Positions 1-64,000 of a DNA stretch of 64,000 nucleotides are shown piece after piece. Where the stretch lies: assembly GCF_036689815.1 (NCBI RefSeq), contig NZ_JBAHUR010000013.1, forward strand, positions 40,192 through 104,191, written 5' to 3'. The notes below the pieces were generated by a model that saw only the letters and a list, made by a program, of their open reading frames with translations, did no database searches and was not told the DNA's origin. The position numbers were made by a program, and so were the translations under genes. How positions within the stretch are numbered: the stretch's first letter is position 1; each line of letters begins with the position of its first letter. This stretch comes from Magnetovibrio sp. PR-2. GTDB lineage: Bacteria; Pseudomonadota; Alphaproteobacteria; Rhodospirillales; Magnetovibrionaceae.

Positions 1-1
1 C

Positions 2-364
2 ACCTTCGGCCATGACATGGGGGACGTGGTCTTGATCGAAACGGCCAAACGCATTCGCCGGGTTTTGCGCGAATCCGATAAACTCGCCCGATTGGGCGGT
101 GACGAGTTTATCATCATGCTGACCGAACTCACCTCACCAAACGACGCCCACCTCGTCGCCGAAAAAGTGATCTCGATTTTGTCCGAGCCCTTCGACTTAT
201 CGGTCGGTGAACAAAAATTGGGCGTCAGCATTGGCATCAGCTTGTTCCCTCAACACGGGTCCGACACCGAAACCATGCTCAGCAATGCGGATGTGGCCAT
301 GTATGATGCAAAGCGGGCTGGCAAAAATACATTTGCCGTTTATGCTCAAGCAACCATGCATTAA
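2..364 (+). CDS. Diguanylate cyclase, C-terminal part of GGDEF domain (partial)
   Basis: The frame is open from the window edge, so the true start and any N-terminal sensor domains lie outside. The visible 120 residues are the end of a GGDEF domain. An intact GGDEF signature follows the RESD tetrapeptide by five residues, which fits the RxxD inhibitory I-site spacing of product-inhibited diguanylate cyclases. The protein also ends as GGDEF domains do (ADVAMYDAKRAGKNTF). The enzyme should make cyclic di-GMP from two GTP, and nothing visible suggests it is degenerate. It ends 24 bases before the next gene on the same strand. I see no EAL domain after it. Confidence 0.93.
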   Translation, partial: TFGHDMGDVVLIETAKRIRRVLRESDKLARLGGDEFIIMLTELTSPNDAHLVAEKVISILSEPFDLSVGEQKLGVSIGISLFPQHGSDTETMLSNADVAMYDAKRAGKNTFAVYAQATMH

Positions 365-388
365 TCACCACTTTGGAGCCTCCCCGTC

Positions 389-856
389 ATGACTGACGCC
401 GTTGATATGGACGCCTTAGCCGCTGCTGTCGCAGACGGCATGTACCCCCGCGACAAGGCCGCCCAGGCCATGGGGATTAAAATCGTTGAGGCCAAAGCCG
501 GACACGCGGTGGCGCGTATGAACGTTCGTGACGACATGTTGAACTTTCACGGCACGTGTCACGGCGGATTTATGTTTGCGTTTGCGGGCTCGATCCTGGC
601 TTATGCCATCAATGGTGACAACCGCGCGGCGGTGGCGCAACAGTGTTCCATCAACTACACCCGCCCCGCACATCTGGGGGACGAACTGACGGCCACCTGC
701 ACCGTGATCAATCAGGCCGGGCGCAGCGGTGTCTATGACGTGGAAGTCACCAATCAAAAAGGCCAGACCGTGGCGCTTTTTCGCGGCCAATCGAGCAAAA
801 TCAAAGGCGAAGCCGTGCCGGGCTTGAACGAACAGTTCGGCATCACGGAAGCTTAA
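389..856 (+). CDS. PaaI-family hotdog thioesterase-like protein lacking the usual acidic residue
   Basis: This 155-residue protein has the length and layout of PaaI-type hotdog thioesterases, which hydrolyse aryl- or hydroxyaryl-CoA esters. The segment NFHGTCHGG (about 52-60) matches the HGG motif at the start of the long hotdog helix. In characterised PaaI proteins an Asp follows seven or so residues later (pattern LADxAxAYA). Here the matching position, residue 67, is Gly (FAFAGSILAYA). The fold is well supported, but classical PaaI catalysis is doubtful. It may use another residue or only bind CoA esters. The stop overlaps the convergent neighbour's stop by four bases (TTAA). Confidence 0.8.
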   Translation: MTDAVDMDALAAAVADGMYPRDKAAQAMGIKIVEAKAGHAVARMNVRDDMLNFHGTCHGGFMFAFAGSILAYAINGDNRAAVAQQCSINYTRPAHLGDELTATCTVINQAGRSGVYDVEVTNQKGQTVALFRGQSSKIKGEAVPGLNEQFGITEA

Positions 857-1737
857 GCCCCCTCCACCGCCAACACCGCTTGCAGGCCGGATTTGTAATC
901 GGGGTAGTCGAGCTTCACACCCAATTCATCTTTGATGCGATCATTCAGCACCAAGCGATTGTCTGCCCAAAAGGTCTGGGCCATGGGCGACATGGTCTCA
1001 ACCGCCTTTTTGTAGGGAACCTCTTTCGGCACGTCTGCACCCAACAGTTCGCAGGCGTACTTGATCACGTCGCTGGGCTCTGCCGGATCGTCGTCACAGA
1101 CATTGTAAACCCCGCCCGGATTGGGCTGGGCGATGGACGCCTTCAACACCTTGGCGATGTCGGCCACGTGGATGCGCGAAAACATGTGGCCGGGCTGGCG
1201 GATGCGTTGCGCTTTGCCCGCACGCACTTTGTCCAGCGGACTGCGGCCCGGACCATAAATGCCTGCCAAGCGAAACACGTGCAGCGGAATGTTGGCGCGC
1301 ACGGCCCAGTTCTGCCAGCGGGTTTCCGCCAGACCGCGAAAGCGGGAGCGTTCTTGGCTGGGCAACAGGCGCGAGGTTTCGTTCACGGGCTTGCCCCCTG
1401 TATCGCCGTAAACGCCGACCGTGGACAGATACCCCACCCATTGCAGCGTTTGGGCGTGGCGCAGCAAATCGTCGCCATGCACATCCACCACCGCATCACC
1501 CGCACCATCGGGCGGGATGGACAGCAACACATGCGTCACACCTTCGAACGCGGCGTCGAAATCGTCTAAGGGGTGGTCCCGGTCAAAGGTGTAGGCGGTC
1601 ACGCCATCCATGGGCGCTTTGTCACCATTTCGGTGGGTGCCGCTGACGCGCCAGCCTTGACGCAACAAATCGTGCGCCAGCCAGCTTGCGCTGTAGCCCA
1701 AGCCAAAACAAAACAGATGTGGATTTTCAGCGCTCAT
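853..1737 (-). CDS. NAD(P)-dependent SDR/epimerase-like protein (YeeZ-like)
   Basis: The protein starts MSAENPHLFCFGLGYSA, giving 294 residues. An upstream in-frame extension exists but overlaps the divergent gene at 1787, so the ATG at 1737 is preferred. Residues 11-17 (FGLGYSA) form an unusual Rossmann nucleotide-binding turn typical of YeeZ-like extended SDRs. A YLSTVGVYGD segment and the later RLAGIYGPGRS are the SDR-epimerase landmarks, though no clear YxxxK pair is obvious. The substrate is unknown. It is divergent from the TPR gene with about 50 bases between starts, so the two probably share a promoter region. Confidence 0.82.
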   Translation of the reverse strand: MSAENPHLFCFGLGYSASWLAHDLLRQGWRVSGTHRNGDKAPMDGVTAYTFDRDHPLDDFDAAFEGVTHVLLSIPPDGAGDAVVDVHGDDLLRHAQTLQWVGYLSTVGVYGDTGGKPVNETSRLLPSQERSRFRGLAETRWQNWAVRANIPLHVFRLAGIYGPGRSPLDKVRAGKAQRIRQPGHMFSRIHVADIAKVLKASIAQPNPGGVYNVCDDDPAEPSDVIKYACELLGADVPKEVPYKKAVETMSPMAQTFWADNRLVLNDRIKDELGVKLDYPDYKSGLQAVLAVEGA

Positions 1738-1786
1738 ACGAAAGTCGGCCTTGCATTTTTTGTGTGGTGGGACGACTTTAGCCGTC

Positions 1787-2572
1787 ATGAGAAGCTTCAC
1801 ACAAGCCCCGATCCTGCCGTTTGTTTTTGCCCTTGGTTTGCTGAGCACCGCCGCGCATGCCCAAGACGCCAAAATGGAAGCCAAAACACGCTACCAAACG
1901 TGCATGGAACAAATCGCCCAAAACCCCGAAGCCGCGTTCGACGCCGCCACCCATTGGGAAGGTTTGGGCGGCGGCCATCCGGCGCGCCACTGCGCCTTGG
2001 CCGCGCTCATCGCCATTGGGCATTTTGTCGAAGCGGCCCAGGGTTTGGAAAAGCTCGCAGACCAAGTCAACGCGGACGGCAGTTTTAAAGCCATGCTGTT
2101 GGTGCAAAGTTCGCGGGCCTGGATTGGTGCACAAAACTTCGCCCGCGCCGAATCCGCGGCTGATGCGGCCATCGGTCTCAGCCCCAAAATGGCCGGGGCG
2201 TACTTCATGCGCGCGCAAGCCTTGGGCTTGCAAGGCAACTACACCAAAGCCGTGGCCGATTTGACCTTCGTTTTAAACACCGCACCGGGCCAGCCCGATG
2301 CGTTGGTGCTGCGCGGCTCGGCGTATCGGCAGATGGGCAAGCTCGACCTCGCCTTGACCGATTTGAACCGAGCGTTAGAGCTGTCTCCCAACTTAATCGA
2401 AGGCTTGTTGGAACGCGGCATCGTCTATTGGCTGCTGGGCCGCCATGACCCCGCACGCACGGATTGGCAAAAACTCATGGATCTCGCCCCCAAAAGCCCC
2501 GCCGCAAAATCGGCGGAAACCAACCTGCACAAGCTTAATTCCGGCATCGATCCCAACAAACCTGCCGAATAA
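1787..2572 (+). CDS. Exported tetratricopeptide-repeat protein
   Basis: The chosen start (MRSFTQAP) gives a clean Sec signal peptide with a hydrophobic core and an AHA-QD cleavage site near residue 24. Starting at the in-frame ATG at 1751 would put 12 residues before it and spoil the signal. The mature part has several TPR units between about residues 90 and 230 (for example GAYFMRAQALGLQGNYTKAV and the Leu/Ala-rich units after it). The protein is probably a periplasmic scaffold for protein contacts. Its partner is unknown. It is not obviously in an operon with the next gene, 63 bases on. Confidence 0.85.
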   Translation: MRSFTQAPILPFVFALGLLSTAAHAQDAKMEAKTRYQTCMEQIAQNPEAAFDAATHWEGLGGGHPARHCALAALIAIGHFVEAAQGLEKLADQVNADGSFKAMLLVQSSRAWIGAQNFARAESAADAAIGLSPKMAGAYFMRAQALGLQGNYTKAVADLTFVLNTAPGQPDALVLRGSAYRQMGKLDLALTDLNRALELSPNLIEGLLERGIVYWLLGRHDPARTDWQKLMDLAPKSPAAKSAETNLHKLNSGIDPNKPAE

Positions 2573-2635
2573 CTGGAAATCCAACCCCGGCACCCTTATA
2601 TTAGAAAAAAATCAAGTAAGCAGGATGCCTTCACC

Positions 2636-3175
2636 ATGAATTCTCACCTGGAAACGCCGGACTTCCCCTTGAACCCAACCGAGGGAGACGACGGGCCCGG
2701 TCTGCGTCAGGCCCATGAGATCGGCTGCGGTGCTGTGGTGATTCGCACCACGCCAGACGGCCAAATGGTGTGCCTGAAGCTGGACCGTATCGGCAAAGAG
2801 TATGTGCATCACTACCTGATCCCGCTCTCACCGCGACCCAGTGAGAACTTAGAGCTGATCTACATCGATCCCGAAGACATGCTGTTCGATTGCTTTGCGA
2901 CCCTGGACATTTCCTATGGCGAGCAGAAGCCGGGACAAACCATCCCAGAAGCGGGGCATGCGTTCGAAAACCATAAGGGCTTTTACATCAAAGTCCTGGA
3001 CGATCCGAAAACGCAAAAAATGTTCGGCTTCGTCGATCCCACCACGGGCTTGGTGTGCATCCGCCAAGAGCGCAAAATCAAAGCCATCCACCCCGATTGG
3101 GATGCGAAGGCGAAGATTGGCGATGAGGTTGTTGATTTTGGCGACTTGTTAGAGCGGTTTGCAGCCCAGTTTTAA
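2636..3175 (+). CDS. Conserved-looking hypothetical protein
   Basis: I do not recognise a family for these 179 residues. The protein has no signal peptide or membrane segment and is acidic with mixed alpha/beta character. Its N-terminus (about 1-25) is proline- and acid-rich and probably flexible. A compact domain follows, including GCGAVVIRTTPDGQMVCLKL and LELIYIDPEDMLFD. Codon use and the GC-rich third positions match the neighbours, which supports a real gene. It ends convergently next to the gst gene. Confidence 0.75.
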   Translation: MNSHLETPDFPLNPTEGDDGPGLRQAHEIGCGAVVIRTTPDGQMVCLKLDRIGKEYVHHYLIPLSPRPSENLELIYIDPEDMLFDCFATLDISYGEQKPGQTIPEAGHAFENHKGFYIKVLDDPKTQKMFGFVDPTTGLVCIRQERKIKAIHPDWDAKAKIGDEVVDFGDLLERFAAQF

Positions 3176-3223
3176 AAATCCAAATCACTGTAATGCTTTG
3201 GCGGCGGCACGCCCGGGGTGTGG
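3176..3223 (-). pseudogene. Remnant of the 3' end of a GST-type gene
   Basis: These 48 bases match the last 48 coding bases of the adjacent gst gene (3264-3311) at 43 positions. Read on the minus strand both copies encode PGVPPPKHYSDLDF and a stop; four of the five differences are silent and one changes Ile to Thr. The copy lies just past the true gst stop. Synonymous divergence suggests it diverged while still coding, as the tail of a tandem paralogue that was otherwise deleted. A simple recent slippage duplication would look more identical. Confidence 0.6.
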
Positions 3224-3259
3224 GGCTTACCCCACATATGAATCCGGGTGGGCCTTTGC

Positions 3260-3928
3260 TCAGAAATCCAAATCGCTGTAATGTTTGGGCGGTGGCACGC
3301 CCGGGATGTGGTCGTGTAACAGCGTGCGAAAACTCGGGCGTGATTTGATCCGTGCGTACCAGTCCTTGGCCAGCGGAAAATCCGCCCACGGCACATCGCC
3401 CAGATAATCGACGCACGACAGATGCGCCCCCGCCGTGATGTCGGCTAAGCTAAACATGTCGCCCGCCAGCCACGTGCGGCGTTCCACCAGATAGGAGACG
3501 TAGGCCAAGTGGTGCTGTATGTTCATTTTGCCCGCACGAATGGCCGTGCTGTCGGGTGAGCCAAGGCCCAAAAAGCGTTTCATCACCTTTTCACCGACCA
3601 GATTTCGCCCCACTTCGCGCTCAAACTTGATGTCGAACCAGGCACACAGACGCCGGATCTCGGCACGCTCTAAGGGGTTCAGGCCCAACAGGGGCGGTTC
3701 GGAATGAACTTCGTTGAGGTATTCGGCGATCACTTGGCCGCCGGAAAAGGTCGTGCCGTTGGTTTCCACCAAAACAGGCACCTCGCCTGCGGGATTGAGA
3801 CGCAAAAAGGCTTCCCGGCGTTCCCAGGTTTTTTCGACCTCCATGTCGAATTCCTGCTTTTTCTCCCCCAAAACCACACGCACTTTGCGGCACTGCGGGT
3901 CCAGCCAATTGTGATAGAGCCTTTGCAT
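3260..3928 (-). CDS. Glutathione S-transferase family protein
   Basis: The 222-residue protein has the usual GST length. The N-terminal thioredoxin-like half begins MQRLYHNWLDPQCRKVRVVL, with an LNPAGEVPVLV cis-Pro segment and a SGGQVIAEYL glutathione-gamma-Glu binding loop. The helical C-terminal half contains FSLADITAGAHLSCVDYLG, the N-capping box region. The start at 3928 is preferred over an ATG seven codons upstream because AAGGA sits five bases before it. A Cys rather than Ser/Tyr may be the active residue near position 13, as in beta/omega-like GSTs. The substrate is unknown. Confidence 0.88.
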   Translation of the reverse strand: MQRLYHNWLDPQCRKVRVVLGEKKQEFDMEVEKTWERREAFLRLNPAGEVPVLVETNGTTFSGGQVIAEYLNEVHSEPPLLGLNPLERAEIRRLCAWFDIKFEREVGRNLVGEKVMKRFLGLGSPDSTAIRAGKMNIQHHLAYVSYLVERRTWLAGDMFSLADITAGAHLSCVDYLGDVPWADFPLAKDWYARIKSRPSFRTLLHDHIPGVPPPKHYSDLDF

Positions 3929-4074
3929 AAAATCCTTATACACCACCAATCGTTAACGTTCATATACGCAATACTGCGGGTGTAACCTTCTTGCGTTCAG
4001 GGCGAATAAGACCATGAAACCGCCTTAAAGTCTGCCCACATTACAATTATTCAAAATTTTGCGGAGCCCGCCCC

Positions 4075-5040
4075 ATGCTGATTAAAATCCCGAAGTCCTG
4101 GAGCCTCAAAGAATCCGACGCCACGCCCCAAAGTATTTACAAAGAGCGTCGCAAATTTATGAAGGGCACCGCCGCCGCCATCACGGGCGGCATCGCCGGG
4201 TCTCTCATCGGCCCCGAAGCCTTCGCCGCCTGGGTGCGCGGTGAGAAGCTCCCCCATATGGTCAATGAAAAGTATCTGCTGGACCAAGAACAGCTGACCA
4301 AGTTTGACGACGTTATTCAATACAACAACTTCTACGAATTCGGCACCGGCAAGGGCGATCCGGTGGAAAACGCCAAGGACTTCCAGACCAAGCCCTGGAC
4401 CATTGAAATTGCCGGAGAAGTCGCCAATCCCGGCACCTATGATGTGGAAGACTTGCTCAAACCGCACAAGACAGAACAGCGCGTCTATCGCCACCGCTGT
4501 GTGGAAACCTGGTCCATGGTGGTGCCGTGGCTGGGCGTTCCCTTGGCCGACATCATCAAGCGCTTAGAGCCCACTTCGCGAGCCAAGTATGTGGCGTTCG
4601 AAACGCTGTATGACCCCAAACGCATGCCCGGCCAAAATCGCCGCGTGTTGCAGTGGCCCTATGTGGAAGGCCTGCGCCTGGACGAAGCCATGAACCCGCT
4701 GACCTTCATGGCGACGGGGGTGTATGACGAGATCATGCCGCCGCAAAACGGCGCGCCGATTCGCCTGATCGTGCCGTGGAAGTATGGCTTCAAGGGCATC
4801 AAATCCATCGTGAAAATCACCTTCACCGAAGACGAACCGCCGACGTCGTGGAACCGGTCTGCGCCGCACGAATACGGCTTTTATGCCAACGTGAACCCGG
4901 ACGTCTCACACCCACGCTGGTCCCAGGCCAAGGAACGGCGCATCGGCAGTTTCTTCAAGCAACCCACCGCCAAATTCAACGGCTATGGCGAAGAGGTGGC
5001 AAGCCTTTATACTGGCATGGACTTGGCGAAATTTTACTGA
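4075..5040 (+). CDS. msrP: Protein-methionine-sulfoxide reductase, molybdopterin subunit MsrP
   Basis: This 321-residue protein is MsrP (YedY), the periplasmic molybdenum enzyme that reduces methionine sulfoxide in envelope proteins. A Tat-type signal with an RRKFMKG twin-arginine core lies at about 25-31, so the folded enzyme is exported with its cofactor. The RHRCVETWSMVVPW segment carries Cys142, matching the Mo-ligating cysteine of the family. Length and the VPWKYGFKGIKSIVKI region are normal. The gene overlaps the start of msrQ by one base (TGATG-type junction), so the pair is co-translated. A 146-base gap to the divergent gst gene presumably holds its promoter. Confidence 0.97.
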   Translation: MLIKIPKSWSLKESDATPQSIYKERRKFMKGTAAAITGGIAGSLIGPEAFAAWVRGEKLPHMVNEKYLLDQEQLTKFDDVIQYNNFYEFGTGKGDPVENAKDFQTKPWTIEIAGEVANPGTYDVEDLLKPHKTEQRVYRHRCVETWSMVVPWLGVPLADIIKRLEPTSRAKYVAFETLYDPKRMPGQNRRVLQWPYVEGLRLDEAMNPLTFMATGVYDEIMPPQNGAPIRLIVPWKYGFKGIKSIVKITFTEDEPPTSWNRSAPHEYGFYANVNPDVSHPRWSQAKERRIGSFFKQPTAKFNGYGEEVASLYTGMDLAKFY

Positions 5041-5660
5041 TGAGCACCCACACCCCAACCATGCCCCGAACCGCTTTTCGCATCCCCTACCGAACCACCT
5101 GGTGGCTGGTGTTCGCTTTGATGGCGACACCGCTGGTATGGCTGATTGTGCAAGCGTTCACAGGCGGGCTTGGCGCCAACCCCATTGAAGCCATCAACCG
5201 CTTTTTGGGCGACTGGGCATTGCGTATGTTGCTGGTTGTTTTGGCCGCAACCCCGCTCAAAATTCTGTTCGGTTGGGTCTGGCCCGTGCGCCTGCGCCGC
5301 ATGTTGGGACTGTGGTCATTTGTGTACGTGTTTTTGCACATCACCAACTACGTCGCCATTGATCAGTTCTTTGCCTGGGGTGACATTTGGCAAGATATTT
5401 TGAAGCGCAAGTTCATCACGGTCGGCATGGTGGCGTTCGTGATCTTGACGGCATTAGCCGCAACGTCTTGGAACGGGGCCATCCGCCGCATGGGGGCAAG
5501 GTCATGGAAAAAGCTCCACAAGCTGGTCTACGCAGCCGCGGTGTTGGGATGCTTGCATTACGTCTGGATGGTCAAGGCCGACTTGCGTGAGCCGTTGATC
5601 CATTTAGGTGTTTTGGGTGTGCTGTTGACTGTTCGCGTTTATCACCAAGCTACACGCTAA
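5040..5660 (+). CDS. msrQ: MsrQ, haem-binding membrane subunit of the MsrPQ system
   Basis: The 206-residue protein is the membrane partner (YedZ) that passes quinol-derived electrons to MsrP. About five or six hydrophobic helices are visible, with His residues in FVYVFLHITNYVAI and in KKLHKLVYAAAVLGCLHYVW that are typical haem b ligands of the family. The ATG at 5040 overlaps the msrP stop, confirming an operon. The stop overlaps the convergent gene by four bases. Confidence 0.95.
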   Translation: MSTHTPTMPRTAFRIPYRTTWWLVFALMATPLVWLIVQAFTGGLGANPIEAINRFLGDWALRMLLVVLAATPLKILFGWVWPVRLRRMLGLWSFVYVFLHITNYVAIDQFFAWGDIWQDILKRKFITVGMVAFVILTALAATSWNGAIRRMGARSWKKLHKLVYAAAVLGCLHYVWMVKADLREPLIHLGVLGVLLTVRVYHQATR

Positions 5661-6727
5661 CGATCTTGCAAAAACCCGCCAACGTTGGTGTAGGTGTTCC
5701 CCGCAACCCCACGATAACCTGCATACGCTGTCATGAACGCATCGTTCAGCGCCTGCCCTGCGGCAAAGTTCAGCGCCTGTTGATCGTGCGGGTTCGCTGG
5801 CGCCAGGCCATAGTTCTGGAACACCTGATCCACTTGGCCATCAAAAGCGACTTGGGTCAGGCCGCCCAAACCTCCAGCGTTTGCCAATGCCGTGTCAAAT
5901 GCCATCACGGCTAAGATACAACGATATGTGCCAAAACTAATGCTGGACCGATTGGCCCCTCCATTCCAAGCAACGCGGGGCGGCTCACCGCCTTCGCCTT
6001 GACCCAAGGCGAACTCTTCCCACATGGGTGCAAAGGTCGCCTGCATTCCCAAACCACCAACAGCGCCCAATATTGCGGCGCGTATGCCTGCATAGGTGGC
6101 CGGGTTGTTGCGCATATAAACAATCAATGAATCTGGCTTGCCGACCGTGCCCGGGGCAGACACTTTGAAATGGCCGATGTCAGCATTTCCGTCCAGAACC
6201 GGACACATGGCTGCGACTGCGGCAGCAATGTTTTGCGGCAAGATGTTGAAGGCGATGCGCCAGTTATTGTTTTCAACGCGCCCGCCCGTTGCATAGACAT
6301 GCAGATAAGCACCCATTGCCCGTTGGGCATTGTGCGACAACGCAGCCGGTTGCGGATTGGCGACCAGACCACATGTGAGCCAAGTGATGGTCTCCCACCA
6401 TTCCCAATCGGCCCAGGCTTGGTATTCTGTCGCTAAGTTCGCGGCGTTCAACACAGGCCATGCACCGTTGCGCTGGCGCCGAATTTGACGCCCCGCACCA
6501 ACGGCAGTGAATATCCCCTGCATTTGCAAATACAGCGCCCTGTTTTGCAACGCGACCTTTGGCGGCAACGCCGGGTCCAGCGAAGGCGTGTAACAATTGT
6601 CGTATAACAATGTCTTGGCCTTATGCCGGAAAGTCCCTCCAGCATTTGCCGGATTGGACAGTTGATTCCAAGCACACGTCTTAAACAAAGCAAAAGATGC
6701 TGCCGACGTACGGGGTGCACGAGCCAT
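5657..6727 (-). CDS. HopA1-like effector-family protein (tentative)
   Basis: The 356-residue protein has no signal peptide. Its second half follows the order seen in HopA1-type proteins: WRIAFNILPQNI (about 160), then PDSLIVYM (about 205), a loop near AEDP-like GQGEGGEPP, and SISFGTYRCILAV (about 270). HopA1 proteins include type III effectors and putative phosphotransferase-like partners in RiPP clusters. No type III secretion or RiPP genes are in view. It is the last gene of a likely three-gene minus-strand operon, nine bases after the gene at 6737, with AGGAA before the ATG. Catalysis is not inferred. The match is by pattern only. Confidence 0.5.
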   Translation of the reverse strand: MARAPRTSAASFALFKTCAWNQLSNPANAGGTFRHKAKTLLYDNCYTPSLDPALPPKVALQNRALYLQMQGIFTAVGAGRQIRRQRNGAWPVLNAANLATEYQAWADWEWWETITWLTCGLVANPQPAALSHNAQRAMGAYLHVYATGGRVENNNWRIAFNILPQNIAAAVAAMCPVLDGNADIGHFKVSAPGTVGKPDSLIVYMRNNPATYAGIRAAILGAVGGLGMQATFAPMWEEFALGQGEGGEPPRVAWNGGANRSSISFGTYRCILAVMAFDTALANAGGLGGLTQVAFDGQVDQVFQNYGLAPANPHDQQALNFAAGQALNDAFMTAYAGYRGVAGNTYTNVGGFLQDR

Positions 6728-6736
6728 GGTTCTTTC

Positions 6737-7252
6737 CTATTCTATCGAATCGTCATCGTCTTCGGGAACGTTCGGCGCATTTTCGCCGTCTGCATCCATA
6801 CGTTGGATATCCCACGTCGGCTGATCCTCTGACGGTTCATCATCCGCCATCAAACCTTCGATGTTGCCGCAAAACGTTTGGTCCACCACAGCGAGCTTCG
6901 CCGCCAAGGCTTTCAGCTTTGGCTGATCGAGCGTGGCGACTTTAGCGCTTTGGATATAGGTGATGTCTTGTTGTTCCACCGTGGGGAAAATGGCGGACGT
7001 CGCTTGTATGGTTGCGTTGAGTTTTTTACCCAACAATTTCACTGCGGCTTGCTCGCTTTGCGAAAGCTCTTTTTTCGCCGCATTAATTTTTGCGATCTCA
7101 GCATCGATCTCTTGAAAAACGTCTTTGAGTTTCGCAAGTGCTTGATCAACAGCCTGGGTGTCGCGAAACGGGGGAACGCCTTTCAAAATCAAGCTCGCTT
7201 GGCTGCGATACTGATCGACATAAACTTGGTACTGGTCGGTTAAACTGCTCAC
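6737..7252 (-). CDS. Hypothetical coiled-coil protein with acidic tail
   Basis: I do not recognise the family. The protein has 171 residues if it starts at the GTG at 7252, where GGAGAGG lies four bases upstream; a TTG ten codons further up has no such site. Residues about 30-125 are helical with heptad-like Leu/Ile/Ala spacing (AVDQALAKLKDVFQEIDAEI). The end is strongly acidic (PEDDDDSIE). It lies nine bases ahead of the HopA1-like gene and could be its chaperone or partner. That role is inferred only from position and composition. Confidence 0.65.
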   Translation of the reverse strand: MSSLTDQYQVYVDQYRSQASLILKGVPPFRDTQAVDQALAKLKDVFQEIDAEIAKINAAKKELSQSEQAAVKLLGKKLNATIQATSAIFPTVEQQDITYIQSAKVATLDQPKLKALAAKLAVVDQTFCGNIEGLMADDEPSEDQPTWDIQRMDADGENAPNVPEDDDDSIE

Positions 7253-7344
7253 GCGCCCTCTCCATTGGATGAATGGACGCAAAGATCATTCCTGCATCCA
7301 TGAAAGAGACGCACTGAATTCGGTTTTGTGAATGTGGACGGCGA

Positions 7345-7818
7345 TCAGTCCCGACGCGCAACCTTCGCAGCGGGTTTGGCGTCTTGTGCCAACTCAGGCG
7401 CGGGGGCAGGGGCAGCCGCAGGGGCCGTGTCATTGGTCACAGCCATATATTCGCGAATGTCTTTTTCATTCAGACCAATGGTCAGCGCCAAAGAGCCTTT
7501 GTGTTGCTGCAAATACTTTTGACCTTTGCGCGGCAGTGGAATGTTGAGCCCGCGGCACATGTTGATCATGGCCTCTAAAATTTGTTGTTCGTTGAGGTTC
7601 AGGCGATAGACGTTGCTGGGGGCTTTTGACTGATAGTTCAACACAGCCTTAAAACCGGTCGAAGAATCCGTGGTGCCCGCCATATTTTCGGGATCAAGAA
7701 TGTTGAAGCTATCAACTTGGGAAGCAGACACATTGAGATTTTGCTCTTTGGCGTACGTATGAAACGCCAACTTGAGCTCTTGCTGTGAAAAAATCAATTT
7801 GCGCACGTCTAGCGGCAT
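7345..7818 (-). CDS. Hypothetical protein, first gene of the HopA1-like operon
   Basis: This 157-residue cytoplasmic protein starts MPLDVRKLIFSQQELKLAF after a GGGAGAAATGGCGCT leader. It contains a DNA- or protein-binding-like helical segment (NLNEQQILEAMINMCRGLNIPLPRKGQKYLQQHKG, seen in the region 70-110) and an Ala/Pro-rich low-complexity tail. I cannot assign a family. A 92-base gap separates it from the coiled-coil gene on the same strand, so it may be co-transcribed or have its own unit. Confidence 0.65.
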   Translation of the reverse strand: MPLDVRKLIFSQQELKLAFHTYAKEQNLNVSASQVDSFNILDPENMAGTTDSSTGFKAVLNYQSKAPSNVYRLNLNEQQILEAMINMCRGLNIPLPRKGQKYLQQHKGSLALTIGLNEKDIREYMAVTNDTAPAAAPAPAPELAQDAKPAAKVARRD

Positions 7819-7923
7819 AGCGCCATTTCTCCCTTTGGGAACCCCTCCCCAATTCGATCCGGTATATTAGGCCATATACACAAGCGGCGCCATCTATCTC
7901 AAAGTATGGGATGAATTGCCGGT

Positions 7924-10689
7924 TTAATGGGCCTCATCCCAGTTCTCGCCCACGCCCGCATCGACCACCAACGGAACGTCCAGGCTTGCCGCACTTTCCA
8001 TGACCTCTTTGACCAAGGCTTGGGTGGCGTCGACCTCTGCGTCGGGCACTTCGAAGATCAGTTCGTCGTGCACCTGCAACAGCATTTTGGCGCTCAAATC
8101 CGCAGCCTTTAAGGCGTCGGGCACGCGCACCATGGCGCGTTTGATAATGTCGGCTGCACCGCCTTGGATGGGGGCGTTGATGGCGGCGCGCTCCGCAAAG
8201 CCGCGCCGCATGCCTTTATCATTTATGCCGTTCACATGGCATTTGCGCCCAAACAGCGTGGTGACAAAGTTGTTGTCTTTGGCGAACTGGATGGTTTCGT
8301 CCATATACGTTCGTATGCCGGGGAACTTGGTGAAATACGCTTTGATGTAGTCGCTGGCTTCCCCGCGCCCGATGTCCAACTGACGCGCCAGACCGAACGC
8401 AGAAATGCCATAGATGATGCCGAAGTTGATGGCTTTGGCGTTGCGCCGAACCATGGGGTCCATGCCTTCGATGGGCACCCCGAAAACTTCCGCCGCGGTC
8501 ATGGCGTGAATGTCTTGGTCGGCGTGAAACGCGTCTTTCAGCGCACCGATGTCGGCCACGTGTGCCAACAGGCGTAGCTCGATTTGGGAATAGTCGGCGC
8601 TGATCAATTTGTGCCCCGGCTCCGCCACAAAAGCTTTGCGGATTTTGCGGCCCTCTTCGGTGCGGATGGGAATGTTTTGCAAGTTGGGGTCCGACGACGC
8701 CAACCGTCCCGTGGATGTGGCGGCCATAGAGAACGACGTGTGCACCCGCCCGGTCTTGGGATTGATCTGTTTGATCAAAGCATCGGTGTAGGTGCTTTTG
8801 AGTTTGGCGAGTTGGCGCCAATCCAAAACACGTGCAGGCAGTTCGTGGCCCTCGGCGGCCAAACCTTCCAACACGTCCGCGCCGGTGGCATAAGCCCCGG
8901 TCTTGCCCTTCTTGCCGCCTTCGAGCCCCATTTTATCAAACAGGATTTCACCCAACTGTTTGGGTGAGCCGATGTTGAAGTCTTGATCCGCGATTTTGTG
9001 GATTTCGATTTCCAAATCGCCCAGACGTTTGTCGAAATCGTCGGACAGTCGTTTGAGCTCTTGCGCGTCGGCCTTGATGCCAAAGCTTTCCATTTGGGCC
9101 AACACCGGGATCAGGGGGCGTTCCAAGGTCTCGTAGACTGTCGCCATCTGCTCGCCCGCCACGCGGGGTTTGAGCATCTTGTACAAACGGCACGTGATGT
9201 CGGCGTCTTCCGCCGCGTAGTCCCGTGCTTTGTCCAGCTCCACATGATCGAAGGTCACTTGGGATTTTCCAGTGCCTGCGACGTCTTTAAACTTGATGGT
9301 CTCAACACCCAAATGCAGGCGCGCCAGCTCGTCCATGCCATGACCGTGCAGACCGCCTTCCAGCACGTACGAAATCACCATGGTGTCGTCCACGGGGCTA
9401 AGCTCGATGCCGCAGTTGGCCAAAATCACCATGTCGTATTTGAGGTTCTGCCCGACCTTTAGCACCCCTGGGTCTTCCAGCATGGGCTTCAAAAGCTCCA
9501 ACGCACGCGCCATAGGGATTTGTTCGGGAACGTCTGCGTCGCCGCCACCGCCCAAAAGATCGCCTTGGGCCGGGGCCCCTTTGTGGGACAGCGGGATATA
9601 GCAAGCTTTGCCGGGTGTCACGCACAACGACACACCCACCAGCTCGGCGGCCATAGCGTCCAGGGACGTGGTTTCCGTATCGACTGCGACAAAGCCCGCA
9701 TCTTGAGCTTGGGCGATCCAGGGTTTCAGATCGTCTTCGGTTTGCACCAAGGTGTATTCGGTTTCAGCCACTTGGGGGACTTCGGCTGCACCCGCTTTTT
9801 CCGCCGCACCGTTGCCGTTGTCGCCGATGGACACACCTTGGGCGTCGATTTTTTTCACCAAGGACGTGAAGTTTTGTTCGTTCAAGAACGTCACCAACGT
9901 TTTGACGTCGGGTTCTTGCACTTCAAATTCAGACAGGGCGAGTTCCACCGGAACGTTGCGTTCCAACGTCACCAGTTGTTTGGAGACGCGCGCATTGTCG
10001 GCCTGTTCAATCAGGCGTTCGCGCCGTTTGGTCTGTTTGATGTTGGGCGCGTTTTCCAACACGCGTTCCAAATCGCCGTATTCGTTGACCAGCTGCGCAG
10101 CGGTTTTGGGTCCGATGCCTTCCACGCCCGGCACGTTGTCCGCACTGTCCCCAGCAAGCGCTTGCACGTCAATCACCCGGTCCGGCCCGACGCCGAACTT
10201 TTCCATCACTTCGTCAGGCCCGATGGTGCGGTTTTTCATGGCGTCGAACATTTGCACGCCGTCGCCCACCAGCTGCATCAAATCCTTATCGCTGGACACA
10301 ATGGTGACTTTGGCCCCAGCTTCACGGGCTTGGCGGGCATAGGTGGCGATCAGATCGTCGGCCTCATAGCCTTCCATATCTACGGGCTTTAGCCCCAGTG
10401 CTCGTGTCGCGTCACGCACCAGATCAAACTGCGGAATCAAATCATCCGGCGGTGGCGGGCGATGGGCTTTGTAGTCGGGGTAAATGTCTGAACGAAACGT
10501 CTTGCGCGCGCGGTCGAACACCACGGCAATATGATCCGCGTCGCTGTCGTCCAACAACTTCATCAACATGGTGGTAAAGCCATAAACCGCATTGGTCGGC
10601 GTCCCGTCGGGGCGCGATAAGTGGTGCTTAATGGCAAAGTAGGCGCGGAAAATGAACCCCGAGCCGTCGATCAAATAGACGTGTTTCAT
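7924..10689 (-). CDS. polA: DNA polymerase I
   Basis: The 921-residue protein has all three PolA domains. The 5'-3' exonuclease is N-terminal (MKHVYLIDGSGFIFRAYF onward, with a helix-hairpin-helix region GDSADNVPGVEGIGPKTA). The 3'-5' proofreading domain keeps its DxE (VAVDTETTSLD). The polymerase domain has motif A DYSQIELR, the O-helix RRNAKAINFGIIYG, and motif C QVHDEL near residue 872. It fills gaps in repair and removes Okazaki primers. The ATG at 10689 is the conserved start; 26 further in-frame codons upstream have no family support. It follows the zinc-finger gene by 17 bases. Confidence 0.98.
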   Translation of the reverse strand: MKHVYLIDGSGFIFRAYFAIKHHLSRPDGTPTNAVYGFTTMLMKLLDDSDADHIAVVFDRARKTFRSDIYPDYKAHRPPPPDDLIPQFDLVRDATRALGLKPVDMEGYEADDLIATYARQAREAGAKVTIVSSDKDLMQLVGDGVQMFDAMKNRTIGPDEVMEKFGVGPDRVIDVQALAGDSADNVPGVEGIGPKTAAQLVNEYGDLERVLENAPNIKQTKRRERLIEQADNARVSKQLVTLERNVPVELALSEFEVQEPDVKTLVTFLNEQNFTSLVKKIDAQGVSIGDNGNGAAEKAGAAEVPQVAETEYTLVQTEDDLKPWIAQAQDAGFVAVDTETTSLDAMAAELVGVSLCVTPGKACYIPLSHKGAPAQGDLLGGGGDADVPEQIPMARALELLKPMLEDPGVLKVGQNLKYDMVILANCGIELSPVDDTMVISYVLEGGLHGHGMDELARLHLGVETIKFKDVAGTGKSQVTFDHVELDKARDYAAEDADITCRLYKMLKPRVAGEQMATVYETLERPLIPVLAQMESFGIKADAQELKRLSDDFDKRLGDLEIEIHKIADQDFNIGSPKQLGEILFDKMGLEGGKKGKTGAYATGADVLEGLAAEGHELPARVLDWRQLAKLKSTYTDALIKQINPKTGRVHTSFSMAATSTGRLASSDPNLQNIPIRTEEGRKIRKAFVAEPGHKLISADYSQIELRLLAHVADIGALKDAFHADQDIHAMTAAEVFGVPIEGMDPMVRRNAKAINFGIIYGISAFGLARQLDIGRGEASDYIKAYFTKFPGIRTYMDETIQFAKDNNFVTTLFGRKCHVNGINDKGMRRGFAERAAINAPIQGGAADIIKRAMVRVPDALKAADLSAKMLLQVHDELIFEVPDAEVDATQALVKEVMESAASLDVPLVVDAGVGENWDEAH

Positions 10690-10706
10690 ATCCCCGCCGT
10701 CTCGCC

Positions 10707-10886
10707 CTAGTGGGCTTCGACTTTGGCGTTGGGATCCAGCTCGAACTGTTTGGAACAGTAGGGGCATTCCGCCTTGTGGGTGACGGAATCGATTTTCACA
10801 TACACACGCGGGTGGCCGCCAACAGCGTTGTCGCCGTCGCAGGCAACGGTGGAGGTGGTCACAATGGTTGGTGCCGCGTCAGTCAT
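10707..10886 (-). CDS. Zinc-finger domain protein (zf-CHCC, NDUFS6-like)
   Basis: A 59-residue protein with Cys16, His25, Cys41 and Cys44 in the order of the CHCC zinc finger (GGHPRVYV then CPYCSKQF). Mitochondrial relatives are the NDUFS6 accessory subunit of complex I; bacterial ones are short stand-alone proteins of uncertain role. The start (MTDAAP) is preceded by an AGAGGACATCACCC leader on the minus strand. It lies directly upstream of polA and may be co-transcribed. Confidence 0.9.
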   Translation of the reverse strand: MTDAAPTIVTTSTVACDGDNAVGGHPRVYVKIDSVTHKAECPYCSKQFELDPNAKVEAH

Positions 10887-11047
10887 GGGTGATGTCCTCT
10901 TTAAATGAACCAATCTGTACAACAATATATAAGTGGCTTGCGCGTGTGCTGAAAGAGCTTACATTCTCGATCATTCAGAAAATTCATTTTGCGCCGCGAC
11001 TGCGTTCCTTCAATCCTTTCAAGTCCGGCCACCAGGAGCCCGCCAGC

Positions 11048-12004
11048 GTGACCGATATGCCCGACAACGCCGTTGAAATTCGCGGTTTATCAAAGACTTA
11101 TGCAGCCTCCGGCAAGCAAACTGAAATGCACGCCTTAAAGGGCTTGGACTTGGATATCCCGCGCGGTTCGTTCTTTGGCCTGTTGGGCCCCAACGGGGCG
11201 GGCAAGTCGACGCTGATCAATATCTTGGCCGGATTGGTCCTCAAATCGTCCGGAACGGTGCGAATCTGGGACTATGACATCACCGATGCCCCACGCCGGG
11301 CCAAACGCTCCATCGGCATTGTGCCCCAAGAGCTTAACATCGATCCCTACTTTTCACCCCGCGAAGCGTTGGAAGTCCAGGCCGGCCTTTACGGCGTGCC
11401 CAAATCCCAACGCCGCACCGAAGAAATTTTAGAGGCCGTGGGCCTCATGGACAAGGCCGATGCCTATGCCCGTCGCCTGTCGGGGGGCATGCGCCGCCGC
11501 CTGTTGGTCGCCAAAGCCCTGGTCCACACGCCGCCCGTACTGGTCTTGGACGAGCCCACCGCCGGGGTCGATGTAGAGCTGCGCCGTCAATTGTGGGACT
11601 ACGTGCGCCGCTTGAACGAAGACGGCACCACGGTGCTGCTCACCACCCACTATTTGGAAGAAGCCGAAGAACTGTGCGACCGCATCGCCATTATCAATCA
11701 CGGCCAAGTGATTGCGTGTGACGAGACCAAAAACTTGATGGGCAAGCTCGACAGCAAGTGCGTCAACGTCATGCTGACCGACGATTTAGACGACATACCC
11801 GACCCCTTGGCCGCATTGGGTGCACAGCTGATCGGCCCGCGCGAATTGCAGTTCACCTATCAACCCAGCCATACCCAGACCTCCGACATCATCTCCGCCG
11901 TTCAAGACGCAGGCTTAACGTTCGCCGAGCTCACCACCAAAGAGCCGGAGCTGGAAGACATCTTTGTGCAGCTGACCAGCCAACCGGACCAAGATCGCGC
12001 CTAG
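11048..12004 (+). CDS. ABC transporter ATP-binding protein (ABC-2 type)
   Basis: About 318 residues with a complete ATPase: Walker A GPNGAGKS (47-54), signature LSGGM (144-148), Walker B LVLDEP (165-170) and H-loop His201. The C-terminal 90 residues resemble the regulatory extension of ABC-2/CcmA-type exporter ATPases. No permease gene is adjacent, so the partner must be encoded elsewhere. The GTG at 11048 is chosen because AGGAG lies nine bases upstream; an ATG at 11057 is the alternative. Longer in-frame extensions overlap the divergent zinc-finger gene. Confidence 0.92.
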   Translation: MTDMPDNAVEIRGLSKTYAASGKQTEMHALKGLDLDIPRGSFFGLLGPNGAGKSTLINILAGLVLKSSGTVRIWDYDITDAPRRAKRSIGIVPQELNIDPYFSPREALEVQAGLYGVPKSQRRTEEILEAVGLMDKADAYARRLSGGMRRRLLVAKALVHTPPVLVLDEPTAGVDVELRRQLWDYVRRLNEDGTTVLLTTHYLEEAEELCDRIAIINHGQVIACDETKNLMGKLDSKCVNVMLTDDLDDIPDPLAALGAQLIGPRELQFTYQPSHTQTSDIISAVQDAGLTFAELTTKEPELEDIFVQLTSQPDQDRA

Positions 12005-12053
12005 GCTCAGGGCATGATATACTTCGGTTTTCACATAACCGTTCAGCTGCAAA

Positions 12054-12737
12054 ATGTCCCCTTCCGCCGATCATCCGCCCTATGTGGGCAAGCTCATCAA
12101 GGACGTCGCTCAGGTCTCTGAGACGGCCCTAAAGGACGTCGGCAGCGCCGCAGAGCTTGCTCAGATCTGTGAAGGTATTTACGGATTTGCCGCGGATATA
12201 TTAGGCGCCATCATCGCCCAAGACCCTCCGCCGAAACCCATCGATTGCCAGGCGGGCTGTTGGTATTGCTGCACCTCCCCACAAGTCTTAGCCCTGCCCG
12301 TTGAAGTCTTGGCCGTGGCTTATACTTTAACACAAGGCCACACCCCCCGTGCGCTCACCGATCTGTTTGACCACCACCGCTCAAACACATTTGTCGACCT
12401 CACGTCCGAAGGACGCATTTGCCCTTTGTTGCAAGACAGCGCGTGCAGTGCCTACAGCGTACGCCCATCCCCATGCCGTGGCTTTAACGCTTATGATCAC
12501 ACCGCGTGCAAGTCGAAAAAGGTGGATGGCCTTGAGGCTAAAATCGTCGGTTATGCCCCCCAAGGTTTGATCTATCAAGCCGCCATGACTGGGCTGGCTT
12601 TGGGGTGCGACAACATCGGTCTCGATAATGAACTGGTTGACCTGCCATCTGCACTGTTGGTTGCACATGGCGATCTTGAGGGGTGCACAGAACGTTGGTT
12701 AACAGGTAAAAGAGTATTCGCGCCGCCATCTTCTTAA
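12054..12737 (+). CDS. YkgJ-family cysteine-cluster protein
   Basis: The 227-residue protein has the CxxxCxxCC cluster CQAGCWYCC (Cys65, 69, 72, 73), followed by further cysteines around ICPLLQDSACSAYSVRPSPCRGF. This is the metal- or Fe-S-binding pattern of the YkgJ (zinc/iron-chelating) family. The N-terminal 60 residues are a helical extension. The function of the family is unknown. It follows the ABC ATPase by 49 bases and precedes the TAXI gene by 19, all on the plus strand. Confidence 0.88.
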   Translation: MSPSADHPPYVGKLIKDVAQVSETALKDVGSAAELAQICEGIYGFAADILGAIIAQDPPPKPIDCQAGCWYCCTSPQVLALPVEVLAVAYTLTQGHTPRALTDLFDHHRSNTFVDLTSEGRICPLLQDSACSAYSVRPSPCRGFNAYDHTACKSKKVDGLEAKIVGYAPQGLIYQAAMTGLALGCDNIGLDNELVDLPSALLVAHGDLEGCTERWLTGKRVFAPPSS

Positions 12738-12756
12738 TCGCCGGGAACGCCAGCAC

Positions 12757-14028
12757 ATGAACAAAGACAGTTTGCGCATCGGGTTTTTATCTCTGGTCAT
12801 TTTGTTGGCCGGTTTTGTTTTCGCTTATCAATTTGTCGAGCCCGCACCGCCGAAAACCATCACCATTGCGTCCGGTGGGCCAACAGGGGCTTACAACGCT
12901 TTTGCCAACCGCTACGCCGAAAGCTTGGCTGCGCAGGGCATTACACTCAATGTTTTGGAAACCGCAGGCTCCATCGAAAATATTGAGCTGCTCAATTCCG
13001 GCAAAGCCGATGTGGCGTTTGTGCAAGGCGGAACGGGAGACGCCGAAGCGTCGCCCAACTTGGTGTCTTTGGGCGCGCTGTATTATGAGCCGCTGTGGCT
13101 GTTTGTGAACAAGAAGCACAAGGTTAAACGCCTCAGCGATCTCAAAAATTTGCGCGTTGCCGCCGGGGCTGAAGGCAGCGGCACCTGGGCCGTGGTGCGC
13201 CAGTTGTTGGAGATCAACAACATTAATACAGAAGACAAACGCATCCGCCACTTAAGCTCGAAAGAAGCCGTCGGCGCACTGAAGGATGGCAAAGTGGATG
13301 CGGCGTTTTTTGTCACCTCACCGACGTCCGGCGTCATTCAAGACCTGATCAAACGCAAAAACTTCCGCCTGATTGATTTTTCCCGCGCGAGCGCCTATGT
13401 GCACCAACACCGATATTTATCTGCGCTCACCCTTTATGAAGGTGTGATTGATTTGGCTAAAAATGTGCCCGCGCAAAACGTCACGCTTCTGGCCCCGGCG
13501 GCGACCTTGGCTGCGCACAAAGACCTACATCCAGCACTTCAGACCTTATTGGTCAAAACGGCATCGTCCATTCATACCGATGGTGGCATCTTTGAAGAAC
13601 CAGGCGCGTTCCCCTCGACCAACTTCTTGGATTTTCCCTTAAGCAGTGATGCCAAACGCTATATCGAAAACGGACCGTCGTTTTTAGAACGTTACTTGCC
13701 GTTTTGGGCGGCCGTTTTGGTGGACCGTTTAAAGGTCATGATCATCCCCTTGATCACGCTGATGATCCCGCTGGGCAAAATCTTGCCGCCAGCCTATCGC
13801 TGGCGCATCCGTTCGCGCATCTATCGCTGGTACAAAGACCTGATCCGCATCGAACGCGAAGTCTTGGCCGCCGAAAGCATCATCGAAAAAACCCAGATGA
13901 TGGAACAGCTCGACACCATGCGCAATGAAGTGCGCGAACTGGCCGTGCCTTTGTCCTATACCGACGAAGTCTACAATCTGCGTCTGCACATCGACCAAGT
14001 CATCCGCGATTTGGAAGAGCAGCGCTGA
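12757..14028 (+). CDS. TAXI-family solute-binding protein, membrane-anchored
   Basis: The 423-residue protein begins with an uncleaved-looking hydrophobic segment (about 8-26). A TAXI-type periplasmic binding domain follows: ITIASGGPTGAYNAFANRYA, then TAGSIENIELLNSGKADVAFVQGG. TAXI proteins normally feed TRAP transporters. Here a second hydrophobic stretch (about 315-345) and a charged, helical C-terminus are added, and no TRAP permease is adjacent. It may be a membrane-tethered sensor or depend on a distant permease. The strong hairpin terminator follows 51 bases after the stop. Confidence 0.85.
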   Translation: MNKDSLRIGFLSLVILLAGFVFAYQFVEPAPPKTITIASGGPTGAYNAFANRYAESLAAQGITLNVLETAGSIENIELLNSGKADVAFVQGGTGDAEASPNLVSLGALYYEPLWLFVNKKHKVKRLSDLKNLRVAAGAEGSGTWAVVRQLLEINNINTEDKRIRHLSSKEAVGALKDGKVDAAFFVTSPTSGVIQDLIKRKNFRLIDFSRASAYVHQHRYLSALTLYEGVIDLAKNVPAQNVTLLAPAATLAAHKDLHPALQTLLVKTASSIHTDGGIFEEPGAFPSTNFLDFPLSSDAKRYIENGPSFLERYLPFWAAVLVDRLKVMIIPLITLMIPLGKILPPAYRWRIRSRIYRWYKDLIRIEREVLAAESIIEKTQMMEQLDTMRNEVRELAVPLSYTDEVYNLRLHIDQVIRDLEEQR

Positions 14029-14074
14029 TGCCGTTGTTCGCCCTACGCCCAACGGGCGTACATATGCATGGACA

Positions 14075-14113
14075 AAAAACCCTCCGCCGTTCAGGCGGAG
14101 GGGGTTTTTTAAG
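14075..14113. terminator. Bidirectional Rho-independent terminator
   Basis: A nine-base-pair GC-rich stem, CCCTCCGCC (14080-14088) with GGCGGAGGG (14094-14102) and a five-base loop, is flanked by an A-run on the left and a T-run on the right. It sits between the convergent TAXI and DsrC-like genes and can end transcription from both sides. Confidence 0.93.
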
Positions 14114-14131
14114 TCATTGCACAAAGGGGCC

Positions 14132-14461
14132 TCAGTAGCCGCCTTTGCGTTTGGTTTCCGGCAATCCAGCAATTTTTGTGGCTTGTTTGGACGGTTGCAT
14201 TGGGAACAACTCGTATAGATCTTTCGTCGACGGCTTCGCACCCCAGATTTTCGCCATGGCCTTGACCATGTTGCGTTCGTTGGGTTGGCTGGCGTTGTTG
14301 TTGATGTACTCATCACGCAAGAATTTGATCAAATCCCAGTGCTTATCGCTCAACTCGGCAATGTTTTCAGTGACGGCAATTTCCTTCGCCACGTCTTCGC
14401 TCCAGTCTTCCAAATTGACCAGAAAGCCTTTTTCGGTTTGGTCCAAATCAGCGTATGCCAT
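14132..14461 (-). CDS. DsrC/TusE-family protein without the conserved cysteines
   Basis: The 109-residue protein has the family fold markers (DWSEDVAKEIA, LTDKHW-like SDKHWDLIKFLRDEY, LYELFPMQPSKQATKIAGLP). Dissimilatory DsrC ends with two conserved Cys residues and TusE with the penultimate one. This protein has neither: the end reads LPETKRKGGY, and no Cys occurs anywhere. It therefore cannot carry persulfide on the usual arm. It fits the cysteine-less DsrC-like group sometimes proposed to be regulatory. The ATG follows AGAGGAAACATT. Confidence 0.88.
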   Translation of the reverse strand: MAYADLDQTEKGFLVNLEDWSEDVAKEIAVTENIAELSDKHWDLIKFLRDEYINNNASQPNERNMVKAMAKIWGAKPSTKDLYELFPMQPSKQATKIAGLPETKRKGGY

Positions 14462-14589
14462 AATGTTTCCTCTCTGTCCTATCGTCGTCTTGTGAGGGCA
14501 GGCTTTGCGCCGGCCACTTTATATGAGATAGGACTAATATAGAGAGCTCTTTTGGGATTTTCTAGTCCGAGCCGACAAAAATGAGCGGA

Positions 14590-15840
14590 TTACTCGCCGA
14601 AAAATTCCAGCAGCCATTCCATCTCATCTTCCGTCAGCGGAAATTTCCCGCCTTGGGGTTTGAGGGTGCCCACAGGTTTTAAGCCGCCCAAACGTTTTTG
14701 CATGATGATGATGTCATCGGGCTGCATCCCGGCTTTCCACGTCAGCGAAACCAAGGCCTTGGCATTTTCGGACGTAGCGATTTTTTCGATGGCCCCGGGG
14801 GAGCGATCGCTCAACACGGCCAACGCGGAAATGGCGTATTCTTTCTGCCCCGCCTTAAGGGCACTTTCGACCATGGCGGGCTCCAGTTTGCCTTCTTTGA
14901 ACAGACGCTTGGCCTTGGCGTAGGGTGGTTCTGCGGCTTTGGCGGCATCGTCTTCGGCGGCAAGATCCAACCGCCAAGAGACTTCTTCACGCACGGCCTT
15001 GGCGGTTTCAGCGTCAAGATCTTTGCGGCTCAACAGGGCCTTGATCAAATGATCGGCAACAAAATCGGCCAAACGCAAGGCCACGCCTTTGGGCAAGGTC
15101 GGGCGGTGTACCAACGGTTCTTGCAAGGACTGAACGGATTTGGATTTATCGCAAATACGCTCCAGCAGGTCTTCTTTGATCGCCGCCGTACCGTTGCCCA
15201 GCAATTCAGCCACGGCCGCCGTATCGCCGGACGCAAAGATGTCTTCCATGACCTCGTCGGTGAGATTTGCCCGCTTGGAAATGGCGCTGATCGCACCGTC
15301 GGCGGGGTTGAGATCAATAATCTGGCGGAGATCGCGTTCCGTCAGAACCGGAGAGTTTTCCAACACCGGGGCACACACCACCAGCTCGCTGTCTTCGGCC
15401 AAATGGCGAATAACTTCGGGCGGTGCATCGCCCATGTCTTTGAGGGTATCGGCAACGATTTGGCGCACTTTCGTGGCTTGGTCACGTGCCAGGTTTTCCA
15501 GCGCCTCATAGGTGGATCGGCGGATGGTGTCGACTTCGTTGGCGCTCAGGCCCGGCGCAAGTTTTGAGATTTTCGACGCCAGCCCGGAGCGCACATCGTC
15601 ATCGTCGTCCTTGGTCAGCAGCAAGTCCGCTTGGCGTGGGGTCGCATCGTTTTGCGCGATGGCCGCGCGTACGGTAGAGACCTTGTCGGTCGCCAGGAAA
15701 TAGAGGATTTCGGGCTGTGCCTTAGGATGCTCGGCGACTTCTTGGCGCACCTTCACATCCTTGCTGGAGGCCAATTCCTTGGCTTCTTCATAATCCAGCG
15801 TATTGCCTTTGCGGAATTTATCCAACAAGCCTTTGAGCAT
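14590..15840 (-). CDS. DUF2336 domain protein
   Basis: A 416-residue, all-helical, cytoplasmic protein typical of alphaproteobacterial DUF2336. It is rich in HEAT-like units (VRQEVAEHPKAQPEILYFLA, TVRAAIAQNDATPRQADLLL). The start MLKGLLDKF is preferred over an upstream in-frame codon because it gives the family N-terminus. The molecular role of the family is unknown. It is separated from the DsrC-like gene by 128 bases on the same strand and by 167 bases from the tRNA. Confidence 0.85.
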   Translation of the reverse strand: MLKGLLDKFRKGNTLDYEEAKELASSKDVKVRQEVAEHPKAQPEILYFLATDKVSTVRAAIAQNDATPRQADLLLTKDDDDDVRSGLASKISKLAPGLSANEVDTIRRSTYEALENLARDQATKVRQIVADTLKDMGDAPPEVIRHLAEDSELVVCAPVLENSPVLTERDLRQIIDLNPADGAISAISKRANLTDEVMEDIFASGDTAAVAELLGNGTAAIKEDLLERICDKSKSVQSLQEPLVHRPTLPKGVALRLADFVADHLIKALLSRKDLDAETAKAVREEVSWRLDLAAEDDAAKAAEPPYAKAKRLFKEGKLEPAMVESALKAGQKEYAISALAVLSDRSPGAIEKIATSENAKALVSLTWKAGMQPDDIIIMQKRLGGLKPVGTLKPQGGKFPLTEDEMEWLLEFFGE

Positions 15841-16007
15841 GTTTTTTTGCCCTTTTTTCCCTGCAAAACCCCGCGTTGAGGTCCTGAGCACATCTAAACG
15901 CCTAATCCCCTCATATCATTAACCGTTTTTTGGCGGGGGGCAAGCCTCTGAATTGCGTATTCGCGTCTTGCGCGGGGCGGGGGGTGAGGGTAATGTGCAC
16001 GGCGCAA

Positions 16008-16089
<82 letters not shown>

Positions 16090-16187
16090 CCTATTGTTTT
16101 CAATGGGTTACATAGGCGCAAATTTGATGAAATCTCCAAAACGTCAAGCTGGCACACATACGGCACACTTGAAGGAGATTTCAGGCT

Positions 16188-17207
16188 ATGGCGACTTATC
16201 GTAAACGCAGCAACAGGTGGCACGTCCAGGTTCGGCGTACCGGACACCCCTCCCAAACCAAAAGCTTTATATCCAAAGCAGATGCACAGATATGGGCGCG
16301 GCAAATTGAAGCCGAAATGGACAAGGCTGTCCTACCAACTGATATCCGAGCACTAGACCAACTGACCGTCGCAGACTTGATTAAGCGATACAGGGATAAC
16401 GTCACCATTAATAAACGGGGTGTGGCGTCGGAGAAGAAGCGACTGGAAGTCTTCCTGCGCTATGAGTGGGCCGACAAATCCCTCAAGCAGACCACCCCTC
16501 AAACTTTCGCCAGTTACCGCGATGAGCGCCTCAAGCAAGTGCGCCCTGCTACAGTGGTGCGGGAACTGGGCATCCTGCGATCAATCTTCGCTACGGCAAT
16601 CAATGAATGGAATATCCCAATCCCTGAAAACCCGTTGGTTAAGGTCCGCAAACCTAAACAACCGGAAGCTCGGGACAGGCGACTACAGGAAGGTGAACTT
16701 GAACGCCTACTCTTGGCTTGTGAAGACACCCGGAGGGATTGGTTACGTCCCTGTATCCTAATCGCCATTGAAACAGGGATGAGACGCGGTGAAATCCTGA
16801 ATGTGAAATGGCAGGACGTAAACCTGGACGCTTCAACACTAACCATCCCGGTTACAAAGACAGGCCATTCAAGATGCATCCCTCTCACACCAGAAGCCGT
16901 GGCGATACTTCAAGATCGTTGGGATGATGAGTTTGAGCAGACTGACGTGGTCTTTCCAGCGAGCGCAAATGCCTTCAGGTTGTCCTGGGAGCGCTGTAAG
17001 CGCCGGGTGGCTAAGACCTACCCCGAAATAAAAGACCTACGCTTCCACGATCTCCGACACGAGGCAGTATCCCGTTTCTTTGAGATGGGATTGTCCGTTC
17101 CCGAAGTAGCGCTTATTAGCGGACACCGCGATCCGAGAATGCTATTCCGATATACGCACCTTAAGGCTGAAGACATTGTCGAGAAATTGGCTCTGCAAAA
17201 TCAGTAA
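16188..17207 (+). CDS. int: Tyrosine-type site-specific integrase
   Basis: The 339-residue protein has an N-terminal arm-binding segment, a SAM-like core-binding domain (about 60-150) and a catalytic domain. The catalytic set is present: Arg199 (ETGMRRGE), Lys224, His287 and Arg290 (FHDLRH), His313 (SGHRD) and Tyr322 (RYTHL). It should integrate and excise element A at tRNA-Arg. It begins about 100 bases after the tRNA and reads away from it. An AAGGAG site precedes the ATG. Confidence 0.96.
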   Translation: MATYRKRSNRWHVQVRRTGHPSQTKSFISKADAQIWARQIEAEMDKAVLPTDIRALDQLTVADLIKRYRDNVTINKRGVASEKKRLEVFLRYEWADKSLKQTTPQTFASYRDERLKQVRPATVVRELGILRSIFATAINEWNIPIPENPLVKVRKPKQPEARDRRLQEGELERLLLACEDTRRDWLRPCILIAIETGMRRGEILNVKWQDVNLDASTLTIPVTKTGHSRCIPLTPEAVAILQDRWDDEFEQTDVVFPASANAFRLSWERCKRRVAKTYPEIKDLRFHDLRHEAVSRFFEMGLSVPEVALISGHRDPRMLFRYTHLKAEDIVEKLALQNQ

Positions 17208-17230
17208 AACATGCCTGTTGAAAGCATCAT

Positions 17231-17282
17231 AAACAAACAACCACTCAATATATTTAATGCGTTGAATCTATTGAGTTTGTTT
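17231..17282. repeat. Imperfect inverted repeat downstream of int
   Basis: AAACAAAC…CTCAATA at 17231-17250 faces TATTGAGTTTGTTT at 17269-17282. The halves pair except for a five-base insertion in the left arm. It could be an integrase/excisionase binding region or part of a transcript end. There is no long T-run directly after it. Confidence 0.4.
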
Positions 17283-17381
17283 AATTGCTCTCCCCTAGTG
17301 TAACAGAAACGCCTCCAACTAATCAGAACCCTCTTTTTTTATAAAGAGAACTGGTGGTGTTTGATTTCCAAAAAATGACTG

Positions 17382-17415
17382 GACGGTCCCTGCAAAAGTA
17401 GGGGCCGTTTTTTTA
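17382..17415 (+). terminator. Rho-independent terminator just ahead of the helicase-like gene
   Basis: GGTCCCTGC pairs with GTAGGGGCC around an AAAA loop and is followed by a run of seven T. It ends only about 20 bases before the next start codon, so it either closes the integrase transcript or attenuates the helicase transcript. Confidence 0.75.
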
Positions 17416-17434
17416 TGAACAAGAAGGAGCATTC

Positions 17435-19351
17435 ATGACAGTTAACACTTATGACTTTGTTGAAGCGATGGACCATCACTGGACAGTAAATTTAGGCAAT
17501 GTCAGCAGCAAAAATTTACGAGCTACTTGGCTACAAATGGGAAGCACATTTAACGATCAATGTACCCGCGCCAATCCAAAATTATGGCAAATTCTACAGC
17601 CCGCTACAGGCACCGGGAAAAGCCAAGGAACGGCGGTCTATTGTTCCATGCTTGCCGAACTTTCAACTGAAATCACAATTGAACATATTATGAAGTCGTC
17701 ACAAGCCACAGACCTACATCCTGGGGTGCTAATCGTTACACGGCAAATTAAAGATGCTGAAAATATGGCTGCACAAATCAATGAGCTGGCGGGTAAAGAA
17801 ACGGCGCGGGCAAGCCATAGCGAGAGCCAACTCTCTGAAGCAGAAATTACTTCAACCCCGGTTCTTATTATTACACATGCTGCTTATACGAATGCCTTAA
17901 GCAGTGCCAGCTCAGAGGTTGGAAACGATCTCCGACTACGATTGCTGCATCAATGGTTTCATAAAGAACGCGATCTTATCATCATTGATGAGGCCCCAGA
18001 TTTGATCGAAACAACACAGGTCAATATCGAACACTTAAAACAAGTTTTGGGGCACATTCCTGAAGCTATAGCAAATCGTTTTCCTGAAGAGATTGCATAC
18101 CTAAACAATTTGCTCGCATGGATGAAAGGCCTGCCTTCGGAAGGTTCACGCGAACAGATGCTTCCCGATAAAAATATGCTTTCGAGGCAACCTGATTTTT
18201 CGGCGCTTCGCAAAGCCATCAAAGGTCAAGCTTTAGATTGTAGTGTTGTAAAACGTCGTGATTTCGATGTGAACAAGAACCTCCACGAAATTATTACGGA
18301 AACTTTGAAATCGATTGCAAGCTTGGGAGATGATTGGTGCATGTATGCACAGTCAGGAAAACAAGGAACACTAAATCATGCTCGACATATTCTGCCAGTA
18401 GATCATCCAGGTGCTGTGATTTTGGACGCAACTGCATCAACAAATTTATTGCACCACCTTTTTGAAGATCAGATGGAGATAATTCCAACACCAGAGCAAG
18501 CACGGAATTACACCAATGTAACCTTGCATGGTTCGCAAGGTCACCGTCTGGGGAAAGGCTTTCTCACAAATAGAAAGAATGTAAAAAATGAAGCTGAGAA
18601 AATTGCCGCTTTTGCTTCTTCTCTTGCACCAAACTCCGAAGGAGTATTTGTCTGCTGTCATAAAGACTTAGAATATCAATTAGTAGGTAACAGCACATTC
18701 GAGGTCAGTCATTGGGGTGCTATTGATGGCCTGAATAAATGGCAGGACTGTGATACTGCAATCATCTTTGGGCTTCCATACCGGGGTAATATTTGGGCAG
18801 CAAATGCATTCATGGCCGTTCAAGGTCCACAAAGTACAGAATGGCTTGGAGATACAGGTAACAGGCCTTTTGGACAATTCACGGATATTTTGCACGAGCT
18901 AAATGTAGGCGTGATTTCAACAAGCATTATTCAAGCCATCAACCGTGTGCGGTGTCGGCGTGTTGTCGATCAGGTTGGCAACTGCCCAATCACCAATGTC
19001 TACATTCCCTTGCCGAATGGAAAACTTGGTACGGAAATTCTAGACCATATACAAACAGCAATGCCGGGTATTCAGGTTCTGGATTGGAAATATGCAGGAG
19101 CTACTCGTAAGGTACGAAAGCTTAAGCATGCGGCTTCTCTGGTTGCATTCCTAAACAACAGCATTCCAGGAAAAATCCCAGCCCATGAACTCAGAAAAGA
19201 AACTGGTATCCCGAAGAGTTCATTCGAAAAGATGATTGTGAAGATCAAGAATGAAGCCTCAGACATCTATTCAGATTTAATGGGCATCGGCGTCACCTAT
19301 CAAGTCGAAGGGGTTGGACGTGGGGCCAAATCATATTTTCTAAAATCATAA
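17435..19351 (+). CDS. DEAD/DEAH-type helicase-like NTPase
   Basis: The 638-residue protein has a Walker A (ATGTGKSQ, 57-64) and a Walker B of the DEAx kind (LIIIDEAPD, 181-189). A QAINRVRCRR segment near residue 510 looks like SF2 motif VI. The last 60 residues resemble a winged-helix unit (IPAHELRKETGIPKSSFEKM). It is probably a mobile-element helicase for replication or DNA handling. I cannot place it in a named family. AAGAAGGAG precedes the ATG. The HNH gene follows after seven bases, so they form an operon. Confidence 0.75.
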   Translation: MTVNTYDFVEAMDHHWTVNLGNVSSKNLRATWLQMGSTFNDQCTRANPKLWQILQPATGTGKSQGTAVYCSMLAELSTEITIEHIMKSSQATDLHPGVLIVTRQIKDAENMAAQINELAGKETARASHSESQLSEAEITSTPVLIITHAAYTNALSSASSEVGNDLRLRLLHQWFHKERDLIIIDEAPDLIETTQVNIEHLKQVLGHIPEAIANRFPEEIAYLNNLLAWMKGLPSEGSREQMLPDKNMLSRQPDFSALRKAIKGQALDCSVVKRRDFDVNKNLHEIITETLKSIASLGDDWCMYAQSGKQGTLNHARHILPVDHPGAVILDATASTNLLHHLFEDQMEIIPTPEQARNYTNVTLHGSQGHRLGKGFLTNRKNVKNEAEKIAAFASSLAPNSEGVFVCCHKDLEYQLVGNSTFEVSHWGAIDGLNKWQDCDTAIIFGLPYRGNIWAANAFMAVQGPQSTEWLGDTGNRPFGQFTDILHELNVGVISTSIIQAINRVRCRRVVDQVGNCPITNVYIPLPNGKLGTEILDHIQTAMPGIQVLDWKYAGATRKVRKLKHAASLVAFLNNSIPGKIPAHELRKETGIPKSSFEKMIVKIKNEASDIYSDLMGIGVTYQVEGVGRGAKSYFLKS

Positions 19352-19358
19352 GGAATTG

Positions 19359-19838
19359 ATGACAGACAAACGAATAAACCAACCACAAAAGATTTCGCGA
19401 CAAGAGGCCGCCCAGTGCGGCCTTTCGCGTTTCTATACTGGCAAGCCCTGTAAGTCAGGTCACCTTGCCGAACGATACGTCAGCAACAAACAATGTGTTG
19501 CCTGCAATGCAGAGAAAGCCCGTGAACGAGAACAGAGGCGCTCTAGGATCGATCCAGCCTATCGGATGTATCGGAATGTCCAGAGGCGTTCAGGGCAAGC
19601 CCTGAGAGGTAAACACAGCCCTTCTAGAGCACTGGGCTGCACAAGCCGAAAACTCTCAACCCATATCCAGGCAAAATTTACGGAAGGAATGAGCTGGGCT
19701 AAATACGGACAGTGGGAAGTTGATCACATTATCCCTCTGTCTGCGGCCAAGGATGAACAAGACCTCATCAACCTGTGCAGCTACACAAACCTACAACCAC
19801 TTTGGAAACGACAGAACCGGATCAAGGGCGGGGCATAA
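19359..19838 (+). CDS. HNH endonuclease
   Basis: The 159-residue protein has an N-terminal zinc-ribbon-like part (KPCKSGH…CVACN) and a C-terminal HNH core, WEVDHIIPLSAAKDEQDLINLCSYTNLQPLW. The DH, N and final N positions are intact. It should cut DNA with a divalent metal. The small size and position next to the helicase suggest a role in the element's own life cycle rather than restriction. An upstream TTG directly before the ATG is possible but adds only one residue. Confidence 0.88.
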   Translation: MTDKRINQPQKISRQEAAQCGLSRFYTGKPCKSGHLAERYVSNKQCVACNAEKAREREQRRSRIDPAYRMYRNVQRRSGQALRGKHSPSRALGCTSRKLSTHIQAKFTEGMSWAKYGQWEVDHIIPLSAAKDEQDLINLCSYTNLQPLWKRQNRIKGGA

Positions 19839-19903
19839 GCTCCGTCCATCCGGGCACTGTATCTATTTTGTTTCGAAGAGAACCAACGGAAAAAGAGAGA
19901 TGG

Positions 19904-20116
19904 TTAGCAACCGTCCATAAGCTCTGACGGTGTTGTACCCAAAGCTTTTGCCAAACGCCCTATAGCTTGAATGCTAAGGTCCTTTCGTTTCCCAGACTCG
20001 ATCTCACTGATGTAGGCCTGACTAACACCCATTTCATGGGAAAGGGTCTCTTGCGTAAGTCCAGCCAACTTGCGCAGAGCTTTTACGTTTTTTCCGAATG
20101 TATGCTCAATCCCCAT
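19904..20116 (-). CDS. XRE-family transcriptional regulator
   Basis: A 70-residue, single-domain Cro/CI-type helix-turn-helix protein (KALRKLAGLTQETLSHEMGVSQAYISEIESG). It is divergent from the Sel1 gene, and the 41-base inverted repeat at 20151-20191 lies in the shared upstream region. It probably represses both transcripts as the element's switch. Confidence 0.93.
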   Translation of the reverse strand: MGIEHTFGKNVKALRKLAGLTQETLSHEMGVSQAYISEIESGKRKDLSIQAIGRLAKALGTTPSELMDGC

Positions 20117-20150
20117 CCTTCAAATGGACAGCGATTTACTTTGCACGACA

Positions 20151-20191
20151 ATCTACGTACGTATATATTTTAGTCATATATGTACGTAGAT
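20151..20191. promoter_or_regulatory. Probable XRE operator (16-base inverted repeat)
   Basis: ATCTACGTACGTATAT (20151-20166) faces ATATATGTACGTAGAT (20176-20191). The arms pair at 15 of 16 positions with a nine-base spacer. The site lies between the divergent XRE and Sel1 genes, where a Cro/CI-type repressor would bind. Confidence 0.75.
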
Positions 20192-20225
20192 TTTTATTTT
20201 GGTGAGAAGTTCAGGGGTTTTAACT

Positions 20226-20966
20226 ATGAGGACTTATAAAAAATGTCTGGCAACTGTGCTATTCGCCATGGCGTTAACATCTTCCCCGGCACCTTCTAAA
20301 GCAGAATTTCCCCTTGATGCCTTCACGCAAACAGAGGCCGAAAAATTCTATTTCACTGGCATTGCTCACCAATCACAAGACAACCCGTCTGTAGCTATTG
20401 AATGGTTTAGAAAGTCAGCTGAGTTGGGGCATTCTGAAGCCCAGGTACGCTTAGCGTTTGCCTATGCAAATGGAATAGAAGTGCCCAAAGATATTTCTAA
20501 AGCCATGTATTGGAACCAAAAGGCGGCAGAGCAAGGACACCCAACGGCACAATTCAACCTCGCTGTAGCATACGATCTAGGCACCGCTGGTTTCCAGCAA
20601 AATAAAACAAAAGCATTTGAATGGTTCAGTAAATCGGCAAAGCAAGGTCATGCAAAAGCCCAATGCGAACTGGGAAATATTTTTAGTGATGGGAAAAGCG
20701 TGAGCTCAAACACTCAGGAAGCATTACGTTGGTATCGTCTGTCAGCAGCTCAGGGAAACGCCCCAGCATTAAAACAAATTTCTTTGATTTACGAAGAAGG
20801 CAAAGGTGTATTGCAAAACTATATCCACGCTCATGCCTGGGCACTGGTCGCAGTGTCCCTGGGAAGCCCTGATGGATATGTCGCGCGAAAGAGGCTCTCA
20901 GAAAAAATGACCAAAGAGCAGATCGCCGAGAGTCAGAAGTTGGCTCCTACGCTACTTGGCAAATAA
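20226..20966 (+). CDS. Exported Sel1-repeat protein
   Basis: The 246-residue protein starts MRTYKKCLATVLFAMAL with a signal peptide cleaved near PSKA-EF (about 26). About four or five Sel1/TPR-like units follow (AIEWFRKSAELGHSEAQVRLAFAYANG, AMYWNQKAAEQGHPTAQFNLAVAYDLG, and two more). It is probably a periplasmic scaffold. It sits under the XRE operator and four bases ahead of the nuclease gene, suggesting co-expression. Confidence 0.88.
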   Translation: MRTYKKCLATVLFAMALTSSPAPSKAEFPLDAFTQTEAEKFYFTGIAHQSQDNPSVAIEWFRKSAELGHSEAQVRLAFAYANGIEVPKDISKAMYWNQKAAEQGHPTAQFNLAVAYDLGTAGFQQNKTKAFEWFSKSAKQGHAKAQCELGNIFSDGKSVSSNTQEALRWYRLSAAQGNAPALKQISLIYEEGKGVLQNYIHAHAWALVAVSLGSPDGYVARKRLSEKMTKEQIAESQKLAPTLLGK

Positions 20967-20969
20967 TCA

Positions 20970-21440
20970 ATGCGCCTATTGCCGTCTGGCATATGCCTAA
21001 TCTATTTGCTCCTCTTCCCCCTTCAAGCATCAGCCATGGACATAAGAGGTAAGGCTCGAATAGTTGATGGCGACACCCTTTGGATTGATAAAACAAAAAT
21101 CAGACTCCATGGAATAGACACACCTGAAATGAAACAGTTGTGCACCTTGCCAAACGGATCACCCTATAGCTGCGGAAACACATCCTCTAAAGTCCTGGCA
21201 TCGCTTGTACAGAATCAAAGCATTGTTTGTGAGGGCCTATCGTATGATCGCTACAAACGGCTAATCGCAAGATGTTATGCCGGAGCAATTGAGCTGAACC
21301 ACGAAATGGTTCGGCAAGGGTGGGCACTAGCATATGTCAAATATTCGAATGATTACGTGGCTGCCGAAAAGGAAGCCCGAAAACAATTGCGTGGGCTATG
21401 GTCTGGACGATTTGAGCGGCCTTGGGAGTGGCGAAAGTAA
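20970..21440 (+). CDS. Exported staphylococcal-nuclease-like (thermonuclease) protein
   Basis: A 156-residue SNase-fold protein with a signal peptide (to about SAMA/D22). Catalytic features are present: IVDGDTLWI (Asp33, Asp35), IRLHGIDTPE (Arg45, Glu53) and a YDRYKRLIARC segment supplying the second Arg. Four Cys residues could form disulfides, consistent with export. It could degrade extracellular or incoming DNA. It is coupled to the Sel1 gene. Confidence 0.9.
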   Translation: MRLLPSGICLIYLLLFPLQASAMDIRGKARIVDGDTLWIDKTKIRLHGIDTPEMKQLCTLPNGSPYSCGNTSSKVLASLVQNQSIVCEGLSYDRYKRLIARCYAGAIELNHEMVRQGWALAYVKYSNDYVAAEKEARKQLRGLWSGRFERPWEWRK

Positions 21441-21574
21441 ATCTAGGCACATCTATGCGCACCACCCGCCTCTAACTCCTGGTGTGACACATAACAGCCA
21501 GCAACTATTAAGAGTTCTGCAATTGCTGTAAAATAGTCCAGCGAATCGACTCGCTATACTAGCAAGGGCAGGAA

Positions 21575-23125
21575 ATGATTTTCCATAAACGGCAATACAC
21601 TATTGAAGACTTCATAACCAAAATCATTGAAAACATAGATGTGCCAAGAGCCCGTTATGTATCTGCTGAACGCTCATATCAATCGGTTGCCAAGTGGCTT
21701 GCCCGGCCTGAGTCAATAATTCGCGAATTGAACCCCCATGTATATGTGCAGGGATCATTTGCATTAGGGACAGCAATTCGTCCTCTTGCTGGTGACGATC
21801 ATTACGACATTGATGCTGTTTGCCAAATCGAATGGGACAAAAGCGCCCACTCTCAAAAACATCTAAAAGAAGCTATCGGGCATGAGATTCTAGGATATGC
21901 ACAATCAAAAAAGATGGAAGAGCCTGAATCAGCACGGAGATGCTGGACATTAAATTACGCTGATGAAGCCCAGTTCCATATGGATGTACTGCCTGCCGTT
22001 CCTGACAGCCGCCGTCATAGCGCATTGATTGAAGCTGCTGGTTATGATGTAAGAAATTTGGGCCACTTCATCGAATCTGCAATTTCGATAACAGACGAAA
22101 AACATCCTTACTACTCAATTCCTTACGATGATTGGCTTGGCAGCAACCCTCGGGGCTATAAAAAATGGTTCAACGAGCAAATGCAGGAGCTCCTTGACGA
22201 ACGCCGTCAAGCTATTGCCATGAATGAGCGTGTGACTGTTGATAAAGTCCCGCACTACCGGGTTAAAACCCCACTGCAACTATCTATCCAACTCCTAAAG
22301 CGACACCGTGATGTGATGTATGCTGATGATGAGGACAATCTGAAACCCATCTCAATTATCATCACTACTCTGTCAGCAAAGGCATACAATCAGGAGAGAG
22401 ATTTCGTTTCAGCCTTCCGCAATATCATCAACACAATGGATCAATTTATCGAAAACAGAAATGGAACTTATTGGGTGCAAAACCCTGTAGATCCGCGTGA
22501 AAATTTTGCTGACAAATGGGCCGAACATCCTAAACGTCGTACAGCATTTATAGAGTGGTTAGATAATGTAAAACGAGATGCTGATGCCACGTTTGCAATG
22601 ACATCCGCTGAAGAAATTGTTGAGCACCTATCGCCACTGCTTGGGCATCAGCCAGTTGAAGCGGCAGCAAAAACAATGTTCCCATCAGCTGTGAGAGCCC
22701 TGACATTAGATGTAGGCCTAAAGAATAAGGTGCTCAGAGCACCTCACAAAGAAAAGCCCGTCTGGACACAGCGAGGTCATCATAAAGTAGAAATAACCAG
22801 CGCGACCGTTAGCAAGCGTGGTTTTCGTCGTCACACATTTAAAAGCAATGGTACTCCCTTACCAAAACACAGCACACTTTGGTTTCGTGCTTCAACCAAC
22901 ACGCCAAGACCCTTCGAAGTGTTTTGGCAGATCGTTAATACTGGGGATGAGGCAGATCGTGCAAATGGATTGCGTGGTGGCTTTGATAAAGGGGTAATCG
23001 AACGCGGACGCTTAAAGCGGAAAGAAAGCACCGAATATTCGGGGTCGCACTCTATCGAATGCTTCATTGTAAAAGATGGATACTGTGTAGCTCAGAGCGG
23101 CGTATTTATTGTGAATATCCAATAA
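21575..23125 (+). CDS. CD-NTase (CBASS-like nucleotidyltransferase) with AGS-C domain
   Basis: The 516-residue protein has the nucleotidyltransferase core of CBASS enzymes: GS at 60-61 (VQGSFALGTAIRP), a DxD at 78-80 (HYDIDAVC) and a third Asp at 137 (FHMDVLP). The last 120 residues match the AGS-C sensor-domain pattern (FEVFWQIVNTG, then LRGGF, then E.TEYSGSHSIECFI and VAQSGVFIV). On phage infection such enzymes make cyclic or linear oligonucleotide signals. The exact product is not predictable here. The effector gene follows after 11 bases. GGCAGGAA precedes the ATG. No Cap2/Cap3 ubiquitin-like or HORMA/TRIP13 genes are present. Confidence 0.88.
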   Translation: MIFHKRQYTIEDFITKIIENIDVPRARYVSAERSYQSVAKWLARPESIIRELNPHVYVQGSFALGTAIRPLAGDDHYDIDAVCQIEWDKSAHSQKHLKEAIGHEILGYAQSKKMEEPESARRCWTLNYADEAQFHMDVLPAVPDSRRHSALIEAAGYDVRNLGHFIESAISITDEKHPYYSIPYDDWLGSNPRGYKKWFNEQMQELLDERRQAIAMNERVTVDKVPHYRVKTPLQLSIQLLKRHRDVMYADDEDNLKPISIIITTLSAKAYNQERDFVSAFRNIINTMDQFIENRNGTYWVQNPVDPRENFADKWAEHPKRRTAFIEWLDNVKRDADATFAMTSAEEIVEHLSPLLGHQPVEAAAKTMFPSAVRALTLDVGLKNKVLRAPHKEKPVWTQRGHHKVEITSATVSKRGFRRHTFKSNGTPLPKHSTLWFRASTNTPRPFEVFWQIVNTGDEADRANGLRGGFDKGVIERGRLKRKESTEYSGSHSIECFIVKDGYCVAQSGVFIVNIQ

Positions 23126-23136
23126 GTGAGAACAGA

Positions 23137-24225
23137 ATGTCCAACAACAAAGTCAGTCTAAGATGGATACTCGAACAGGCTTTCGAGGTGTTGAAGGTTA
23201 GAGCCTCCGTAGAAGGAAAACTAATATCCGTTGGAGGTGTAATATTCTGTGGCGCTGGTGTTGCTGCAATTGTCCGCCTCGCAATTCCTACACAATATGG
23301 TTCGTTAGTTTTTGATTACCTGCCAGAAGGTGGAAGCTCCCTTTGGGGAATGCTATTTGGAGCCGCACTGATCCTGAGTGGTCTCGCTGTTGGGGTATAC
23401 AAAATTCAGAATGAACAACGACTCAATGAACGCCATAGGATTCTGGCTATCGAACTTCGGGGGCTTCAAGACACAAGTGACACCCCTTTAGCCTCATTTC
23501 TTCCGAGCCATATAAAGGGACGAAAAGACACCCTTCTGATCGACATCCGCAAGTTCATGCACAACGGCACTGTTACCAATCCGCAGGCGGCACTAGACCG
23601 GGTAAACCTAATCACACATGACTTTAATGAGTGGCGGCGCGATATAGACCGTGGTGATGTATCTGCATATCTTGGCGGCTTAATGCCAGTTCCATTCTCA
23701 TTCTTGGCCGGGATGCTTTTAGATGATGAACACATGGTCAATGGGATGCTTGATTGGGACCGTGATAAATCAAGCTGGAGAGAGCTGGATGAAGAGGACG
23801 ATGGCAACCGATTTCTTATCAAAGGACTTGGAAGTATCCCTCAGCGTAGCAATGAAGTTATCGTTGCCATTTCAGCATCCTACAGCATCGATATAGAGGG
23901 TGTTAAAAACTTCAAACACAACACGCCAATCGTAGAATTAGAATTGGCGAATCGGAGCACGTCTTGCCACTGGTCAGAGAGCAAGCAACAAGCCTTATCC
24001 GCTCAGCTCCGTGAGGTGCTCGTGACTCTGTCAGATAAACACATTGAATTGATTCATTTGTTTATAGCTGGGGCAAATAGTCTCGTGATTAGACTTGGAC
24101 GCACGTATGACAGACGCAACATGCCCCGTTGCAACATCTACCAATATGAGAGATCAGCAACTCCGCCATATCCATGGGGCGTGGTCTTGCCCACGCATGG
24201 AGTGAACACGGCTACAATTATATAG
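23137..24225 (+). CDS. Two-transmembrane SAVED-domain effector (Cap14-like)
   Basis: The 362-residue protein has two membrane helices (about 25-47 and 57-80), then a SAVED nucleotide-sensing domain. Visible SAVED features are the paired half-repeats ending with ELIHLFIAGANSLVIRLGRTYD and the CNIYQYERSATPPYPWGVVL strand. The 2TM-SAVED layout matches Cap14-type CBASS effectors, which are thought to disrupt the inner membrane when they bind signal from the CD-NTase. It is 11 bases downstream of that gene, so they form an operon. The start is the first ATG after the stop. Confidence 0.85.
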   Translation: MSNNKVSLRWILEQAFEVLKVRASVEGKLISVGGVIFCGAGVAAIVRLAIPTQYGSLVFDYLPEGGSSLWGMLFGAALILSGLAVGVYKIQNEQRLNERHRILAIELRGLQDTSDTPLASFLPSHIKGRKDTLLIDIRKFMHNGTVTNPQAALDRVNLITHDFNEWRRDIDRGDVSAYLGGLMPVPFSFLAGMLLDDEHMVNGMLDWDRDKSSWRELDEEDDGNRFLIKGLGSIPQRSNEVIVAISASYSIDIEGVKNFKHNTPIVELELANRSTSCHWSESKQQALSAQLREVLVTLSDKHIELIHLFIAGANSLVIRLGRTYDRRNMPRCNIYQYERSATPPYPWGVVLPTHGVNTATII

Positions 24226-24286
24226 CTGCGTTTGGTCTAGTATTTCTAATACCCCCGTATAAACACTCAGATTTAAAGTTAATCAA

Positions 24287-26581
24287 ATGCCATCATACGA
24301 TTTCAAAACCCTCTCAAACATCGATTTCGAAGAATTAACTCGGGATCTTTTACAAATGGAGTGGGGTTTAATGCTAGAGTCATTTAAGCCCGGAAAAGAT
24401 CAAGGAATTGACCTTCGGCATATTTCACCAAGTGGCTCAAAGACAATCATTCAATGCAAGCATTATGCCGCATCTGGGTTCAATTCCCTTTTAAGAACAC
24501 TGAAAAATGATGAGCTTCCTAAGATTAAAAAGCTACAGCCAGAGCGCTACATCTTAGCTACATCAGTTCCCCTCTCCCCTGCTCAAAAATCAAAAATAAA
24601 AGAGGCGTGTTCACCATATATAATTTCCGATGGTGACGTCCTGGGAAACGATGAATTAAACAATCTCCTCGGCAAATTTGATGAAATCGAAAAGAAGAAC
24701 TTCAAACTTTGGTTAACAAGCCAAGCCGTTCTTGATCGTGTTTTAAATAATGCGTCAGTGGTAAAGAGTGAATTTGAAGTCCAAGAAATTGCAGCTAAGA
24801 TTCCTATCTATGTTCAAAACGATAGTTTCCCAAAAGCATCAACTATTCTAGATAAGCACAACTTCGTTATAATATCTGGGTCACCAGGAATTGGTAAGAC
24901 AACTCTAGCTGAAATGCTTATCTATCAGCATTTAGAGCACAACTATATCCCCGTCATCGTTGAGCTCCATAATCTTGATGAGGCTATTCAACGCTTTGAC
25001 AACTCAAAGCCAATGATCTTTTATTTTGACGATTTCCTAGGACAGACATTTTTAGGAGATAGTGGCAATGTCATTCACGATCAAAGCTTGCTTCGCTTAA
25101 TCCGCATTATTCAAAAATCGAAAAATGCCAAACTTGTTATGACTACAAGAGAATACATTTTACAAAACGCCTTAAAGGCATATGAAAAGCTCGATCATAG
25201 TGAATTGATGGATATAAAGTATGTTTTAGAACTAGATAACTACACTAAAACAATTCGTGCACGCATACTCTACAATCATCTCTATTTTTCTGATCTAGGC
25301 ATATCTTTTCTAGAATCTATAGCTCAAGATCAGACTTATCGTAAAATCATAAATCATGCGAACTATAGTCCCCGTATCATTGAATGGATGACTACACTTA
25401 CAAATCTCGTAAATGTATCAAGCGGAGACTATCCAGCTTTCTTTCTGCACAGTTTGGACAATCCGGAACAACTGTGGAAGCACGCCTTTAATGAACAAAT
25501 CTCCTTTGCTGGGCAAACATTATTATGGTGTTTGTTAGCACAAGGTGGAGCAAGCTCTCTTAATGATTTAGAGAGCCTGTTTGATAAATTTTATGAATAC
25601 TCATGCAATAAATATAATTATTTCCGAAAAAGTTTAGACTTTAAGGCCGCACTAAAAGAGTTAGACGGAAGCTTTATTAACATCAGCAAAACTCTTGTTC
25701 ATTTCTACAACCCATCCGTTCGTGACTTTTTGCAACAATGGCTACATCAAAACCCAGACTATGCTTTGGATATTATCAAAACAGCGGAATGCTTTTCTCA
25801 AATCAATCACATTTGGGGGTTTTTAGCTGATAATCAAAATCACGACTTAGACAAGTTTATTACACAATATCAAAATGAAATATTTACTGCTGTAGAGCGT
25901 CTAATCGACCGACCACATGGACATATGGAAAAAGATGACGAAACTTACATATGGTCATTTGCCGAACAGGACGCTTCATTCTCATCTCGCATCCCCACAT
26001 TGACTCAGCTAGCTCATATAACAAAGGATTCGAATTACCTTAAGCTAATTCCACAAATACTCGAGAGCACGAAACAGCAAGGCTTTCACGGTGACGATGG
26101 AATTGTGGATTGGGCAAATATGCTCAACCTACACTTACCATCAGAAATCATTAACGACTCAACGCTCGATGAAATCGTACAAACTCTCAAAACATTTATC
26201 ATCGAGAACGCAACACACGCGAACTGGCTAGAAGATTATGTAACCCTGGCTGATATTGATTCCCACCATCCCCTAAATGTGGAAGAGCGAGATTCGATTA
26301 GTAATGCTTTCCAAGGATTAGATGCCGAACATGAACTTTCTTACTTAAGTTCATCATCTGAAATTGAAGAGTATCTTGCTACATATCAAAAAATAAATAA
26401 TGAGTTCGGAGGCCCCGCTATCGATACCCCCTCAAATTATGATGAAGTGCTGCAGCAAGCTGTTTACGAAGAAGAGCATGCAGAAACCCAAAACCACGAT
26501 GGTTGGGAAAAATTCCAACAGAAAGCACAGCTGGAGCATGAACATATAGATCATATGTTTTCTGCATTAACTGACAAATAG
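24287..26581 (+). CDS. Mrr-type nuclease fused to STAND-like NTPase (antiviral STAND-like)
   Basis: The 764-residue protein starts with an Mrr/PD-(D/E)xK domain: FEELTRDLL, GIDLR (Asp42) and IIQCKHY (Gln56, Lys58). A P-loop NTPase follows (GSPGIGKTT, 198-206; Walker B IFYFDDF, about 244-250), similar to the nSTAND3-type domain, then an all-helical C-terminus that may sense a ligand. Proteins of this plan are antiviral STAND-like: the C-terminus recognises a phage product and the nuclease degrades DNA. The base composition is strikingly AT-rich compared with the host. It lies 61 bases after the SAVED gene on the same strand. Confidence 0.82.
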   Translation: MPSYDFKTLSNIDFEELTRDLLQMEWGLMLESFKPGKDQGIDLRHISPSGSKTIIQCKHYAASGFNSLLRTLKNDELPKIKKLQPERYILATSVPLSPAQKSKIKEACSPYIISDGDVLGNDELNNLLGKFDEIEKKNFKLWLTSQAVLDRVLNNASVVKSEFEVQEIAAKIPIYVQNDSFPKASTILDKHNFVIISGSPGIGKTTLAEMLIYQHLEHNYIPVIVELHNLDEAIQRFDNSKPMIFYFDDFLGQTFLGDSGNVIHDQSLLRLIRIIQKSKNAKLVMTTREYILQNALKAYEKLDHSELMDIKYVLELDNYTKTIRARILYNHLYFSDLGISFLESIAQDQTYRKIINHANYSPRIIEWMTTLTNLVNVSSGDYPAFFLHSLDNPEQLWKHAFNEQISFAGQTLLWCLLAQGGASSLNDLESLFDKFYEYSCNKYNYFRKSLDFKAALKELDGSFINISKTLVHFYNPSVRDFLQQWLHQNPDYALDIIKTAECFSQINHIWGFLADNQNHDLDKFITQYQNEIFTAVERLIDRPHGHMEKDDETYIWSFAEQDASFSSRIPTLTQLAHITKDSNYLKLIPQILESTKQQGFHGDDGIVDWANMLNLHLPSEIINDSTLDEIVQTLKTFIIENATHANWLEDYVTLADIDSHHPLNVEERDSISNAFQGLDAEHELSYLSSSSEIEEYLATYQKINNEFGGPAIDTPSNYDEVLQQAVYEEEHAETQNHDGWEKFQQKAQLEHEHIDHMFSALTDK

Positions 26582-26607
26582 AAATTACAGGCTTATTGCT
26601 CCAATGC

Positions 26608-27672
26608 TTACTCAGGAGGATGAAGCTCTGCATGTTCAAGAATACGCCCCGAGTAATGATCAGAATTTGCATTTTCTTTCCAGAAACCAATAATGTCATC
26701 ATCCAGAGCAAGCTTCTCGATTTTAGCTAAGCTCGTTGTTTCTTCCTCATGATAGGGAGCTGTTAAGCCAGCATCAGTATCGGCATCCCCTACAATGACG
26801 TATTGAAAGATTTTTCGCATCTCATCTGGAACGCACGCCACCCCTTGATCAATTAGAACTGTTGCGCCCAATTCGAGCCCAACCCGAAATACTTTTGGTA
26901 AAACGATTTCATAGTATGCAGGTCGATCCATAGGCTTATGCATCCACAAGTGATTAGGGGCAATATTCGTGCAATTTATCCATAGCCCTAAACGCTTGTC
27001 TCTTTGATCAGGGACCTCTGCAGGAATTTCTATCTGTTGAGCAAATTGAGCATCTAAAGGATCATTGGTTTTGATAAGTCCAACCTGACCAATGGTGGAC
27101 ATTGCAATCTCCTGCAAATCAATTTCGCTGCGAATTTTTCTAACACTCGTAAAATATCCATAAGCAATATTCTTAAGTTGTGCCCGCCCCTGAATATTCC
27201 AGGTTGATCCCCATATTTCTCCGCTTCTATTGATACCCTCAAAACCTTTTTCATTTGTATGGTGGTAGAGAAACAACTGAAGTGTTCCATTTGATTTTCT
27301 CCACCTACCATCTGGGGAAGGCCAAACAGGTCCATCGATCTTTTCATAAAAGCATTTGTAAATAACACTGCCATCTTTGTGCGTTCTCAGCTTGCCCTGC
27401 TGAAAAAACAAAACACGGAGGCATGCTTTGCTGTTAGCTACAAATGTAAAACGGCAAAAACCGCCGTCTCCATCCGGCAAAAACCCGATTTGGTTTGGAT
27501 CGAAAAATACGGGTACGAAGAATGGCTTGTCCTTATCGTTCCCAAACAGAATATCAGGCTGAACTACAGAACCATGGGGCATATGCACAAGCCTGCATTT
27601 GATATAACCCTGTTTGATTATTTGTGTTGATAGCAACTGACGAACAAGTTTTTTAACCACTGAGCCCCCCAT
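26608..27672 (-). CDS. Unrecognised protein with possible HYD1-like ADP-ribosyltransferase core
   Basis: I do not recognise the 354-residue protein as a whole. Residues 133-180 read LFLYHHTNEKGFEGINRSG, then NIAYGYFTS. That order (strand ending YHxT, G-I-xxSG, then YGxYxT) resembles HYD1-type ADP-ribosyltransferase folds of polymorphic toxins. A C-terminal region has VGLELGATVLIDQGVA and an acidic end. No signal peptide or membrane helix is seen. It follows the TM gene at 27688 by 15 bases on the same strand, forming a two-gene module, and no clear ribosome site precedes the ATG. The ART assignment is a hypothesis. Confidence 0.4.
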   Translation of the reverse strand: MGGSVVKKLVRQLLSTQIIKQGYIKCRLVHMPHGSVVQPDILFGNDKDKPFFVPVFFDPNQIGFLPDGDGGFCRFTFVANSKACLRVLFFQQGKLRTHKDGSVIYKCFYEKIDGPVWPSPDGRWRKSNGTLQLFLYHHTNEKGFEGINRSGEIWGSTWNIQGRAQLKNIAYGYFTSVRKIRSEIDLQEIAMSTIGQVGLIKTNDPLDAQFAQQIEIPAEVPDQRDKRLGLWINCTNIAPNHLWMHKPMDRPAYYEIVLPKVFRVGLELGATVLIDQGVACVPDEMRKIFQYVIVGDADTDAGLTAPYHEEETTSLAKIEKLALDDDIIGFWKENANSDHYSGRILEHAELHPPE

Positions 27673-27687
27673 TGATTTGTTGTTGTT

Positions 27688-28371
27688 TTATGAGCAACAC
27701 ACTCTGTCTGAACGGAAGGGGCCTGTACAAAAGTCTCGCCACACTTCACCGATATTCTGGTCGGCCATGCCACATGAAATCTGTTGCCCAGATTGTCCAC
27801 ATGCATAGAAACAAGCTGTTCTGTTTCTCTGAACGAGTCCTAAAAAATCGAAAAGCTGAGATACACCATCAACCACTACCCCATCGTATGACTGTTCGTA
27901 TGGAACACTGATGGTTGTCGCCTTTACGCCCAGAAAACTTGTGTCAAACCTATCGTGTCCAGGCACAATGCGAAGAATTTCTTTTTGTGGTTTTCCTGGA
28001 AAGAATAGTTTTCCTGTCGTGTATTTTGTCAGAGTACTTCCCTCTATATCCGCGTAACTCCGCGACAAGAGGTCCTTATATTGGGCTTCGGGAATTTCTA
28101 CGGAATGCTTGACTTCCCACATCAACTGTCCAGCATTTAGCCCAACCTCGTGCACATGAACTGGGTTTGGCCCAATTGCTTCAAATGAGAATTCATATTC
28201 ACCCTCATTAACCTTCAATAAGTCCAAACTTAAATGCGATTGCGCATTTACAATAGCAAGAGTGGTGACGACACCAACAAGCGCAGAGCCAATTCCAATA
28301 ATAATTAGACGAATTTTCGACGTAATGTCACCCGCTGTAAATAATGCAGAAATATGTTCAATTAACTTCAC
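27688..28371 (-). CDS. Unrecognised single-pass membrane protein
   Basis: The 227-residue protein starts at a GTG preceded by GGGGGAAGAT. One membrane helix lies at about 20-42 (IRLIIIGIGSALVGVVTTLAIV), giving a short cytoplasmic N-terminus and a periplasmic domain. Three Cys pairs near the C-terminus (for example FYACGQSGQQISCG and VCCS) fit an oxidised compartment. I cannot assign a family. It is translated ahead of the 26608 gene and they probably work together, perhaps as membrane target or partner of a toxin-like protein. Confidence 0.6.
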   Translation of the reverse strand: MKLIEHISALFTAGDITSKIRLIIIGIGSALVGVVTTLAIVNAQSHLSLDLLKVNEGEYEFSFEAIGPNPVHVHEVGLNAGQLMWEVKHSVEIPEAQYKDLLSRSYADIEGSTLTKYTTGKLFFPGKPQKEILRIVPGHDRFDTSFLGVKATTISVPYEQSYDGVVVDGVSQLFDFLGLVQRNRTACFYACGQSGQQISCGMADQNIGEVWRDFCTGPFRSDRVCCS

Positions 28372-28725
28372 ATCTTCCCCCTTGCTAAGGTCATAATTAA
28401 CTCACCACATTTAACGTGTGCGTATGACAACCATTCTCTCATAAGTTTATTTGCGAGGAAATGTTAAAGTGGTCCTCTCAAAAAAATGATGGGATTTTAC
28501 GAGCCCCCACATCAATCAAGTTGTGTCTCGCCAGCCCCCCATACCCCCCCTCTGCTTAAATCGACACCCGGCACAATCTTGGCACAAATTGATTTCATTT
28601 CCCGGTCTGTTCAGCTTGACGAGGATGGCAATTCTCTCTAGCGTAAAAGCCATAGATACTTGACGTATCAAGAGATAAATCAAATCGGCGGAACCATTAA
28701 ATTCATTTAATATCAATGATTTAGC
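28372..28725. other. Intergenic region at the right end of element A
   Basis: About 350 bases with AT-rich sequence just above the GTG of the membrane-protein gene, so its promoter should be here. A short open frame (28516-28716, minus, 66 codons, Cys-containing) has no supporting start site or family. I see no other feature before the att copy. Confidence 0.5.
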
Positions 28726-28775
28726 GCCCTCCGAAGGCAGAGGTCGTGAGTTCGAATCTCGCCGGGTGCGCCATT
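28726..28775 (+). repeat. att site 2 (tRNA-Arg 3' fragment)
   Basis: An exact 50-base copy of the tRNA 3' half through CCATT, without the 5' half, so it is not a tRNA gene. It marks the right end of element A and the left end of segment B. Confidence 0.93.
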
Positions 28776-28802
28776 CAAAAGCCCCGAAAACCGGGGCTTT
28801 TG
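28776..28802. terminator. Rho-independent hairpin after att site 2
   Basis: CAAAAGCCCCG (28776-28786) pairs perfectly with CGGGGCTTTTG (28792-28802) around a five-base loop. A terminator is expected directly behind a tRNA, so it may have served the tRNA when segment B was the adjacent DNA. Confidence 0.85.
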
Positions 28803-29162
28803 GCCGTTTTAGGGGCTGATTTCAGATCACCTCAAAATGCCCGGAAGTGCCCCTCGAAGAACCCAGAAACACAGCGTCCAGCACCCTCCAGATACTTTGA
28901 ATAGTATGTACCCCCAAACGAAGAGGTTTTGGGCCAGCTAGGAAGGGTGTTTCTGTTTATTTAGCCCGCCCTAGTCTATATACATCTGATGTTGATTGGA
29001 CAGGATGTACTGCGTCTTCATGGGCAAATGCACGTTTTTCAGAGCAGATTGTAAAAGCGACCAATGAAGCTGTTGACCTATCACTACAAAGGGCGCGCGC
29101 TTCGGCTGTGATGGTCCTATGAAAGTGTTTGACGCTTGAACGGGGCGCGCCATACTTAAGGC
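28803..29162. other. Intergenic region
   Basis: About 360 bases with only short, unsupported open frames. It must hold the promoter of the gene at 29163. I see no repeat or RNA fold beyond the hairpin just upstream. Confidence 0.4.
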
Positions 29163-29774
29163 ATGATCAATGCACGGATCACTCGGTTCATACACCTGTC
29201 GGTCGCGGGCGCTTGGGCGGCTGCGGTTCTGTGCGGTTCTGTGGACAGTGCTTTTGCAGACACAGCGCACAATTGCCGGGCCCAGAGCGTGCACGCAAGT
29301 TGGCTAAAAGCCATCAACGCCAAAATTGCAAAAGCGAAGCAAAACAATCCGAATATTGATGTGTCCGGCTATTTTCAAAAACGCGACCGTGAAGTCGTTC
29401 GCCACGAACAAGCCCACCTCGCCGCGGCATGCGAGTGGGGATTGTCCATTCACTATCTGAAAACACGCTATAAAGGTCAGGTGTATCGCACTGCCGGGTG
29501 TACCCGTGTTCGGGGCGATGCCCCTTGGCAAATTGCATATCTCAGCGCGCTCGCACCATTGGCGGAGGGCATAGAGCCTTCGCCCTATGACCGCCGTATC
29601 GCAGAGGCCACAAGCCGTCTTTTACGTTCGAAACGCGACCCTTGGCAGCAGGTCGGGCTTTGTCCGGCCGCAGCGAAGGTCAAAGCTTATCTTGAACACA
29701 GAGGGGATGGGGCTGTTAAAGTTCCTCCTGGCAAAATTCCCAAAAGCGGGCCGCGCATCATTTACGGGAATTGA
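29163..29774 (+). CDS. Exported SprA-like putative zinc metalloprotease
   Basis: A 203-residue protein with a signal peptide (cleavage near AFA-DT, about 33). REVVRHEQAHLAAA (about 78-91) is an HExxH zinc site in the context seen in SprA-like putative metalloproteases. A third ligand cannot be assigned by eye. The C-terminal quarter is basic and proline-rich. Substrate and role are unknown. AAGG precedes the ATG closely. Confidence 0.6.
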   Translation: MINARITRFIHLSVAGAWAAAVLCGSVDSAFADTAHNCRAQSVHASWLKAINAKIAKAKQNNPNIDVSGYFQKRDREVVRHEQAHLAAACEWGLSIHYLKTRYKGQVYRTAGCTRVRGDAPWQIAYLSALAPLAEGIEPSPYDRRIAEATSRLLRSKRDPWQQVGLCPAAAKVKAYLEHRGDGAVKVPPGKIPKSGPRIIYGN

Positions 29775-29856
29775 AGGTTCTGCATTGGCGAGATAAAATG
29801 CGATGGAACACGCGCTAAGGTGTGAGGATCGCAAACCCCACCATTAAGGCACCACC

Positions 29857-30477
29857 ATGACCGATACACCATCTGTCCGCCGCCCCGTTTTGGGAACTTT
29901 GATGTTGATCGCAGGTTTGCTGTGTCTGGGGATCAGTGCGGTGTTGTTGGTGAAAAGCCACTTCGGCCCCTTTTTTGTGGTCGAAGGCCACATCAATGTG
30001 GCGGCGACCATGCAACAAGGCGGCACGCGCCTGCGCGGTGGGGGCGGGGATGCGGTGGTGATCCTTTTAAAAGAAGACCTCACCCCAACGCCTTACCCGC
30101 CGGAATTTTCCCTTACCCTGTCGTTGAGCGGATCGGAAAGTTTCCACATGGCCCAAAGGCTGCCCCGGGGAACAGCGGTGAAACTGTTCATGGATGGAGA
30201 TGATCTGCAAGATGCTTTGACGTACGCACAAACCCGCCACGCCACGGAGCAGTCGGGCCAGGTGTATTCAGGCTTTGGCTTTTGGCAGGTGGAGGGTTTG
30301 GTTCATCTGCATAAAATTGAGTGGATGGAAAACGGAGACATCGTTTCCGCACACCGCACCTTCACCGCCATTTGGTTTTGGACTGCCTTTTTGGTCATCA
30401 TTGGGTTTGCGTTGAGTGTGGAAGGCCGTGCACACCTTGTTGGGAAACCTGTGTCGCCGGATGACAACGCCCCCTAG
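29857..30477 (+). CDS. Hypothetical membrane protein
   Basis: A 206-residue protein with two membrane helices (about 12-32 and 167-188) flanking a roughly 130-residue, probably periplasmic, beta-rich domain. I cannot name the family. Codon use is host-like. Its stop overlaps that of the convergent gene at 30474 by four bases. Confidence 0.7.
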   Translation: MTDTPSVRRPVLGTLMLIAGLLCLGISAVLLVKSHFGPFFVVEGHINVAATMQQGGTRLRGGGGDAVVILLKEDLTPTPYPPEFSLTLSLSGSESFHMAQRLPRGTAVKLFMDGDDLQDALTYAQTRHATEQSGQVYSGFGFWQVEGLVHLHKIEWMENGDIVSAHRTFTAIWFWTAFLVIIGFALSVEGRAHLVGKPVSPDDNAP

Positions 30478-30761
30478 GTTCCGTCTGCGCCACCCGGCTG
30501 ATAAAAGCCATAGACATAATTGGACAGTTCCACGGCACAAAACACAACACACCGCTCACCATCGCGAATTTCCACAGGCGTGGTTTGATAGGTCTGGTCC
30601 GGATACTGGGGGTGATGAACTTCCACGCGCGGCCCATCCAAGCGATGCCATTTGTGCGCCCAGACGTTTTCAACGCCGCCCAAGCGCAAAGGCTCCCCTT
30701 CCGAAACAATCGCCACATACGGCCAAACGACCAAATCGCCCAAAACGAAACCTTTCAACAT
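30474..30761 (-). CDS. Small hypothetical protein
   Basis: A 95-residue, beta-rich soluble protein (MLKGFVLGDLVVWPYVAIV…). No family recognised. It has convincing codon use and a compact, balanced composition. The stop overlaps the convergent membrane-protein gene. Confidence 0.6.
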   Translation of the reverse strand: MLKGFVLGDLVVWPYVAIVSEGEPLRLGGVENVWAHKWHRLDGPRVEVHHPQYPDQTYQTTPVEIRDGERCVVFCAVELSNYVYGFYQPGGADGT

Positions 30762-30863
30762 GTTCTGACTTCGACTTAGTCTAGCACGAATTGGACGCGC
30801 TCTTTAAAAGTCCGCTTTTGACCAATAATGACTGTTCAGCTGGCGAGCATGCGGGCACATAAT

Positions 30864-30891
30864 TTGACATTTCAATAAATTTCGAAATAAT
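30864..30891 (+). promoter_or_regulatory. Sigma-70-type promoter and likely ArsR operator
   Basis: TTGACA (30864-30869) and AATAAT (30886-30891) are separated by 16 bases. The perfect palindrome ATTTCGAAAT (30879-30888) overlaps the -10 box, where an ArsR-type repressor would block polymerase. The arsR start lies about 50 bases downstream. Confidence 0.7.
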
Positions 30892-30943
30892 AGCGTTAAT
30901 CCGTTTTTGTTTGTTACTCCTGCCGACAAGGTGTGCCGTTTTG

Positions 30944-31288
30944 ATGAAGTTATCCGTATTTCAAGCCACGCAAATTCTTTCCGGACTTGCGAACGAAATG
31001 CGTCTTGAAGTCTTTCGGAGCTTGGTTGCACGCGGCGGCATGTCCGCTGGCGAGTTAGCTGAAGAACTCGGTGTTAGGGCTTCAACGCTATCCTTTCATC
31101 TCAAAGACTTGCGCCATGCGGGTTTAGTATCCAGCCAAAAGCAAGGGCGGCAAGTCATCTATGCCGCGAACTTTGACAACCTCAATGATCTATTGAGCTT
31201 CTTGGTGGATGACTGTTGTGGTGGTCGGCCTGAGCTGTGTATTCGCACTGTCGAGTCCACAAAAAGCTGCTGCGACAAAACGGCATAA
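30944..31288 (+). CDS. ArsR-family metal(loid)-sensing repressor
   Basis: A 114-residue winged-helix protein (LSGLANEMRLEVFRSLV, then ELGVRASTLSFHLKDLRHAGLV). The recognition-helix region lacks the ELCVCD site of E. coli ArsR. Cysteines lie instead at the C-terminus: DDCCGGRPELC and SCC, a pattern of C-terminal As(III)/metal sites in other ArsR proteins. It probably autoregulates through the palindrome over its promoter. It is followed 253 bases later by the rhodanese gene. Arsenate reductase or efflux genes are not present. Confidence 0.88.
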   Translation: MKLSVFQATQILSGLANEMRLEVFRSLVARGGMSAGELAEELGVRASTLSFHLKDLRHAGLVSSQKQGRQVIYAANFDNLNDLLSFLVDDCCGGRPELCIRTVESTKSCCDKTA

Positions 31289-31541
31289 GGGATTTCGGTT
31301 TATAAAAACGGTGTCTTTCAAATCTAAAACAAAATGAAATGAGGTTTGGTGGTTGCACAAATCCATTTGCCCGTGGCGATATTCATTTGGCGCATGATTG
31401 TCCCGATGCAGCTGAAGGCCGACTTCAATACGCTCACCGTGCAGGAACGTAGGGGTGCAAATTGTGAATAAAACCAAACGTTGGTACATGACTGTGCCAG
31501 TTTAACAGGTAAATTAATGACTATTGGGAGGATGTGTTGTG

Positions 31542-32489
31542 ATGTTGCTGAAAGAAATGACATGGATCAAAAAAGCTGTTTTTGCGCTTTTGGCTCTCAT
31601 GGCTGTGATGGGGGGGCAAGCCTCTGCCGATACCGGGGACGTGTTGGTGGACACAGATTGGCTCGAACAGCACATTGACGACGACAATTTGGTGATTTTG
31701 GAAGTCCGTTATCACCCGCACCGATATTATACCATTGGCCATATACCTGGGGCCGTACAGGTTCAACGCTTTAAAGACCTTGGCGATAATGATGGTCAAT
31801 CCATCATGTTATTTCCAGACAAGCCTGCCTTTGAAAAAACCCTGAGAAGCTGGGGCGTGAATGACAACTCATCAATCGTTATTTATGATGATTCACGTTC
31901 TGCATTGGCATCACGGCTATATTTCCTTCTGGACTACTATGGCTATGATATGACCCAGGTGAAGGTATTGGATGGCGGTACTGTCGCCTGGCAAAGTTTT
32001 AATGACTTGGAAACAGATAAGGTCGAGCCTAAGCGTGGGACTGTCACCCTTAAAGAGGCACGCTCTGAATTGAGTGTTGAGTGGACCGGCGTTTACGACC
32101 GGGTTGTTTCACAACGCGATACCCAAATGGTCTTGCTGGATGCACGTCCGTCGACCCACTACAGTGGCAAAGAAATTGTTCATGCTGTGCGGGGCGGGCA
32201 TATTCCAGGTGCAATCAACATTGTTAGCCTCAGCGGTACAGAAGGTGAAACCCAGTTGTGGAAAACGGCTGAAGACCTTGCACAAATGTATGCGGACATT
32301 CCGAAAGACAAGACCGTAATTGCATACTGCCACGATGGTTTCCGCATGAGCTTGGCTTACATGCAGCTCAAGGCAATAGGCTACAAGGATGTTCGTTTGT
32401 ACAACGGTGGCTGGGGGCATTGGGGCAATGAATTGTCCTTACCCGTTGTCGAAGGTCGCGAACCGTTTGACGACACATTTAAGTTGTAG
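31542..32489 (+). CDS. Exported two-domain rhodanese (sulfurtransferase)
   Basis: The 315-residue protein has a signal peptide (to about QASA, 30) and two rhodanese domains. The first lacks a Cys in its loop (IYDDSRSALAS). The second has the active-site loop CHDGFR (VIAYCHDGFRMSLAYM), the usual SseA-like layout. It should transfer sulfane sulfur to a thiophile in the periplasm. The ATG at 31542 is chosen because GGGAGGA lies nine bases before it; a TTG six codons upstream sits inside that site. Adjacent ArsR may control it. Confidence 0.9.
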   Translation: MLLKEMTWIKKAVFALLALMAVMGGQASADTGDVLVDTDWLEQHIDDDNLVILEVRYHPHRYYTIGHIPGAVQVQRFKDLGDNDGQSIMLFPDKPAFEKTLRSWGVNDNSSIVIYDDSRSALASRLYFLLDYYGYDMTQVKVLDGGTVAWQSFNDLETDKVEPKRGTVTLKEARSELSVEWTGVYDRVVSQRDTQMVLLDARPSTHYSGKEIVHAVRGGHIPGAINIVSLSGTEGETQLWKTAEDLAQMYADIPKDKTVIAYCHDGFRMSLAYMQLKAIGYKDVRLYNGGWGHWGNELSLPVVEGREPFDDTFKL

Positions 32490-32881
32490 TCGGCTACATC
32501 AATGATGATGGCGTTAGATAAATCCAAAGTGGCTCTTTTCACTTCATTGTGTAGAGAGCAGCTTTGAATATTCTGGCTGAGGCTTTCTGGTGTGGCTTTT
32601 TCCTCAATTGTGCCATGGCCAGTCTGATTCAGTCCCGTTTAATCCCCGATATTCGAAAAATGGCACAACAGCACCCGAACAACGAGTTGATTTAGTTACA
32701 CTTTAATTCGCTCTCTCACCCTCCGAAGGCAGAGGTCGTGAGTTCGAATCTCGCCGGGTGCGCCATTTTTTAGACCTGAAAGTGCCTTCCCCAGCCCTGC
32801 TGCTCGTTCGGGTGGCGCAGAAGGTTTTTGCTTGTGCAACAATCACCGCAACACAACAGCTATGGGTATGGAGAAAACCAT
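32490..32881. other. Intergenic region containing att site 3
   Basis: Roughly 390 bases between the rhodanese and globin-like genes. Apart from att site 3 and the globin promoter region I see only short unsupported frames. Confidence 0.5.
32719..32770 (+). repeat. att site 3 (tRNA-Arg 3' fragment)
   Basis: An exact 52-base match to 16038-16089, including five T after CCA, without a 5' tRNA half. It is the right boundary of the whole tandem insertion and probably the displaced original tRNA end. Confidence 0.93.
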
Positions 32882-33235
32882 ATGGGTTCCCACGTCAATT
32901 TAGAGGCGGCTTCAGAGGCGTTCTACAAGGTCTTGTTTGAAAGAGCGCCCGAATTAGAAAGCAAATTCAACAATTTGAGCTTCCAACGCCAAATGTTCGA
33001 AGGCGCGCTTAAGTACATTGAAATTGCTGAGGAACAAGGCGAAGATGTGGAAACACAGCTGCGCGCCATCGGCCTTAGACACCGCGGGCAAAACATCTCA
33101 TCCGAACACATGGCCATCGGCCGCGAAGCCTTCCAAGCGGCCCTAAGCGCCGGCGGCGTTGATGACCCCGCCGCCATTGAAACATTCATGAACGGCTATG
33201 ACGCCGTTCAAAGCAAAATGAAAATTTCAATTTAG
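32882..33235 (+). CDS. Globin-like protein
   Basis: A 117-residue protein with bacterial single-domain globin spacing. FYKVLFERAPELESKF is the N-terminal A/B-helix pattern. IGLRHRGQNISSEHMAIGREAF carries a His (about 72) in the place of the proximal F8 ligand. It is short for a globin, so the distal pocket may be reduced. Haem or ligand binding is inferred. GGAGA lies eight bases before the ATG, which is preferred over an upstream start at 32828. Confidence 0.7.
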   Translation: MGSHVNLEAASEAFYKVLFERAPELESKFNNLSFQRQMFEGALKYIEIAEEQGEDVETQLRAIGLRHRGQNISSEHMAIGREAFQAALSAGGVDDPAAIETFMNGYDAVQSKMKISI

Positions 33236-33459
33236 AGCGCAGCCTTCGCATAAAAAAGCTGACCCGGCGCGCGTCTCCGGCTCTGAGTTGGACCCGTAAT
33301 TGGAGCCATTATCTCAACCTCGCCAACCACCGCACGCTCCATCAAGACATCACCAATGCCATGATCAAGTAGACGTTTTTTTAGTCTTCGTGAGAAAAAA
33401 ACGCTCTCGACCCTCCATAGCCTTTGCAGTTTGGTTTTTTCAAGCGTGGAGGCTTTCAT
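33232..33459 (-). CDS. Possible small basic protein
   Basis: A 75-codon frame that exactly fills the gap between the globin-like stop (four-base overlap) and the start of the 33458 gene (overlapping ATGs). The product is basic with a short beta-like middle (GEVEIMAPITGP). The fit suggests a real gene, but no family or ribosome site supports it. It could be a chance frame. Confidence 0.3.
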   Translation of the reverse strand: MKASTLEKTKLQRLWRVESVFFSRRLKKRLLDHGIGDVLMERAVVGEVEIMAPITGPTQSRRRAPGQLFYAKAAL

Positions 33460-34123
33460 GTTTTGCTCCTATTCCGTTCCCATTTGGCCCTCAGTTTTGG
33501 CGCTTTTGCTGGTTTTTGGTCTCATCCCCACGGCAAACGCCAGTTGGCAATCGCGTGTGTTGTTAATCGGTGTGGACGGCGGCGGCGCCATCCCGCGTCA
33601 CAACCAACCCTTTGTGGATTTGACCGACGCGTTGGCTGAACGGCTCAAAGGCTCCACCTACGTCATCTATACCGAAAACAACGACAAGCCTTTCAAAAAG
33701 AAGAACCGCAATCCACGCAATCTGCGTCAAACCATTTCGGCGGTTGAAAAGCTCCCCGACAACCGGTTGGACTTTGCCGTGTTGTTGACCGCCAAGCGCG
33801 AAGTGGGACGCCGTGCAGATCACACCCAATTTTCCCTAAAGGTCATCGCCCGCTTGATCGATCCCTTGGACGGTCGGGTGCTGGAAACCATCAAAGTGAA
33901 ATCTCAGACGCTACACATCCCTAAAAAGCGGTGTGGCCCGCCGTGCATGCGCAACGCCACATATGAAGCCAATGACACCATCGCCCCGTTTTTAGCCCTG
34001 CGCCTGACCGAAGAAATTGAAGAGCGCGAAGACGATATGCGCGCCGACTATGACGACGGCGACGACTTTTATGAATATGACGAAGTCGATGATCTTGATC
34101 TGCGTCGCGACTTGAACGGATAA
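33458..34123 (+). CDS. Exported protein, first gene of the envelope operon
   Basis: A 221-residue protein with a signal peptide (cleavage near ANA-SW, residue 28). The mature part is alpha/beta with strands VLLIGVDGGGA and LDFAVLLTAKREV, two Cys (KRCGPPC) likely forming a disulfide, and a long acidic Asp/Glu/Tyr-rich C-terminus. No family recognised. GGAGG precedes the chosen ATG. It opens a run of 14 same-strand genes with short or overlapping junctions. Confidence 0.75.
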   Translation: MFCSYSVPIWPSVLALLLVFGLIPTANASWQSRVLLIGVDGGGAIPRHNQPFVDLTDALAERLKGSTYVIYTENNDKPFKKKNRNPRNLRQTISAVEKLPDNRLDFAVLLTAKREVGRRADHTQFSLKVIARLIDPLDGRVLETIKVKSQTLHIPKKRCGPPCMRNATYEANDTIAPFLALRLTEEIEEREDDMRADYDDGDDFYEYDEVDDLDLRRDLNG

Positions 34124-34134
34124 GGAATGGACCC

Positions 34135-34575
34135 ATGATTCACGGTGTACAAAACAATGCCATGGCGGAAATCGCCTTAGCGCTGGCCATGGGGTTCTTT
34201 TCCATCATGGTCTTGACCTTGGTGTCCATGGGCAGCGGCCTAACCCCCGCCCAAAGCGTAGACACCGCCCACAGCCCCGGCGTTCAGGTGCAACACTCCG
34301 AGCCCACAAAATCACAAGACCAAAGTGCCCAAGAAGACATCAAAGTCTCCAGCGCGGACTTAGTCATCTATCACGCCGGGCGTTATCTGGATGCGGATTT
34401 GAAACCCTTAGACCCAGCGTCTTTGGCCGGACGTGAGAAAGTCGTTCTCGCCGTTGACGGCAACTTGCCCATGACCGAAGCCTTAAAAGCGCGCGAAGGC
34501 GTTCCGGTCGGCAACCTCACCATCGCACCTTTAGACGCACGGTGGCAAAAAGCCCTGAAGGAGACGTCATTATGA
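34135..34575 (+). CDS. Single-span membrane protein, ExbD-like in plan
   Basis: A 146-residue protein with one N-terminal membrane helix (about 10-33), a flexible 40-residue linker, and a small periplasmic domain (DLVIYHAGRYLDADLKPLDP… EKVVLAVDG). This plan, short N-in tail, one helix and periplasmic domain, is that of ExbD/TolR subunits, but I do not see the conserved Asp in the helix. It could be the ExbD-equivalent of the ExbB-like gene at 40619 or a separate anchor. Its stop overlaps the next ATG (ATGA). Confidence 0.6.
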   Translation: MIHGVQNNAMAEIALALAMGFFSIMVLTLVSMGSGLTPAQSVDTAHSPGVQVQHSEPTKSQDQSAQEDIKVSSADLVIYHAGRYLDADLKPLDPASLAGREKVVLAVDGNLPMTEALKAREGVPVGNLTIAPLDARWQKALKETSL

Positions 34576-35357
34576 TCCGCGTTTACCCCCGCTTTATCAT
34601 CTTAGGCCTGCTCACCCTCGCCGTTTGGATTGTGGGTATTGCGCCCGCTTTTGCCCTGACCCGCGTCGAAGTCAAACGTTTGGTCGTGGAAACCGCGCTG
34701 GATAAAAACGTGCCGCCGTCTTTGGCCTTAGCTGTCGCAAAAGTCGAATCCGACTTTAACGCCCACGCGCTCAGCCCCGCAGGGGCGCGCGGCGTGATGC
34801 AGATTATGCCAAAAACCGCACAAGACGAATTTGGTGTGGCCGAAGACGATTTGTGGGATGCGCAGACCAACGTGCGTTTGGGCGTGCGCTTTCTCAAAGA
34901 ACTGCATCACATGTACGGTGAGCGTTGGGAACTGGCGCTATCGCACTACAACGGCGGCTCACTGAATAGAAGCGGTGCCGACGCCCATCCCCATGCCTAT
35001 ACGCGGCGCTATGTCAAATCGGTGATGAAATGGCAACAGGTCTACACCGAACAAAACGCCGTGTGGCAAGTGCTGTCCGACCAGACTGAAAACGTCCGCG
35101 TAGCGAAAGCCGCACCGAAAAGCGATGTGCCAAAAGATGTGCCAGAAGATGTGCAAGAACTTGATATCGTGGAATGGGAATCGCATGCAGAAGACGTCGC
35201 GTATGAACACGACGAATGGGAAGTGATCGACCTCGAACCACGCCCGCGCCATCGTGATGTTGCCTTCGACCGCCGCCCGCCGCCGCGCCATCACGCCAAA
35301 CGCCGCGGACCGGTCCGTGTGTTCCGCGGCTCACACTTTCCCAAGCATTGGCACTGA
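34572..35357 (+). CDS. Lytic transglycosylase (SLT domain)
   Basis: A 261-residue exported protein: hydrophobic signal or anchor (about 8-28), then an SLT lysozyme-like domain. Glu59 in VAKVESDF is the catalytic acid, followed by the family's SPAGARGVMQIMP and ALSHYNGG motifs. It cuts peptidoglycan to make 1,6-anhydroMurNAc ends, a common way to let envelope machines cross the wall. The last 90 residues are charged and proline/histidine-rich. The start overlaps the preceding stop. Confidence 0.93.
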   Translation: MIRVYPRFIILGLLTLAVWIVGIAPAFALTRVEVKRLVVETALDKNVPPSLALAVAKVESDFNAHALSPAGARGVMQIMPKTAQDEFGVAEDDLWDAQTNVRLGVRFLKELHHMYGERWELALSHYNGGSLNRSGADAHPHAYTRRYVKSVMKWQQVYTEQNAVWQVLSDQTENVRVAKAAPKSDVPKDVPEDVQELDIVEWESHAEDVAYEHDEWEVIDLEPRPRHRDVAFDRRPPPRHHAKRRGPVRVFRGSHFPKHWH

Positions 35358-35419
35358 CGTTTGATTTGACATGAACCAGGACGTAAACTAGGCACCAGGC
35401 CAACAAGGGGAGCGCCTTC

Positions 35420-36877
35420 GTGAACACTGCGATCAGCACACTCGCCCAATCCGGGGGACGTGACACCTTAATCCAGGATTTTCGCGCCGTCGCCGAAGCC
35501 ACCACGCTCAGTGGTGCGCCGCGCTATAGTGAGACACCGACCTTGATGTGGCTGGCCAAGTTCGTCACCGGGGCTGCAGGCGGTCCCAACAAGGACGCCC
35601 CGCTTTTTGAACTCTGTCATCTCATAACAGCACTGAAACTCGGCTTCGGTGGCGGTGCAGATTTGCGTGCTGAGTTCTTCTTAGGCCTCAACCCAGCCAC
35701 ACCGGCGGCGTATAAATCCTTCTTTGACGACGCCGTTGCTGGAGAAGGTCTCACTGTAGAAGACGAGCAAGTCACCCTCAACTCAGGCCCGGCCCCGTTC
35801 TCCATCCGTTATGGCCGCATGCCGCGTTTGGTCGCCTTGTTCGAATTCTTAGCCGGGCTCGACGCCTTTTCGTTTTTTGGCGCGTTCAACGACATCCTCG
35901 ATGAGTTGGAACAAAGCCCAAATCTTGCCGCCATCAAAGCCGCCGCCAATCAATTGTCCAGCCGCATGCGCCACTATCGCCTGCAACACTTAGCCTCTGC
36001 CGAAAGCGATGGGAAATTCACGACGGTGTATTCTTTTTTGCAAGACCGCAGTCCACAAAATGCCTTCCAAATCGACGACGCGGCAATTTTTGAGTTCTGG
36101 GCCCTCCATAATCAACAAAACGATTATAAGGGATATAGAACCGTGTTCGATTTGTTTTTCAAATTCATGGCCGCGATGGACGAAGTCACGTCGCGTCGCG
36201 CTGCCCAAGACGCAGGCGTATTGGGTGCCGACCGCGAAGGCGGAGAGCTGGACATTGGCGAAGACAGCATTGACGTCTTGTCCCCAAATTGGGAAAGCCC
36301 TTTGGACGTCTTCGAAGAACCGCCCTTATCCGACATCAAGTTTTTCAAAAAAAGCACCGAGTTGAAACCCCTTGAGACTTTGATGACCTATGGGCCAAAG
36401 GTTCAGTCTTTGGCTTTGGCTTTTTTGCGCTATGAAATTTTCGGATTTTTGCAATCGGCCATCACCAACGATTTGCAAATCGGGCGCGGCGAAGAGTCTG
36501 TGCAGAACCGGGTCCAATGCACCGATGCTGAAGCGTACACCGAACGCAAAACCACCTTTGAAACCTTAGAAGCCCATGTCCACCAACTGATCCAAGCCTG
36601 TCTGCATGTGGTCGCATCCGACACGGTCGTCGCCTTTCCGGGTATAGAGGACGACAGCGCCAAAGCGTTTAAGAAGCTCACACGCAAAGGCTTTGATGAC
36701 CGTGCCCGCGACAACGCCGATGCCTTCAAGCTGGCCGCCGATCCCTTGCTCAGTGTGCGCACGCAACTGCAAGGCCTGTTGAAGGCCTTGGATAAGCTTG
36801 ATCTTGAAACCCATTTCGATGCGGACCGCGTAGCCTTTCGCCAACAATTTAGAGCACTCTACGGAGAAGCCTCATGA
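35420..36877 (+). CDS. Large cytoplasmic protein of the envelope operon
   Basis: A 485-residue soluble protein, largely helical, with no signal peptide or membrane segment. I recognise no family. It starts at GTG with AAGGGGAG eight bases before it. Its stop overlaps the next start (ATGA), and that gene overlaps the Lon-like gene in turn, so these three are translationally coupled. It is probably a cytoplasmic component or regulator of the machine. Confidence 0.75.
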   Translation: MNTAISTLAQSGGRDTLIQDFRAVAEATTLSGAPRYSETPTLMWLAKFVTGAAGGPNKDAPLFELCHLITALKLGFGGGADLRAEFFLGLNPATPAAYKSFFDDAVAGEGLTVEDEQVTLNSGPAPFSIRYGRMPRLVALFEFLAGLDAFSFFGAFNDILDELEQSPNLAAIKAAANQLSSRMRHYRLQHLASAESDGKFTTVYSFLQDRSPQNAFQIDDAAIFEFWALHNQQNDYKGYRTVFDLFFKFMAAMDEVTSRRAAQDAGVLGADREGGELDIGEDSIDVLSPNWESPLDVFEEPPLSDIKFFKKSTELKPLETLMTYGPKVQSLALAFLRYEIFGFLQSAITNDLQIGRGEESVQNRVQCTDAEAYTERKTTFETLEAHVHQLIQACLHVVASDTVVAFPGIEDDSAKAFKKLTRKGFDDRARDNADAFKLAADPLLSVRTQLQGLLKALDKLDLETHFDADRVAFRQQFRALYGEAS

Positions 36878-37407
36878 TCACCTACACACCCAACCCCAAA
36901 GATAAAGAGGTCGCCCAAGCCGAGTTTCGCGCACTCAGCCAAGCCCAAGGCTTGATGGATGCCGAAGGCGGCGCCGTCTCCCCCAGCCGCCTGTGGGCCT
37001 ACGCCCAAAGCCAGCTCAGCGACGGCTTTGAAGATGTTTTACATGCGCTCGACCAAAACCCTGACATGCGCAAAGCTTACGGCGCCATGATCCGCAGCGC
37101 CGCCATGTACAGTTTCCCCGAAGCCATGGCCGCAGCCGAAGCGGACACCTTGCCCGAACGCGCAGGCCAAGGCTGCAAGCTGTCGCTCAAACCGTCGCGC
37201 GCGGAACAAACGCAGCTGTATTTGATCATTGAACTTGCCGATACCTCTAAGAAACCGAAGGCTTTGGTCGTTTCCGACAAAAAGGACCGCACCGCTTTGC
37301 TGACCCTGCCCCAAGCGCGCGATGGGATTATTCAAGTGATTGTGGAGAAAAATTCCGATATCGTCCGTTTGTTGAAAGATCCGAAGTCGGAGGCCTATCT
37401 GAAGTGA
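36874..37407 (+). CDS. Cytoplasmic hypothetical protein coupled to the Lon-like gene
   Basis: A 177-residue protein with a helical N-terminal half (LWAYAQSQLSDGFEDVLHALDQNP) that recalls the small helical domain of anti-sigma-like adaptors, without zinc ligands, and a beta-rich C-terminal half (TQLYLIIELAD…ALLTLPQARDGIIQVIV). No confident family. Coupling on both sides suggests a stoichiometric partner. Confidence 0.7.
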   Translation: MITYTPNPKDKEVAQAEFRALSQAQGLMDAEGGAVSPSRLWAYAQSQLSDGFEDVLHALDQNPDMRKAYGAMIRSAAMYSFPEAMAAAEADTLPERAGQGCKLSLKPSRAEQTQLYLIIELADTSKKPKALVVSDKKDRTALLTLPQARDGIIQVIVEKNSDIVRLLKDPKSEAYLK

Positions 37408-38645
37408 AGCGCATCGCCGTTCACGTCGCGACCACGGGCGGTCCTGTGCTGGTCCAGCGCATCACGCCCGAGTTCGCCGCCCAATCCATGATCTGTTTGG
37501 GCCGCACGTCCGAAGTGCTGCCCATCAGCGCGGACTATGACGACTTCGTCAAACCGGGCAGCGGCGTGATCATGCGCGAATTCGGCCCCTTTGAAGAAAA
37601 TGCCTTCCGCCTGGACGCGTCGGGCCCCATCGGCACCGGGCGCAGTTGGCAGCTGGGTGTTTATGCCGCCCACGCCATCGATCACAGCGAACATTGTGTG
37701 CTGTCTTCAGATGAAGACGCCGACACCATTTTGTGGATGACGGGCATGGTGGACTATGACTTAAACGTCAAAGCCGTGGACCACATCGCCGACAAAGCCC
37801 AAGCGGCCCAAGATCAAATGACCACGTGGCTGGCGGACGGAAAACGCGTTTTCGCCGTCGTGCCCAAGGGCAACAATCACAAAGACCTGTTGTCCAGCCG
37901 ACTGCCCGACGGGGTCGAGATTTTGCCCGCAGGCAGTGTCGAGCATGCCCTGGCCCCCTTGCATCTCTCCCAAGGCTCTGCTTCGGGGGCACAAGAAACA
38001 CAAAAGGCCAAGACCAACCGTGCGGGCTGGGCCATGTTTGGTGTCGTGGCCGCAGCATTTGCCGTGATCGTCTATAACTTGCCCGATTTTGCGTCTGAGA
38101 CGCCCACCCCACCGCCTGCGTTGGAGATCAAAGGCGACATCACCCTGCCCGCACCTGAAATCGCCGCAGAACCAAAGCCCGAAGCGGAACCGGAGCCCGA
38201 GGAAGAAGACTTCGCCCTAGAAATCTTTAACGAAGACGGCGAAGACTTGGTCTTTAACTACGGCGACCATTTGGAGTTTGCGGTTGAGATGAACCGCAAC
38301 GCGTGGCTCAACTGTTTTTATTTCCAAGCCGACGGCAAGGTCTTGCAGCTCTACCCCAATCCTTACGTCGAAGAGGTCTTCCGCTTTGAAGCGGGAGAAA
38401 CCTACGACATGCCCAGCGAAGAATTTTTCCCCTTCCAAGTCCGCTTCGCCCCGCCGGCGGGCGAAGAAGTCATCGTGTGCTTCGCGTCGGAAGAAAACCT
38501 CACCGATGAACTGCCCGAGCCCCTCAAAGGCCAGACCAAAGGCCCGCTTCCGGCCACCGTCGCCAACGACATCCCGCGCATTTTCCATTCCCTTGCGGGT
38601 GACGGTTTGGCCGTGGCAGAACTGCCGTTTGTGATCGAGCCTTAA
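37404..38645 (+). CDS. Membrane protein: Lon-like (S16) domain plus DUF4384
   Basis: A 413-residue protein with no N-terminal signal. Residues 1-190 fit the Lon proteolytic fold: a GRSWQLG elbow with Ser81, TGMVDYDLNVKAV, then IADKAQAA with Lys131, VVPKGNNHKDL, and a final VEHALAPL. Ser81 and Lys131 lie where the Lon Ser-Lys dyad is expected. One membrane helix (about 207-225) and a Pro/Glu-rich linker lead to a DUF4384 domain (about 278-362: GDHLEFAVEMNRNAWLNCFYFQADGKVLQLYPN). The S16-like part should be cytoplasmic and DUF4384 periplasmic. GTG start overlaps the preceding TGA. The protease claim is by pattern only. Confidence 0.65.
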   Translation: MKRIAVHVATTGGPVLVQRITPEFAAQSMICLGRTSEVLPISADYDDFVKPGSGVIMREFGPFEENAFRLDASGPIGTGRSWQLGVYAAHAIDHSEHCVLSSDEDADTILWMTGMVDYDLNVKAVDHIADKAQAAQDQMTTWLADGKRVFAVVPKGNNHKDLLSSRLPDGVEILPAGSVEHALAPLHLSQGSASGAQETQKAKTNRAGWAMFGVVAAAFAVIVYNLPDFASETPTPPPALEIKGDITLPAPEIAAEPKPEAEPEPEEEDFALEIFNEDGEDLVFNYGDHLEFAVEMNRNAWLNCFYFQADGKVLQLYPNPYVEEVFRFEAGETYDMPSEEFFPFQVRFAPPAGEEVIVCFASEENLTDELPEPLKGQTKGPLPATVANDIPRIFHSLAGDGLAVAELPFVIEP

Positions 38646-38726
38646 TTTTTTTTCTGCTTTCCCTAAAAAACGCGCCTAGGCCGTCCATAGCCCTCTTCAG
38701 AAACAGTTATGAAGAGGTTCGAAGCT

Positions 38727-39299
38727 ATGCCGACCCACATCAAATCCCAGAAATTCTTGAGCCGCAGCCGCGCTTTGGCTGCCGTTTTGATCTCCAGCGC
38801 GGCCTTGTCCGCGTGCGTCACCAGCCAAACCTTTGACGAAGGCATCGGATACCGCGAAGCGCGCTTCCAAGAAGTGTCCGCCATGCGCGAATTCCGCCAA
38901 TGCCGCGACGATGCGTTGGAACTGGACCGCCAAGCCCGCTCGAGCGGCGATGCCGCCAAATACTTAGCCTCCGCCCGTCTGTTGGAAAAATGTGAAGCCA
39001 GCATTGGGCCGGGTGCGGGAAGCGTCGCCAAGGAAGAACGCATGCGCGCTTACGCCTTGAGCATCCAAAACCATTTGAAAGGCGGCAACGTCACAGCAGC
39101 CCGCGTGAGCTTGGACAAGTTCAAAGTCGCCTATGTCGACATGGATCTTTATTACGCCGACGGCTCGTCCTTCATCGACACGGTTGAAATTTTGGTCGGT
39201 GCAAAAAAACCGGGTGCAACCGGGCGCTTTTCCAACGCCAATGTGAACCGTGAGCTCAAAGCCGAGCTGCGCCGTGTCAAACACTGGCAGAAACACTAA
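38727..39299 (+). CDS. Lipoprotein of the envelope operon
   Basis: A 190-residue lipoprotein: signal peptide ending in the lipobox LSAC with Cys30. The mature part is helical with two further Cys (FRQCRDDALEL, LLEKCEAS) and a TPR-like middle. An earlier ATG at 38709 is possible, but GAGG sits nine bases before the one used. The 81-base gap before this gene is the longest in the operon, so an internal promoter is possible. No family recognised. Confidence 0.75.
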   Translation: MPTHIKSQKFLSRSRALAAVLISSAALSACVTSQTFDEGIGYREARFQEVSAMREFRQCRDDALELDRQARSSGDAAKYLASARLLEKCEASIGPGAGSVAKEERMRAYALSIQNHLKGGNVTAARVSLDKFKVAYVDMDLYYADGSSFIDTVEILVGAKKPGATGRFSNANVNRELKAELRRVKHWQKH

Positions 39300-39323
39300 T
39301 CCGCGAAGCGTGAGGAGATCACT

Positions 39324-40199
39324 ATGACCCGCAGAACCTCCCTATCTCATCTGGTATTCGCTTCGGCTTTGTTGGCGACGACCGTCCTGGGCACAGCCCC
39401 CGCCCAGGCCGACAACGCCAACTGGTCGCCGCAATCAAGCGAACGTCTGGTGAAGCTCCCACCCAGCTATTTGAAAAAATCCTTGGACCACGACTTCAAA
39501 CAATCCAGCCTCGGCGAGGCCTTGGGCGAGACGGAAGAAAACATCTCGCTCAAAGGGCAAACCTTGGCGGACTTGAAACAAGCCATCGGATCCAGCAACG
39601 GCGATGTGCGCCTAGAACTGCGCCACGAGTTTTTGGCCGAAAAACGCGCCTACTTAAACATGATGACGGATCGCAACGCGTTGCGCCGCCAACACTTGGA
39701 AACCAAGCGCAATCTGTTTGAAGACATGTTGGATCACTTAAACGCACAGGAAAACCAAGGCCCCGGTGCAGAAGAGGTCATTGCAAACCAAGACGCGGCG
39801 TTTGAGCGGTTCGAGCGCACCTACGCCGATGTGGACAAAAACTTCTTCGCCACCAACATGGAACCGGAAAGCAAATACGCCCAGCAGTTCAGCCAAAATA
39901 TGCAGGCCATCGAACAACTGGTCGCGCGCATCGAAAATCACAAGATGAACGCGTCCAGTATGACTGATGACGGCCTGCCGCTTACCCGCAAAGAACACCT
40001 GCGCCGCTTGGTGTCCGACGTGCAGTCGGAACTGTCCGTCATCGAACAAGAAGAAACCATCTTGGGCTACATGGCCAAGCTGGTGGCGCTCGATGCCATG
40101 GACCTGGCCGAAGACGGCATGGATATGGAACTTGCCGACAGCGACGTCACCAACGCACTGAAACCCGCAACGTCCGTCAGCTATTTCCTCGACAACTGA
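39324..40199 (+). CDS. Exported coiled-coil protein
   Basis: A 291-residue periplasmic protein: signal peptide cleaved near AQA-DN (29), then long helices with heptad-like spacing (RHEFLAEKRAYLNMMTDRNALRRQHLETK). No Cys and no membrane helix beyond the signal. It probably oligomerises as a stalk or spacer. GAGGAGATCACT precedes the ATG. Confidence 0.75.
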   Translation: MTRRTSLSHLVFASALLATTVLGTAPAQADNANWSPQSSERLVKLPPSYLKKSLDHDFKQSSLGEALGETEENISLKGQTLADLKQAIGSSNGDVRLELRHEFLAEKRAYLNMMTDRNALRRQHLETKRNLFEDMLDHLNAQENQGPGAEEVIANQDAAFERFERTYADVDKNFFATNMEPESKYAQQFSQNMQAIEQLVARIENHKMNASSMTDDGLPLTRKEHLRRLVSDVQSELSVIEQEETILGYMAKLVALDAMDLAEDGMDMELADSDVTNALKPATSVSYFLDN

Positions 40200-40218
40200 T
40201 TTGATAGGAGACCTTGTT

Positions 40219-40617
40219 ATGTTGAAACGCTCTTTAAAAACCGTGCTGGTCGGCTCTTTCATCGTCGCCGCATTTTCCGTCGCCGCCACCGCCAAAGCCG
40301 GCACCTTGGAAAACTTAGAACGCGAACGCGCCCAGACCGTTCAGTATTTTTTGGACACCAACCTGGAACCCAACGAACGCTTAGCACGCATCGATGTGTC
40401 CAAGCGCCGCTTGATCGATATGGAACGCATGGTCCTGCGCGACAAATCCTTGCGCGGCAAAACCACGCCCATCGTGCGCCGCGCATTTTTGAACTATGAC
40501 GTGACGTTCATGGCCCATTCCGCGACCGAAAAAAATCTCACCATGGTCGACAACTGGCTGGACCAGTTTGCCGTCAGCACCGACACCTTGATGACCGCCA
40601 AAATCGGGAAACGTTGA
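40219..40617 (+). CDS. Small exported helical protein
   Basis: A 132-residue protein with a signal peptide ending at AKA-GT (27). The mature part is helical and basic (LARIDVSKRRLIDMERMVLRDKSLRGK). The ATG at 40219 has GGAG upstream; an earlier frame start would split the signal. It ends two bases before the ExbB-like gene, so the two are coupled. Confidence 0.75.
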   Translation: MLKRSLKTVLVGSFIVAAFSVAATAKAGTLENLERERAQTVQYFLDTNLEPNERLARIDVSKRRLIDMERMVLRDKSLRGKTTPIVRRAFLNYDVTFMAHSATEKNLTMVDNWLDQFAVSTDTLMTAKIGKR

Positions 40618-40618
40618 T

Positions 40619-41140
40619 ATGCGCAGAGTGCTTAACATCGCCGAAACCGGGTCGCGCTCACTCAGCTATGTTTTGGGCGGTGGCGTCATCGCCCTGGCCA
40701 TCGCGGTGGGCATGACCTCCCAAGGTCCCGACGCCATTGCCGAGTGGACCTTGGAAGTGTTCGGTGTGACCTTCATCACCTTGTTCAGCGGGCTGATCTT
40801 CGCCACGGTCTATTGCTGGACGCGCTTAAGCGACACAACACTCAGCGACAAACAGCGCAGTGTGTGGCTGGAAGCCGGACTGCACGGTGCCAACGGTGTG
40901 TCGACATTGGCGTTGACCTATACCCTGTTGGGCATCTCGCTTGGCATCGGCACCTTGTCCGAACAAGAGCTCACCCCCGCAACGGTGCAAACCGTCATCA
41001 GCCAACTCACCGATCACTTCAGCCTTGCGTTCATGACCACCGTGGTGGGCCTGCCCACGTCGGCGGCGTTGCGCGCCTTGGTGCTGATCAGCCATTCGCG
41101 CCTGGATGCCCAAAAGGAGGATGCCTCATGCGTTTCTTGA
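40619..41140 (+). CDS. ExbB/TolQ/MotA-like channel protein
   Basis: A 173-residue inner-membrane protein with four helices (about 14-32, 45-68, 97-118, 138-162). The last two, VSTLALTYTLLGISLGIGTL and FSLAFMTTVVGLPTSAALRAL, match the TM2/TM3 pattern of MotA/TolQ/ExbB subunits, whose small residues line the ion path. Such subunits use proton or sodium flow to drive a partner. Its 3' end overlaps the next gene by 13 bases. The ExbD-like partner is probably one of the single-span proteins in this operon. Confidence 0.75.
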   Translation: MRRVLNIAETGSRSLSYVLGGGVIALAIAVGMTSQGPDAIAEWTLEVFGVTFITLFSGLIFATVYCWTRLSDTTLSDKQRSVWLEAGLHGANGVSTLALTYTLLGISLGIGTLSEQELTPATVQTVISQLTDHFSLAFMTTVVGLPTSAALRALVLISHSRLDAQKEDASCVS

Positions 41141-41604
41141 TCTTTAACATCGTCGTCGTCGCCGCCTTGGCATTTTTGGTCATGGACCGCCCACAAGTCG
41201 ATCTGGCCCGCGCCGTTCCGGGTGATCTTTCCATCCCAGCCGTTGCCCAGCCCGAGCCCGAGCCCGCTCCTGAAATCGTTCAACCCCAACTCAAGCCAAA
41301 GCCCCAGCCAAAGCCCAAGCAGCTGACGGAGATGCCTGAACTCCCCCCTGCTAAAGAGGTTCCCGTGCGCGTCACCCACAAAGCGCCCCGCGACGTTTCA
41401 CCCGGGTTGACGCAAACGGCTGAGCGCATCAAAGCTGAAATCACCCAGCGTCAAAACGCACCGCTCCCCGAAGACCAAGAAGAGCCTGCCCAAACCGCAG
41501 CCGTTGAGACAAACACCTATGACAAATCCGTCAGCCGCCGCAAAGCCCTGATGGATTTAGCCAGCGACATGGAGCTCATGTTCGCCGAAAAGATGATGAG
41601 GTAA
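41128..41604 (+). CDS. Proline-rich single-span protein (TonB/TolA-like plan)
   Basis: A 158-residue protein with an N-terminal helix (about 3-20), then a Pro/Glu/Lys-rich segment (about 40-75) and a charged helical end (KSVSRRKALMDLASDMELMF). The plan suits a periplasm-spanning arm or an ExbD-like stator piece. It overlaps the ExbB-like gene and lies three bases before the next proline-rich gene. No family recognised. Confidence 0.7.
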   Translation: MRFLIFNIVVVAALAFLVMDRPQVDLARAVPGDLSIPAVAQPEPEPAPEIVQPQLKPKPQPKPKQLTEMPELPPAKEVPVRVTHKAPRDVSPGLTQTAERIKAEITQRQNAPLPEDQEEPAQTAAVETNTYDKSVSRRKALMDLASDMELMFAEKMMR

Positions 41605-41607
41605 GCC

Positions 41608-42534
41608 ATGGCGCGCCGAACCACATGGACGGGATATGTTTCCACAGGCGTGAGCGCCCTGTTGGCCGTGTGGATCTTAGCGCTGCTGATCCAGCCCACA
41701 CCACCGCAGCCGAAACCGGGCAAAACACAAGCCAAGCCTGAGGACGTGGCAAAGGCCGAGCCAGCCCCCGAACCCATTCCTGCAGCCTTGGCGTTGCCAG
41801 CACCCCCAAAACCAACACCGCCAAAGCCAGCTCCTACAAAAGGGGTTAAGCCCAAGCCCCAACCCGAACCGGTCACAGAAACTGTGCAAGAGGCTCCGCC
41901 CAAGCCCGTACACAAGGCAAAGGTTGTACAGAAATCAAAACCGAAGCCCAAACCCAAGCCCAAGCCCAAAACCCCGGCCCCCTTCGTTCCTGCGGCGGCT
42001 GATGTGGTTGAAGGGCGTACATTGCTGAGAACCTTGGAACACGGCAAAGGCCCCTTGATCGAAATCGCGTGGCCCAGTGACCGTTCCAAACACGGGCGTT
42101 TGTTCAAACACATGACCGCGTGCTTGGGCATGCGTGTGGCGGTGATGGACAACAGCTCTCACCTGTTTGTCGCCGAAGGCAAAACCGGGCAGCCTTGGGA
42201 CATCAACTTGGACCGCTACAGTGGGTTTTTGCGCCAGCCCGCAGGCTGGCTGACCCCGTTGGAACGCAACGCCGAAACCGCCATTCGCAAACACCACAAC
42301 ATGAAGTCCGTCGCGTCCGGTGTGCGCATTTTTCCGCGCCAAGTGGATGCGGCGTTGTTGGGGGGCTTGCGCAAATACATCGGCACCCATTACAGCACAG
42401 CCAAATCCATCCGCGCGCGCTACCGGTTGAACGGCACTGTCGTCGTTGTCGAAAACTTAAGCGTCGATGGCAAAGCCGTCGCCGGGCGCATCGGGCTCAA
42501 AGCCCAAACGTCCAGATGTGTATGGAGGACGTAA
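41608..42534 (+). CDS. TonB-like proline-rich protein
   Basis: A 308-residue protein with one N-terminal helix (about 10-28) and a long KP/PKP-rich stretch (about 30-125) like the extended arm of TonB. The compact C-terminal domain (about 130-308) does not show a recognisable TonB CTD motif. With the ExbB-like gene two genes upstream, a role in passing force to the outer membrane is reasonable but inferred. The repeated codons make this a DNA-level low-complexity tract. Confidence 0.75.
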   Translation: MARRTTWTGYVSTGVSALLAVWILALLIQPTPPQPKPGKTQAKPEDVAKAEPAPEPIPAALALPAPPKPTPPKPAPTKGVKPKPQPEPVTETVQEAPPKPVHKAKVVQKSKPKPKPKPKPKTPAPFVPAAADVVEGRTLLRTLEHGKGPLIEIAWPSDRSKHGRLFKHMTACLGMRVAVMDNSSHLFVAEGKTGQPWDINLDRYSGFLRQPAGWLTPLERNAETAIRKHHNMKSVASGVRIFPRQVDAALLGGLRKYIGTHYSTAKSIRARYRLNGTVVVVENLSVDGKAVAGRIGLKAQTSRCVWRT

Positions 42535-42537
42535 ATC

Positions 42538-43194
42538 ATGAAACTTTTTCAAATCGTTTGTGCGGTGAGTGTAACCCTGGGATTGGGCGCGTGCATCCCC
42601 ACCCAAGTCAAACCCGTCGAAACCGATGCCCAAGGGGCCATGCAAGCCAACGACCGCACGGTGCAGTTTCACGTGAGTGAGGCCTACTATCAAAACGCAC
42701 CCGACTGCGCCATCATCAAGCCCATCATCGGAAACGGCCCCACAGAACTGACCCGGTTTGTCGAAAAGTCTGTAGCCCGCCAGTTAACCGGCAAGGTGGA
42801 ACGGGTGATCACACCGCTCAGACGCGATCGCTTGGCGCGCAAGAACGGCTATGACTTAAGCACGCCTGCCGACTTTAAAAGTTTTGCGCGCACGCAACGC
42901 TGTGCCTACCACGTCACCATTGAGCTGCAAGGCAGCGGCGATCAATATGCTGTGATCTGGTCCGACAAACACGTCGGCGTGAAGATGGAGCTGTTGAAAA
43001 CCCGCACGGACGAAGTCTTGTGGCGCGGTGCCCACGTGGCGCGGCGCGGCGACGGCGGCGTGCCGCTTTCGCCCCTGTCGATCTTAGCCAATGCCGCCAA
43101 AGCCGCGTCGTTCAGCGCGGATACAGGTTTGGTGTATTCTATTGCCAATGATGCGGTGCGCCGTATTCTGACAACCTTGCCCGATATCCGGTAA
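42538..43194 (+). CDS. Lipoprotein of the envelope operon
   Basis: A 218-residue lipoprotein with lipobox LGAC and Cys19. The mature part is alpha/beta (VARQLTGKVERVITPLRRDRLAR… YAVIWSDKHVGVKMELL), with two other Cys. It may be anchored in the outer membrane as a partner of the TonB-like protein. GGAGGACGTAAATC precedes the ATG and the gene begins three bases after its neighbour's stop. Confidence 0.8.
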   Translation: MKLFQIVCAVSVTLGLGACIPTQVKPVETDAQGAMQANDRTVQFHVSEAYYQNAPDCAIIKPIIGNGPTELTRFVEKSVARQLTGKVERVITPLRRDRLARKNGYDLSTPADFKSFARTQRCAYHVTIELQGSGDQYAVIWSDKHVGVKMELLKTRTDEVLWRGAHVARRGDGGVPLSPLSILANAAKAASFSADTGLVYSIANDAVRRILTTLPDIR

Positions 43195-43256
43195 CCGATC
43201 TATTGGGGTTTGAGAAAAGAAACGTTAAGATATGCGTCTGAGAGGACAAAGCCAGA

Positions 43257-44663
43257 ATGATCCAGCCTTTGCGCACATTACTTTCCCTGACGTTGGCCCT
43301 TTGCGCCACGCCTGCGGTTGCAGAAACGGCAGCGGTCATCATCGGCAACTCCACCTATGGCACAAACCTGCCCACCGTTGAATATGCCGAGCGTGACGCA
43401 GATGCTATTCGCACCTATTTGATCGACGTGATGAAGGTTGACCCAGACAACATCATCGATCTGCGCAACGCCACCAAGGCACAAATGGAAACGGCGCTGG
43501 GCACCGCGACGAACCCGAAGGGCAAGCTTTGGCATTATGCCGGCTCGAAAAAAGACGACGAAGTCTTTGTTTATTATTCCGGCCACGGCGTGTCGGGTCT
43601 CAACGATCAGCGCCAATACCTTTTGCCTGCGGACGCCCTGCCGGACTTTGCGGAGCTTAATGGCTATCCGCTATCCACGCTTTACAACAACCTAAAAGGT
43701 TTCAAGCGCGCCACCGTGGTGATTGATTCGTGCTTTTCCGGATCCAGCGCAGGCGGCACCCTGTTCCCGTCATCGTCAGGCGGTGTCATCGTTCCTTTGA
43801 GCGAAGAGGTGGACGACAGCCTCACCGTGCTCACCGCTGCGGGATCCAACCAACTTGCCAGTTGGGATCACGACGCCAAGCAAGGCTTGTTCACCGAATA
43901 CTTTCTGCGTGGTGTCTACGGCGAAGCCGATGCCAACACCGACGGTGTGGTGTGGGCTGATGAATTGAAAGCCTATTTGGACAAAACCATGTCCAAAGCC
44001 GCTCGGCGTCACTTTGGCCGCGAACAAAACGTGTCCTTGTCGGGAAACTTCGATCGTGTCTTTGCCTCTTACCCGCCGGGGAATATGCCCGTGCGCCCGA
44101 AGACGATTGTTGAAGATAAAAAACCGGAGCCCCCCAAAACACAAGTTGCCACCGTCGAGCCCAAAGCCGTTGCGCCACAGGTTGACGAACCCTATGAAAC
44201 GGTTGAGCCTGCTCCTGCCTTGCTTGTCACGCGGCGCTACGGTGTCGCGATGCGCAATGCCAAAGTTTTTGAACACCCCAAAAAGGGGACGGAGATTCTC
44301 ACGTTTGTGCGCAAAGACCATAGCCTCATGCTTACAGGACGCACTAAGAACGGTAAGTGGTACGAAACCGACACCAACGGCATCATCGGCTTTATCCGCC
44401 GCGCCAATGTCGCTTTGTTGGAGGCCGGGGAGCTGGCCCGTTGGCGTGCCGCGTCCACCACCGGCAGGCTTGCGAACTACCGCGCCTATTTGCGTCATCA
44501 CCCGGACGGCTATTTCGCCCAACGCGCTGAGCGATTTATCGAACGCAACACCGTGGTCAAACAAGACGACAGCATCAACATCTATCGTGCCCCACCCCCC
44601 AGACCCAACAACAAGCGTCCGCCGCCGCCACGCCGTGATAAACCGTTATTCCCCCGTCGATAA
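43257..44663 (+). CDS. Exported caspase-family protease with SH3-like domain
   Basis: A 468-residue protein with a signal peptide (to about AVA-ET, 22). A caspase-like (C14) domain follows with the His-Cys dyad His110 (YYSGHG) and Cys159 (VIDSCFSG). After about 80 residues of linker, an SH3-like segment (RRYGVAMRNAKVFEHPKKGTEILTFV… DTNGIIGFIRRANV) precedes a proline-rich end. Export puts the protease in the periplasm or outside. It closes the operon; two weak hairpins (44775-44797, 44803-44815) follow without a T-run. Confidence 0.9.
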   Translation: MIQPLRTLLSLTLALCATPAVAETAAVIIGNSTYGTNLPTVEYAERDADAIRTYLIDVMKVDPDNIIDLRNATKAQMETALGTATNPKGKLWHYAGSKKDDEVFVYYSGHGVSGLNDQRQYLLPADALPDFAELNGYPLSTLYNNLKGFKRATVVIDSCFSGSSAGGTLFPSSSGGVIVPLSEEVDDSLTVLTAAGSNQLASWDHDAKQGLFTEYFLRGVYGEADANTDGVVWADELKAYLDKTMSKAARRHFGREQNVSLSGNFDRVFASYPPGNMPVRPKTIVEDKKPEPPKTQVATVEPKAVAPQVDEPYETVEPAPALLVTRRYGVAMRNAKVFEHPKKGTEILTFVRKDHSLMLTGRTKNGKWYETDTNGIIGFIRRANVALLEAGELARWRAASTTGRLANYRAYLRHHPDGYFAQRAERFIERNTVVKQDDSINIYRAPPPRPNNKRPPPPRRDKPLFPRR

Positions 44664-44835
44664 CGTGGTGCATTACACCACACGACAATGATTGTCGAAG
44701 CGCACATCTGCTTTAGCTGTTTTCACCAAAGATTTTGCATCAACGGCAAAAACCTGAGACGCAACAACAAAATACCGCCGAACACAATATCCGGCGGATT
44801 TAGGGGCAAAACCCCGTTCATTTAGGGGTGTGGGT

Positions 44836-45729
44836 TTACTCAGTCAATGTCGGCAACGCATCGACATAACGCTGCCAGGACTGCTCATCGAGCCACGGTT
44901 TGTAGACCCCATACAGTTCACTCCTATGGCGGGACTTTAAGATGATGGCGTTGAGATCTCCGATCACCCTTTCCCCCCATGGCGTTTTGGGACAGCCGAC
45001 ATAAACCTTGGTGTAGCCCGCATGTTCGCGCACGGGAATGGAAACGATATCATCGCTCAAACCCAGTTGTTTTTGAAGGTAGCGCGCTTCATATCCATAA
45101 CCGATGGTGTAATCGAAGCGACGGCGGTCCAGCATCTGGATCAGGCCTGCGAAGATTTCATGGCCGTATGTACCGTAGGCATTCGTTTCCGACAAATGGG
45201 ATTTCAGAACGTCATCTAGGTCACTGCTATAAGAACGGCCCATAGAATACCCGAACACAAAACCCGAACTGCTGAGCAATTCCACCAACGAAATGGCCCC
45301 ATTTTGATCCCTGTACGGTTCAAATTCTTCTAAGCGGCTCCGCATGACAATAATTTCGTTATGCGGTGCCAACATATAGGGTTCTGAAAACAAGACTGTT
45401 TTTGCGCGCTGGTCGTTTTTCAGCAGCGCCACGCCGCAAGCTTGTTGCCCGGACGACACCGTCGCGATAATGCGTTTGAAGTTTCCCACCAAAAGCTTGT
45501 GGTCGTATTGCGCCAAGCGCCGCTGGAAATAGGTCAAAACCCGATCGCCAACACCTTGGCCAGCCAACGGGCCTTCCATAATGTTGATCGGGGGAAAGTC
45601 TGGATGCATCCACATGATTTGATGTTCGGGGCGGTCTTGGGCAAAGGCGACTGGCCCCCACCCCACAATGCACGCACACAGCAATAGACCCAGCTTGCGA
45701 AACCAGCGTGTGCCCATAATACGCGTCAT
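44836..45729 (-). CDS. Extracellular solute-binding protein-like (SBP_bac_3 type)
   Basis: A 297-residue exported protein: signal peptide ending near AFA-QD. The mature domain has SBP features (HPDFPPINIMEGPLAGQGVGDRV, then YTIGYGYEARYLQKQLGL), similar to polar amino-acid-type binding folds without a transporter. The start MTRIMGTRW is chosen for the signal peptide; an in-frame extension runs far upstream through the MBL gene region and is unlikely. No permease is adjacent, so it may be a sensor-like orphan. Function is otherwise unknown. Confidence 0.8.
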   Translation of the reverse strand: MTRIMGTRWFRKLGLLLCACIVGWGPVAFAQDRPEHQIMWMHPDFPPINIMEGPLAGQGVGDRVLTYFQRRLAQYDHKLLVGNFKRIIATVSSGQQACGVALLKNDQRAKTVLFSEPYMLAPHNEIIVMRSRLEEFEPYRDQNGAISLVELLSSSGFVFGYSMGRSYSSDLDDVLKSHLSETNAYGTYGHEIFAGLIQMLDRRRFDYTIGYGYEARYLQKQLGLSDDIVSIPVREHAGYTKVYVGCPKTPWGERVIGDLNAIILKSRHRSELYGVYKPWLDEQSWQRYVDALPTLTE

Positions 45730-45799
45730 GTTGATACTCAATTCGCCTGCGGCGGCCCTTGATAATCGTATACGCCCTGAAGGCAAAGTCCAACTGGCA

Positions 45800-46765
45800 T
45801 TAAATCTCGAGAACCATGCCCTCTTTGGCCGCAAACGCCCCGCTCCAAGCCGCTTTGGCCTCGTTTTCAAGACCACGCACCTTGTCGTCGTTATAATCAG
45901 GGGAATGGTGATACATGGCCATGCGTTTCGCCCCGGCCATTTGGCACAGGCGCACACCTTCGTTCCAGGTGGAATGTCCCCAACCGACTTTGCTCGGAAA
46001 TTCTTCTTCAGTATAGGTCGCGTCGTAAATGACGAGGTCTGCATCCTTCATCATTTCCACCAAACCCTCATCCGTTTCACCAGGCGTGTGTTCGGTATCG
46101 GTGGCATAAACCAAAACTTTGCCGTCAGCTTCGATGCGGTAGCACGAGCACCCAGCCGGGTGATTGAGCATGTAGGTTTTGACGTTCACCCCCTCAAACA
46201 GTTCAAAACCATCCCCGGCCCGAAAACCGGTGCATTTCAGTGTCGACGGCAAGTGTTCGTATTGCACGGGGTGGAGGTTCTCAGACAGTTGGCGGCGGAT
46301 CAGATCTTCGACGGAAAGTTCACCGTAATTCAACGCCGCATAGATCTTCACGGAGTGCTCAGGAATATAAATGTGTTTGAAATAGTTAAAGCCGTTGGTG
46401 TGATCGGAGTGGAAGTGGCTCATCAACAAGGCAACATCCCGCACGCCCCGTTTCATCAGGTCATTGCCCAGCCACGGCAAGCCGGTGCCCGCATCCAAGA
46501 TAACGGTCCGTCCGAGTATTTCCAATTCTACGCACGACGTATTCCCGCCATACTCAAGGTAGTCTTCATAGGCACACGATACGCTGCCTCGAACCCCCCA
46601 AAATTTAATGCGCAAGGTATTCTCCACTTCGGCGTTGGGTTGGCGCCCCTCTGCTGTCCCACAGTAACCATGCGTTTTGATTTTTTTCAACTCCATATCC
46701 ATACAATGGACACAAAACTCATGCCTGTGATGAACGTCACAGCTGACGCACCCGCTTTGGTTCAT
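45800..46765 (-). CDS. MBL-fold metallo-hydrolase
   Basis: The protein has a metallo-beta-lactamase fold with SHFHSDH metal ligands, the upstream FWGVRGSVSC and NTSCVEL strands and later metal ligands in the NHPAGCSCYRIEADGKVLVYATDTEH region. The WGVRGS start is typical of the cyclic-nucleotide phosphodiesterase-like and related MBL groups. Two starts are possible: ATG at 46765, adding a Cys/His-rich leader (CVSC…CVHC), or ATG at 46702. Neither has a clear ribosome site. Substrate unknown. Confidence 0.85.
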   Translation of the reverse strand: MNQSGCVSCDVHHRHEFCVHCMDMELKKIKTHGYCGTAEGRQPNAEVENTLRIKFWGVRGSVSCAYEDYLEYGGNTSCVELEILGRTVILDAGTGLPWLGNDLMKRGVRDVALLMSHFHSDHTNGFNYFKHIYIPEHSVKIYAALNYGELSVEDLIRRQLSENLHPVQYEHLPSTLKCTGFRAGDGFELFEGVNVKTYMLNHPAGCSCYRIEADGKVLVYATDTEHTPGETDEGLVEMMKDADLVIYDATYTEEEFPSKVGWGHSTWNEGVRLCQMAGAKRMAMYHHSPDYNDDKVRGLENEAKAAWSGAFAAKEGMVLEI

Positions 46766-46799
46766 AATTTTGTGTAATTGTATGAATTATAGGTCAAAA

Positions 46800-47105
46800 A
46801 TGTTCTTCAAAAAGCGGCCAAACCACACCTCGCCCATGGATCAATTTCTCCATCGCACCCAGCTCAATGCAGACGAACGTGCTGTGTTAGATGTTTACCT
46901 GACCGGATTGATTCAAGGACTTGATGCCGCCAACCGGATTTTCACAGCCAACGGCAAGCCTGCGGTCTACGGCACCGATCAGGCCTTGAGCCCGCAAAAT
47001 TTAGAAGCTTTGGTTGACGAATTTTTACAAGAACGCGCAGATATGAAATCCCAACCGCTCCACGTCTGTGCGGTCATGGCGCTGATGCAACGTTACCCGG
47101 CCTAA
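46800..47105 (+). CDS. Small helical protein, Rap1a-like in pattern
   Basis: About 101 residues if it starts at MFFKKRPNH; further in-frame ATGs lie up to 30 bases upstream and overlap nothing. GLIQGLDAANRIF, LSPQNLEALVDEFLQER and HVCAVMALMQRYP follow the order of Rap1a/Tai immunity domains, but the domain's cysteines are missing. A type VI link is therefore weak. It may be an unrelated helical protein. Confidence 0.5.
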   Translation: MFFKKRPNHTSPMDQFLHRTQLNADERAVLDVYLTGLIQGLDAANRIFTANGKPAVYGTDQALSPQNLEALVDEFLQERADMKSQPLHVCAVMALMQRYPA

Positions 47106-47115
47106 GCGGCCACCC

Positions 47116-47337
47116 CTACGTTTTAGGTTTTTTCTGTTTCGGTTTTGCCCCTGTACCCATTAATTTTTGCCACCAGGATCGCTTGGGCGCTTTTTTGCGC
47201 TTGGCGGGCGTTCGGGTTTTGGGCGGAACCTTCGGCTTGTCCGCAGCCACGTCTATATTTGTTAAGTATAGAAAACGCGATAATCGCTGACATCGCTCAT
47301 GACCGGAAAAGATGATCAGAGACAACAAAGCCTTCAA
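47116..47337 (-). CDS. Possible small lysine-rich protein
   Basis: A 73-codon frame whose second half is Lys/Pro-rich (PAKRKKAPKRSWWQKLMGTGAKPKQKKPKT). The composition is like small DNA- or ribosome-associated proteins, or like a chance reading of a repetitive stretch. No ribosome site or family. It is convergent with the preceding gene. Confidence 0.3.
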   Translation of the reverse strand: MKALLSLIIFSGHERCQRLSRFLYLTNIDVAADKPKVPPKTRTPAKRKKAPKRSWWQKLMGTGAKPKQKKPKT

Positions 47338-47390
47338 GCCCTTTCTTCACACGAATCAAAGGCTGATCGCCGGACGTCTGTACCAGACGT

Positions 47391-47570
47391 TTAAGCTGCG
47401 AACTTCAGCAGCAACGCGCGCCGTTTTTCACTGAGCTCTTGCGGGCTCAACTTCGCTTGACGCTTTGGCAGCAAATCCCACTTTTCCGTTACGTCTTCCA
47501 AGCGTCCGTCCATACACTTGGCCAACACGCGGGCATCTTCGGTTACGAACACAAATTGAGCATCCAACAT
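47391..47570 (-). CDS. Small hypothetical protein
   Basis: A 59-residue protein starting MLDAQFVFVTEDARVLAK. AAAAAAAGGAGTACCGCT directly before the ATG is a strong ribosome site, which decides the start over an in-frame codon 22 residues upstream. One Cys (KCMDG). No family recognised. The strong site argues for a real, well-expressed small gene. Confidence 0.65.
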   Translation of the reverse strand: MLDAQFVFVTEDARVLAKCMDGRLEDVTEKWDLLPKRQAKLSPQELSEKRRALLLKFAA

Positions 47571-47746
47571 AGCGGTACTCCTTTTTTTATTGTGTGACCC
47601 GTATCCAGCTTGCGCCAAACACGGATCGAGGGTCACCTATAAATATAGGACCAAATAGCCAAGAATGCACCTGTTCAAACGCATAAAAGGCACGATATTT
47701 GGTATATATGCCAAAGTATCGTGCCAATATGGTGTAATTATGACGA

Positions 47747-48451
47747 TTAGCCGTTCTTTTGATGAACTGCTTGCAATTGTTCGATGGTTACACCTTCGTA
47801 ACTGCGCCACTCTTCCAAGCACCCGGTGAAGTCCTGGCCTTCGGTATAGGCATTGGTGACAACCAAGACCGGAACATGTGCGCGTTGGCAGGCCACCAAA
47901 CCGTTGCGGCTGTCTTCCAGGGCAAGGGTATCTTTGGCATCCAAGCCCAGCTTCTCCAAAACCCAGTTGTAAACATCGGGTTCGGGTTTTAAGACCGGAA
48001 CCACACCACCGTCGCCAATGCACGCAAACCAACCCAAGCTTTCTTCGCCCAAGTTGGCTTTCAGCAAGGCTTCCACGTTCACCGGTGTTGTGGTGGTGGC
48101 GATGGCAAACGTCAGGCCTTTGTCGCGACATTCCAAAATCAGCTCTTCGATGCCCGGGCGCAGCGGCACTTGGCCATTTTGCAAGCGTTCCACATAAAAG
48201 CTGGTTTTGCTTTTATGCAGCGCGGCGATGCGCTCATCGATATCGGACTCGTTGAGAAGGGGGGATTTTTGTTCTTCCAAGAAAAACCGGATGCGCTGTT
48301 TTCCGCCCGTCACACTGAGCAAGTGTTTGTAGAGCTTTTGGTCCCAGTGCCAGTCCAGGCCCGCTTTGGCGAACGCGTCGTTGAAGGCTTCCCGGTGGGC
48401 GTCTTCGGTATCTGCGAGAGTCCCGTCGACATCAAATATCAAGGCTTTCAT
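47747..48451 (-). CDS. HAD-superfamily phosphatase, CbbY-like
   Basis: A 234-residue HAD hydrolase with motif I DVDGTLADT (nucleophile Asp7), motif II in AIATTTTPVN, motif III Lys in KPEPDVY, and motif IV ALEDSRNG. A helical cap lies between motifs I and II. The closest pattern is CbbY/phosphoglucomutase-like, where such proteins clear xylulose-1,5-bisphosphate or similar inhibitors of Rubisco. Rubisco is not in view, so the substrate is open. Confidence 0.92.
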   Translation of the reverse strand: MKALIFDVDGTLADTEDAHREAFNDAFAKAGLDWHWDQKLYKHLLSVTGGKQRIRFFLEEQKSPLLNESDIDERIAALHKSKTSFYVERLQNGQVPLRPGIEELILECRDKGLTFAIATTTTPVNVEALLKANLGEESLGWFACIGDGGVVPVLKPEPDVYNWVLEKLGLDAKDTLALEDSRNGLVACQRAHVPVLVVTNAYTEGQDFTGCLEEWRSYEGVTIEQLQAVHQKNG

Positions 48452-48620
48452 ATGTAACTCTTCTAGCCGTTTGTGTTCATGTCACCCGGGGAGGCTCATG
48501 AGAATGTGGTGCGAACAAACGTCCTTGGCAAGGGCTGATCGGAATTTACATACAATGGAATTCATGTACAGTGTCCCAAAAGTGTAACAAAGATGCACAC
48601 CACAATATGGGGAGGGAGAC

Positions 48621-49310
48621 GTGTCTCAAGATGCGCCTCGGGTTTCGTTTGGCCTGGACGAAACATTATTCGAAGAAGGGCAAACAGGCGACACCGCTTA
48701 CGTCATGGTGCATGGCGGTGTGGACTTGGTTAAGCGTGGACAGGCAGCAGGGCGCAGCTTTGTGGCGGAAAACGTCACCAAGCCGGGAACAGCGTTTGGC
48801 CTGATCCCGTTGATTGACAATGGCCCGCGCATGATGAGTGCCGTCGCCACAAACCCTGACACCATTTGCGAGCTGATCACGGCTGAAGATCTGGAAAACC
48901 GCATCAACGCTTCCCCTGCATTTGTGCGCAACTTGATGCGGATTTTGACGTTTCGTTTTCCGCGCCACGACAGACCGTTTGTGCCGCTACTCGCGTTCCA
49001 TATTCAGTGACAATGACTTGGACACCCAAGATTTAGCTTCCGCCCAACATATGGAGCTGGAAACCTTCGCCAAGGGGGAAACGCTTTATAAAGAAGGTGA
49101 TCCGGGCAAGGTCGCGTTTTTACTGGAAAGCGGCCGGGTCGAGCTGTCCTTACCTGGACTGATGGGACGAGTGTCAGCTGAATTGATCGAAACACCGGGG
49201 ATGTTGTTCGGTTTCACCCCGTTTTTGGACGGCTTACACCAGACTAAAACGGCGCGCGCCGTGCGCGAAACAAATGGCCGGTGGTGGCATCACCACGTAT
49301 TAGGCATTAG
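48621..49310 (+). pseudogene. Two-domain cyclic-nucleotide-binding gene, frameshifted and truncated
   Basis: Residues from 48621 (GTG after GGGGAGGGA) form one cNMP-binding domain (DETLFEEGQTGDTAYVMVHGGVDL) and stop early at 49008. The +1 frame continues the same protein without a gap (RATTDRLCRYSR) into a second cNMP-binding domain (FAKGETLYKEGDPGKVAFLLESGRVEL). The frames join near the TTTT tract at 48956-48959, so a single-base change is likely. The second domain then breaks again near 49270. One frame runs into the yjbQ gene, another stops at 49310. It could be a sequencing error, but two breaks favour decay. Confidence 0.7.
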
Positions 49311-49726
49311 TCGCCCATCAGCTGCAGCACCACTTGACGGTGATGATTACGCGCGCGGTGTTCGAACAAAAACACACCTTGCCATGTGCCTAAGGTGGGC
49401 TGGCCGTTTTGCACCGGAATGGACAAGGACACGTCCGTCAGCATTGTGCGGATGTGCGCGGGCATGTCGTCCGCTCCTTCGTTGAGGTGGGTGTAAAGCG
49501 ACGGGTCTTCGCGCACGGTTTGTTTGAAGTATGTAAGAATGTCGTGCTGCACATCCGGGTCTGCATTTTCTTGGATGGTCAGCGATGCCGATGTGTGGCG
49601 ACAAAAGACCGTCAGCAGACCTTGTTCAATCCCAGCTGAGCGCACCCAAGCCGTGATATCCCGGGTGATCTCAAAAAAACCCTGAGACGTGGTGTGCACA
49701 TCAATGGTCGTCAAAGCATGTTTCAC
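49307..49726 (-). CDS. YjbQ-family protein (secondary thiamine-phosphate synthase-like)
   Basis: A 139-residue UPF0047/YjbQ protein. The family signatures are intact: FCRHTSASLTIQENADPDV and HLNEGADDMPAHI. E. coli YjbQ can replace thiamine phosphate synthase weakly; the real role is uncertain. Its stop lies inside the decayed cNMP gene's 3' part, so it probably displaced that end. Confidence 0.93.
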   Translation of the reverse strand: MKHALTTIDVHTTSQGFFEITRDITAWVRSAGIEQGLLTVFCRHTSASLTIQENADPDVQHDILTYFKQTVREDPSLYTHLNEGADDMPAHIRTMLTDVSLSIPVQNGQPTLGTWQGVFLFEHRARNHHRQVVLQLMGD

Positions 49727-49741
49727 GTGCGGATATCCTCC

Positions 49742-50452
49742 TTATCCATAGCGGTGCAAATCGTGACCGAAGGCGTTGAGCCAGTCGCGCGCTCCGTCGC
49801 AGCGATCGCACAAACGTTCCGTCAACGCCCAAAACCAATCACTGTGATTGTGATGCACCAAGTGTGCGACTTCGTGGGCGACCACATAGTCCAAAACGTA
49901 CTCCGGCGCCAACACCAACCGCCAACTAAAATTCAGCGTCCCGCCCACACCGCACGACCCCCAACGCGATTTGGTGTCACGGATGGTGATGCGGGTGATT
50001 TTTTTGTCAATCTCTTTGGCTTTGGCGTGGGCGCGCTCTGTCATCTCTTTACGCGCTTGGGCTTTGAGCCAATCCGCCAAGCGACGGCGTAGGTGCTCAG
50101 GCCGCCCGGCAACAAGAATTTTTCCGCCCCGAAGAACCACCCCACGCCCCTCCGGGCGATGGTGCACCGCCATCATCTCGCCCAGATAGGGAATTTCAAC
50201 ACCGTCTGCAAACTCAACTGTTTCAGGCGTTTTCGCCAACTGACGCTTGATCCAAGCCGCTTTGCGACGGGCCATTTCCAGCCCGTCGTCGAAAGGTACA
50301 TAGCTTGGTATAGTAACGGTTGCCCCAGTCCCTTCCCTATCCAGACGCAAGATCATGCGGCGGGCTTTGGGGTGGCGCTTGACTTCGACCGGCACACTTT
50401 GACCGTCGATGTCGATGCTGTGCCGTGCAGACGTTTTTCGCGCGCGCGCCAT
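49742..50452 (-). CDS. YgjP-like metal-dependent hydrolase (M48-like)
   Basis: A 236-residue protein of the YgjP/WssP family. VVAHEVAHLVHHNHSDWFW contains HEVAH, an HExxH zinc site, with a third His just after, as in the SprT/M48-like fold. An N-terminal basic segment precedes the fold. It shares one base with the stop of the upstream YcgN-like gene (TGATG), so they are co-translated. Confidence 0.88.
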   Translation of the reverse strand: MARARKTSARHSIDIDGQSVPVEVKRHPKARRMILRLDREGTGATVTIPSYVPFDDGLEMARRKAAWIKRQLAKTPETVEFADGVEIPYLGEMMAVHHRPEGRGVVLRGGKILVAGRPEHLRRRLADWLKAQARKEMTERAHAKAKEIDKKITRITIRDTKSRWGSCGVGGTLNFSWRLVLAPEYVLDYVVAHEVAHLVHHNHSDWFWALTERLCDRCDGARDWLNAFGHDLHRYG

Positions 50453-50976
50453 CACCGCCCCCCTTTGGGCCATTTGGCGGGCCACGCCACAATATGATCT
50501 TCCAGGTCATCGGCATCGTGGGCAGACGTCACCCGTCCCTTGACCGCAACGCCTGCGCGCAGCACCGATTGGGGATCTCCTGTTATCAACGGATGCCAGC
50601 TGGGCAGCTCGCCCCCTTCGGCCAAAATCCGATACGCACAAGTTGGCGGCATCCACTTCAGCTCGGCCACATTGGCGTGGTCCAGTGGCACACAATCGGG
50701 CACAAAACGGTGGCGGTCTTCATAGTTGGAACAGCGGCACGTGTTCGTGTCCAACAAAAAACACGAAACATCCGTATAGCTGATTTCGCCGGTATCTAGG
50801 TCTTCAAGCTTTTCCAAGCAGCACCGACCGCAGCCGTCGCACAGGGATTCCCACTCGGATTCGGAGAGATCTTGAAGGCACTTTGTGCGCCAAAACGGTT
50901 CGCCAGAGGCCTTGTTAAGCTTTGGATCCGTTGGATTTTTTCGCCTTGGATTGAACGGCACCGCTCGCCCCGCCAT
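50452..50976 (-). CDS. YcgN-family cysteine-cluster protein (UPF0260)
   Basis: A 174-residue protein with the CDGCGRCC cluster and further Cys in DVSCFLLDTNTCRCSNY and PDC, the zinc- or Fe-S-type pattern of the YcgN family. The start MAGRAVPFN is used; an alternative seven codons up is also open. The beginning overlaps the 3' end of the phaZ gene by about 60 bases, and the end shares a base with the YgjP-like gene. Function is unknown. Confidence 0.9.
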   Translation of the reverse strand: MAGRAVPFNPRRKNPTDPKLNKASGEPFWRTKCLQDLSESEWESLCDGCGRCCLEKLEDLDTGEISYTDVSCFLLDTNTCRCSNYEDRHRFVPDCVPLDHANVAELKWMPPTCAYRILAEGGELPSWHPLITGDPQSVLRAGVAVKGRVTSAHDADDLEDHIVAWPAKWPKGGR

Positions 50977-52186
50977 GGGTTTTGATAAATTCAGCAATCA
51001 ACGGCTGAATGATACCACGCCATTTGCGTCCATTGAAAATACCATAGTGACCGACGTCTTTTTGTACGTGCTTGCCGCGTTTGGCGTCCGGGATGTCCGG
51101 CGTAATCGTATGGGCCGCAGACGTCTGACCAACGCCGGAAATATCGTCAAGCTCACCTTCGATGGTGAGCAACGCCACGTCTTTGATGGCGGACGGGTCC
51201 ACCTTGCGCCCGCGATACATCAGCTCACCCTTAGGCAAGGAATGGTTCAAGAACACCGCTTCGATGGTTTCCAAGAAGTATTCCGCAGGCAAGTCCATCA
51301 CCGACATATATTCGTCGTAGAACTTGCGGTGTGCTGTCGCTCCGTCACCGTCACCTTTGACCAAATTCCAAAAATGTTCCGTGTGAGCGTTCATGTGGCG
51401 GTCCATGTTCATGCCCATGAAGCCTTGCAATTGCAAGAAGCCGGGATAGACCTCACGCCCCATGCCGGGATAGACCATCGGCACGCGGTGGATGGAATGG
51501 GATTTGAACCAGTTGAGATCACGCTCTTTGGCAAATTGGTTCACCGGGGTCGGGCTTTCGCGGGTGTCCACCGGACCGCCCATCAAGGTTACGGTTTTGG
51601 GAATGTGACCAATGCGGCCTTCATTAATTTCTTGAGACTGCACAGCCACGGCAGCCATCAACGGTACAGACGGCTGGCACACGGCCATGGCGTGACAATC
51701 GTCACCCAACAGCTGGATGTACCAGGTCAACAGCTCAATATAATCGTCCAAATGGAACTTACCGGCGCGCACCGGCACATCGCGCGTATCGGTCCAGTCG
51801 GTAATGTAGACGTCATGATCGGGCAGCATGGCTTCGACAGTGCCGCGCAGCAGTGTCGCGTAGTGACCCGACATAGGCGCGATCATCAAAACCTTAGGCT
51901 GGTCGGACACACCTTCTTTGCGAAAGTGCAACAGGCTACAAAAGGCCGTTTCATCGGCGATTTCTTCACGCACACGCACCGGATTACCGTCAACATTGAC
52001 GTGGCGGATGCCAAACTCCGGCTTGCCATAGCGACGCGTCAGACGTTCAGCCATTTCCAGACTGGCAGCCAAAGGGCGGCCAACGGCAGAATGTTGAAAC
52101 GGCTTCATCGCCGCGCGAGACGCATTGAGCCACGCGCGGTACGGACTCAAAGCCAGGTGCTGCATTTCGTGAAAATGGTAGAGCAT
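50915..52186 (-). CDS. phaZ: Intracellular polyhydroxyalkanoate depolymerase
   Basis: A 423-residue protein of the intracellular PHB depolymerase family. AVCQPSVP supplies the Cys nucleophile box characteristic of this family instead of a Ser lipase box. An Asp in the LLTIEGELDDI region and a His in KDVGHYGIFNGRKW complete the triad. It breaks down stored PHB granules to 3-hydroxybutyrate. The start MLYHFHEMQHL is the conserved one; a GTG two codons before it is also possible. The overlap with the YcgN gene suggests close packing. Confidence 0.95.
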   Translation of the reverse strand: MLYHFHEMQHLALSPYRAWLNASRAAMKPFQHSAVGRPLAASLEMAERLTRRYGKPEFGIRHVNVDGNPVRVREEIADETAFCSLLHFRKEGVSDQPKVLMIAPMSGHYATLLRGTVEAMLPDHDVYITDWTDTRDVPVRAGKFHLDDYIELLTWYIQLLGDDCHAMAVCQPSVPLMAAVAVQSQEINEGRIGHIPKTVTLMGGPVDTRESPTPVNQFAKERDLNWFKSHSIHRVPMVYPGMGREVYPGFLQLQGFMGMNMDRHMNAHTEHFWNLVKGDGDGATAHRKFYDEYMSVMDLPAEYFLETIEAVFLNHSLPKGELMYRGRKVDPSAIKDVALLTIEGELDDISGVGQTSAAHTITPDIPDAKRGKHVQKDVGHYGIFNGRKWRGIIQPLIAEFIKTHGGASGAVQSKAKKSNGSKA

Positions 52187-52301
52187 GGTCACTTCTTTTT
52201 CTAGTTTGGCTGAAAATCCTAAACAATTTAGGCTGGGAACTCACGCATTTTTTTTGCAGTGCAGCATTTTTTCGCAGGGATTTTTAGAAAAGTTATACAA
52301 T

Positions 52302-53630
52302 TCAGCCCTTTGATTGGCGATCTATGAGGTGAATAAAGGAGCCAAAGACAGAATTGTTCACCAATCCCATGCGCCCCAAAGGTGCGCCATCGGCGTCTTC
52401 TGCTTCAAACAGGGAATCGCCGGGGCCTTCGCTGGACACGGTAGCGTAGTGGAATTCGTGCCCGCGCAGGCGCGCATGCACGGGGCCTAAGGGCGTGTCT
52501 GCGATTAATTTCAATTGGCGATAGCCCAGGTGGAGCTTTCGGTTTTCAAATGACGTGCCCAAGGGCAGCAACCCCGCCATGGCATGCGGCGTACCGTCTG
52601 CGTCTTGCATGCCGCGGCCCAAGACCATGTACCCGCCGCATTCCCCATACACTGTGGCACTGCGGGCCGCAGCCGCGCGCAATCCGCTTAGGAATCGATT
52701 CGCGCTGGCGAGGCGGTAAGCGTGCAGTTCGGGATACCCACCCGGCAAAAACACGGCGTCGGCGTTGTCTTGTGGTGCTTGGTCTTCCAAAGGCGAAAAG
52801 AAACTGATCTCAGCACCTTGGTTGCGCCAGCCTTCCAAGACCATGGGATAAGTGAACGCGAAGGCTTCGTCCCGGGCGACGGCGATGCGTTGGCCCAAGG
52901 GTGCTATAGGCTTAATGTCTCCCCCCACGTCCCAGGGCTTTGCCAACGCTTGCAAGGCTGCAACATCCACATGTTCGGCGATGGTGTTGGCCGCGCGGCG
53001 CATCAGGCGGTCCAAACTGTGGTGTTCCATCGCCTGGACCAAGCCCAAATGGCGCGAAGGCAGTTCCAAGGCGCTTTCCCACGGGATCATGCCCAATACG
53101 GGAATGTGCGGCGCGCCTTCCAACATGGCTTCGCGAATCACGCGTTGGTGGCGCGCACTTCCGACGCGGTTGAAGATCACACCTGCGATGCGCACACCCT
53201 TGCGAAACGTGTCGAACCCTTTAACCAGCGCGGCGGCCGAGGTGCCTTGGGATCGGCTATCGACCACCAAAACCACAGGCCAGCCTGTCGTTTGCGCAAT
53301 GTTGGCACTGGAGCCTTCGCGCGAGGTGGCACCGTCAAACAGGCCCATCACCCCTTCGCAAATCACCAGATCAGCGTCTTTCGCCGCACAGGCGGCGGCG
53401 GCCTCCAAGGTTTCGGGCCGCAGGGCCCAGCTGTCCGCGTTAAAGCACGGGCGTTCGGTCGCACGCGCATGAAACGCCGGATCGATATAATCGGGACCCG
53501 CCTTCATGGAAGCAATCCGCACGCCTTGGGACTTCAGATACGACAATAGGCCTAAGGTCACGACGGTTTTGCCGCTGCCTGACGATGGTGCGGCGATAAT
53601 CAACCCGTTGGCGGAAATGTTTGTCGACAT
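52302..53630 (-). CDS. cobB: Cobyrinic acid a,c-diamide synthase
   Basis: A 442-residue ATP-dependent amidase that adds amides to the a and c side chains of the corrin ring. N-terminal P-loop APSSGSGKT (about 14-22), with a DTB-synthetase-like ATPase, and a C-terminal glutamine-amidotransferase half with the Cys in YGECGGYMVLG and the GGYPELH motif. It belongs to the cobalamin pathway of the cluster starting 600 bases further on. It lies 12 bases after the SCO gene on the same strand. Confidence 0.96.
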   Translation of the reverse strand: MSTNISANGLIIAAPSSGSGKTVVTLGLLSYLKSQGVRIASMKAGPDYIDPAFHARATERPCFNADSWALRPETLEAAAACAAKDADLVICEGVMGLFDGATSREGSSANIAQTTGWPVVLVVDSRSQGTSAAALVKGFDTFRKGVRIAGVIFNRVGSARHQRVIREAMLEGAPHIPVLGMIPWESALELPSRHLGLVQAMEHHSLDRLMRRAANTIAEHVDVAALQALAKPWDVGGDIKPIAPLGQRIAVARDEAFAFTYPMVLEGWRNQGAEISFFSPLEDQAPQDNADAVFLPGGYPELHAYRLASANRFLSGLRAAAARSATVYGECGGYMVLGRGMQDADGTPHAMAGLLPLGTSFENRKLHLGYRQLKLIADTPLGPVHARLRGHEFHYATVSSEGPGDSLFEAEDADGAPLGRMGLVNNSVFGSFIHLIDRQSKG

Positions 53631-53642
53631 GGGGGAGGTACC

Positions 53643-54233
53643 TTACAAAAAATCAGCCAAGCGCTTGGCCATTTGCTCTGACGGCGTGTTGTGCCCAAAG
53701 TGGGCCGCATATTTACCGTTCGGCCCAATCAAATACGTGATGGAACTGTGATCCATTGTGTACGTGTCGGGATCGGTACCGACTTTGGCGTAATAGGCTT
53801 TGTATTTGCGCGCAATGTCTTTGATTTGCTCGGCCGTGCCGCTCAGGCCCACCAATCGGTCATGAAAGTGTTCCACATAAGCTGCCATGTTTTCAGGCGT
53901 GTCGCGTTCGGGATCGACCGTGATAAAAACCGGCGTGACATTGTCCAACTGCTGGGGCGTCAATTCATCCAAAGCGCCCGCCATCAAACTCAACGAAGTG
54001 GGGCATACATCGGGGCAGAAGGTATAGCCGAAATAGACCAGCATATATTTGCCCATAAAGTCTTGATCGCTGACGGCCTTGCCGGTGTGGTCGACAAGGT
54101 TGAACGAACCGCCAATTTTAACACTGCCGACCGAACCGTCTTCGCTATGCTGATCGACCAAATACACCCGCCCTATCGTTGCAAAAGCGACGAAGGCGAA
54201 AGCGGCGATGGCGATGACGATGATGCGTTGCAT
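53643..54233 (-). CDS. SCO1/SenC-family copper chaperone
   Basis: A 196-residue protein anchored by an N-terminal helix, with a thioredoxin-like domain facing the periplasm. CPDVC and a later His (TMDHSS) are the copper ligands of SCO proteins. It delivers copper to the CuA site of cytochrome oxidase. MQRIIVIAI is the preferred start. It is divergent from cbiD with about 110 bases between, and directly before cobB. Confidence 0.93.
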   Translation of the reverse strand: MQRIIVIAIAAFAFVAFATIGRVYLVDQHSEDGSVGSVKIGGSFNLVDHTGKAVSDQDFMGKYMLVYFGYTFCPDVCPTSLSLMAGALDELTPQQLDNVTPVFITVDPERDTPENMAAYVEHFHDRLVGLSGTAEQIKDIARKYKAYYAKVGTDPDTYTMDHSSITYLIGPNGKYAAHFGHNTPSEQMAKRLADFL

Positions 54234-54343
54234 GGACGTGGTCCGTTTCTTAATGTGTCCCAGTTGCTGAGTGGACAATAGGCTTGTCCGCGCCCTGCCG
54301 CAAGAGCGTTGCCCTCGCGCTCAGCTCTCCTTACATTGGCCCT

Positions 54344-55459
54344 ATGTCGAAAACGCACGAGCCCCCCCGAAAACCCAAAAACCAGCCCCTGCGTCAGGGT
54401 TGGACCACGGGTGCATGCGCCACAGGCGCGGCGGCGGCGGCCTATCGTGCGTTACGGACGGGGTCGTTTGCCGGCAGCGTAACCATCACGCTGCCGCGCG
54501 GCCAGACCCCGACGTTTGATCTAAAGACAAAAGACCTCCGCGACAGCTGTGCCACGGCAGGCATCGTCAAAGACGCCGGTGACGATCCGGACGTGACCCA
54601 CGGTTTGGAAATCATCGTCACACTCACCCCCGCCACACCCGGCGACGGCGTCCAATTTCGCGCTGGCCCCGGGGTGGGCACGGTGACGTTGGCGGGCCTG
54701 CCCCTCAACGTGGGAGAGCCCGCCATCAACCCCGGCCCACGGGCACAAATCCAAGCGGCCCTCTTGGCGGTTGCCCAAGACCTTGACGGGCCCGACGCGC
54801 GCCTGCCCGATGTCACCGTGGAAGTCACCATCCCCAAGGGTGAAGAAACTGCACAGCAGACAATGAATCCCCGTCTCGGCATTGTCGGTGGCCTTTCGGT
54901 CTTGGGCACAACGGGGATCGTGGTGCCGTTTTCGTGCTCCAGTTGGATCCATTCCATCCATCGTGGCGTCGATGTGGCCCGCGCCGCTGGACTTTCCCAT
55001 GTCCTCGCCGCCACAGGGCGCACATCCGAACACGCCGCCAACACCGTTTTGCAGTTCGAAGACCAAGCGCTCATCGACATGGGCGATTTTGCCGGCGGGT
55101 TGCTCAAATATCTGCGCGGGCACCCGGTCGACAAACTCACCATCGCGGGGGGCTTTGCCAAAATGACAAAATTAGCTCAAGGGGCGATGGATTTGCACTC
55201 GTCCCGCTCCCGCGTGGACTTTGAACGCCTTGCCAATGCGCTGGACCACGTTGGTGGAGGGCCCGAAGCCGTCCGAGAAGCCCGCGAAACCGTCACCGCC
55301 ATGCGTGTCTTACAACTGGCCGGACCGCTGTCGAACGCGCTCGCCACCCACATGGCCCGACAAGCGCGTGAAGTCGCGCTGGCGACCTTAGCCGGGGGGA
55401 CAGAGGTGGAAATTTGGATCTATGATCGCGACGGAACCCGTATTGGATTAAGTTCATGA
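54344..55459 (+). CDS. cbiD: Cobalt-precorrin-5B C1-methyltransferase
   Basis: A 371-residue CbiD, which methylates C1 in the anaerobic (early cobalt) branch. GWTTGACATGAAAAAYRAL begins the family, and the later GIVVPFSCSSWIHSIHRGVDVARAAG is typical. The start is the first ATG after the shared upstream region; an earlier in-frame ATG at 54284 adds 20 residues not usual for the family. The stop overlaps the next gene by four bases. Confidence 0.95.
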   Translation: MSKTHEPPRKPKNQPLRQGWTTGACATGAAAAAYRALRTGSFAGSVTITLPRGQTPTFDLKTKDLRDSCATAGIVKDAGDDPDVTHGLEIIVTLTPATPGDGVQFRAGPGVGTVTLAGLPLNVGEPAINPGPRAQIQAALLAVAQDLDGPDARLPDVTVEVTIPKGEETAQQTMNPRLGIVGGLSVLGTTGIVVPFSCSSWIHSIHRGVDVARAAGLSHVLAATGRTSEHAANTVLQFEDQALIDMGDFAGGLLKYLRGHPVDKLTIAGGFAKMTKLAQGAMDLHSSRSRVDFERLANALDHVGGGPEAVREARETVTAMRVLQLAGPLSNALATHMARQAREVALATLAGGTEVEIWIYDRDGTRIGLSS

Positions 55460-56208
55460 CATTACGCTTATTAATTTTAGGCGGGACCGGCGAAGCACAA
55501 GAGCTTTACAAAACCCTAGAAAATCAGATACCTGACCTGAAGGTAGTTTATTCCTTATCCGGGGCAACGGACAGCCCCGTCGACTTTGGCGCCCATATGC
55601 GCATCGGAGGTTTTGGCGGCATTCAAGGCTTGGTCGATCATCTAGAAGCCCACGACTTCGACGCCTTAATTGACGCCACGCACCCCTTTGCCGAACGCAT
55701 CACCGCCCATGCCGTTGCCGCGTGTGAAGCGGCCAGTGTGCCGCGCCTGCGCTTAGAACGCGCCCAATGGGTATTGCCTGCCAAGACCGACGCAGTGTTT
55801 GTGCCGGACGCCATTGAAGCGGCCAATTTGTTGGTGCGCACGACCTCTGAAAGCGCGTTTTTGACCATTGGCCGGAAGGCGCTGAGCGCCTTTGAGGGGA
55901 TGGACAAAACGCACTTGTTGGTGCGCGTGTTGGACGAACCGGCCGAACCTTTGAGCTTATTTCGACACACCATCGTGACGGGTCGCCCGCCGTTTTCTGT
56001 TGATGAAGAAGAAGCCTTGATGCGCGAACACAACATCGACACCTTGGTCACCAAAGCCAGCGGTGGGGATGCCACACGCGCGAAGCTGGACGCTGCGGAA
56101 CGCGTGCGGGCGCGCATCATCTTGATCCGCCGTCCCCTGCCACCGGACGGGGATCGGGTCTTCAGTGTCGAAGAGGCCGTGGATTGGGTGAGGAACCTGA
56201 ACGCTTAA
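55456..56208 (+). CDS. cobK: Precorrin-6A / cobalt-precorrin-6A reductase
   Basis: A 250-residue CobK/CbiJ. The start LRLLILGGTGEAQELY is the family nucleotide-binding turn; DALIDATHPFAERIT and LVTKASGGDATRAKLDAA are further family motifs. It reduces the macrocycle with NAD(P)H. It overlaps cbiD by four bases and ends six bases before the convergent cobM stop. Confidence 0.95.
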   Translation: MTLRLLILGGTGEAQELYKTLENQIPDLKVVYSLSGATDSPVDFGAHMRIGGFGGIQGLVDHLEAHDFDALIDATHPFAERITAHAVAACEAASVPRLRLERAQWVLPAKTDAVFVPDAIEAANLLVRTTSESAFLTIGRKALSAFEGMDKTHLLVRVLDEPAEPLSLFRHTIVTGRPPFSVDEEEALMREHNIDTLVTKASGGDATRAKLDAAERVRARIILIRRPLPPDGDRVFSVEEAVDWVRNLNA

Positions 56209-56213
56209 CTGCC

Positions 56214-56969
56214 TCACTCCCCACGCAACACGTGGGTGTGATCGGCATCGTATAGCTTGCTGTCTGTAAAGTCTTCCGCGCCCAGCACACGGCCCACTAA
56301 AATGAGTGCTGTGCGGGTAAAGCCCTTTTCTTTGACCTTTTGGCGAATGTCGCCCAGCGTGCCCAGCACAAAATCCTGGTCCGGCCAGCTGGCGCGGTAG
56401 ACCACGGCCACGGGACAATCTTCGCCGTAATGCGGGCTCAGTTCCTTAACCACTTTGGCCAAGTTGTTCACCGACAGATGTACCGCCAAGGTCGCCCCCG
56501 TTTTGGCGAAGTTGTCCAAGGTCTCACCCGACGGCATAGAGCTGGCGCGCACCGCCGTGCGGGTCAGCACGATGGACTGACTGATGTCAGGCAGGGTGAG
56601 TTCTCGTTTCAACAAAGCCGCAGCGGCAGCGAACGCCGGAACGCCGGGGGTCACGTCATAATCAATCCCCAGCTCGTCCAAGCGGCGCATCTGTTCGGCG
56701 ATGGCACCATAAATGGACGGATCACCCGAATGCACCCGGGCCACGTCTTGCCCTTTGTCCTGGGCCGCTTTGATTTCGTCGATGATTTCGTCGAGATGCA
56801 GCGGCGCGGTATCCACCACGCGGGCGTCGTCGCTGGCTTCAGCGACAATTTCTTTCGGCACCAACGATCCTGCGTACAAAACCACGGGGCATGTTTGCAC
56901 CAATTTGAGAGCTCGCACCGTGATCAGATCTGCGGCACCTGGACCTGCGCCGATGAAATGGACCTTCAT
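56214..56969 (-). CDS. cobM: Precorrin-4 C11-methyltransferase
   Basis: A 251-residue SAM-dependent tetrapyrrole methylase (CobM/CbiF). [19 protein letters not shown] at the start and [17 protein letters not shown] are the signatures. Its ATG overlaps the stop of the upstream fusion gene (ATGA). In an early-cobalt pathway it would act as CbiF. Confidence 0.96.
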
Positions 56970-59506
56970 TGCCCCTGCTCCTCTGCTTTCGCATCCATCT
57001 TTCCGCCATATCCGCGCGGCGTATAGACCCAGCGGTTTTCACCGCGCTCAATGACGCGGGTGTCTTCGCCGCCGACCATAACAAGCGTCAGCATATCGGC
57101 GTGATCCGGGGTTAGATCTTTCAGCTCAATCACGGTGATCTCTTCGTCCGGACGGCCCAATTGGCGCGCTAGGACGACGGGCGTGTCGGGTGCGCGGTGT
57201 TGCAGCAAGATGTCGCGGGCTTCGGCCAACTGGGTGCGACGGCGTTTAGAGACGGGGTTGTAAAACGACACCACAAAGCCACCTTCCGCAGCCGCTTTCA
57301 AGCGGCGTTGAATGACGTCCCACGGCGTCAACAAATCGGACAGGGAGATCAAGCAAAAATCATGTCCCACAGGCGCGCCAATGCGTGCGGCAGCGGCTTG
57401 GAAGGCGCTGATGCCGGGTTCGACTTGGATGTACAGGCGGTTCCAATCGTCCTTGTCTTCGCGGTCCAACAACTCAAACACCAAGGACGCCATGGCGTAA
57501 ATGCCAATGTCACCGGACGAGATCAGGGCAACGTCTTTGCCCTCGGCCGCCAGATCGAGCGCCATACGCACCCGGTCTTCTTCTTCACTGAGGTTCGAAG
57601 TATGGCGCGTTTTGCCTTCAATCAAATCGGGGATCAGGTCCAAGTAGAATCCGTAGCCAACCACATCGGTGGCGTCGGAAATCAACTGGGTCACTTGCGG
57701 CGTGCGCCACACGTCGGTGCCGGGGCCAATGCCGACAACATACAGGCGGCCTTGAGCTTTGCCCTTGTCCATGGGGTCGATGTCTCCTTCGGATAGGGCG
57801 ACGGCACACGTCGCCCGTTTTGTTTTTGTTTTTTCAACGATCAACGCACCGTTTGACGCGGCCAACGCCGCGCCTTCGGACACGCCGGGGCAGCCGACTT
57901 CGGCCTGCACCACGTCGGATGGATTTTTGAGTTGTTCGGCGTAGGCGTTCAAATCGTGCGCCGAAAAAAAGCGTGCAGGCACGCCCAAATGATCGGCAAG
58001 CGCCAACACCGCCGCTTCGTCTGCCTTCACATCGATAGACGCAACGCAGGCTATGGATTGCGGACTAAGGGCATGCTCCGCCAAAGTCGTTTCAACAAGG
58101 TCGCGCAGGTGATCCGTCGGGCAGTCGCGCTCACACCCCACGCCCAGCGCCAAGGTGGGGGGATGCAGCACCAAAGCATCGGACGCGTCAATGTGTTTGT
58201 GGGTGACCACAACGTCCGCGCCCGCATCAAAATCTGCCGGTTCCAACCAGTCCGCATCTCCGCTTTCAACCGTGAGGCCCTGGGGTTCACCATTGAGCAG
58301 CTTCGCCGTGACGTCTTTGACGCGCTCTACATTTTCCACCCGCCAACCCCTGGGCGGTTCGTCCAGCGCCACACCTAACACCACATCGGACGCTGTTGTG
58401 ATGGCGGAAAAGCCGTTGGTCACGGTCGCAATGGCCGACGCCAATGTGTTGGCCCCGTGGTGCCCGCCCAGTACGGGAATGGCGAAACCGCCGTCGGGCG
58501 ACAGGCTCACCACCGGGGGTTCGGCGTGTTTGGAATTCAACAATGGTCCCAACGCGCGCACCACAATGCCGGTTGCCATGATGGCCACGATGGGACGGCC
58601 TTGGCGGAATAGGCTTTGCAAGACCTCTGTTGTATGGGGGAACGTTTGATCGCCTGCCAATCCACGGTCTTCGCGCACCCAAAGTTCGCTCAACGGCAGG
58701 GCGTCTTTCAAAGCTTCAGCCGTGTCCAGGCCCGCTTGGTTCAAACACAAAATCACTGCCCCCTCAGGGATATCGCTAGGCAGCTTCGGGCCCTTGGCGG
58801 GGCTGAGCACCAGGGAGAAATACGACGCCTCATCCGGTGCGTCTTTGAGCTTGGCGATTTTCTGCCCGTCTTGCGTGGCGCGTTCAATCCACTTGGCGTA
58901 TTTCAGGCGGCCCGTTTTGGCGAGCACACGTTTGACCTTGTCCAAGTGCCGCCCGATTTTCATGAACGCCAGCGCCGCCGTGCGTTTTTTGGCGCGCGCC
59001 AATAAAGCCCCTTCGGATAAGGTGGCCGGCAGCACATGCAGCGTGTCGTTGTCGCGTGTCAGCGGCATTTCCGCCACCGCCGCACAGGCCTGAACCGACG
59101 TCACGCCGGGGATGATGTCAACGGCGTAGTCTTCGATCAGTTGTTCCATGACGTATTGGAACGACCCATAAAACAGCGCATCACCTTCGCAGATGAACGC
59201 AACATTACGCCCATTTTCCAGGTGCGCGCGAAATTCCAAAATCTTGGCTTTGTAGCATTCACGCCGTGTTTTGCGATCCGCCCCCATGGGCACGGGAATG
59301 GCGATATGCTGCACATTTTGCTGCACCAATGACTGCACAAGTTTGAGCGCCAAGGGCTCTTTCCCCATGGCGTGCATATAGGCGATGACGCCCGCATCCT
59401 TAACCGCGTTTTGGGCCCGCACGGTCATCAGGTCCAACGCGCCGGGGCCAATGCTGACGCCGATCAGCTTGCCCGGGTCCGGGGCTTCGTTATCAATGGT
59501 GCTCAT
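56966..59506 (-). CDS. Fused CbiL-CbiG-CbiH cobalamin enzyme
   Basis: An 846-residue fusion of three enzymes. Residues 1-245 are a precorrin-2/factor II C20-methyltransferase (CbiL/Cob[32 protein letters not shown]). Residues about 250-580 are CbiG, which opens the delta-lactone ([48 protein letters not shown]). Residues 587-846 are a C17-methyltransferase (CbiH/Cob[32 protein letters not shown]). CbiG implies early cobalt insertion. Both ends overlap neighbours (ATGA). The first ATG in the family frame is used; a longer open frame upstream overlaps cobL. Confidence 0.93.
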
Positions 59507-60714
59507 GGTTTGGCTCCCACAAACTGTGTCACAGTGCGCAGGGCGGTCATGAAAGTGGCCCCCTTGGTTTGTTCGGCACGTTCCACCGTCAGACGCAGCA
59601 AATCGCCGCCGACTTTGGTGCGCAGCTGGCTCAAGGCCTCTTCCCCTTCGAGCGTCACGGCGTTGGCGACCAAGCGCCCGCCGGGCTTCACCCGGACCCA
59701 AGCCGCGTCCAACAGTCCCGGCGTGCCCACACCGCCACCAATGAAAATGGCGTCCGGCTCACCGCTCAGTTCGCTTAAAGATTCTAAGCTATCTTTTTGT
59801 TCAACAGTCAAGCGCGGCACACCCAAAGCTGCCGCATTTCGGGCGATGCGTGCGGCGCGGTCCCCGTCGCGTTCAACCGCAACAGCTTGGCAGCTTCGAT
59901 CCGCGCGCATCCATTCGATGGAGATGGACCCCGCGCCAGCCCCCAAATCCCACAGCATCTCGCCGGGCTTAGGGGCTAAGGCCGACAAGGTCACGGCGCG
60001 CACTTCGCGCTTGGTCAGTTGCCCGTCGTGTTCAAACGCAGCGTCGGGCAATCCGGCGAGACGCGACAAGGGTTTCGCATCCGCACCCGCCACAAGATCA
60101 AGCGCCAGCGTGCACAAATCGGCGCAGCACTTATCGCCCCAATTTAGGCTCAGCGCCTTGACTTTATGTTCAGCCTCGCCGCCCAGGTGTTCCCACACTG
60201 AGATGGTCGAGCCGCCAAAACCCTGGTCGTTCAACAACTTTGCCACTTCGCGCGGGCTTTTGCCGTCGCGCGCCAGCACCACCAAACGGGCTCCATTGTG
60301 CAGGTGCAGGTTGAGGCTTTCCAAGGGACGTCCGTGAATGGTGACCACCTGAACGTCCGGCACCGACCAGCCCATGCGCGCGCAGGTGAGCGAAATGGAG
60401 CTGGGATGCGGTAAAACCGCGACCTTTTCAGCCCCAAAGCGGCGGATCAACGTTGTGCCCACGCCACAATGCGACGGATCGCCCGAGGCCAGCACGATGA
60501 TGCGCTTGCCGAAATGGCCTTCGATTTTATCCAGGGTCGCATCGAAACCCGCAGACCAGCCCAGGCGTTCGGCCTGAACCTCCGGGGCTTTGGCGAGATG
60601 GCGTTCCCCGCCCACCAAAACTTCGGCGCCGTCCACCAGCGCGCGGGCCGCAGGGTTCAAACCCAACAGGCCGTCTTCGCCGATGCCAACAACCGTCATC
60701 AGGGCTTGGATCAT
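59503..60714 (-). CDS. cobL: Precorrin-6Y C5,15-methyltransferase (decarboxylating)
   Basis: A 403-residue CobL, i.e. CbiE plus CbiT fused. The first half is a tetrapyrrole methylase (VVGIGEDGLLGLNPAARALV); the second is a Rossmann methyltransferase (MLWDLGAGAGSISIEWMRAD) that also decarboxylates. It adds methyls at C5 and C15. Its start overlaps the cobH stop and its end overlaps the fusion gene, both by four bases, so the set is one operon. Confidence 0.96.
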   Translation of the reverse strand: MIQALMTVVGIGEDGLLGLNPAARALVDGAEVLVGGERHLAKAPEVQAERLGWSAGFDATLDKIEGHFGKRIIVLASGDPSHCGVGTTLIRRFGAEKVAVLPHPSSISLTCARMGWSVPDVQVVTIHGRPLESLNLHLHNGARLVVLARDGKSPREVAKLLNDQGFGGSTISVWEHLGGEAEHKVKALSLNWGDKCCADLCTLALDLVAGADAKPLSRLAGLPDAAFEHDGQLTKREVRAVTLSALAPKPGEMLWDLGAGAGSISIEWMRADRSCQAVAVERDGDRAARIARNAAALGVPRLTVEQKDSLESLSELSGEPDAIFIGGGVGTPGLLDAAWVRVKPGGRLVANAVTLEGEEALSQLRTKVGGDLLRLTVERAEQTKGATFMTALRTVTQFVGAKP

Positions 60715-61397
60715 GGATTCCCACCCAAAGCGATGGCGTTGAGCGCCCCCGCCGCGACGGGGCTGCCGCCCAAACGTCCAGCCGTGGCAATCACCGAAAT
60801 GTCAGAAAGCGGGCCGTTCATAACCTGGTCCAACAACGCCTCTTTGCTTTCTTTTGCGCCGACAAACCCGACCGTGAAGCCCAAAATGGCCGCCGGTTTT
60901 GCCGTCGTTTCCAGCTGCAGCATTTCCAGCAGGCGAAACAGCGCCGTGGGCGCATTGCCGAACACGCACACCGCACCGTCCAGGCGATCCGCCCAGCGTT
61001 CCACCGCAATGGCGGAACGGGTTTCGCCGCGCGATTTGGCCTCTGGGGACACGCCCTCGTCATCCAAACAGCAGACAACTTCATTATCGACGGGCAAAAA
61101 GCGGCGCGTAATGCCCCGGCGCACCATGTGGGAATCCACCAAAATAGGCGCACCCGCTTCGAGCGCTTGGCGCACCCGCTCCGGCGCACCTTCGGTAAAG
61201 CGCAGGCTGTCGCCGGCTTCCAAAGAGGCATTGGCGTGAATCACACGCTCCGCCACCGCTTGCATCAAACCCGGCAGATGGTCCAGTTGGGCTTCGGCAC
61301 GAATGCGCGCAAAGCTTTCCGCCGAAATGGCGTCGGGTTCGTGGATGTAATCAAATGCGAACGTGTCTGAAACTGACCGCGAGATTGCAGAAGACAT
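60711..61397 (-). CDS. cobH: Precorrin-8X methylmutase
   Basis: A 228-residue CobH/CbiC, which moves the C11 methyl to C12. ILVDSHMVRRGIT carries the catalytic His, and FGNAPTALFRLLEM is the family signature. It is three bases downstream of cbiX and overlaps cobL by four. Confidence 0.96.
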   Translation of the reverse strand: MSSAISRSVSDTFAFDYIHEPDAISAESFARIRAEAQLDHLPGLMQAVAERVIHANASLEAGDSLRFTEGAPERVRQALEAGAPILVDSHMVRRGITRRFLPVDNEVVCCLDDEGVSPEAKSRGETRSAIAVERWADRLDGAVCVFGNAPTALFRLLEMLQLETTAKPAAILGFTVGFVGAKESKEALLDQVMNGPLSDISVIATAGRLGGSPVAAGALNAIALGGNP

Positions 61398-61400
61398 GGC

Positions 61401-62384
61401 TTATTCCTCCGCTTCTCCATGAGAATGATGATGGTGCCCGTGATCATGCCCGTGACCATGGTGATGGCCGTGACCGTGATGCACACCGCGGTCTTCGGGG
61501 TTATCTTCCACACCTGCGCCTTGCACATGGTGGTGATGGCCGACTTGTGGAGCACCATGATCGTGTTCATGGCCGATAATCTGCTCACGGTATTTACATA
61601 GCTGGCAGTTCATATCACCCGTACCCGCCAAAGCGTCTTCCATACGCGTAATGAAGGCGTCGATGACCTTAGGATGATCGTTGAGATAGCCCGCTTTGAG
61701 GATTTCTACCTCAGGGTAGGCAGCTTGGATTTCATCAGCCCAATTGTATATTCTGGTGACCAAAATCCCGGAAAAAAGGAAGTACGGAAACACAACAATC
61801 CGTTTAAAACCAAGGCGAACACACCGCTCAAGCGCCTTGTCTACCAATGGGTAGGCTACGCCGGAAAATGCCGTTTCCGCCCAGCCGATGCCCAGTCCCT
61901 CCCACATCATCCGGGTGACTTTGGCAACGTTGGAGTTGGCGTCCGAATCGTTGGTGCCGCGCCCAACCACCAACAACAAGGTGTCTTCGCGCGCAACGTC
62001 GTTATCTGCCGCGTCCAAGGCTTCTTCGACGCGTTGTTTGGCCGCGTCCAATAGGCCCGCGTTGATGCCCAGATCGGCAGCATAAATAAGCTCAAGGCCT
62101 TGATTTTCGTTCATGTAGTTATTGATTTCGCTGGGTAAATCGTTCTTCACGTGCCCAGCGGCAAACAGCATGCCTGGCAGGCAAATGATCTTATTTGCCC
62201 CCGCATCGCGCAGCTTATCCAAACCTTCGCCGATCACCGGGGTGGCAAACTCCAAAAAGCCGCTTTCCACATTGTGTTCGGGCAAGCGTTCTTTGATGCG
62301 CACGGCCAACTGGTTGAATTCTTCCACAGCGCCTTTGTCGCGCGAACCGTGGCCGCAAATCATAATGGATGGGAGGTCTGACAT
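61401..62384 (-). CDS. cbiX: Sirohydrochlorin cobaltochelatase, long CbiX with His-rich tail
   Basis: A 327-residue CbiX of the long (two-repeat) kind. Catalytic His residues lie in ICGHGSRDKG and LFAAGHVKNDLP. It puts Co2+ into sirohydrochlorin, the early-cobalt step. MNCQLCKYR is the MxCxxC motif that holds an Fe-S cluster in some long CbiX. The last 60 residues are very His-rich (HHGHGHHHGHGHDHGHHHHSH) and probably store or buffer metal. It opens the minus-strand cluster and is divergent from cobD. Confidence 0.95.
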   Translation of the reverse strand: MSDLPSIMICGHGSRDKGAVEEFNQLAVRIKERLPEHNVESGFLEFATPVIGEGLDKLRDAGANKIICLPGMLFAAGHVKNDLPSEINNYMNENQGLELIYAADLGINAGLLDAAKQRVEEALDAADNDVAREDTLLLVVGRGTNDSDANSNVAKVTRMMWEGLGIGWAETAFSGVAYPLVDKALERCVRLGFKRIVVFPYFLFSGILVTRIYNWADEIQAAYPEVEILKAGYLNDHPKVIDAFITRMEDALAGTGDMNCQLCKYREQIIGHEHDHGAPQVGHHHHVQGAGVEDNPEDRGVHHGHGHHHGHGHDHGHHHHSHGEAEE

Positions 62385-62407
62385 GTTTTTTTGTTCCTTT
62401 ATAGCTT

Positions 62408-62450
62408 GGTCATGGCCTTCGAGCTCAAACGGCTGGGGTGGTCATGGCCT
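62408..62450. repeat. Direct repeat between cbiX and cobD
   Basis: GGTCATGGCCT occurs at 62408-62418 and again at 62440-62450, 32 bases apart (about three helical turns). It lies in the 168-base shared upstream region of the divergent cbiX and cobD genes, a plausible place for a dimeric regulator. I found no convincing cobalamin-riboswitch core here. Confidence 0.35.
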
Positions 62451-62552
62451 CCGCCCGCTCAGTGCCGTTTTAGGTGGCCCCCGTTATAGTCTTTTCGCAC
62501 CTGCACCTCAAATCTTATTCTTTCTTTCATCCAGGGCGATTAAAGTGCGCTC

Positions 62553-63563
62553 ATGTTTACCTTTGGAACCCTTGACCCTGCGGCCACATTCGATCCCTTG
62601 ATCCTTTTGATTTTGGGGCTGGTTTTAGACGCGGCCTTGGGCGGTATGGGGCCCGTGTTTAAGCTGGTCCCGCACCCGGTCGTTGTCATCGGCAACGTGA
62701 TTTCTTGGTTCGACAATAAGCTCAACCGCGACAGCCGGCCCAATATGGACCGGGCGGTGCGGGGCTTTATCACGGTCCTTGTGATCGCCACGGCTGCCGC
62801 TTTGGTCGGCTGGGGCGTGCAGTGGCTCACCTTCCACCACGATTTTGGCTGGGCGGTGGAGCTGTTTTTAGTGATCAGCCTGCTGGCCCAGCGCGAACTG
62901 TATAGCGCCGTCAAACGCGTGATGGTGGCTTTGCGCGAAAACGGTGTGGAAAGCGGACGCACGGCGGTGAGCCAAATCGTCGCACGCGACCCGGCCTACT
63001 TGGACGAGCACGGGGTTAGCCGGGCGGCCATCGAAAGCTTGGCGGAAAACTTCTCCGACGGCGTTGTGGCGCCGGTGTTTTGGTACGTGCTGTTCGGCTT
63101 TCCGGGCCTATTGGTTTACAAGGCCGTGAACACCATGGATTCCATGATCGGCTATAAAAACGCCAAATACGCCGCGTTTGGATTTACGGCGGCGCGCTTG
63201 GACGATGTGTTGAATTTGGTGCCGTCCAGGCTGTCTGGCCTAATCTTCACCATCGCCGCCCTGTTTTCCGGCAAAGCCAACCCGGCGCGCGCGTTTAAGA
63301 CCATGTGGCGCGACGCACCCAAACACAATTCACCCAACGCCGGTTGGCCCGAAGCCGCCATGGCCGGGGCCTTGGGCTTGGCGCTCGCGGGCCCACGCCA
63401 ATATTCACAGCATGCTGTGGAAGCGCCTTACATGGGGGATGGAACGGCCCAAGCCACAGCGGTCGATATTGAGCGCGCGCTATTTTTGTTTGCGGTGGCC
63501 TGTTTGATCAACGGTTTGATCGTCACTGTCATCGCCATGTTCCGCTTTCAAGTTGGCGTTTAA
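62553..63563 (+). CDS. cobD: Adenosylcobinamide-phosphate synthase (CbiB/CobD)
   Basis: A 336-residue inner-membrane protein with several helices (about 10-30, 70-95, 105-125, 180-205, 310-332). PHPVVVIGNVISWFDNKLN and SVAQIVARDPAYLD-like SQIVARDPAYLD, ESLAENFSDGVVAPVFWY are family signatures. It attaches aminopropanol (or its phosphate) to adenosylcobyric acid. The four-base overlap with the convergent rhodanese frame is at its stop. Confidence 0.95.
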   Translation: MFTFGTLDPAATFDPLILLILGLVLDAALGGMGPVFKLVPHPVVVIGNVISWFDNKLNRDSRPNMDRAVRGFITVLVIATAAALVGWGVQWLTFHHDFGWAVELFLVISLLAQRELYSAVKRVMVALRENGVESGRTAVSQIVARDPAYLDEHGVSRAAIESLAENFSDGVVAPVFWYVLFGFPGLLVYKAVNTMDSMIGYKNAKYAAFGFTAARLDDVLNLVPSRLSGLIFTIAALFSGKANPARAFKTMWRDAPKHNSPNAGWPEAAMAGALGLALAGPRQYSQHAVEAPYMGDGTAQATAVDIERALFLFAVACLINGLIVTVIAMFRFQVGV

Positions 63564-63862
63564 GCTGGCGCTGCAGTCCAGGCTTTCCACCCGCCCGCCA
63601 AGTTATACACCTGGGTGAGGCCCAGGCCTGCAATGAACTGACACATATCGCGGCTGGAATTGCCTTCGTAGCAGTACACCAGCACCGGCGGGTTGGTGCG
63701 GCGGCTTTTCATCAGCTTCATCATCAACTCATCGGACGCCGCTTGGGCGCCGGGAAGTTGTCCCTGACTTTGTGCGTGCGCGGTGCGGGTATCAATGACG
63801 ATCAGGCCCTCTTGTTTCAGAAGATCTTGCGCGGCGGTGATGTCGACGTCTGTGTAGCTCAT
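63560..63862 (-). CDS. Single-domain rhodanese
   Basis: A 100-residue rhodanese domain with active-site loop CYEGNSS (VLVYCYEGNSSRDMCQF), like GlpE in size. MSYTDVDITAAQ is the start; a 13-codon extension lacks support. It should carry sulfane sulfur on Cys, and may feed cofactor or sulfide chemistry. It is convergent with cobD. Confidence 0.92.
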   Translation of the reverse strand: MSYTDVDITAAQDLLKQEGLIVIDTRTAHAQSQGQLPGAQAASDELMMKLMKSRRTNPPVLVYCYEGNSSRDMCQFIAGLGLTQVYNLAGGWKAWTAAPA

Positions 63863-64000
63863 GGGTCGGTCCTGGTTGTGGGTTTGGCTTACACAAAGCA
63901 AGTTTTGTTCCAGGGGCTAAGGTGTTGAAAATGTGAGTTTCCTGTGCTGGCACACCTGTCGGGTCTGCAACAATCCCCACATGGAGAGGCCCATGGATTC

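Follow-up and report, generated by a model that had tools for sequence, protein, structure and literature searches.

A conserved fourteen-gene envelope operon of Magnetovibrio sp. PR-2 with a candidate ion-driven motor and a Lon-like protease domain

Known envelope motors and the gene set of the operon

The motors MotAB, ExbBD, TolQR, AglRQS, ZorAB and SiiAB power diverse jobs in the outer envelope, according to the passages of PMC12204202 that treat them, and part of PMC9389320 places GldLM among the motors with such roles. The vWA force transducers are motor-coupled arms of unknown function found beside tolQ-like genes; their arm has a vWA fold and the tolQ genes are recognisable homologues, as described in a portion of PMC12204202, which closes its section 8 with the point that such motor-coupled systems still await discovery. 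Here we describe an operon from Magnetovibrio sp. PR-2 that may encode one of them. All positions refer to the window, that is, the whole stretch of 64,000 nucleotides analysed.

The operon consists of 14 ORFs (g1 to g14), all on the + strand, at 33458..44663, which confirms the 14 tightly joined same-strand genes described in a first-pass annotation of this DNA. Adjacent ORFs overlap by up to 16 bases or stand up to 63 bases apart; the closeness had thus been read correctly, whereas the longest gap, previously given as 81 bases, depended on the choice of start codon. Third-position GC exceeds second-position GC in 14/14 ORFs, and given how well the genes are conserved a chance run of ORFs can be dismissed: the operon is real and recurrent. 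Pfam bore out the three domains named in the first pass, SLT transglycosylase in g3 (PF01464, 9.7e-24), DUF4384 in g6 (PF14326, 4.9e-19) and caspase in g14 (PF00656, 9.8e-14), and gave no meaningful match for the ten proteins besides g3, g6, g13 and g14.

Several products belong to the envelope, with signal peptides and lipoboxes judged by eye from the translations and single membrane spans taken from a hydropathy scan. The exported lytic transglycosylase g3 (34572..35357) carries the motifs ESDF, GVMQIMP and ALSHYNGG. The core lipoprotein g7 (38709..39299; lipobox LSAC) occurs in 32/33 long loci, and the core exported proteins g8 (39324..40199) and g9 (40201..40617), the latter small, occur in all 33. 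Two further genes are accessory, namely g1 (33458..34123), an exported protein without a recognised fold whose homologues are present in 17/33 long loci, and g13 (42538..43194), a lipoprotein present in 21/33 and distantly GNA1162-like (PF05643, 5.8e-5, below the cut-off). The lipoboxes of g7 and g13 agree with the two lipoproteins expected earlier. Profiles of g8, g13 and g1 found no useful match among PDB sequences.

Across various proteobacteria the genes are conserved as a set, inherited together and arranged in a fixed order. Among the 33 long loci examined, the core g7-g8-g9-g10-g12 keeps a single order and strand in 32/32 that have all five genes. A sample of 397 Pseudomonadota contains six further true carriers, and the core recurs in 6/6 of them. 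An eighth g10 match in this sample (G380, E 1.9e-4) was set aside, as its neighbourhood contains no other cluster gene. Co-occurrence of the ExbB-like, arm and Lon-like genes in other genomes, whose absence had been named beforehand as refuting the reading, was found. Relatives number at least 631 for g8 among the candidates scored and at least 1707 for g10 after clustering; nearly all the named ones among 120 g10 relatives listed are annotated as "hypothetical".

The candidate wheel, axle and arms

The membrane protein g10 (40619..41140; 173 aa) had been called ExbB-like. At the sequence level nothing bears this out: 0/80 members of its family match the PF01618 profile at E 0.01, hhalign against the wheel families of relatives (TolQ, MotA) gave 0.9 % (positive control 88.7 %), scans for ungapped helix motifs, with 888-911 ORFs as controls, lent no support to motor homology, and a PDB sequence search with the g10 profile returned no useful match. 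The predicted structure, however, favours the call. The AlphaFold2 model, a single-chain prediction, is confident, and when it was compared by Foldseek with 350,542 PDB chains the first 38 rows were all TolQ, ExbB, ZorA or MotA, with modest E-values and low whole-chain TM-scores. The lowest rmsd listed is to ZorA (2.5 Å over 123 residues). The predicted fold appears to be that of TolQ/ExbB/MotA without the cytoplasmic domain, at whose position in TolQ g10 has a 6-residue linker, and with an extra N-terminal helix. Thr100, Thr102 and Thr140, putative counterparts of the wheel pore-helix threonines, are kept in 80/80 members. That g10 is a motor wheel of the TolQ/ExbB/MotA kind is, on this model, supported but unproven.

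The proposed ion-carrying axle is g2 (34135..34575), a single-span protein of ExbD/TolR plan. Its Glu12, at the start of the sole membrane helix, is invariant (50/50); MotB, ExbD and TolR have Asp at the helix start, an equivalence drawn from the plan and not from residue-level alignment. No Pfam family matched the g2 of the window, hhalign against ExbD (PF02472-type) gave 0.05 %, and its profile found nothing among PDB sequences at E 10. A by-eye likeness of the helix to ExbD/TolR was dropped because the sequence comparisons, hhalign and motif scans alike, gave nothing. As would be expected of a strict companion of the wheel gene, g2 is found in exactly the same 7/397 genomes as true g10, and in each of them the two genes are less than 12 kb apart.

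These results bear on an alternative in which g10 is a membrane protein of four helices with no kinship to the motor subunits, and the genes form an envelope-stress regulon that includes no motor. The missing sequence match and low TM-scores of g10 would suit such a protein, as would the structural alignment, in which helical bundles tie in Z. It is harder to reconcile with 38 leading rows drawn from one superfamily, or with the fact that every genome of the 397 with a true g10 also has g2, a single-span protein with an invariant acidic residue, and we regard it as improbable.

Two proteins may serve as arms of the candidate motor. In g12 (41608..42534), of TolA/TonB plan, a span at residues 4-28 is followed by an extended Pro/Lys-rich stretch and a folded end domain at about 130-300, which together make up the plan of an arm. 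The end domain is well predicted, but the PDB offered no good match to it; the fold-search matches listed for g12 include neither TolA/TonB nor vWA chains, which excludes nothing. The Ser-x3-His pattern (SHLS) of the TolA/TonB helix is absent from the first 75 residues of the window g12 and of 62/68 members; six members have it, and in three of them (L117, L118, L030) it precedes the span. Ser12 is kept in 55/68 members, and position 16 is Ser or Thr in 50/68. The second arm, g11 (41125..41604), is a single-span proline-rich protein present in 31/33 long loci if its replacement is counted, gammaproteobacteria having a coiled-coil single-span ORF in its place.

The Lon-like trio, optional neighbours and genomic setting

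A conserved and tightly linked trio is formed by g4 (35420..36877), a large soluble protein, g5 (36874..37407), a small soluble one, and g6 (37404..38645). Neither g4 nor g5 has a known family according to Pfam, and PDB sequence searches with both profiles were not useful. Of 14 g4 matches in other genomes, two are weak (7.2e-5 and 2.6e-4) and may be false. The S16-like guess for g6 proved well founded: hhalign aligns it with Lon at 93.5 % (E 2.3e-7), and Ser81 and Lys131, which this alignment suggests correspond to the catalytic pair of Lon, are kept in 57/57 members, so that profile homology and a Ser-Lys dyad mark it as carrying a Lon S16 peptidase domain. A span at residues 208-226 is predicted to separate a cytosolic Lon-like domain from a periplasmic DUF4384. 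The proposal that the apparatus is under proteolytic control is only partly upheld, by the tight linkage of this trio; control might run in either direction.

The exported caspase-fold protease g14 (43257..44663) carries GHG and DSCFSG motifs, the His-Cys dyad of caspase C14 peptidases, alongside its Pfam match; a further SH3_3 match is weak (0.001, below the cut-off). Treating the caspase as a core part did not hold up, since its motifs occur in 5/33 long loci (8/33 by profile). Ser/Thr kinase motifs occur in 4/33 others, and these motif counts may miss divergent members. The caspase, or in other hosts the kinase, is thus best seen as an optional, interchangeable add-on. Beside the operon there also occur a kinase-FGE cluster with FGE or kinase members (8/98 loci), a trypsin-like family (5/98) and, at one locus, an FHA protein.

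The caspase and these neighbours would fit a Zorya-like conflict or defence system in which the motor senses attack by phages or rivals and the Lon-like trio, with the caspase or kinase, acts as effector. The closeness of g10 to ZorA and its weak PADLOC match to ZorA2 (E 0.0054) point the same way, as does a patchy presence, since 2 genomes of the genus, both near-complete, lack g4. PADLOC was given ten of the 14 proteins (all but g9, g11, g12 and g13), however, and besides g10 and the caspase it fits a model at E 0.01 to none of the eight others, with no match to ZorB, ZorC or ZorD among the ten. Caspase and kinase are rare among the long loci, the g10 probe had no match in plasmids and the g8 probe none in phages, and the neighbouring CBASS island, whose end is at 32770, does not include the operon, which has a backbone-like GC of 0.566 against 0.459 in that island. 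A role in defence seems unlikely.

To the left of the operon is a tRNA-Arg island. Its adjacency led us to consider an island origin for the operon, which we rejected in view of the attachment repeats of the island and the GC.

Also improbable is that the motor drives a dedicated machine for secretion or surface motility, as with GldLM, AglRQS and SiiAB. Nearby genes repeatedly encode FlgO-like proteins (24/98 loci), CsgG/FlgT-like proteins and an SLT enzyme, and an ATPase cluster that looks ABC-type by eye occurs in 7/98, but inspection by eye of the 25 largest neighbour clusters revealed neither a secretin nor a Por/Gld component, and the NCBIfam GldK/GldJ matches lie in the FGE domain of an optional kinase.

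Proposed mechanism and comparison with described systems

Pfam, NCBIfam and PADLOC scans map the operon onto no named system, and a full-text literature search found no published description of it, in line with the first-pass view on this point. Because the genes co-occur elsewhere and no named system fits, the idea of an energised apparatus that spans the envelope and lies outside the named systems stands as a supported reading. We consider it somewhat probable that the operon encodes an ion-driven, 5:2-type motor that moves periplasm-spanning arms and works with a sensor-protease trio. The g10 wheel would surround the g2 axle, with ions passing between them via Glu12, and the motor would move g12 and g11; once g3 had opened the wall for them to reach outwards, these arms would work on the wall and on lipoproteins. 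By pulling or pushing on g7, together with g8 and g9 and, in loci that have it, g13, g12 might keep outer membrane and wall in order, much as Tol-Pal does, and we infer that the job of the motor lies in the outer envelope. The trio may read the periplasm through DUF4384 and signal to the cytosolic protease domain.

More tentatively, and with a little less than even confidence, we propose a new family of rotary ion-driven envelope motors that is too divergent for the profiles of the known ones, has a Glu axle, no cytoplasmic wheel domain and an arm that ends in a new domain, and is firmly coupled to a membrane-spanning Lon-like protease through which the cytosol would learn the state of the envelope. 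If this is borne out, the known motors would gain a member that binds ions through another residue, one would learn how far a wheel can shrink, and the mechanics of the envelope would be connected with a Lon-like protease that crosses the membrane. Several hosts have strain designations, among them Terasakiella, Aestuariispira, Glaciecola and Paraglaciecola, which makes the proposal testable.

Like Tol-Pal, the operon combines a wheel-like membrane protein, a single-span acidic partner, a Pro/Lys-rich single-span arm with a folded end, and lipoproteins. It differs in that its proteins match neither PF01618 nor PF02472, for which the host has separate genes elsewhere, and by Pfam none of the 14 genes encodes a TolB or Pal domain; a neighbour cluster with one OmpA-confirmed member is present in 8/98 loci. 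Compared with TolA, g12 has a span without the histidine and an end domain without a good PDB match. Zorya ZorAB shares the lowest rmsd and the weak profile match, but ZorA has a long tail that g10 lacks. With the vWA transducers the likeness is an arm, in g12 a putative one, coupled to a motor, and the difference is that the chains listed for g12 include none with vWA. Lon S16 peptidases share with g6 the Ser-Lys dyad and surrounding profile, whereas g6 has no AAA+ ATPase domain by Pfam and is joined through its span to DUF4384. The 5:2 motors MotAB, ExbBD and GldLM resemble the operon in the fold that the model suggests for g10 and in the axle-like g2, and differ in the acidic residue, Glu in g2 as against Asp in MotB, ExbD and TolR. 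Since GldLM is itself reported, in part of PMC9389320, as a 5:2 motor without obvious sequence homology to MotAB, it provides a precedent for a sequence-divergent motor.

Composition and recurrence of the cluster

The operon under study, in a genome of 3.75 Mb, consists of 14 consecutive ORFs on the plus strand (33458-44663; g1-g14 in order), separated by junctions of -16 to +63 bases. Pfam domains above the cut-off were found in three of its genes, g3 (SLT), g6 (DUF4384) and g14 (caspase), and the SLT motifs of g3 and the caspase GHG and DSCFSG motifs of g14 are present in the sequences. In addition, the lipoprotein g13 scored just under the Pfam cut-off for the GNA1162-like lipoprotein family. 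Neither NCBIfam profiles on all 14 proteins nor PADLOC on 10 of the 14 gave anything decisive beyond Pfam. A tRNA was the sole Rfam match at gathering scores, and scans for promoters and terminators gave signals no higher than shuffled sequence.

The cluster recurs in other genomes. In a first survey of the window's own genome and 79 relatives (80 in all), g4 was present in 16. Its surroundings, examined over at most 20 kb, hold a near-complete cluster with unchanged gene order in 9 further genomes, across which the caspase and g1 vary in position or are missing. Scanning an alignment of g10, the predicted TolQ/ExbB/MotA-fold wheel, over 84,980 species identified 93 stretches encoding a g10 relative, the best 80 of which yielded 79 loci. 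By record title, their hosts are mostly Rhodospirillales and other alphaproteobacteria, together with Paraglaciecola, Glaciecola, Colwellia, other gammaproteobacterial MAGs and a single MAG labelled Deltaproteobacteria. We applied iterated profiles to 98 loci, comprising these 79 and 19 earlier ones. Among the 33 of the 79 with about 10 kb on each side (long loci), the exported g8 and g9 and the arm g12 each occur in 33/33, the lipoprotein g7 in 32, the second arm g11 or its replacement in 31, g2 and g3 in 25 each, g4/g5/g6 in 22/23/22, g13 in 21 and g1 in 17. The core, g7-g8-g9-g10-g12, keeps one order and strand in 32/32, and with g11 included and ORFs ranked by their ends, its order and strand have no exception in 88 loci, namely every locus with g10 and two or more further core genes (g11 counted). 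In gammaproteobacteria, a coiled-coil single-span ORF occupies the g11 place.

As the 98-locus set was selected by g10, an even sample of 397 Pseudomonadota genomes, including the window's own, served as a check. Eight genomes gave g10 matches, one of which was rejected as false on gene context. Besides the window's own genome there are six true carriers; in each of them g7-g8-g9-g10-g12 stand side by side, the g11 position is taken by g11 or a different ORF, and g4-g6 lie near the core. Matches to the single-span g2 were found in exactly the seven true g10 carriers, always on the same contig and less than 12 kb from g10, and g4 was found in 14 genomes, including all seven. Eight long loci had seemed to be without g2; the genomes of seven were searched (L069 left out; L094 as control), and g2 was found in 7/7, some of the sites lying just outside the examined stretch, provided that the contig is the same. 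Caspase and kinase motifs occur in 5 and 4 of the 33 long loci, respectively, and the caspase by profile in 8. The even-sample, re-search and long-locus counts thus show that g2 strictly accompanies g10, that the g4-g5-g6 trio does so regularly and that the caspase is optional. The distances of g10 correlate with those of g2, the core and the trio (r 0.78-0.87), and less with those of g13 (0.73), g3 (0.54) and g1 (0.36); much of this co-evolution signal could come from shared descent alone.

A kinase-FGE protein lies near the cluster in several gammaproteobacterial loci. Ser/Thr kinase genes adjoin it in Colwellia (L114, L116, L118) and Glaciecola (L106, L117); the L118 kinase carries PG_binding_1 and FGE-sulfatase domains, and that of L106 carries FGE-sulfatase and is followed by an FHA-domain protein. 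A FlgO-like family recurs near the cluster in 24 of the 98 loci (L054, L071, L103 and 21 more), and its L054 member ends in PG_binding_1.

The Lon-like domain and trios without the core

Profile alignment matched residues 1-210 of g6 to the Lon protease domain (probability 93.5 %, E 2.3e-7). The positive control, Lon versus a LonB-like set, gave 97.2 %, g6 versus the LonB-like set alone gave 43.7 %, and ten column shuffles gave at most 0.24 % (at most 0.57 % across all three Lon sets). Ser81 and Lys131 of g6 are invariant (57/57) and align with the catalytic pair of Lon, the serine in GPSAG and the second lysine in KEK. Since basic residues precede the single span of g6, its Lon-like domain would be cytosolic, with DUF4384 outside.

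The trio is also found without the core, and the window's own genome has a second copy of this kind (L033, contig C14, 92-12880). This copy adjoins a caspase, a caspase-FGE-sulfatase fusion and a DUF4384 protein, and four ORFs of no known kind and an ORF that looks Fic-like by eye come next. The trio also occurs in L039-L041, with SLT and GGDEF-like genes as neighbours in L039, and in L042-L044, surrounded by unrelated genes in L042; this points to a wider family of Lon-like trios.

The neighbouring island

The operon is separate from the integrative island on its left (16008-32770), which begins at a tRNA-Arg(CCG) (16008-16084) and encodes a phage integrase (16188). The GC content is 0.459 in the island, whereas the operon has 0.566 and the outer flanks 0.559-0.567. 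Two repeats of the tRNA end, 50 and 52 bases long (28726-28775 and 32719-32770), suggest that two tandem elements make up the island. Within it, 21575-26581 holds a CBASS pair made up of a SMODS/DncV-like, AGS_C-bearing cyclase and a 2TM-SAVED effector; after the pair comes a protein with Mrr_cat and nSTAND3 that matches PADLOC PDC-S73. The second segment, just left of the operon, encodes an ArsR-type regulator and then an exported rhodanese-domain protein (30911-32489).

Compared with the available stretches of two relatives from the same genus that carry the cluster, G002 and G003 (the latter ending on its left side at the contig end), the window flanks gave one 32 % match and otherwise no common flanking gene. 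As the flanks differ, the locus has probably moved.

Proposed mechanism and comparison with known motors

We propose that g10 would form a wheel around a g2 dimer, powered by ions passing via Glu12 of g2. The transglycosylase g3 may open the wall locally for the arms, g12 and g11, which would transmit motion through the opening to g7, with g8 and g9 in the periplasm. The g4-g6 trio would take its input from the periplasm and act on the cytosolic side. The task may be outer-envelope upkeep, presumably under particular conditions, because the host has separate PF01618/PF02472 genes elsewhere and g4 is missing in two near-complete genomes of the genus.

Among the papers listed by a full-text literature search, which covered few subscription papers and no preprints, none could be recognised from its title or the opening of its abstract as dealing with this gene set. 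Among the candidates that were scored, at least 1707 relatives of g10 remain after clustering at 90 %; none of the 120 relatives listed has a precomputed Pfam domain, and such names as they bear are almost all 'hypothetical'. The name of one UniRef relative, from Candidatus Terasakiella magnetica, begins 'MotA/TolQ/Ex'. The system would work like a 5:2 motor, with a wheel of five around an axle of two, of the kind of MotAB, ExbBD and GldLM, but we do not claim membership in known motor systems, since the sequence-profile tests were negative and the fold comparison is no more than suggestive.
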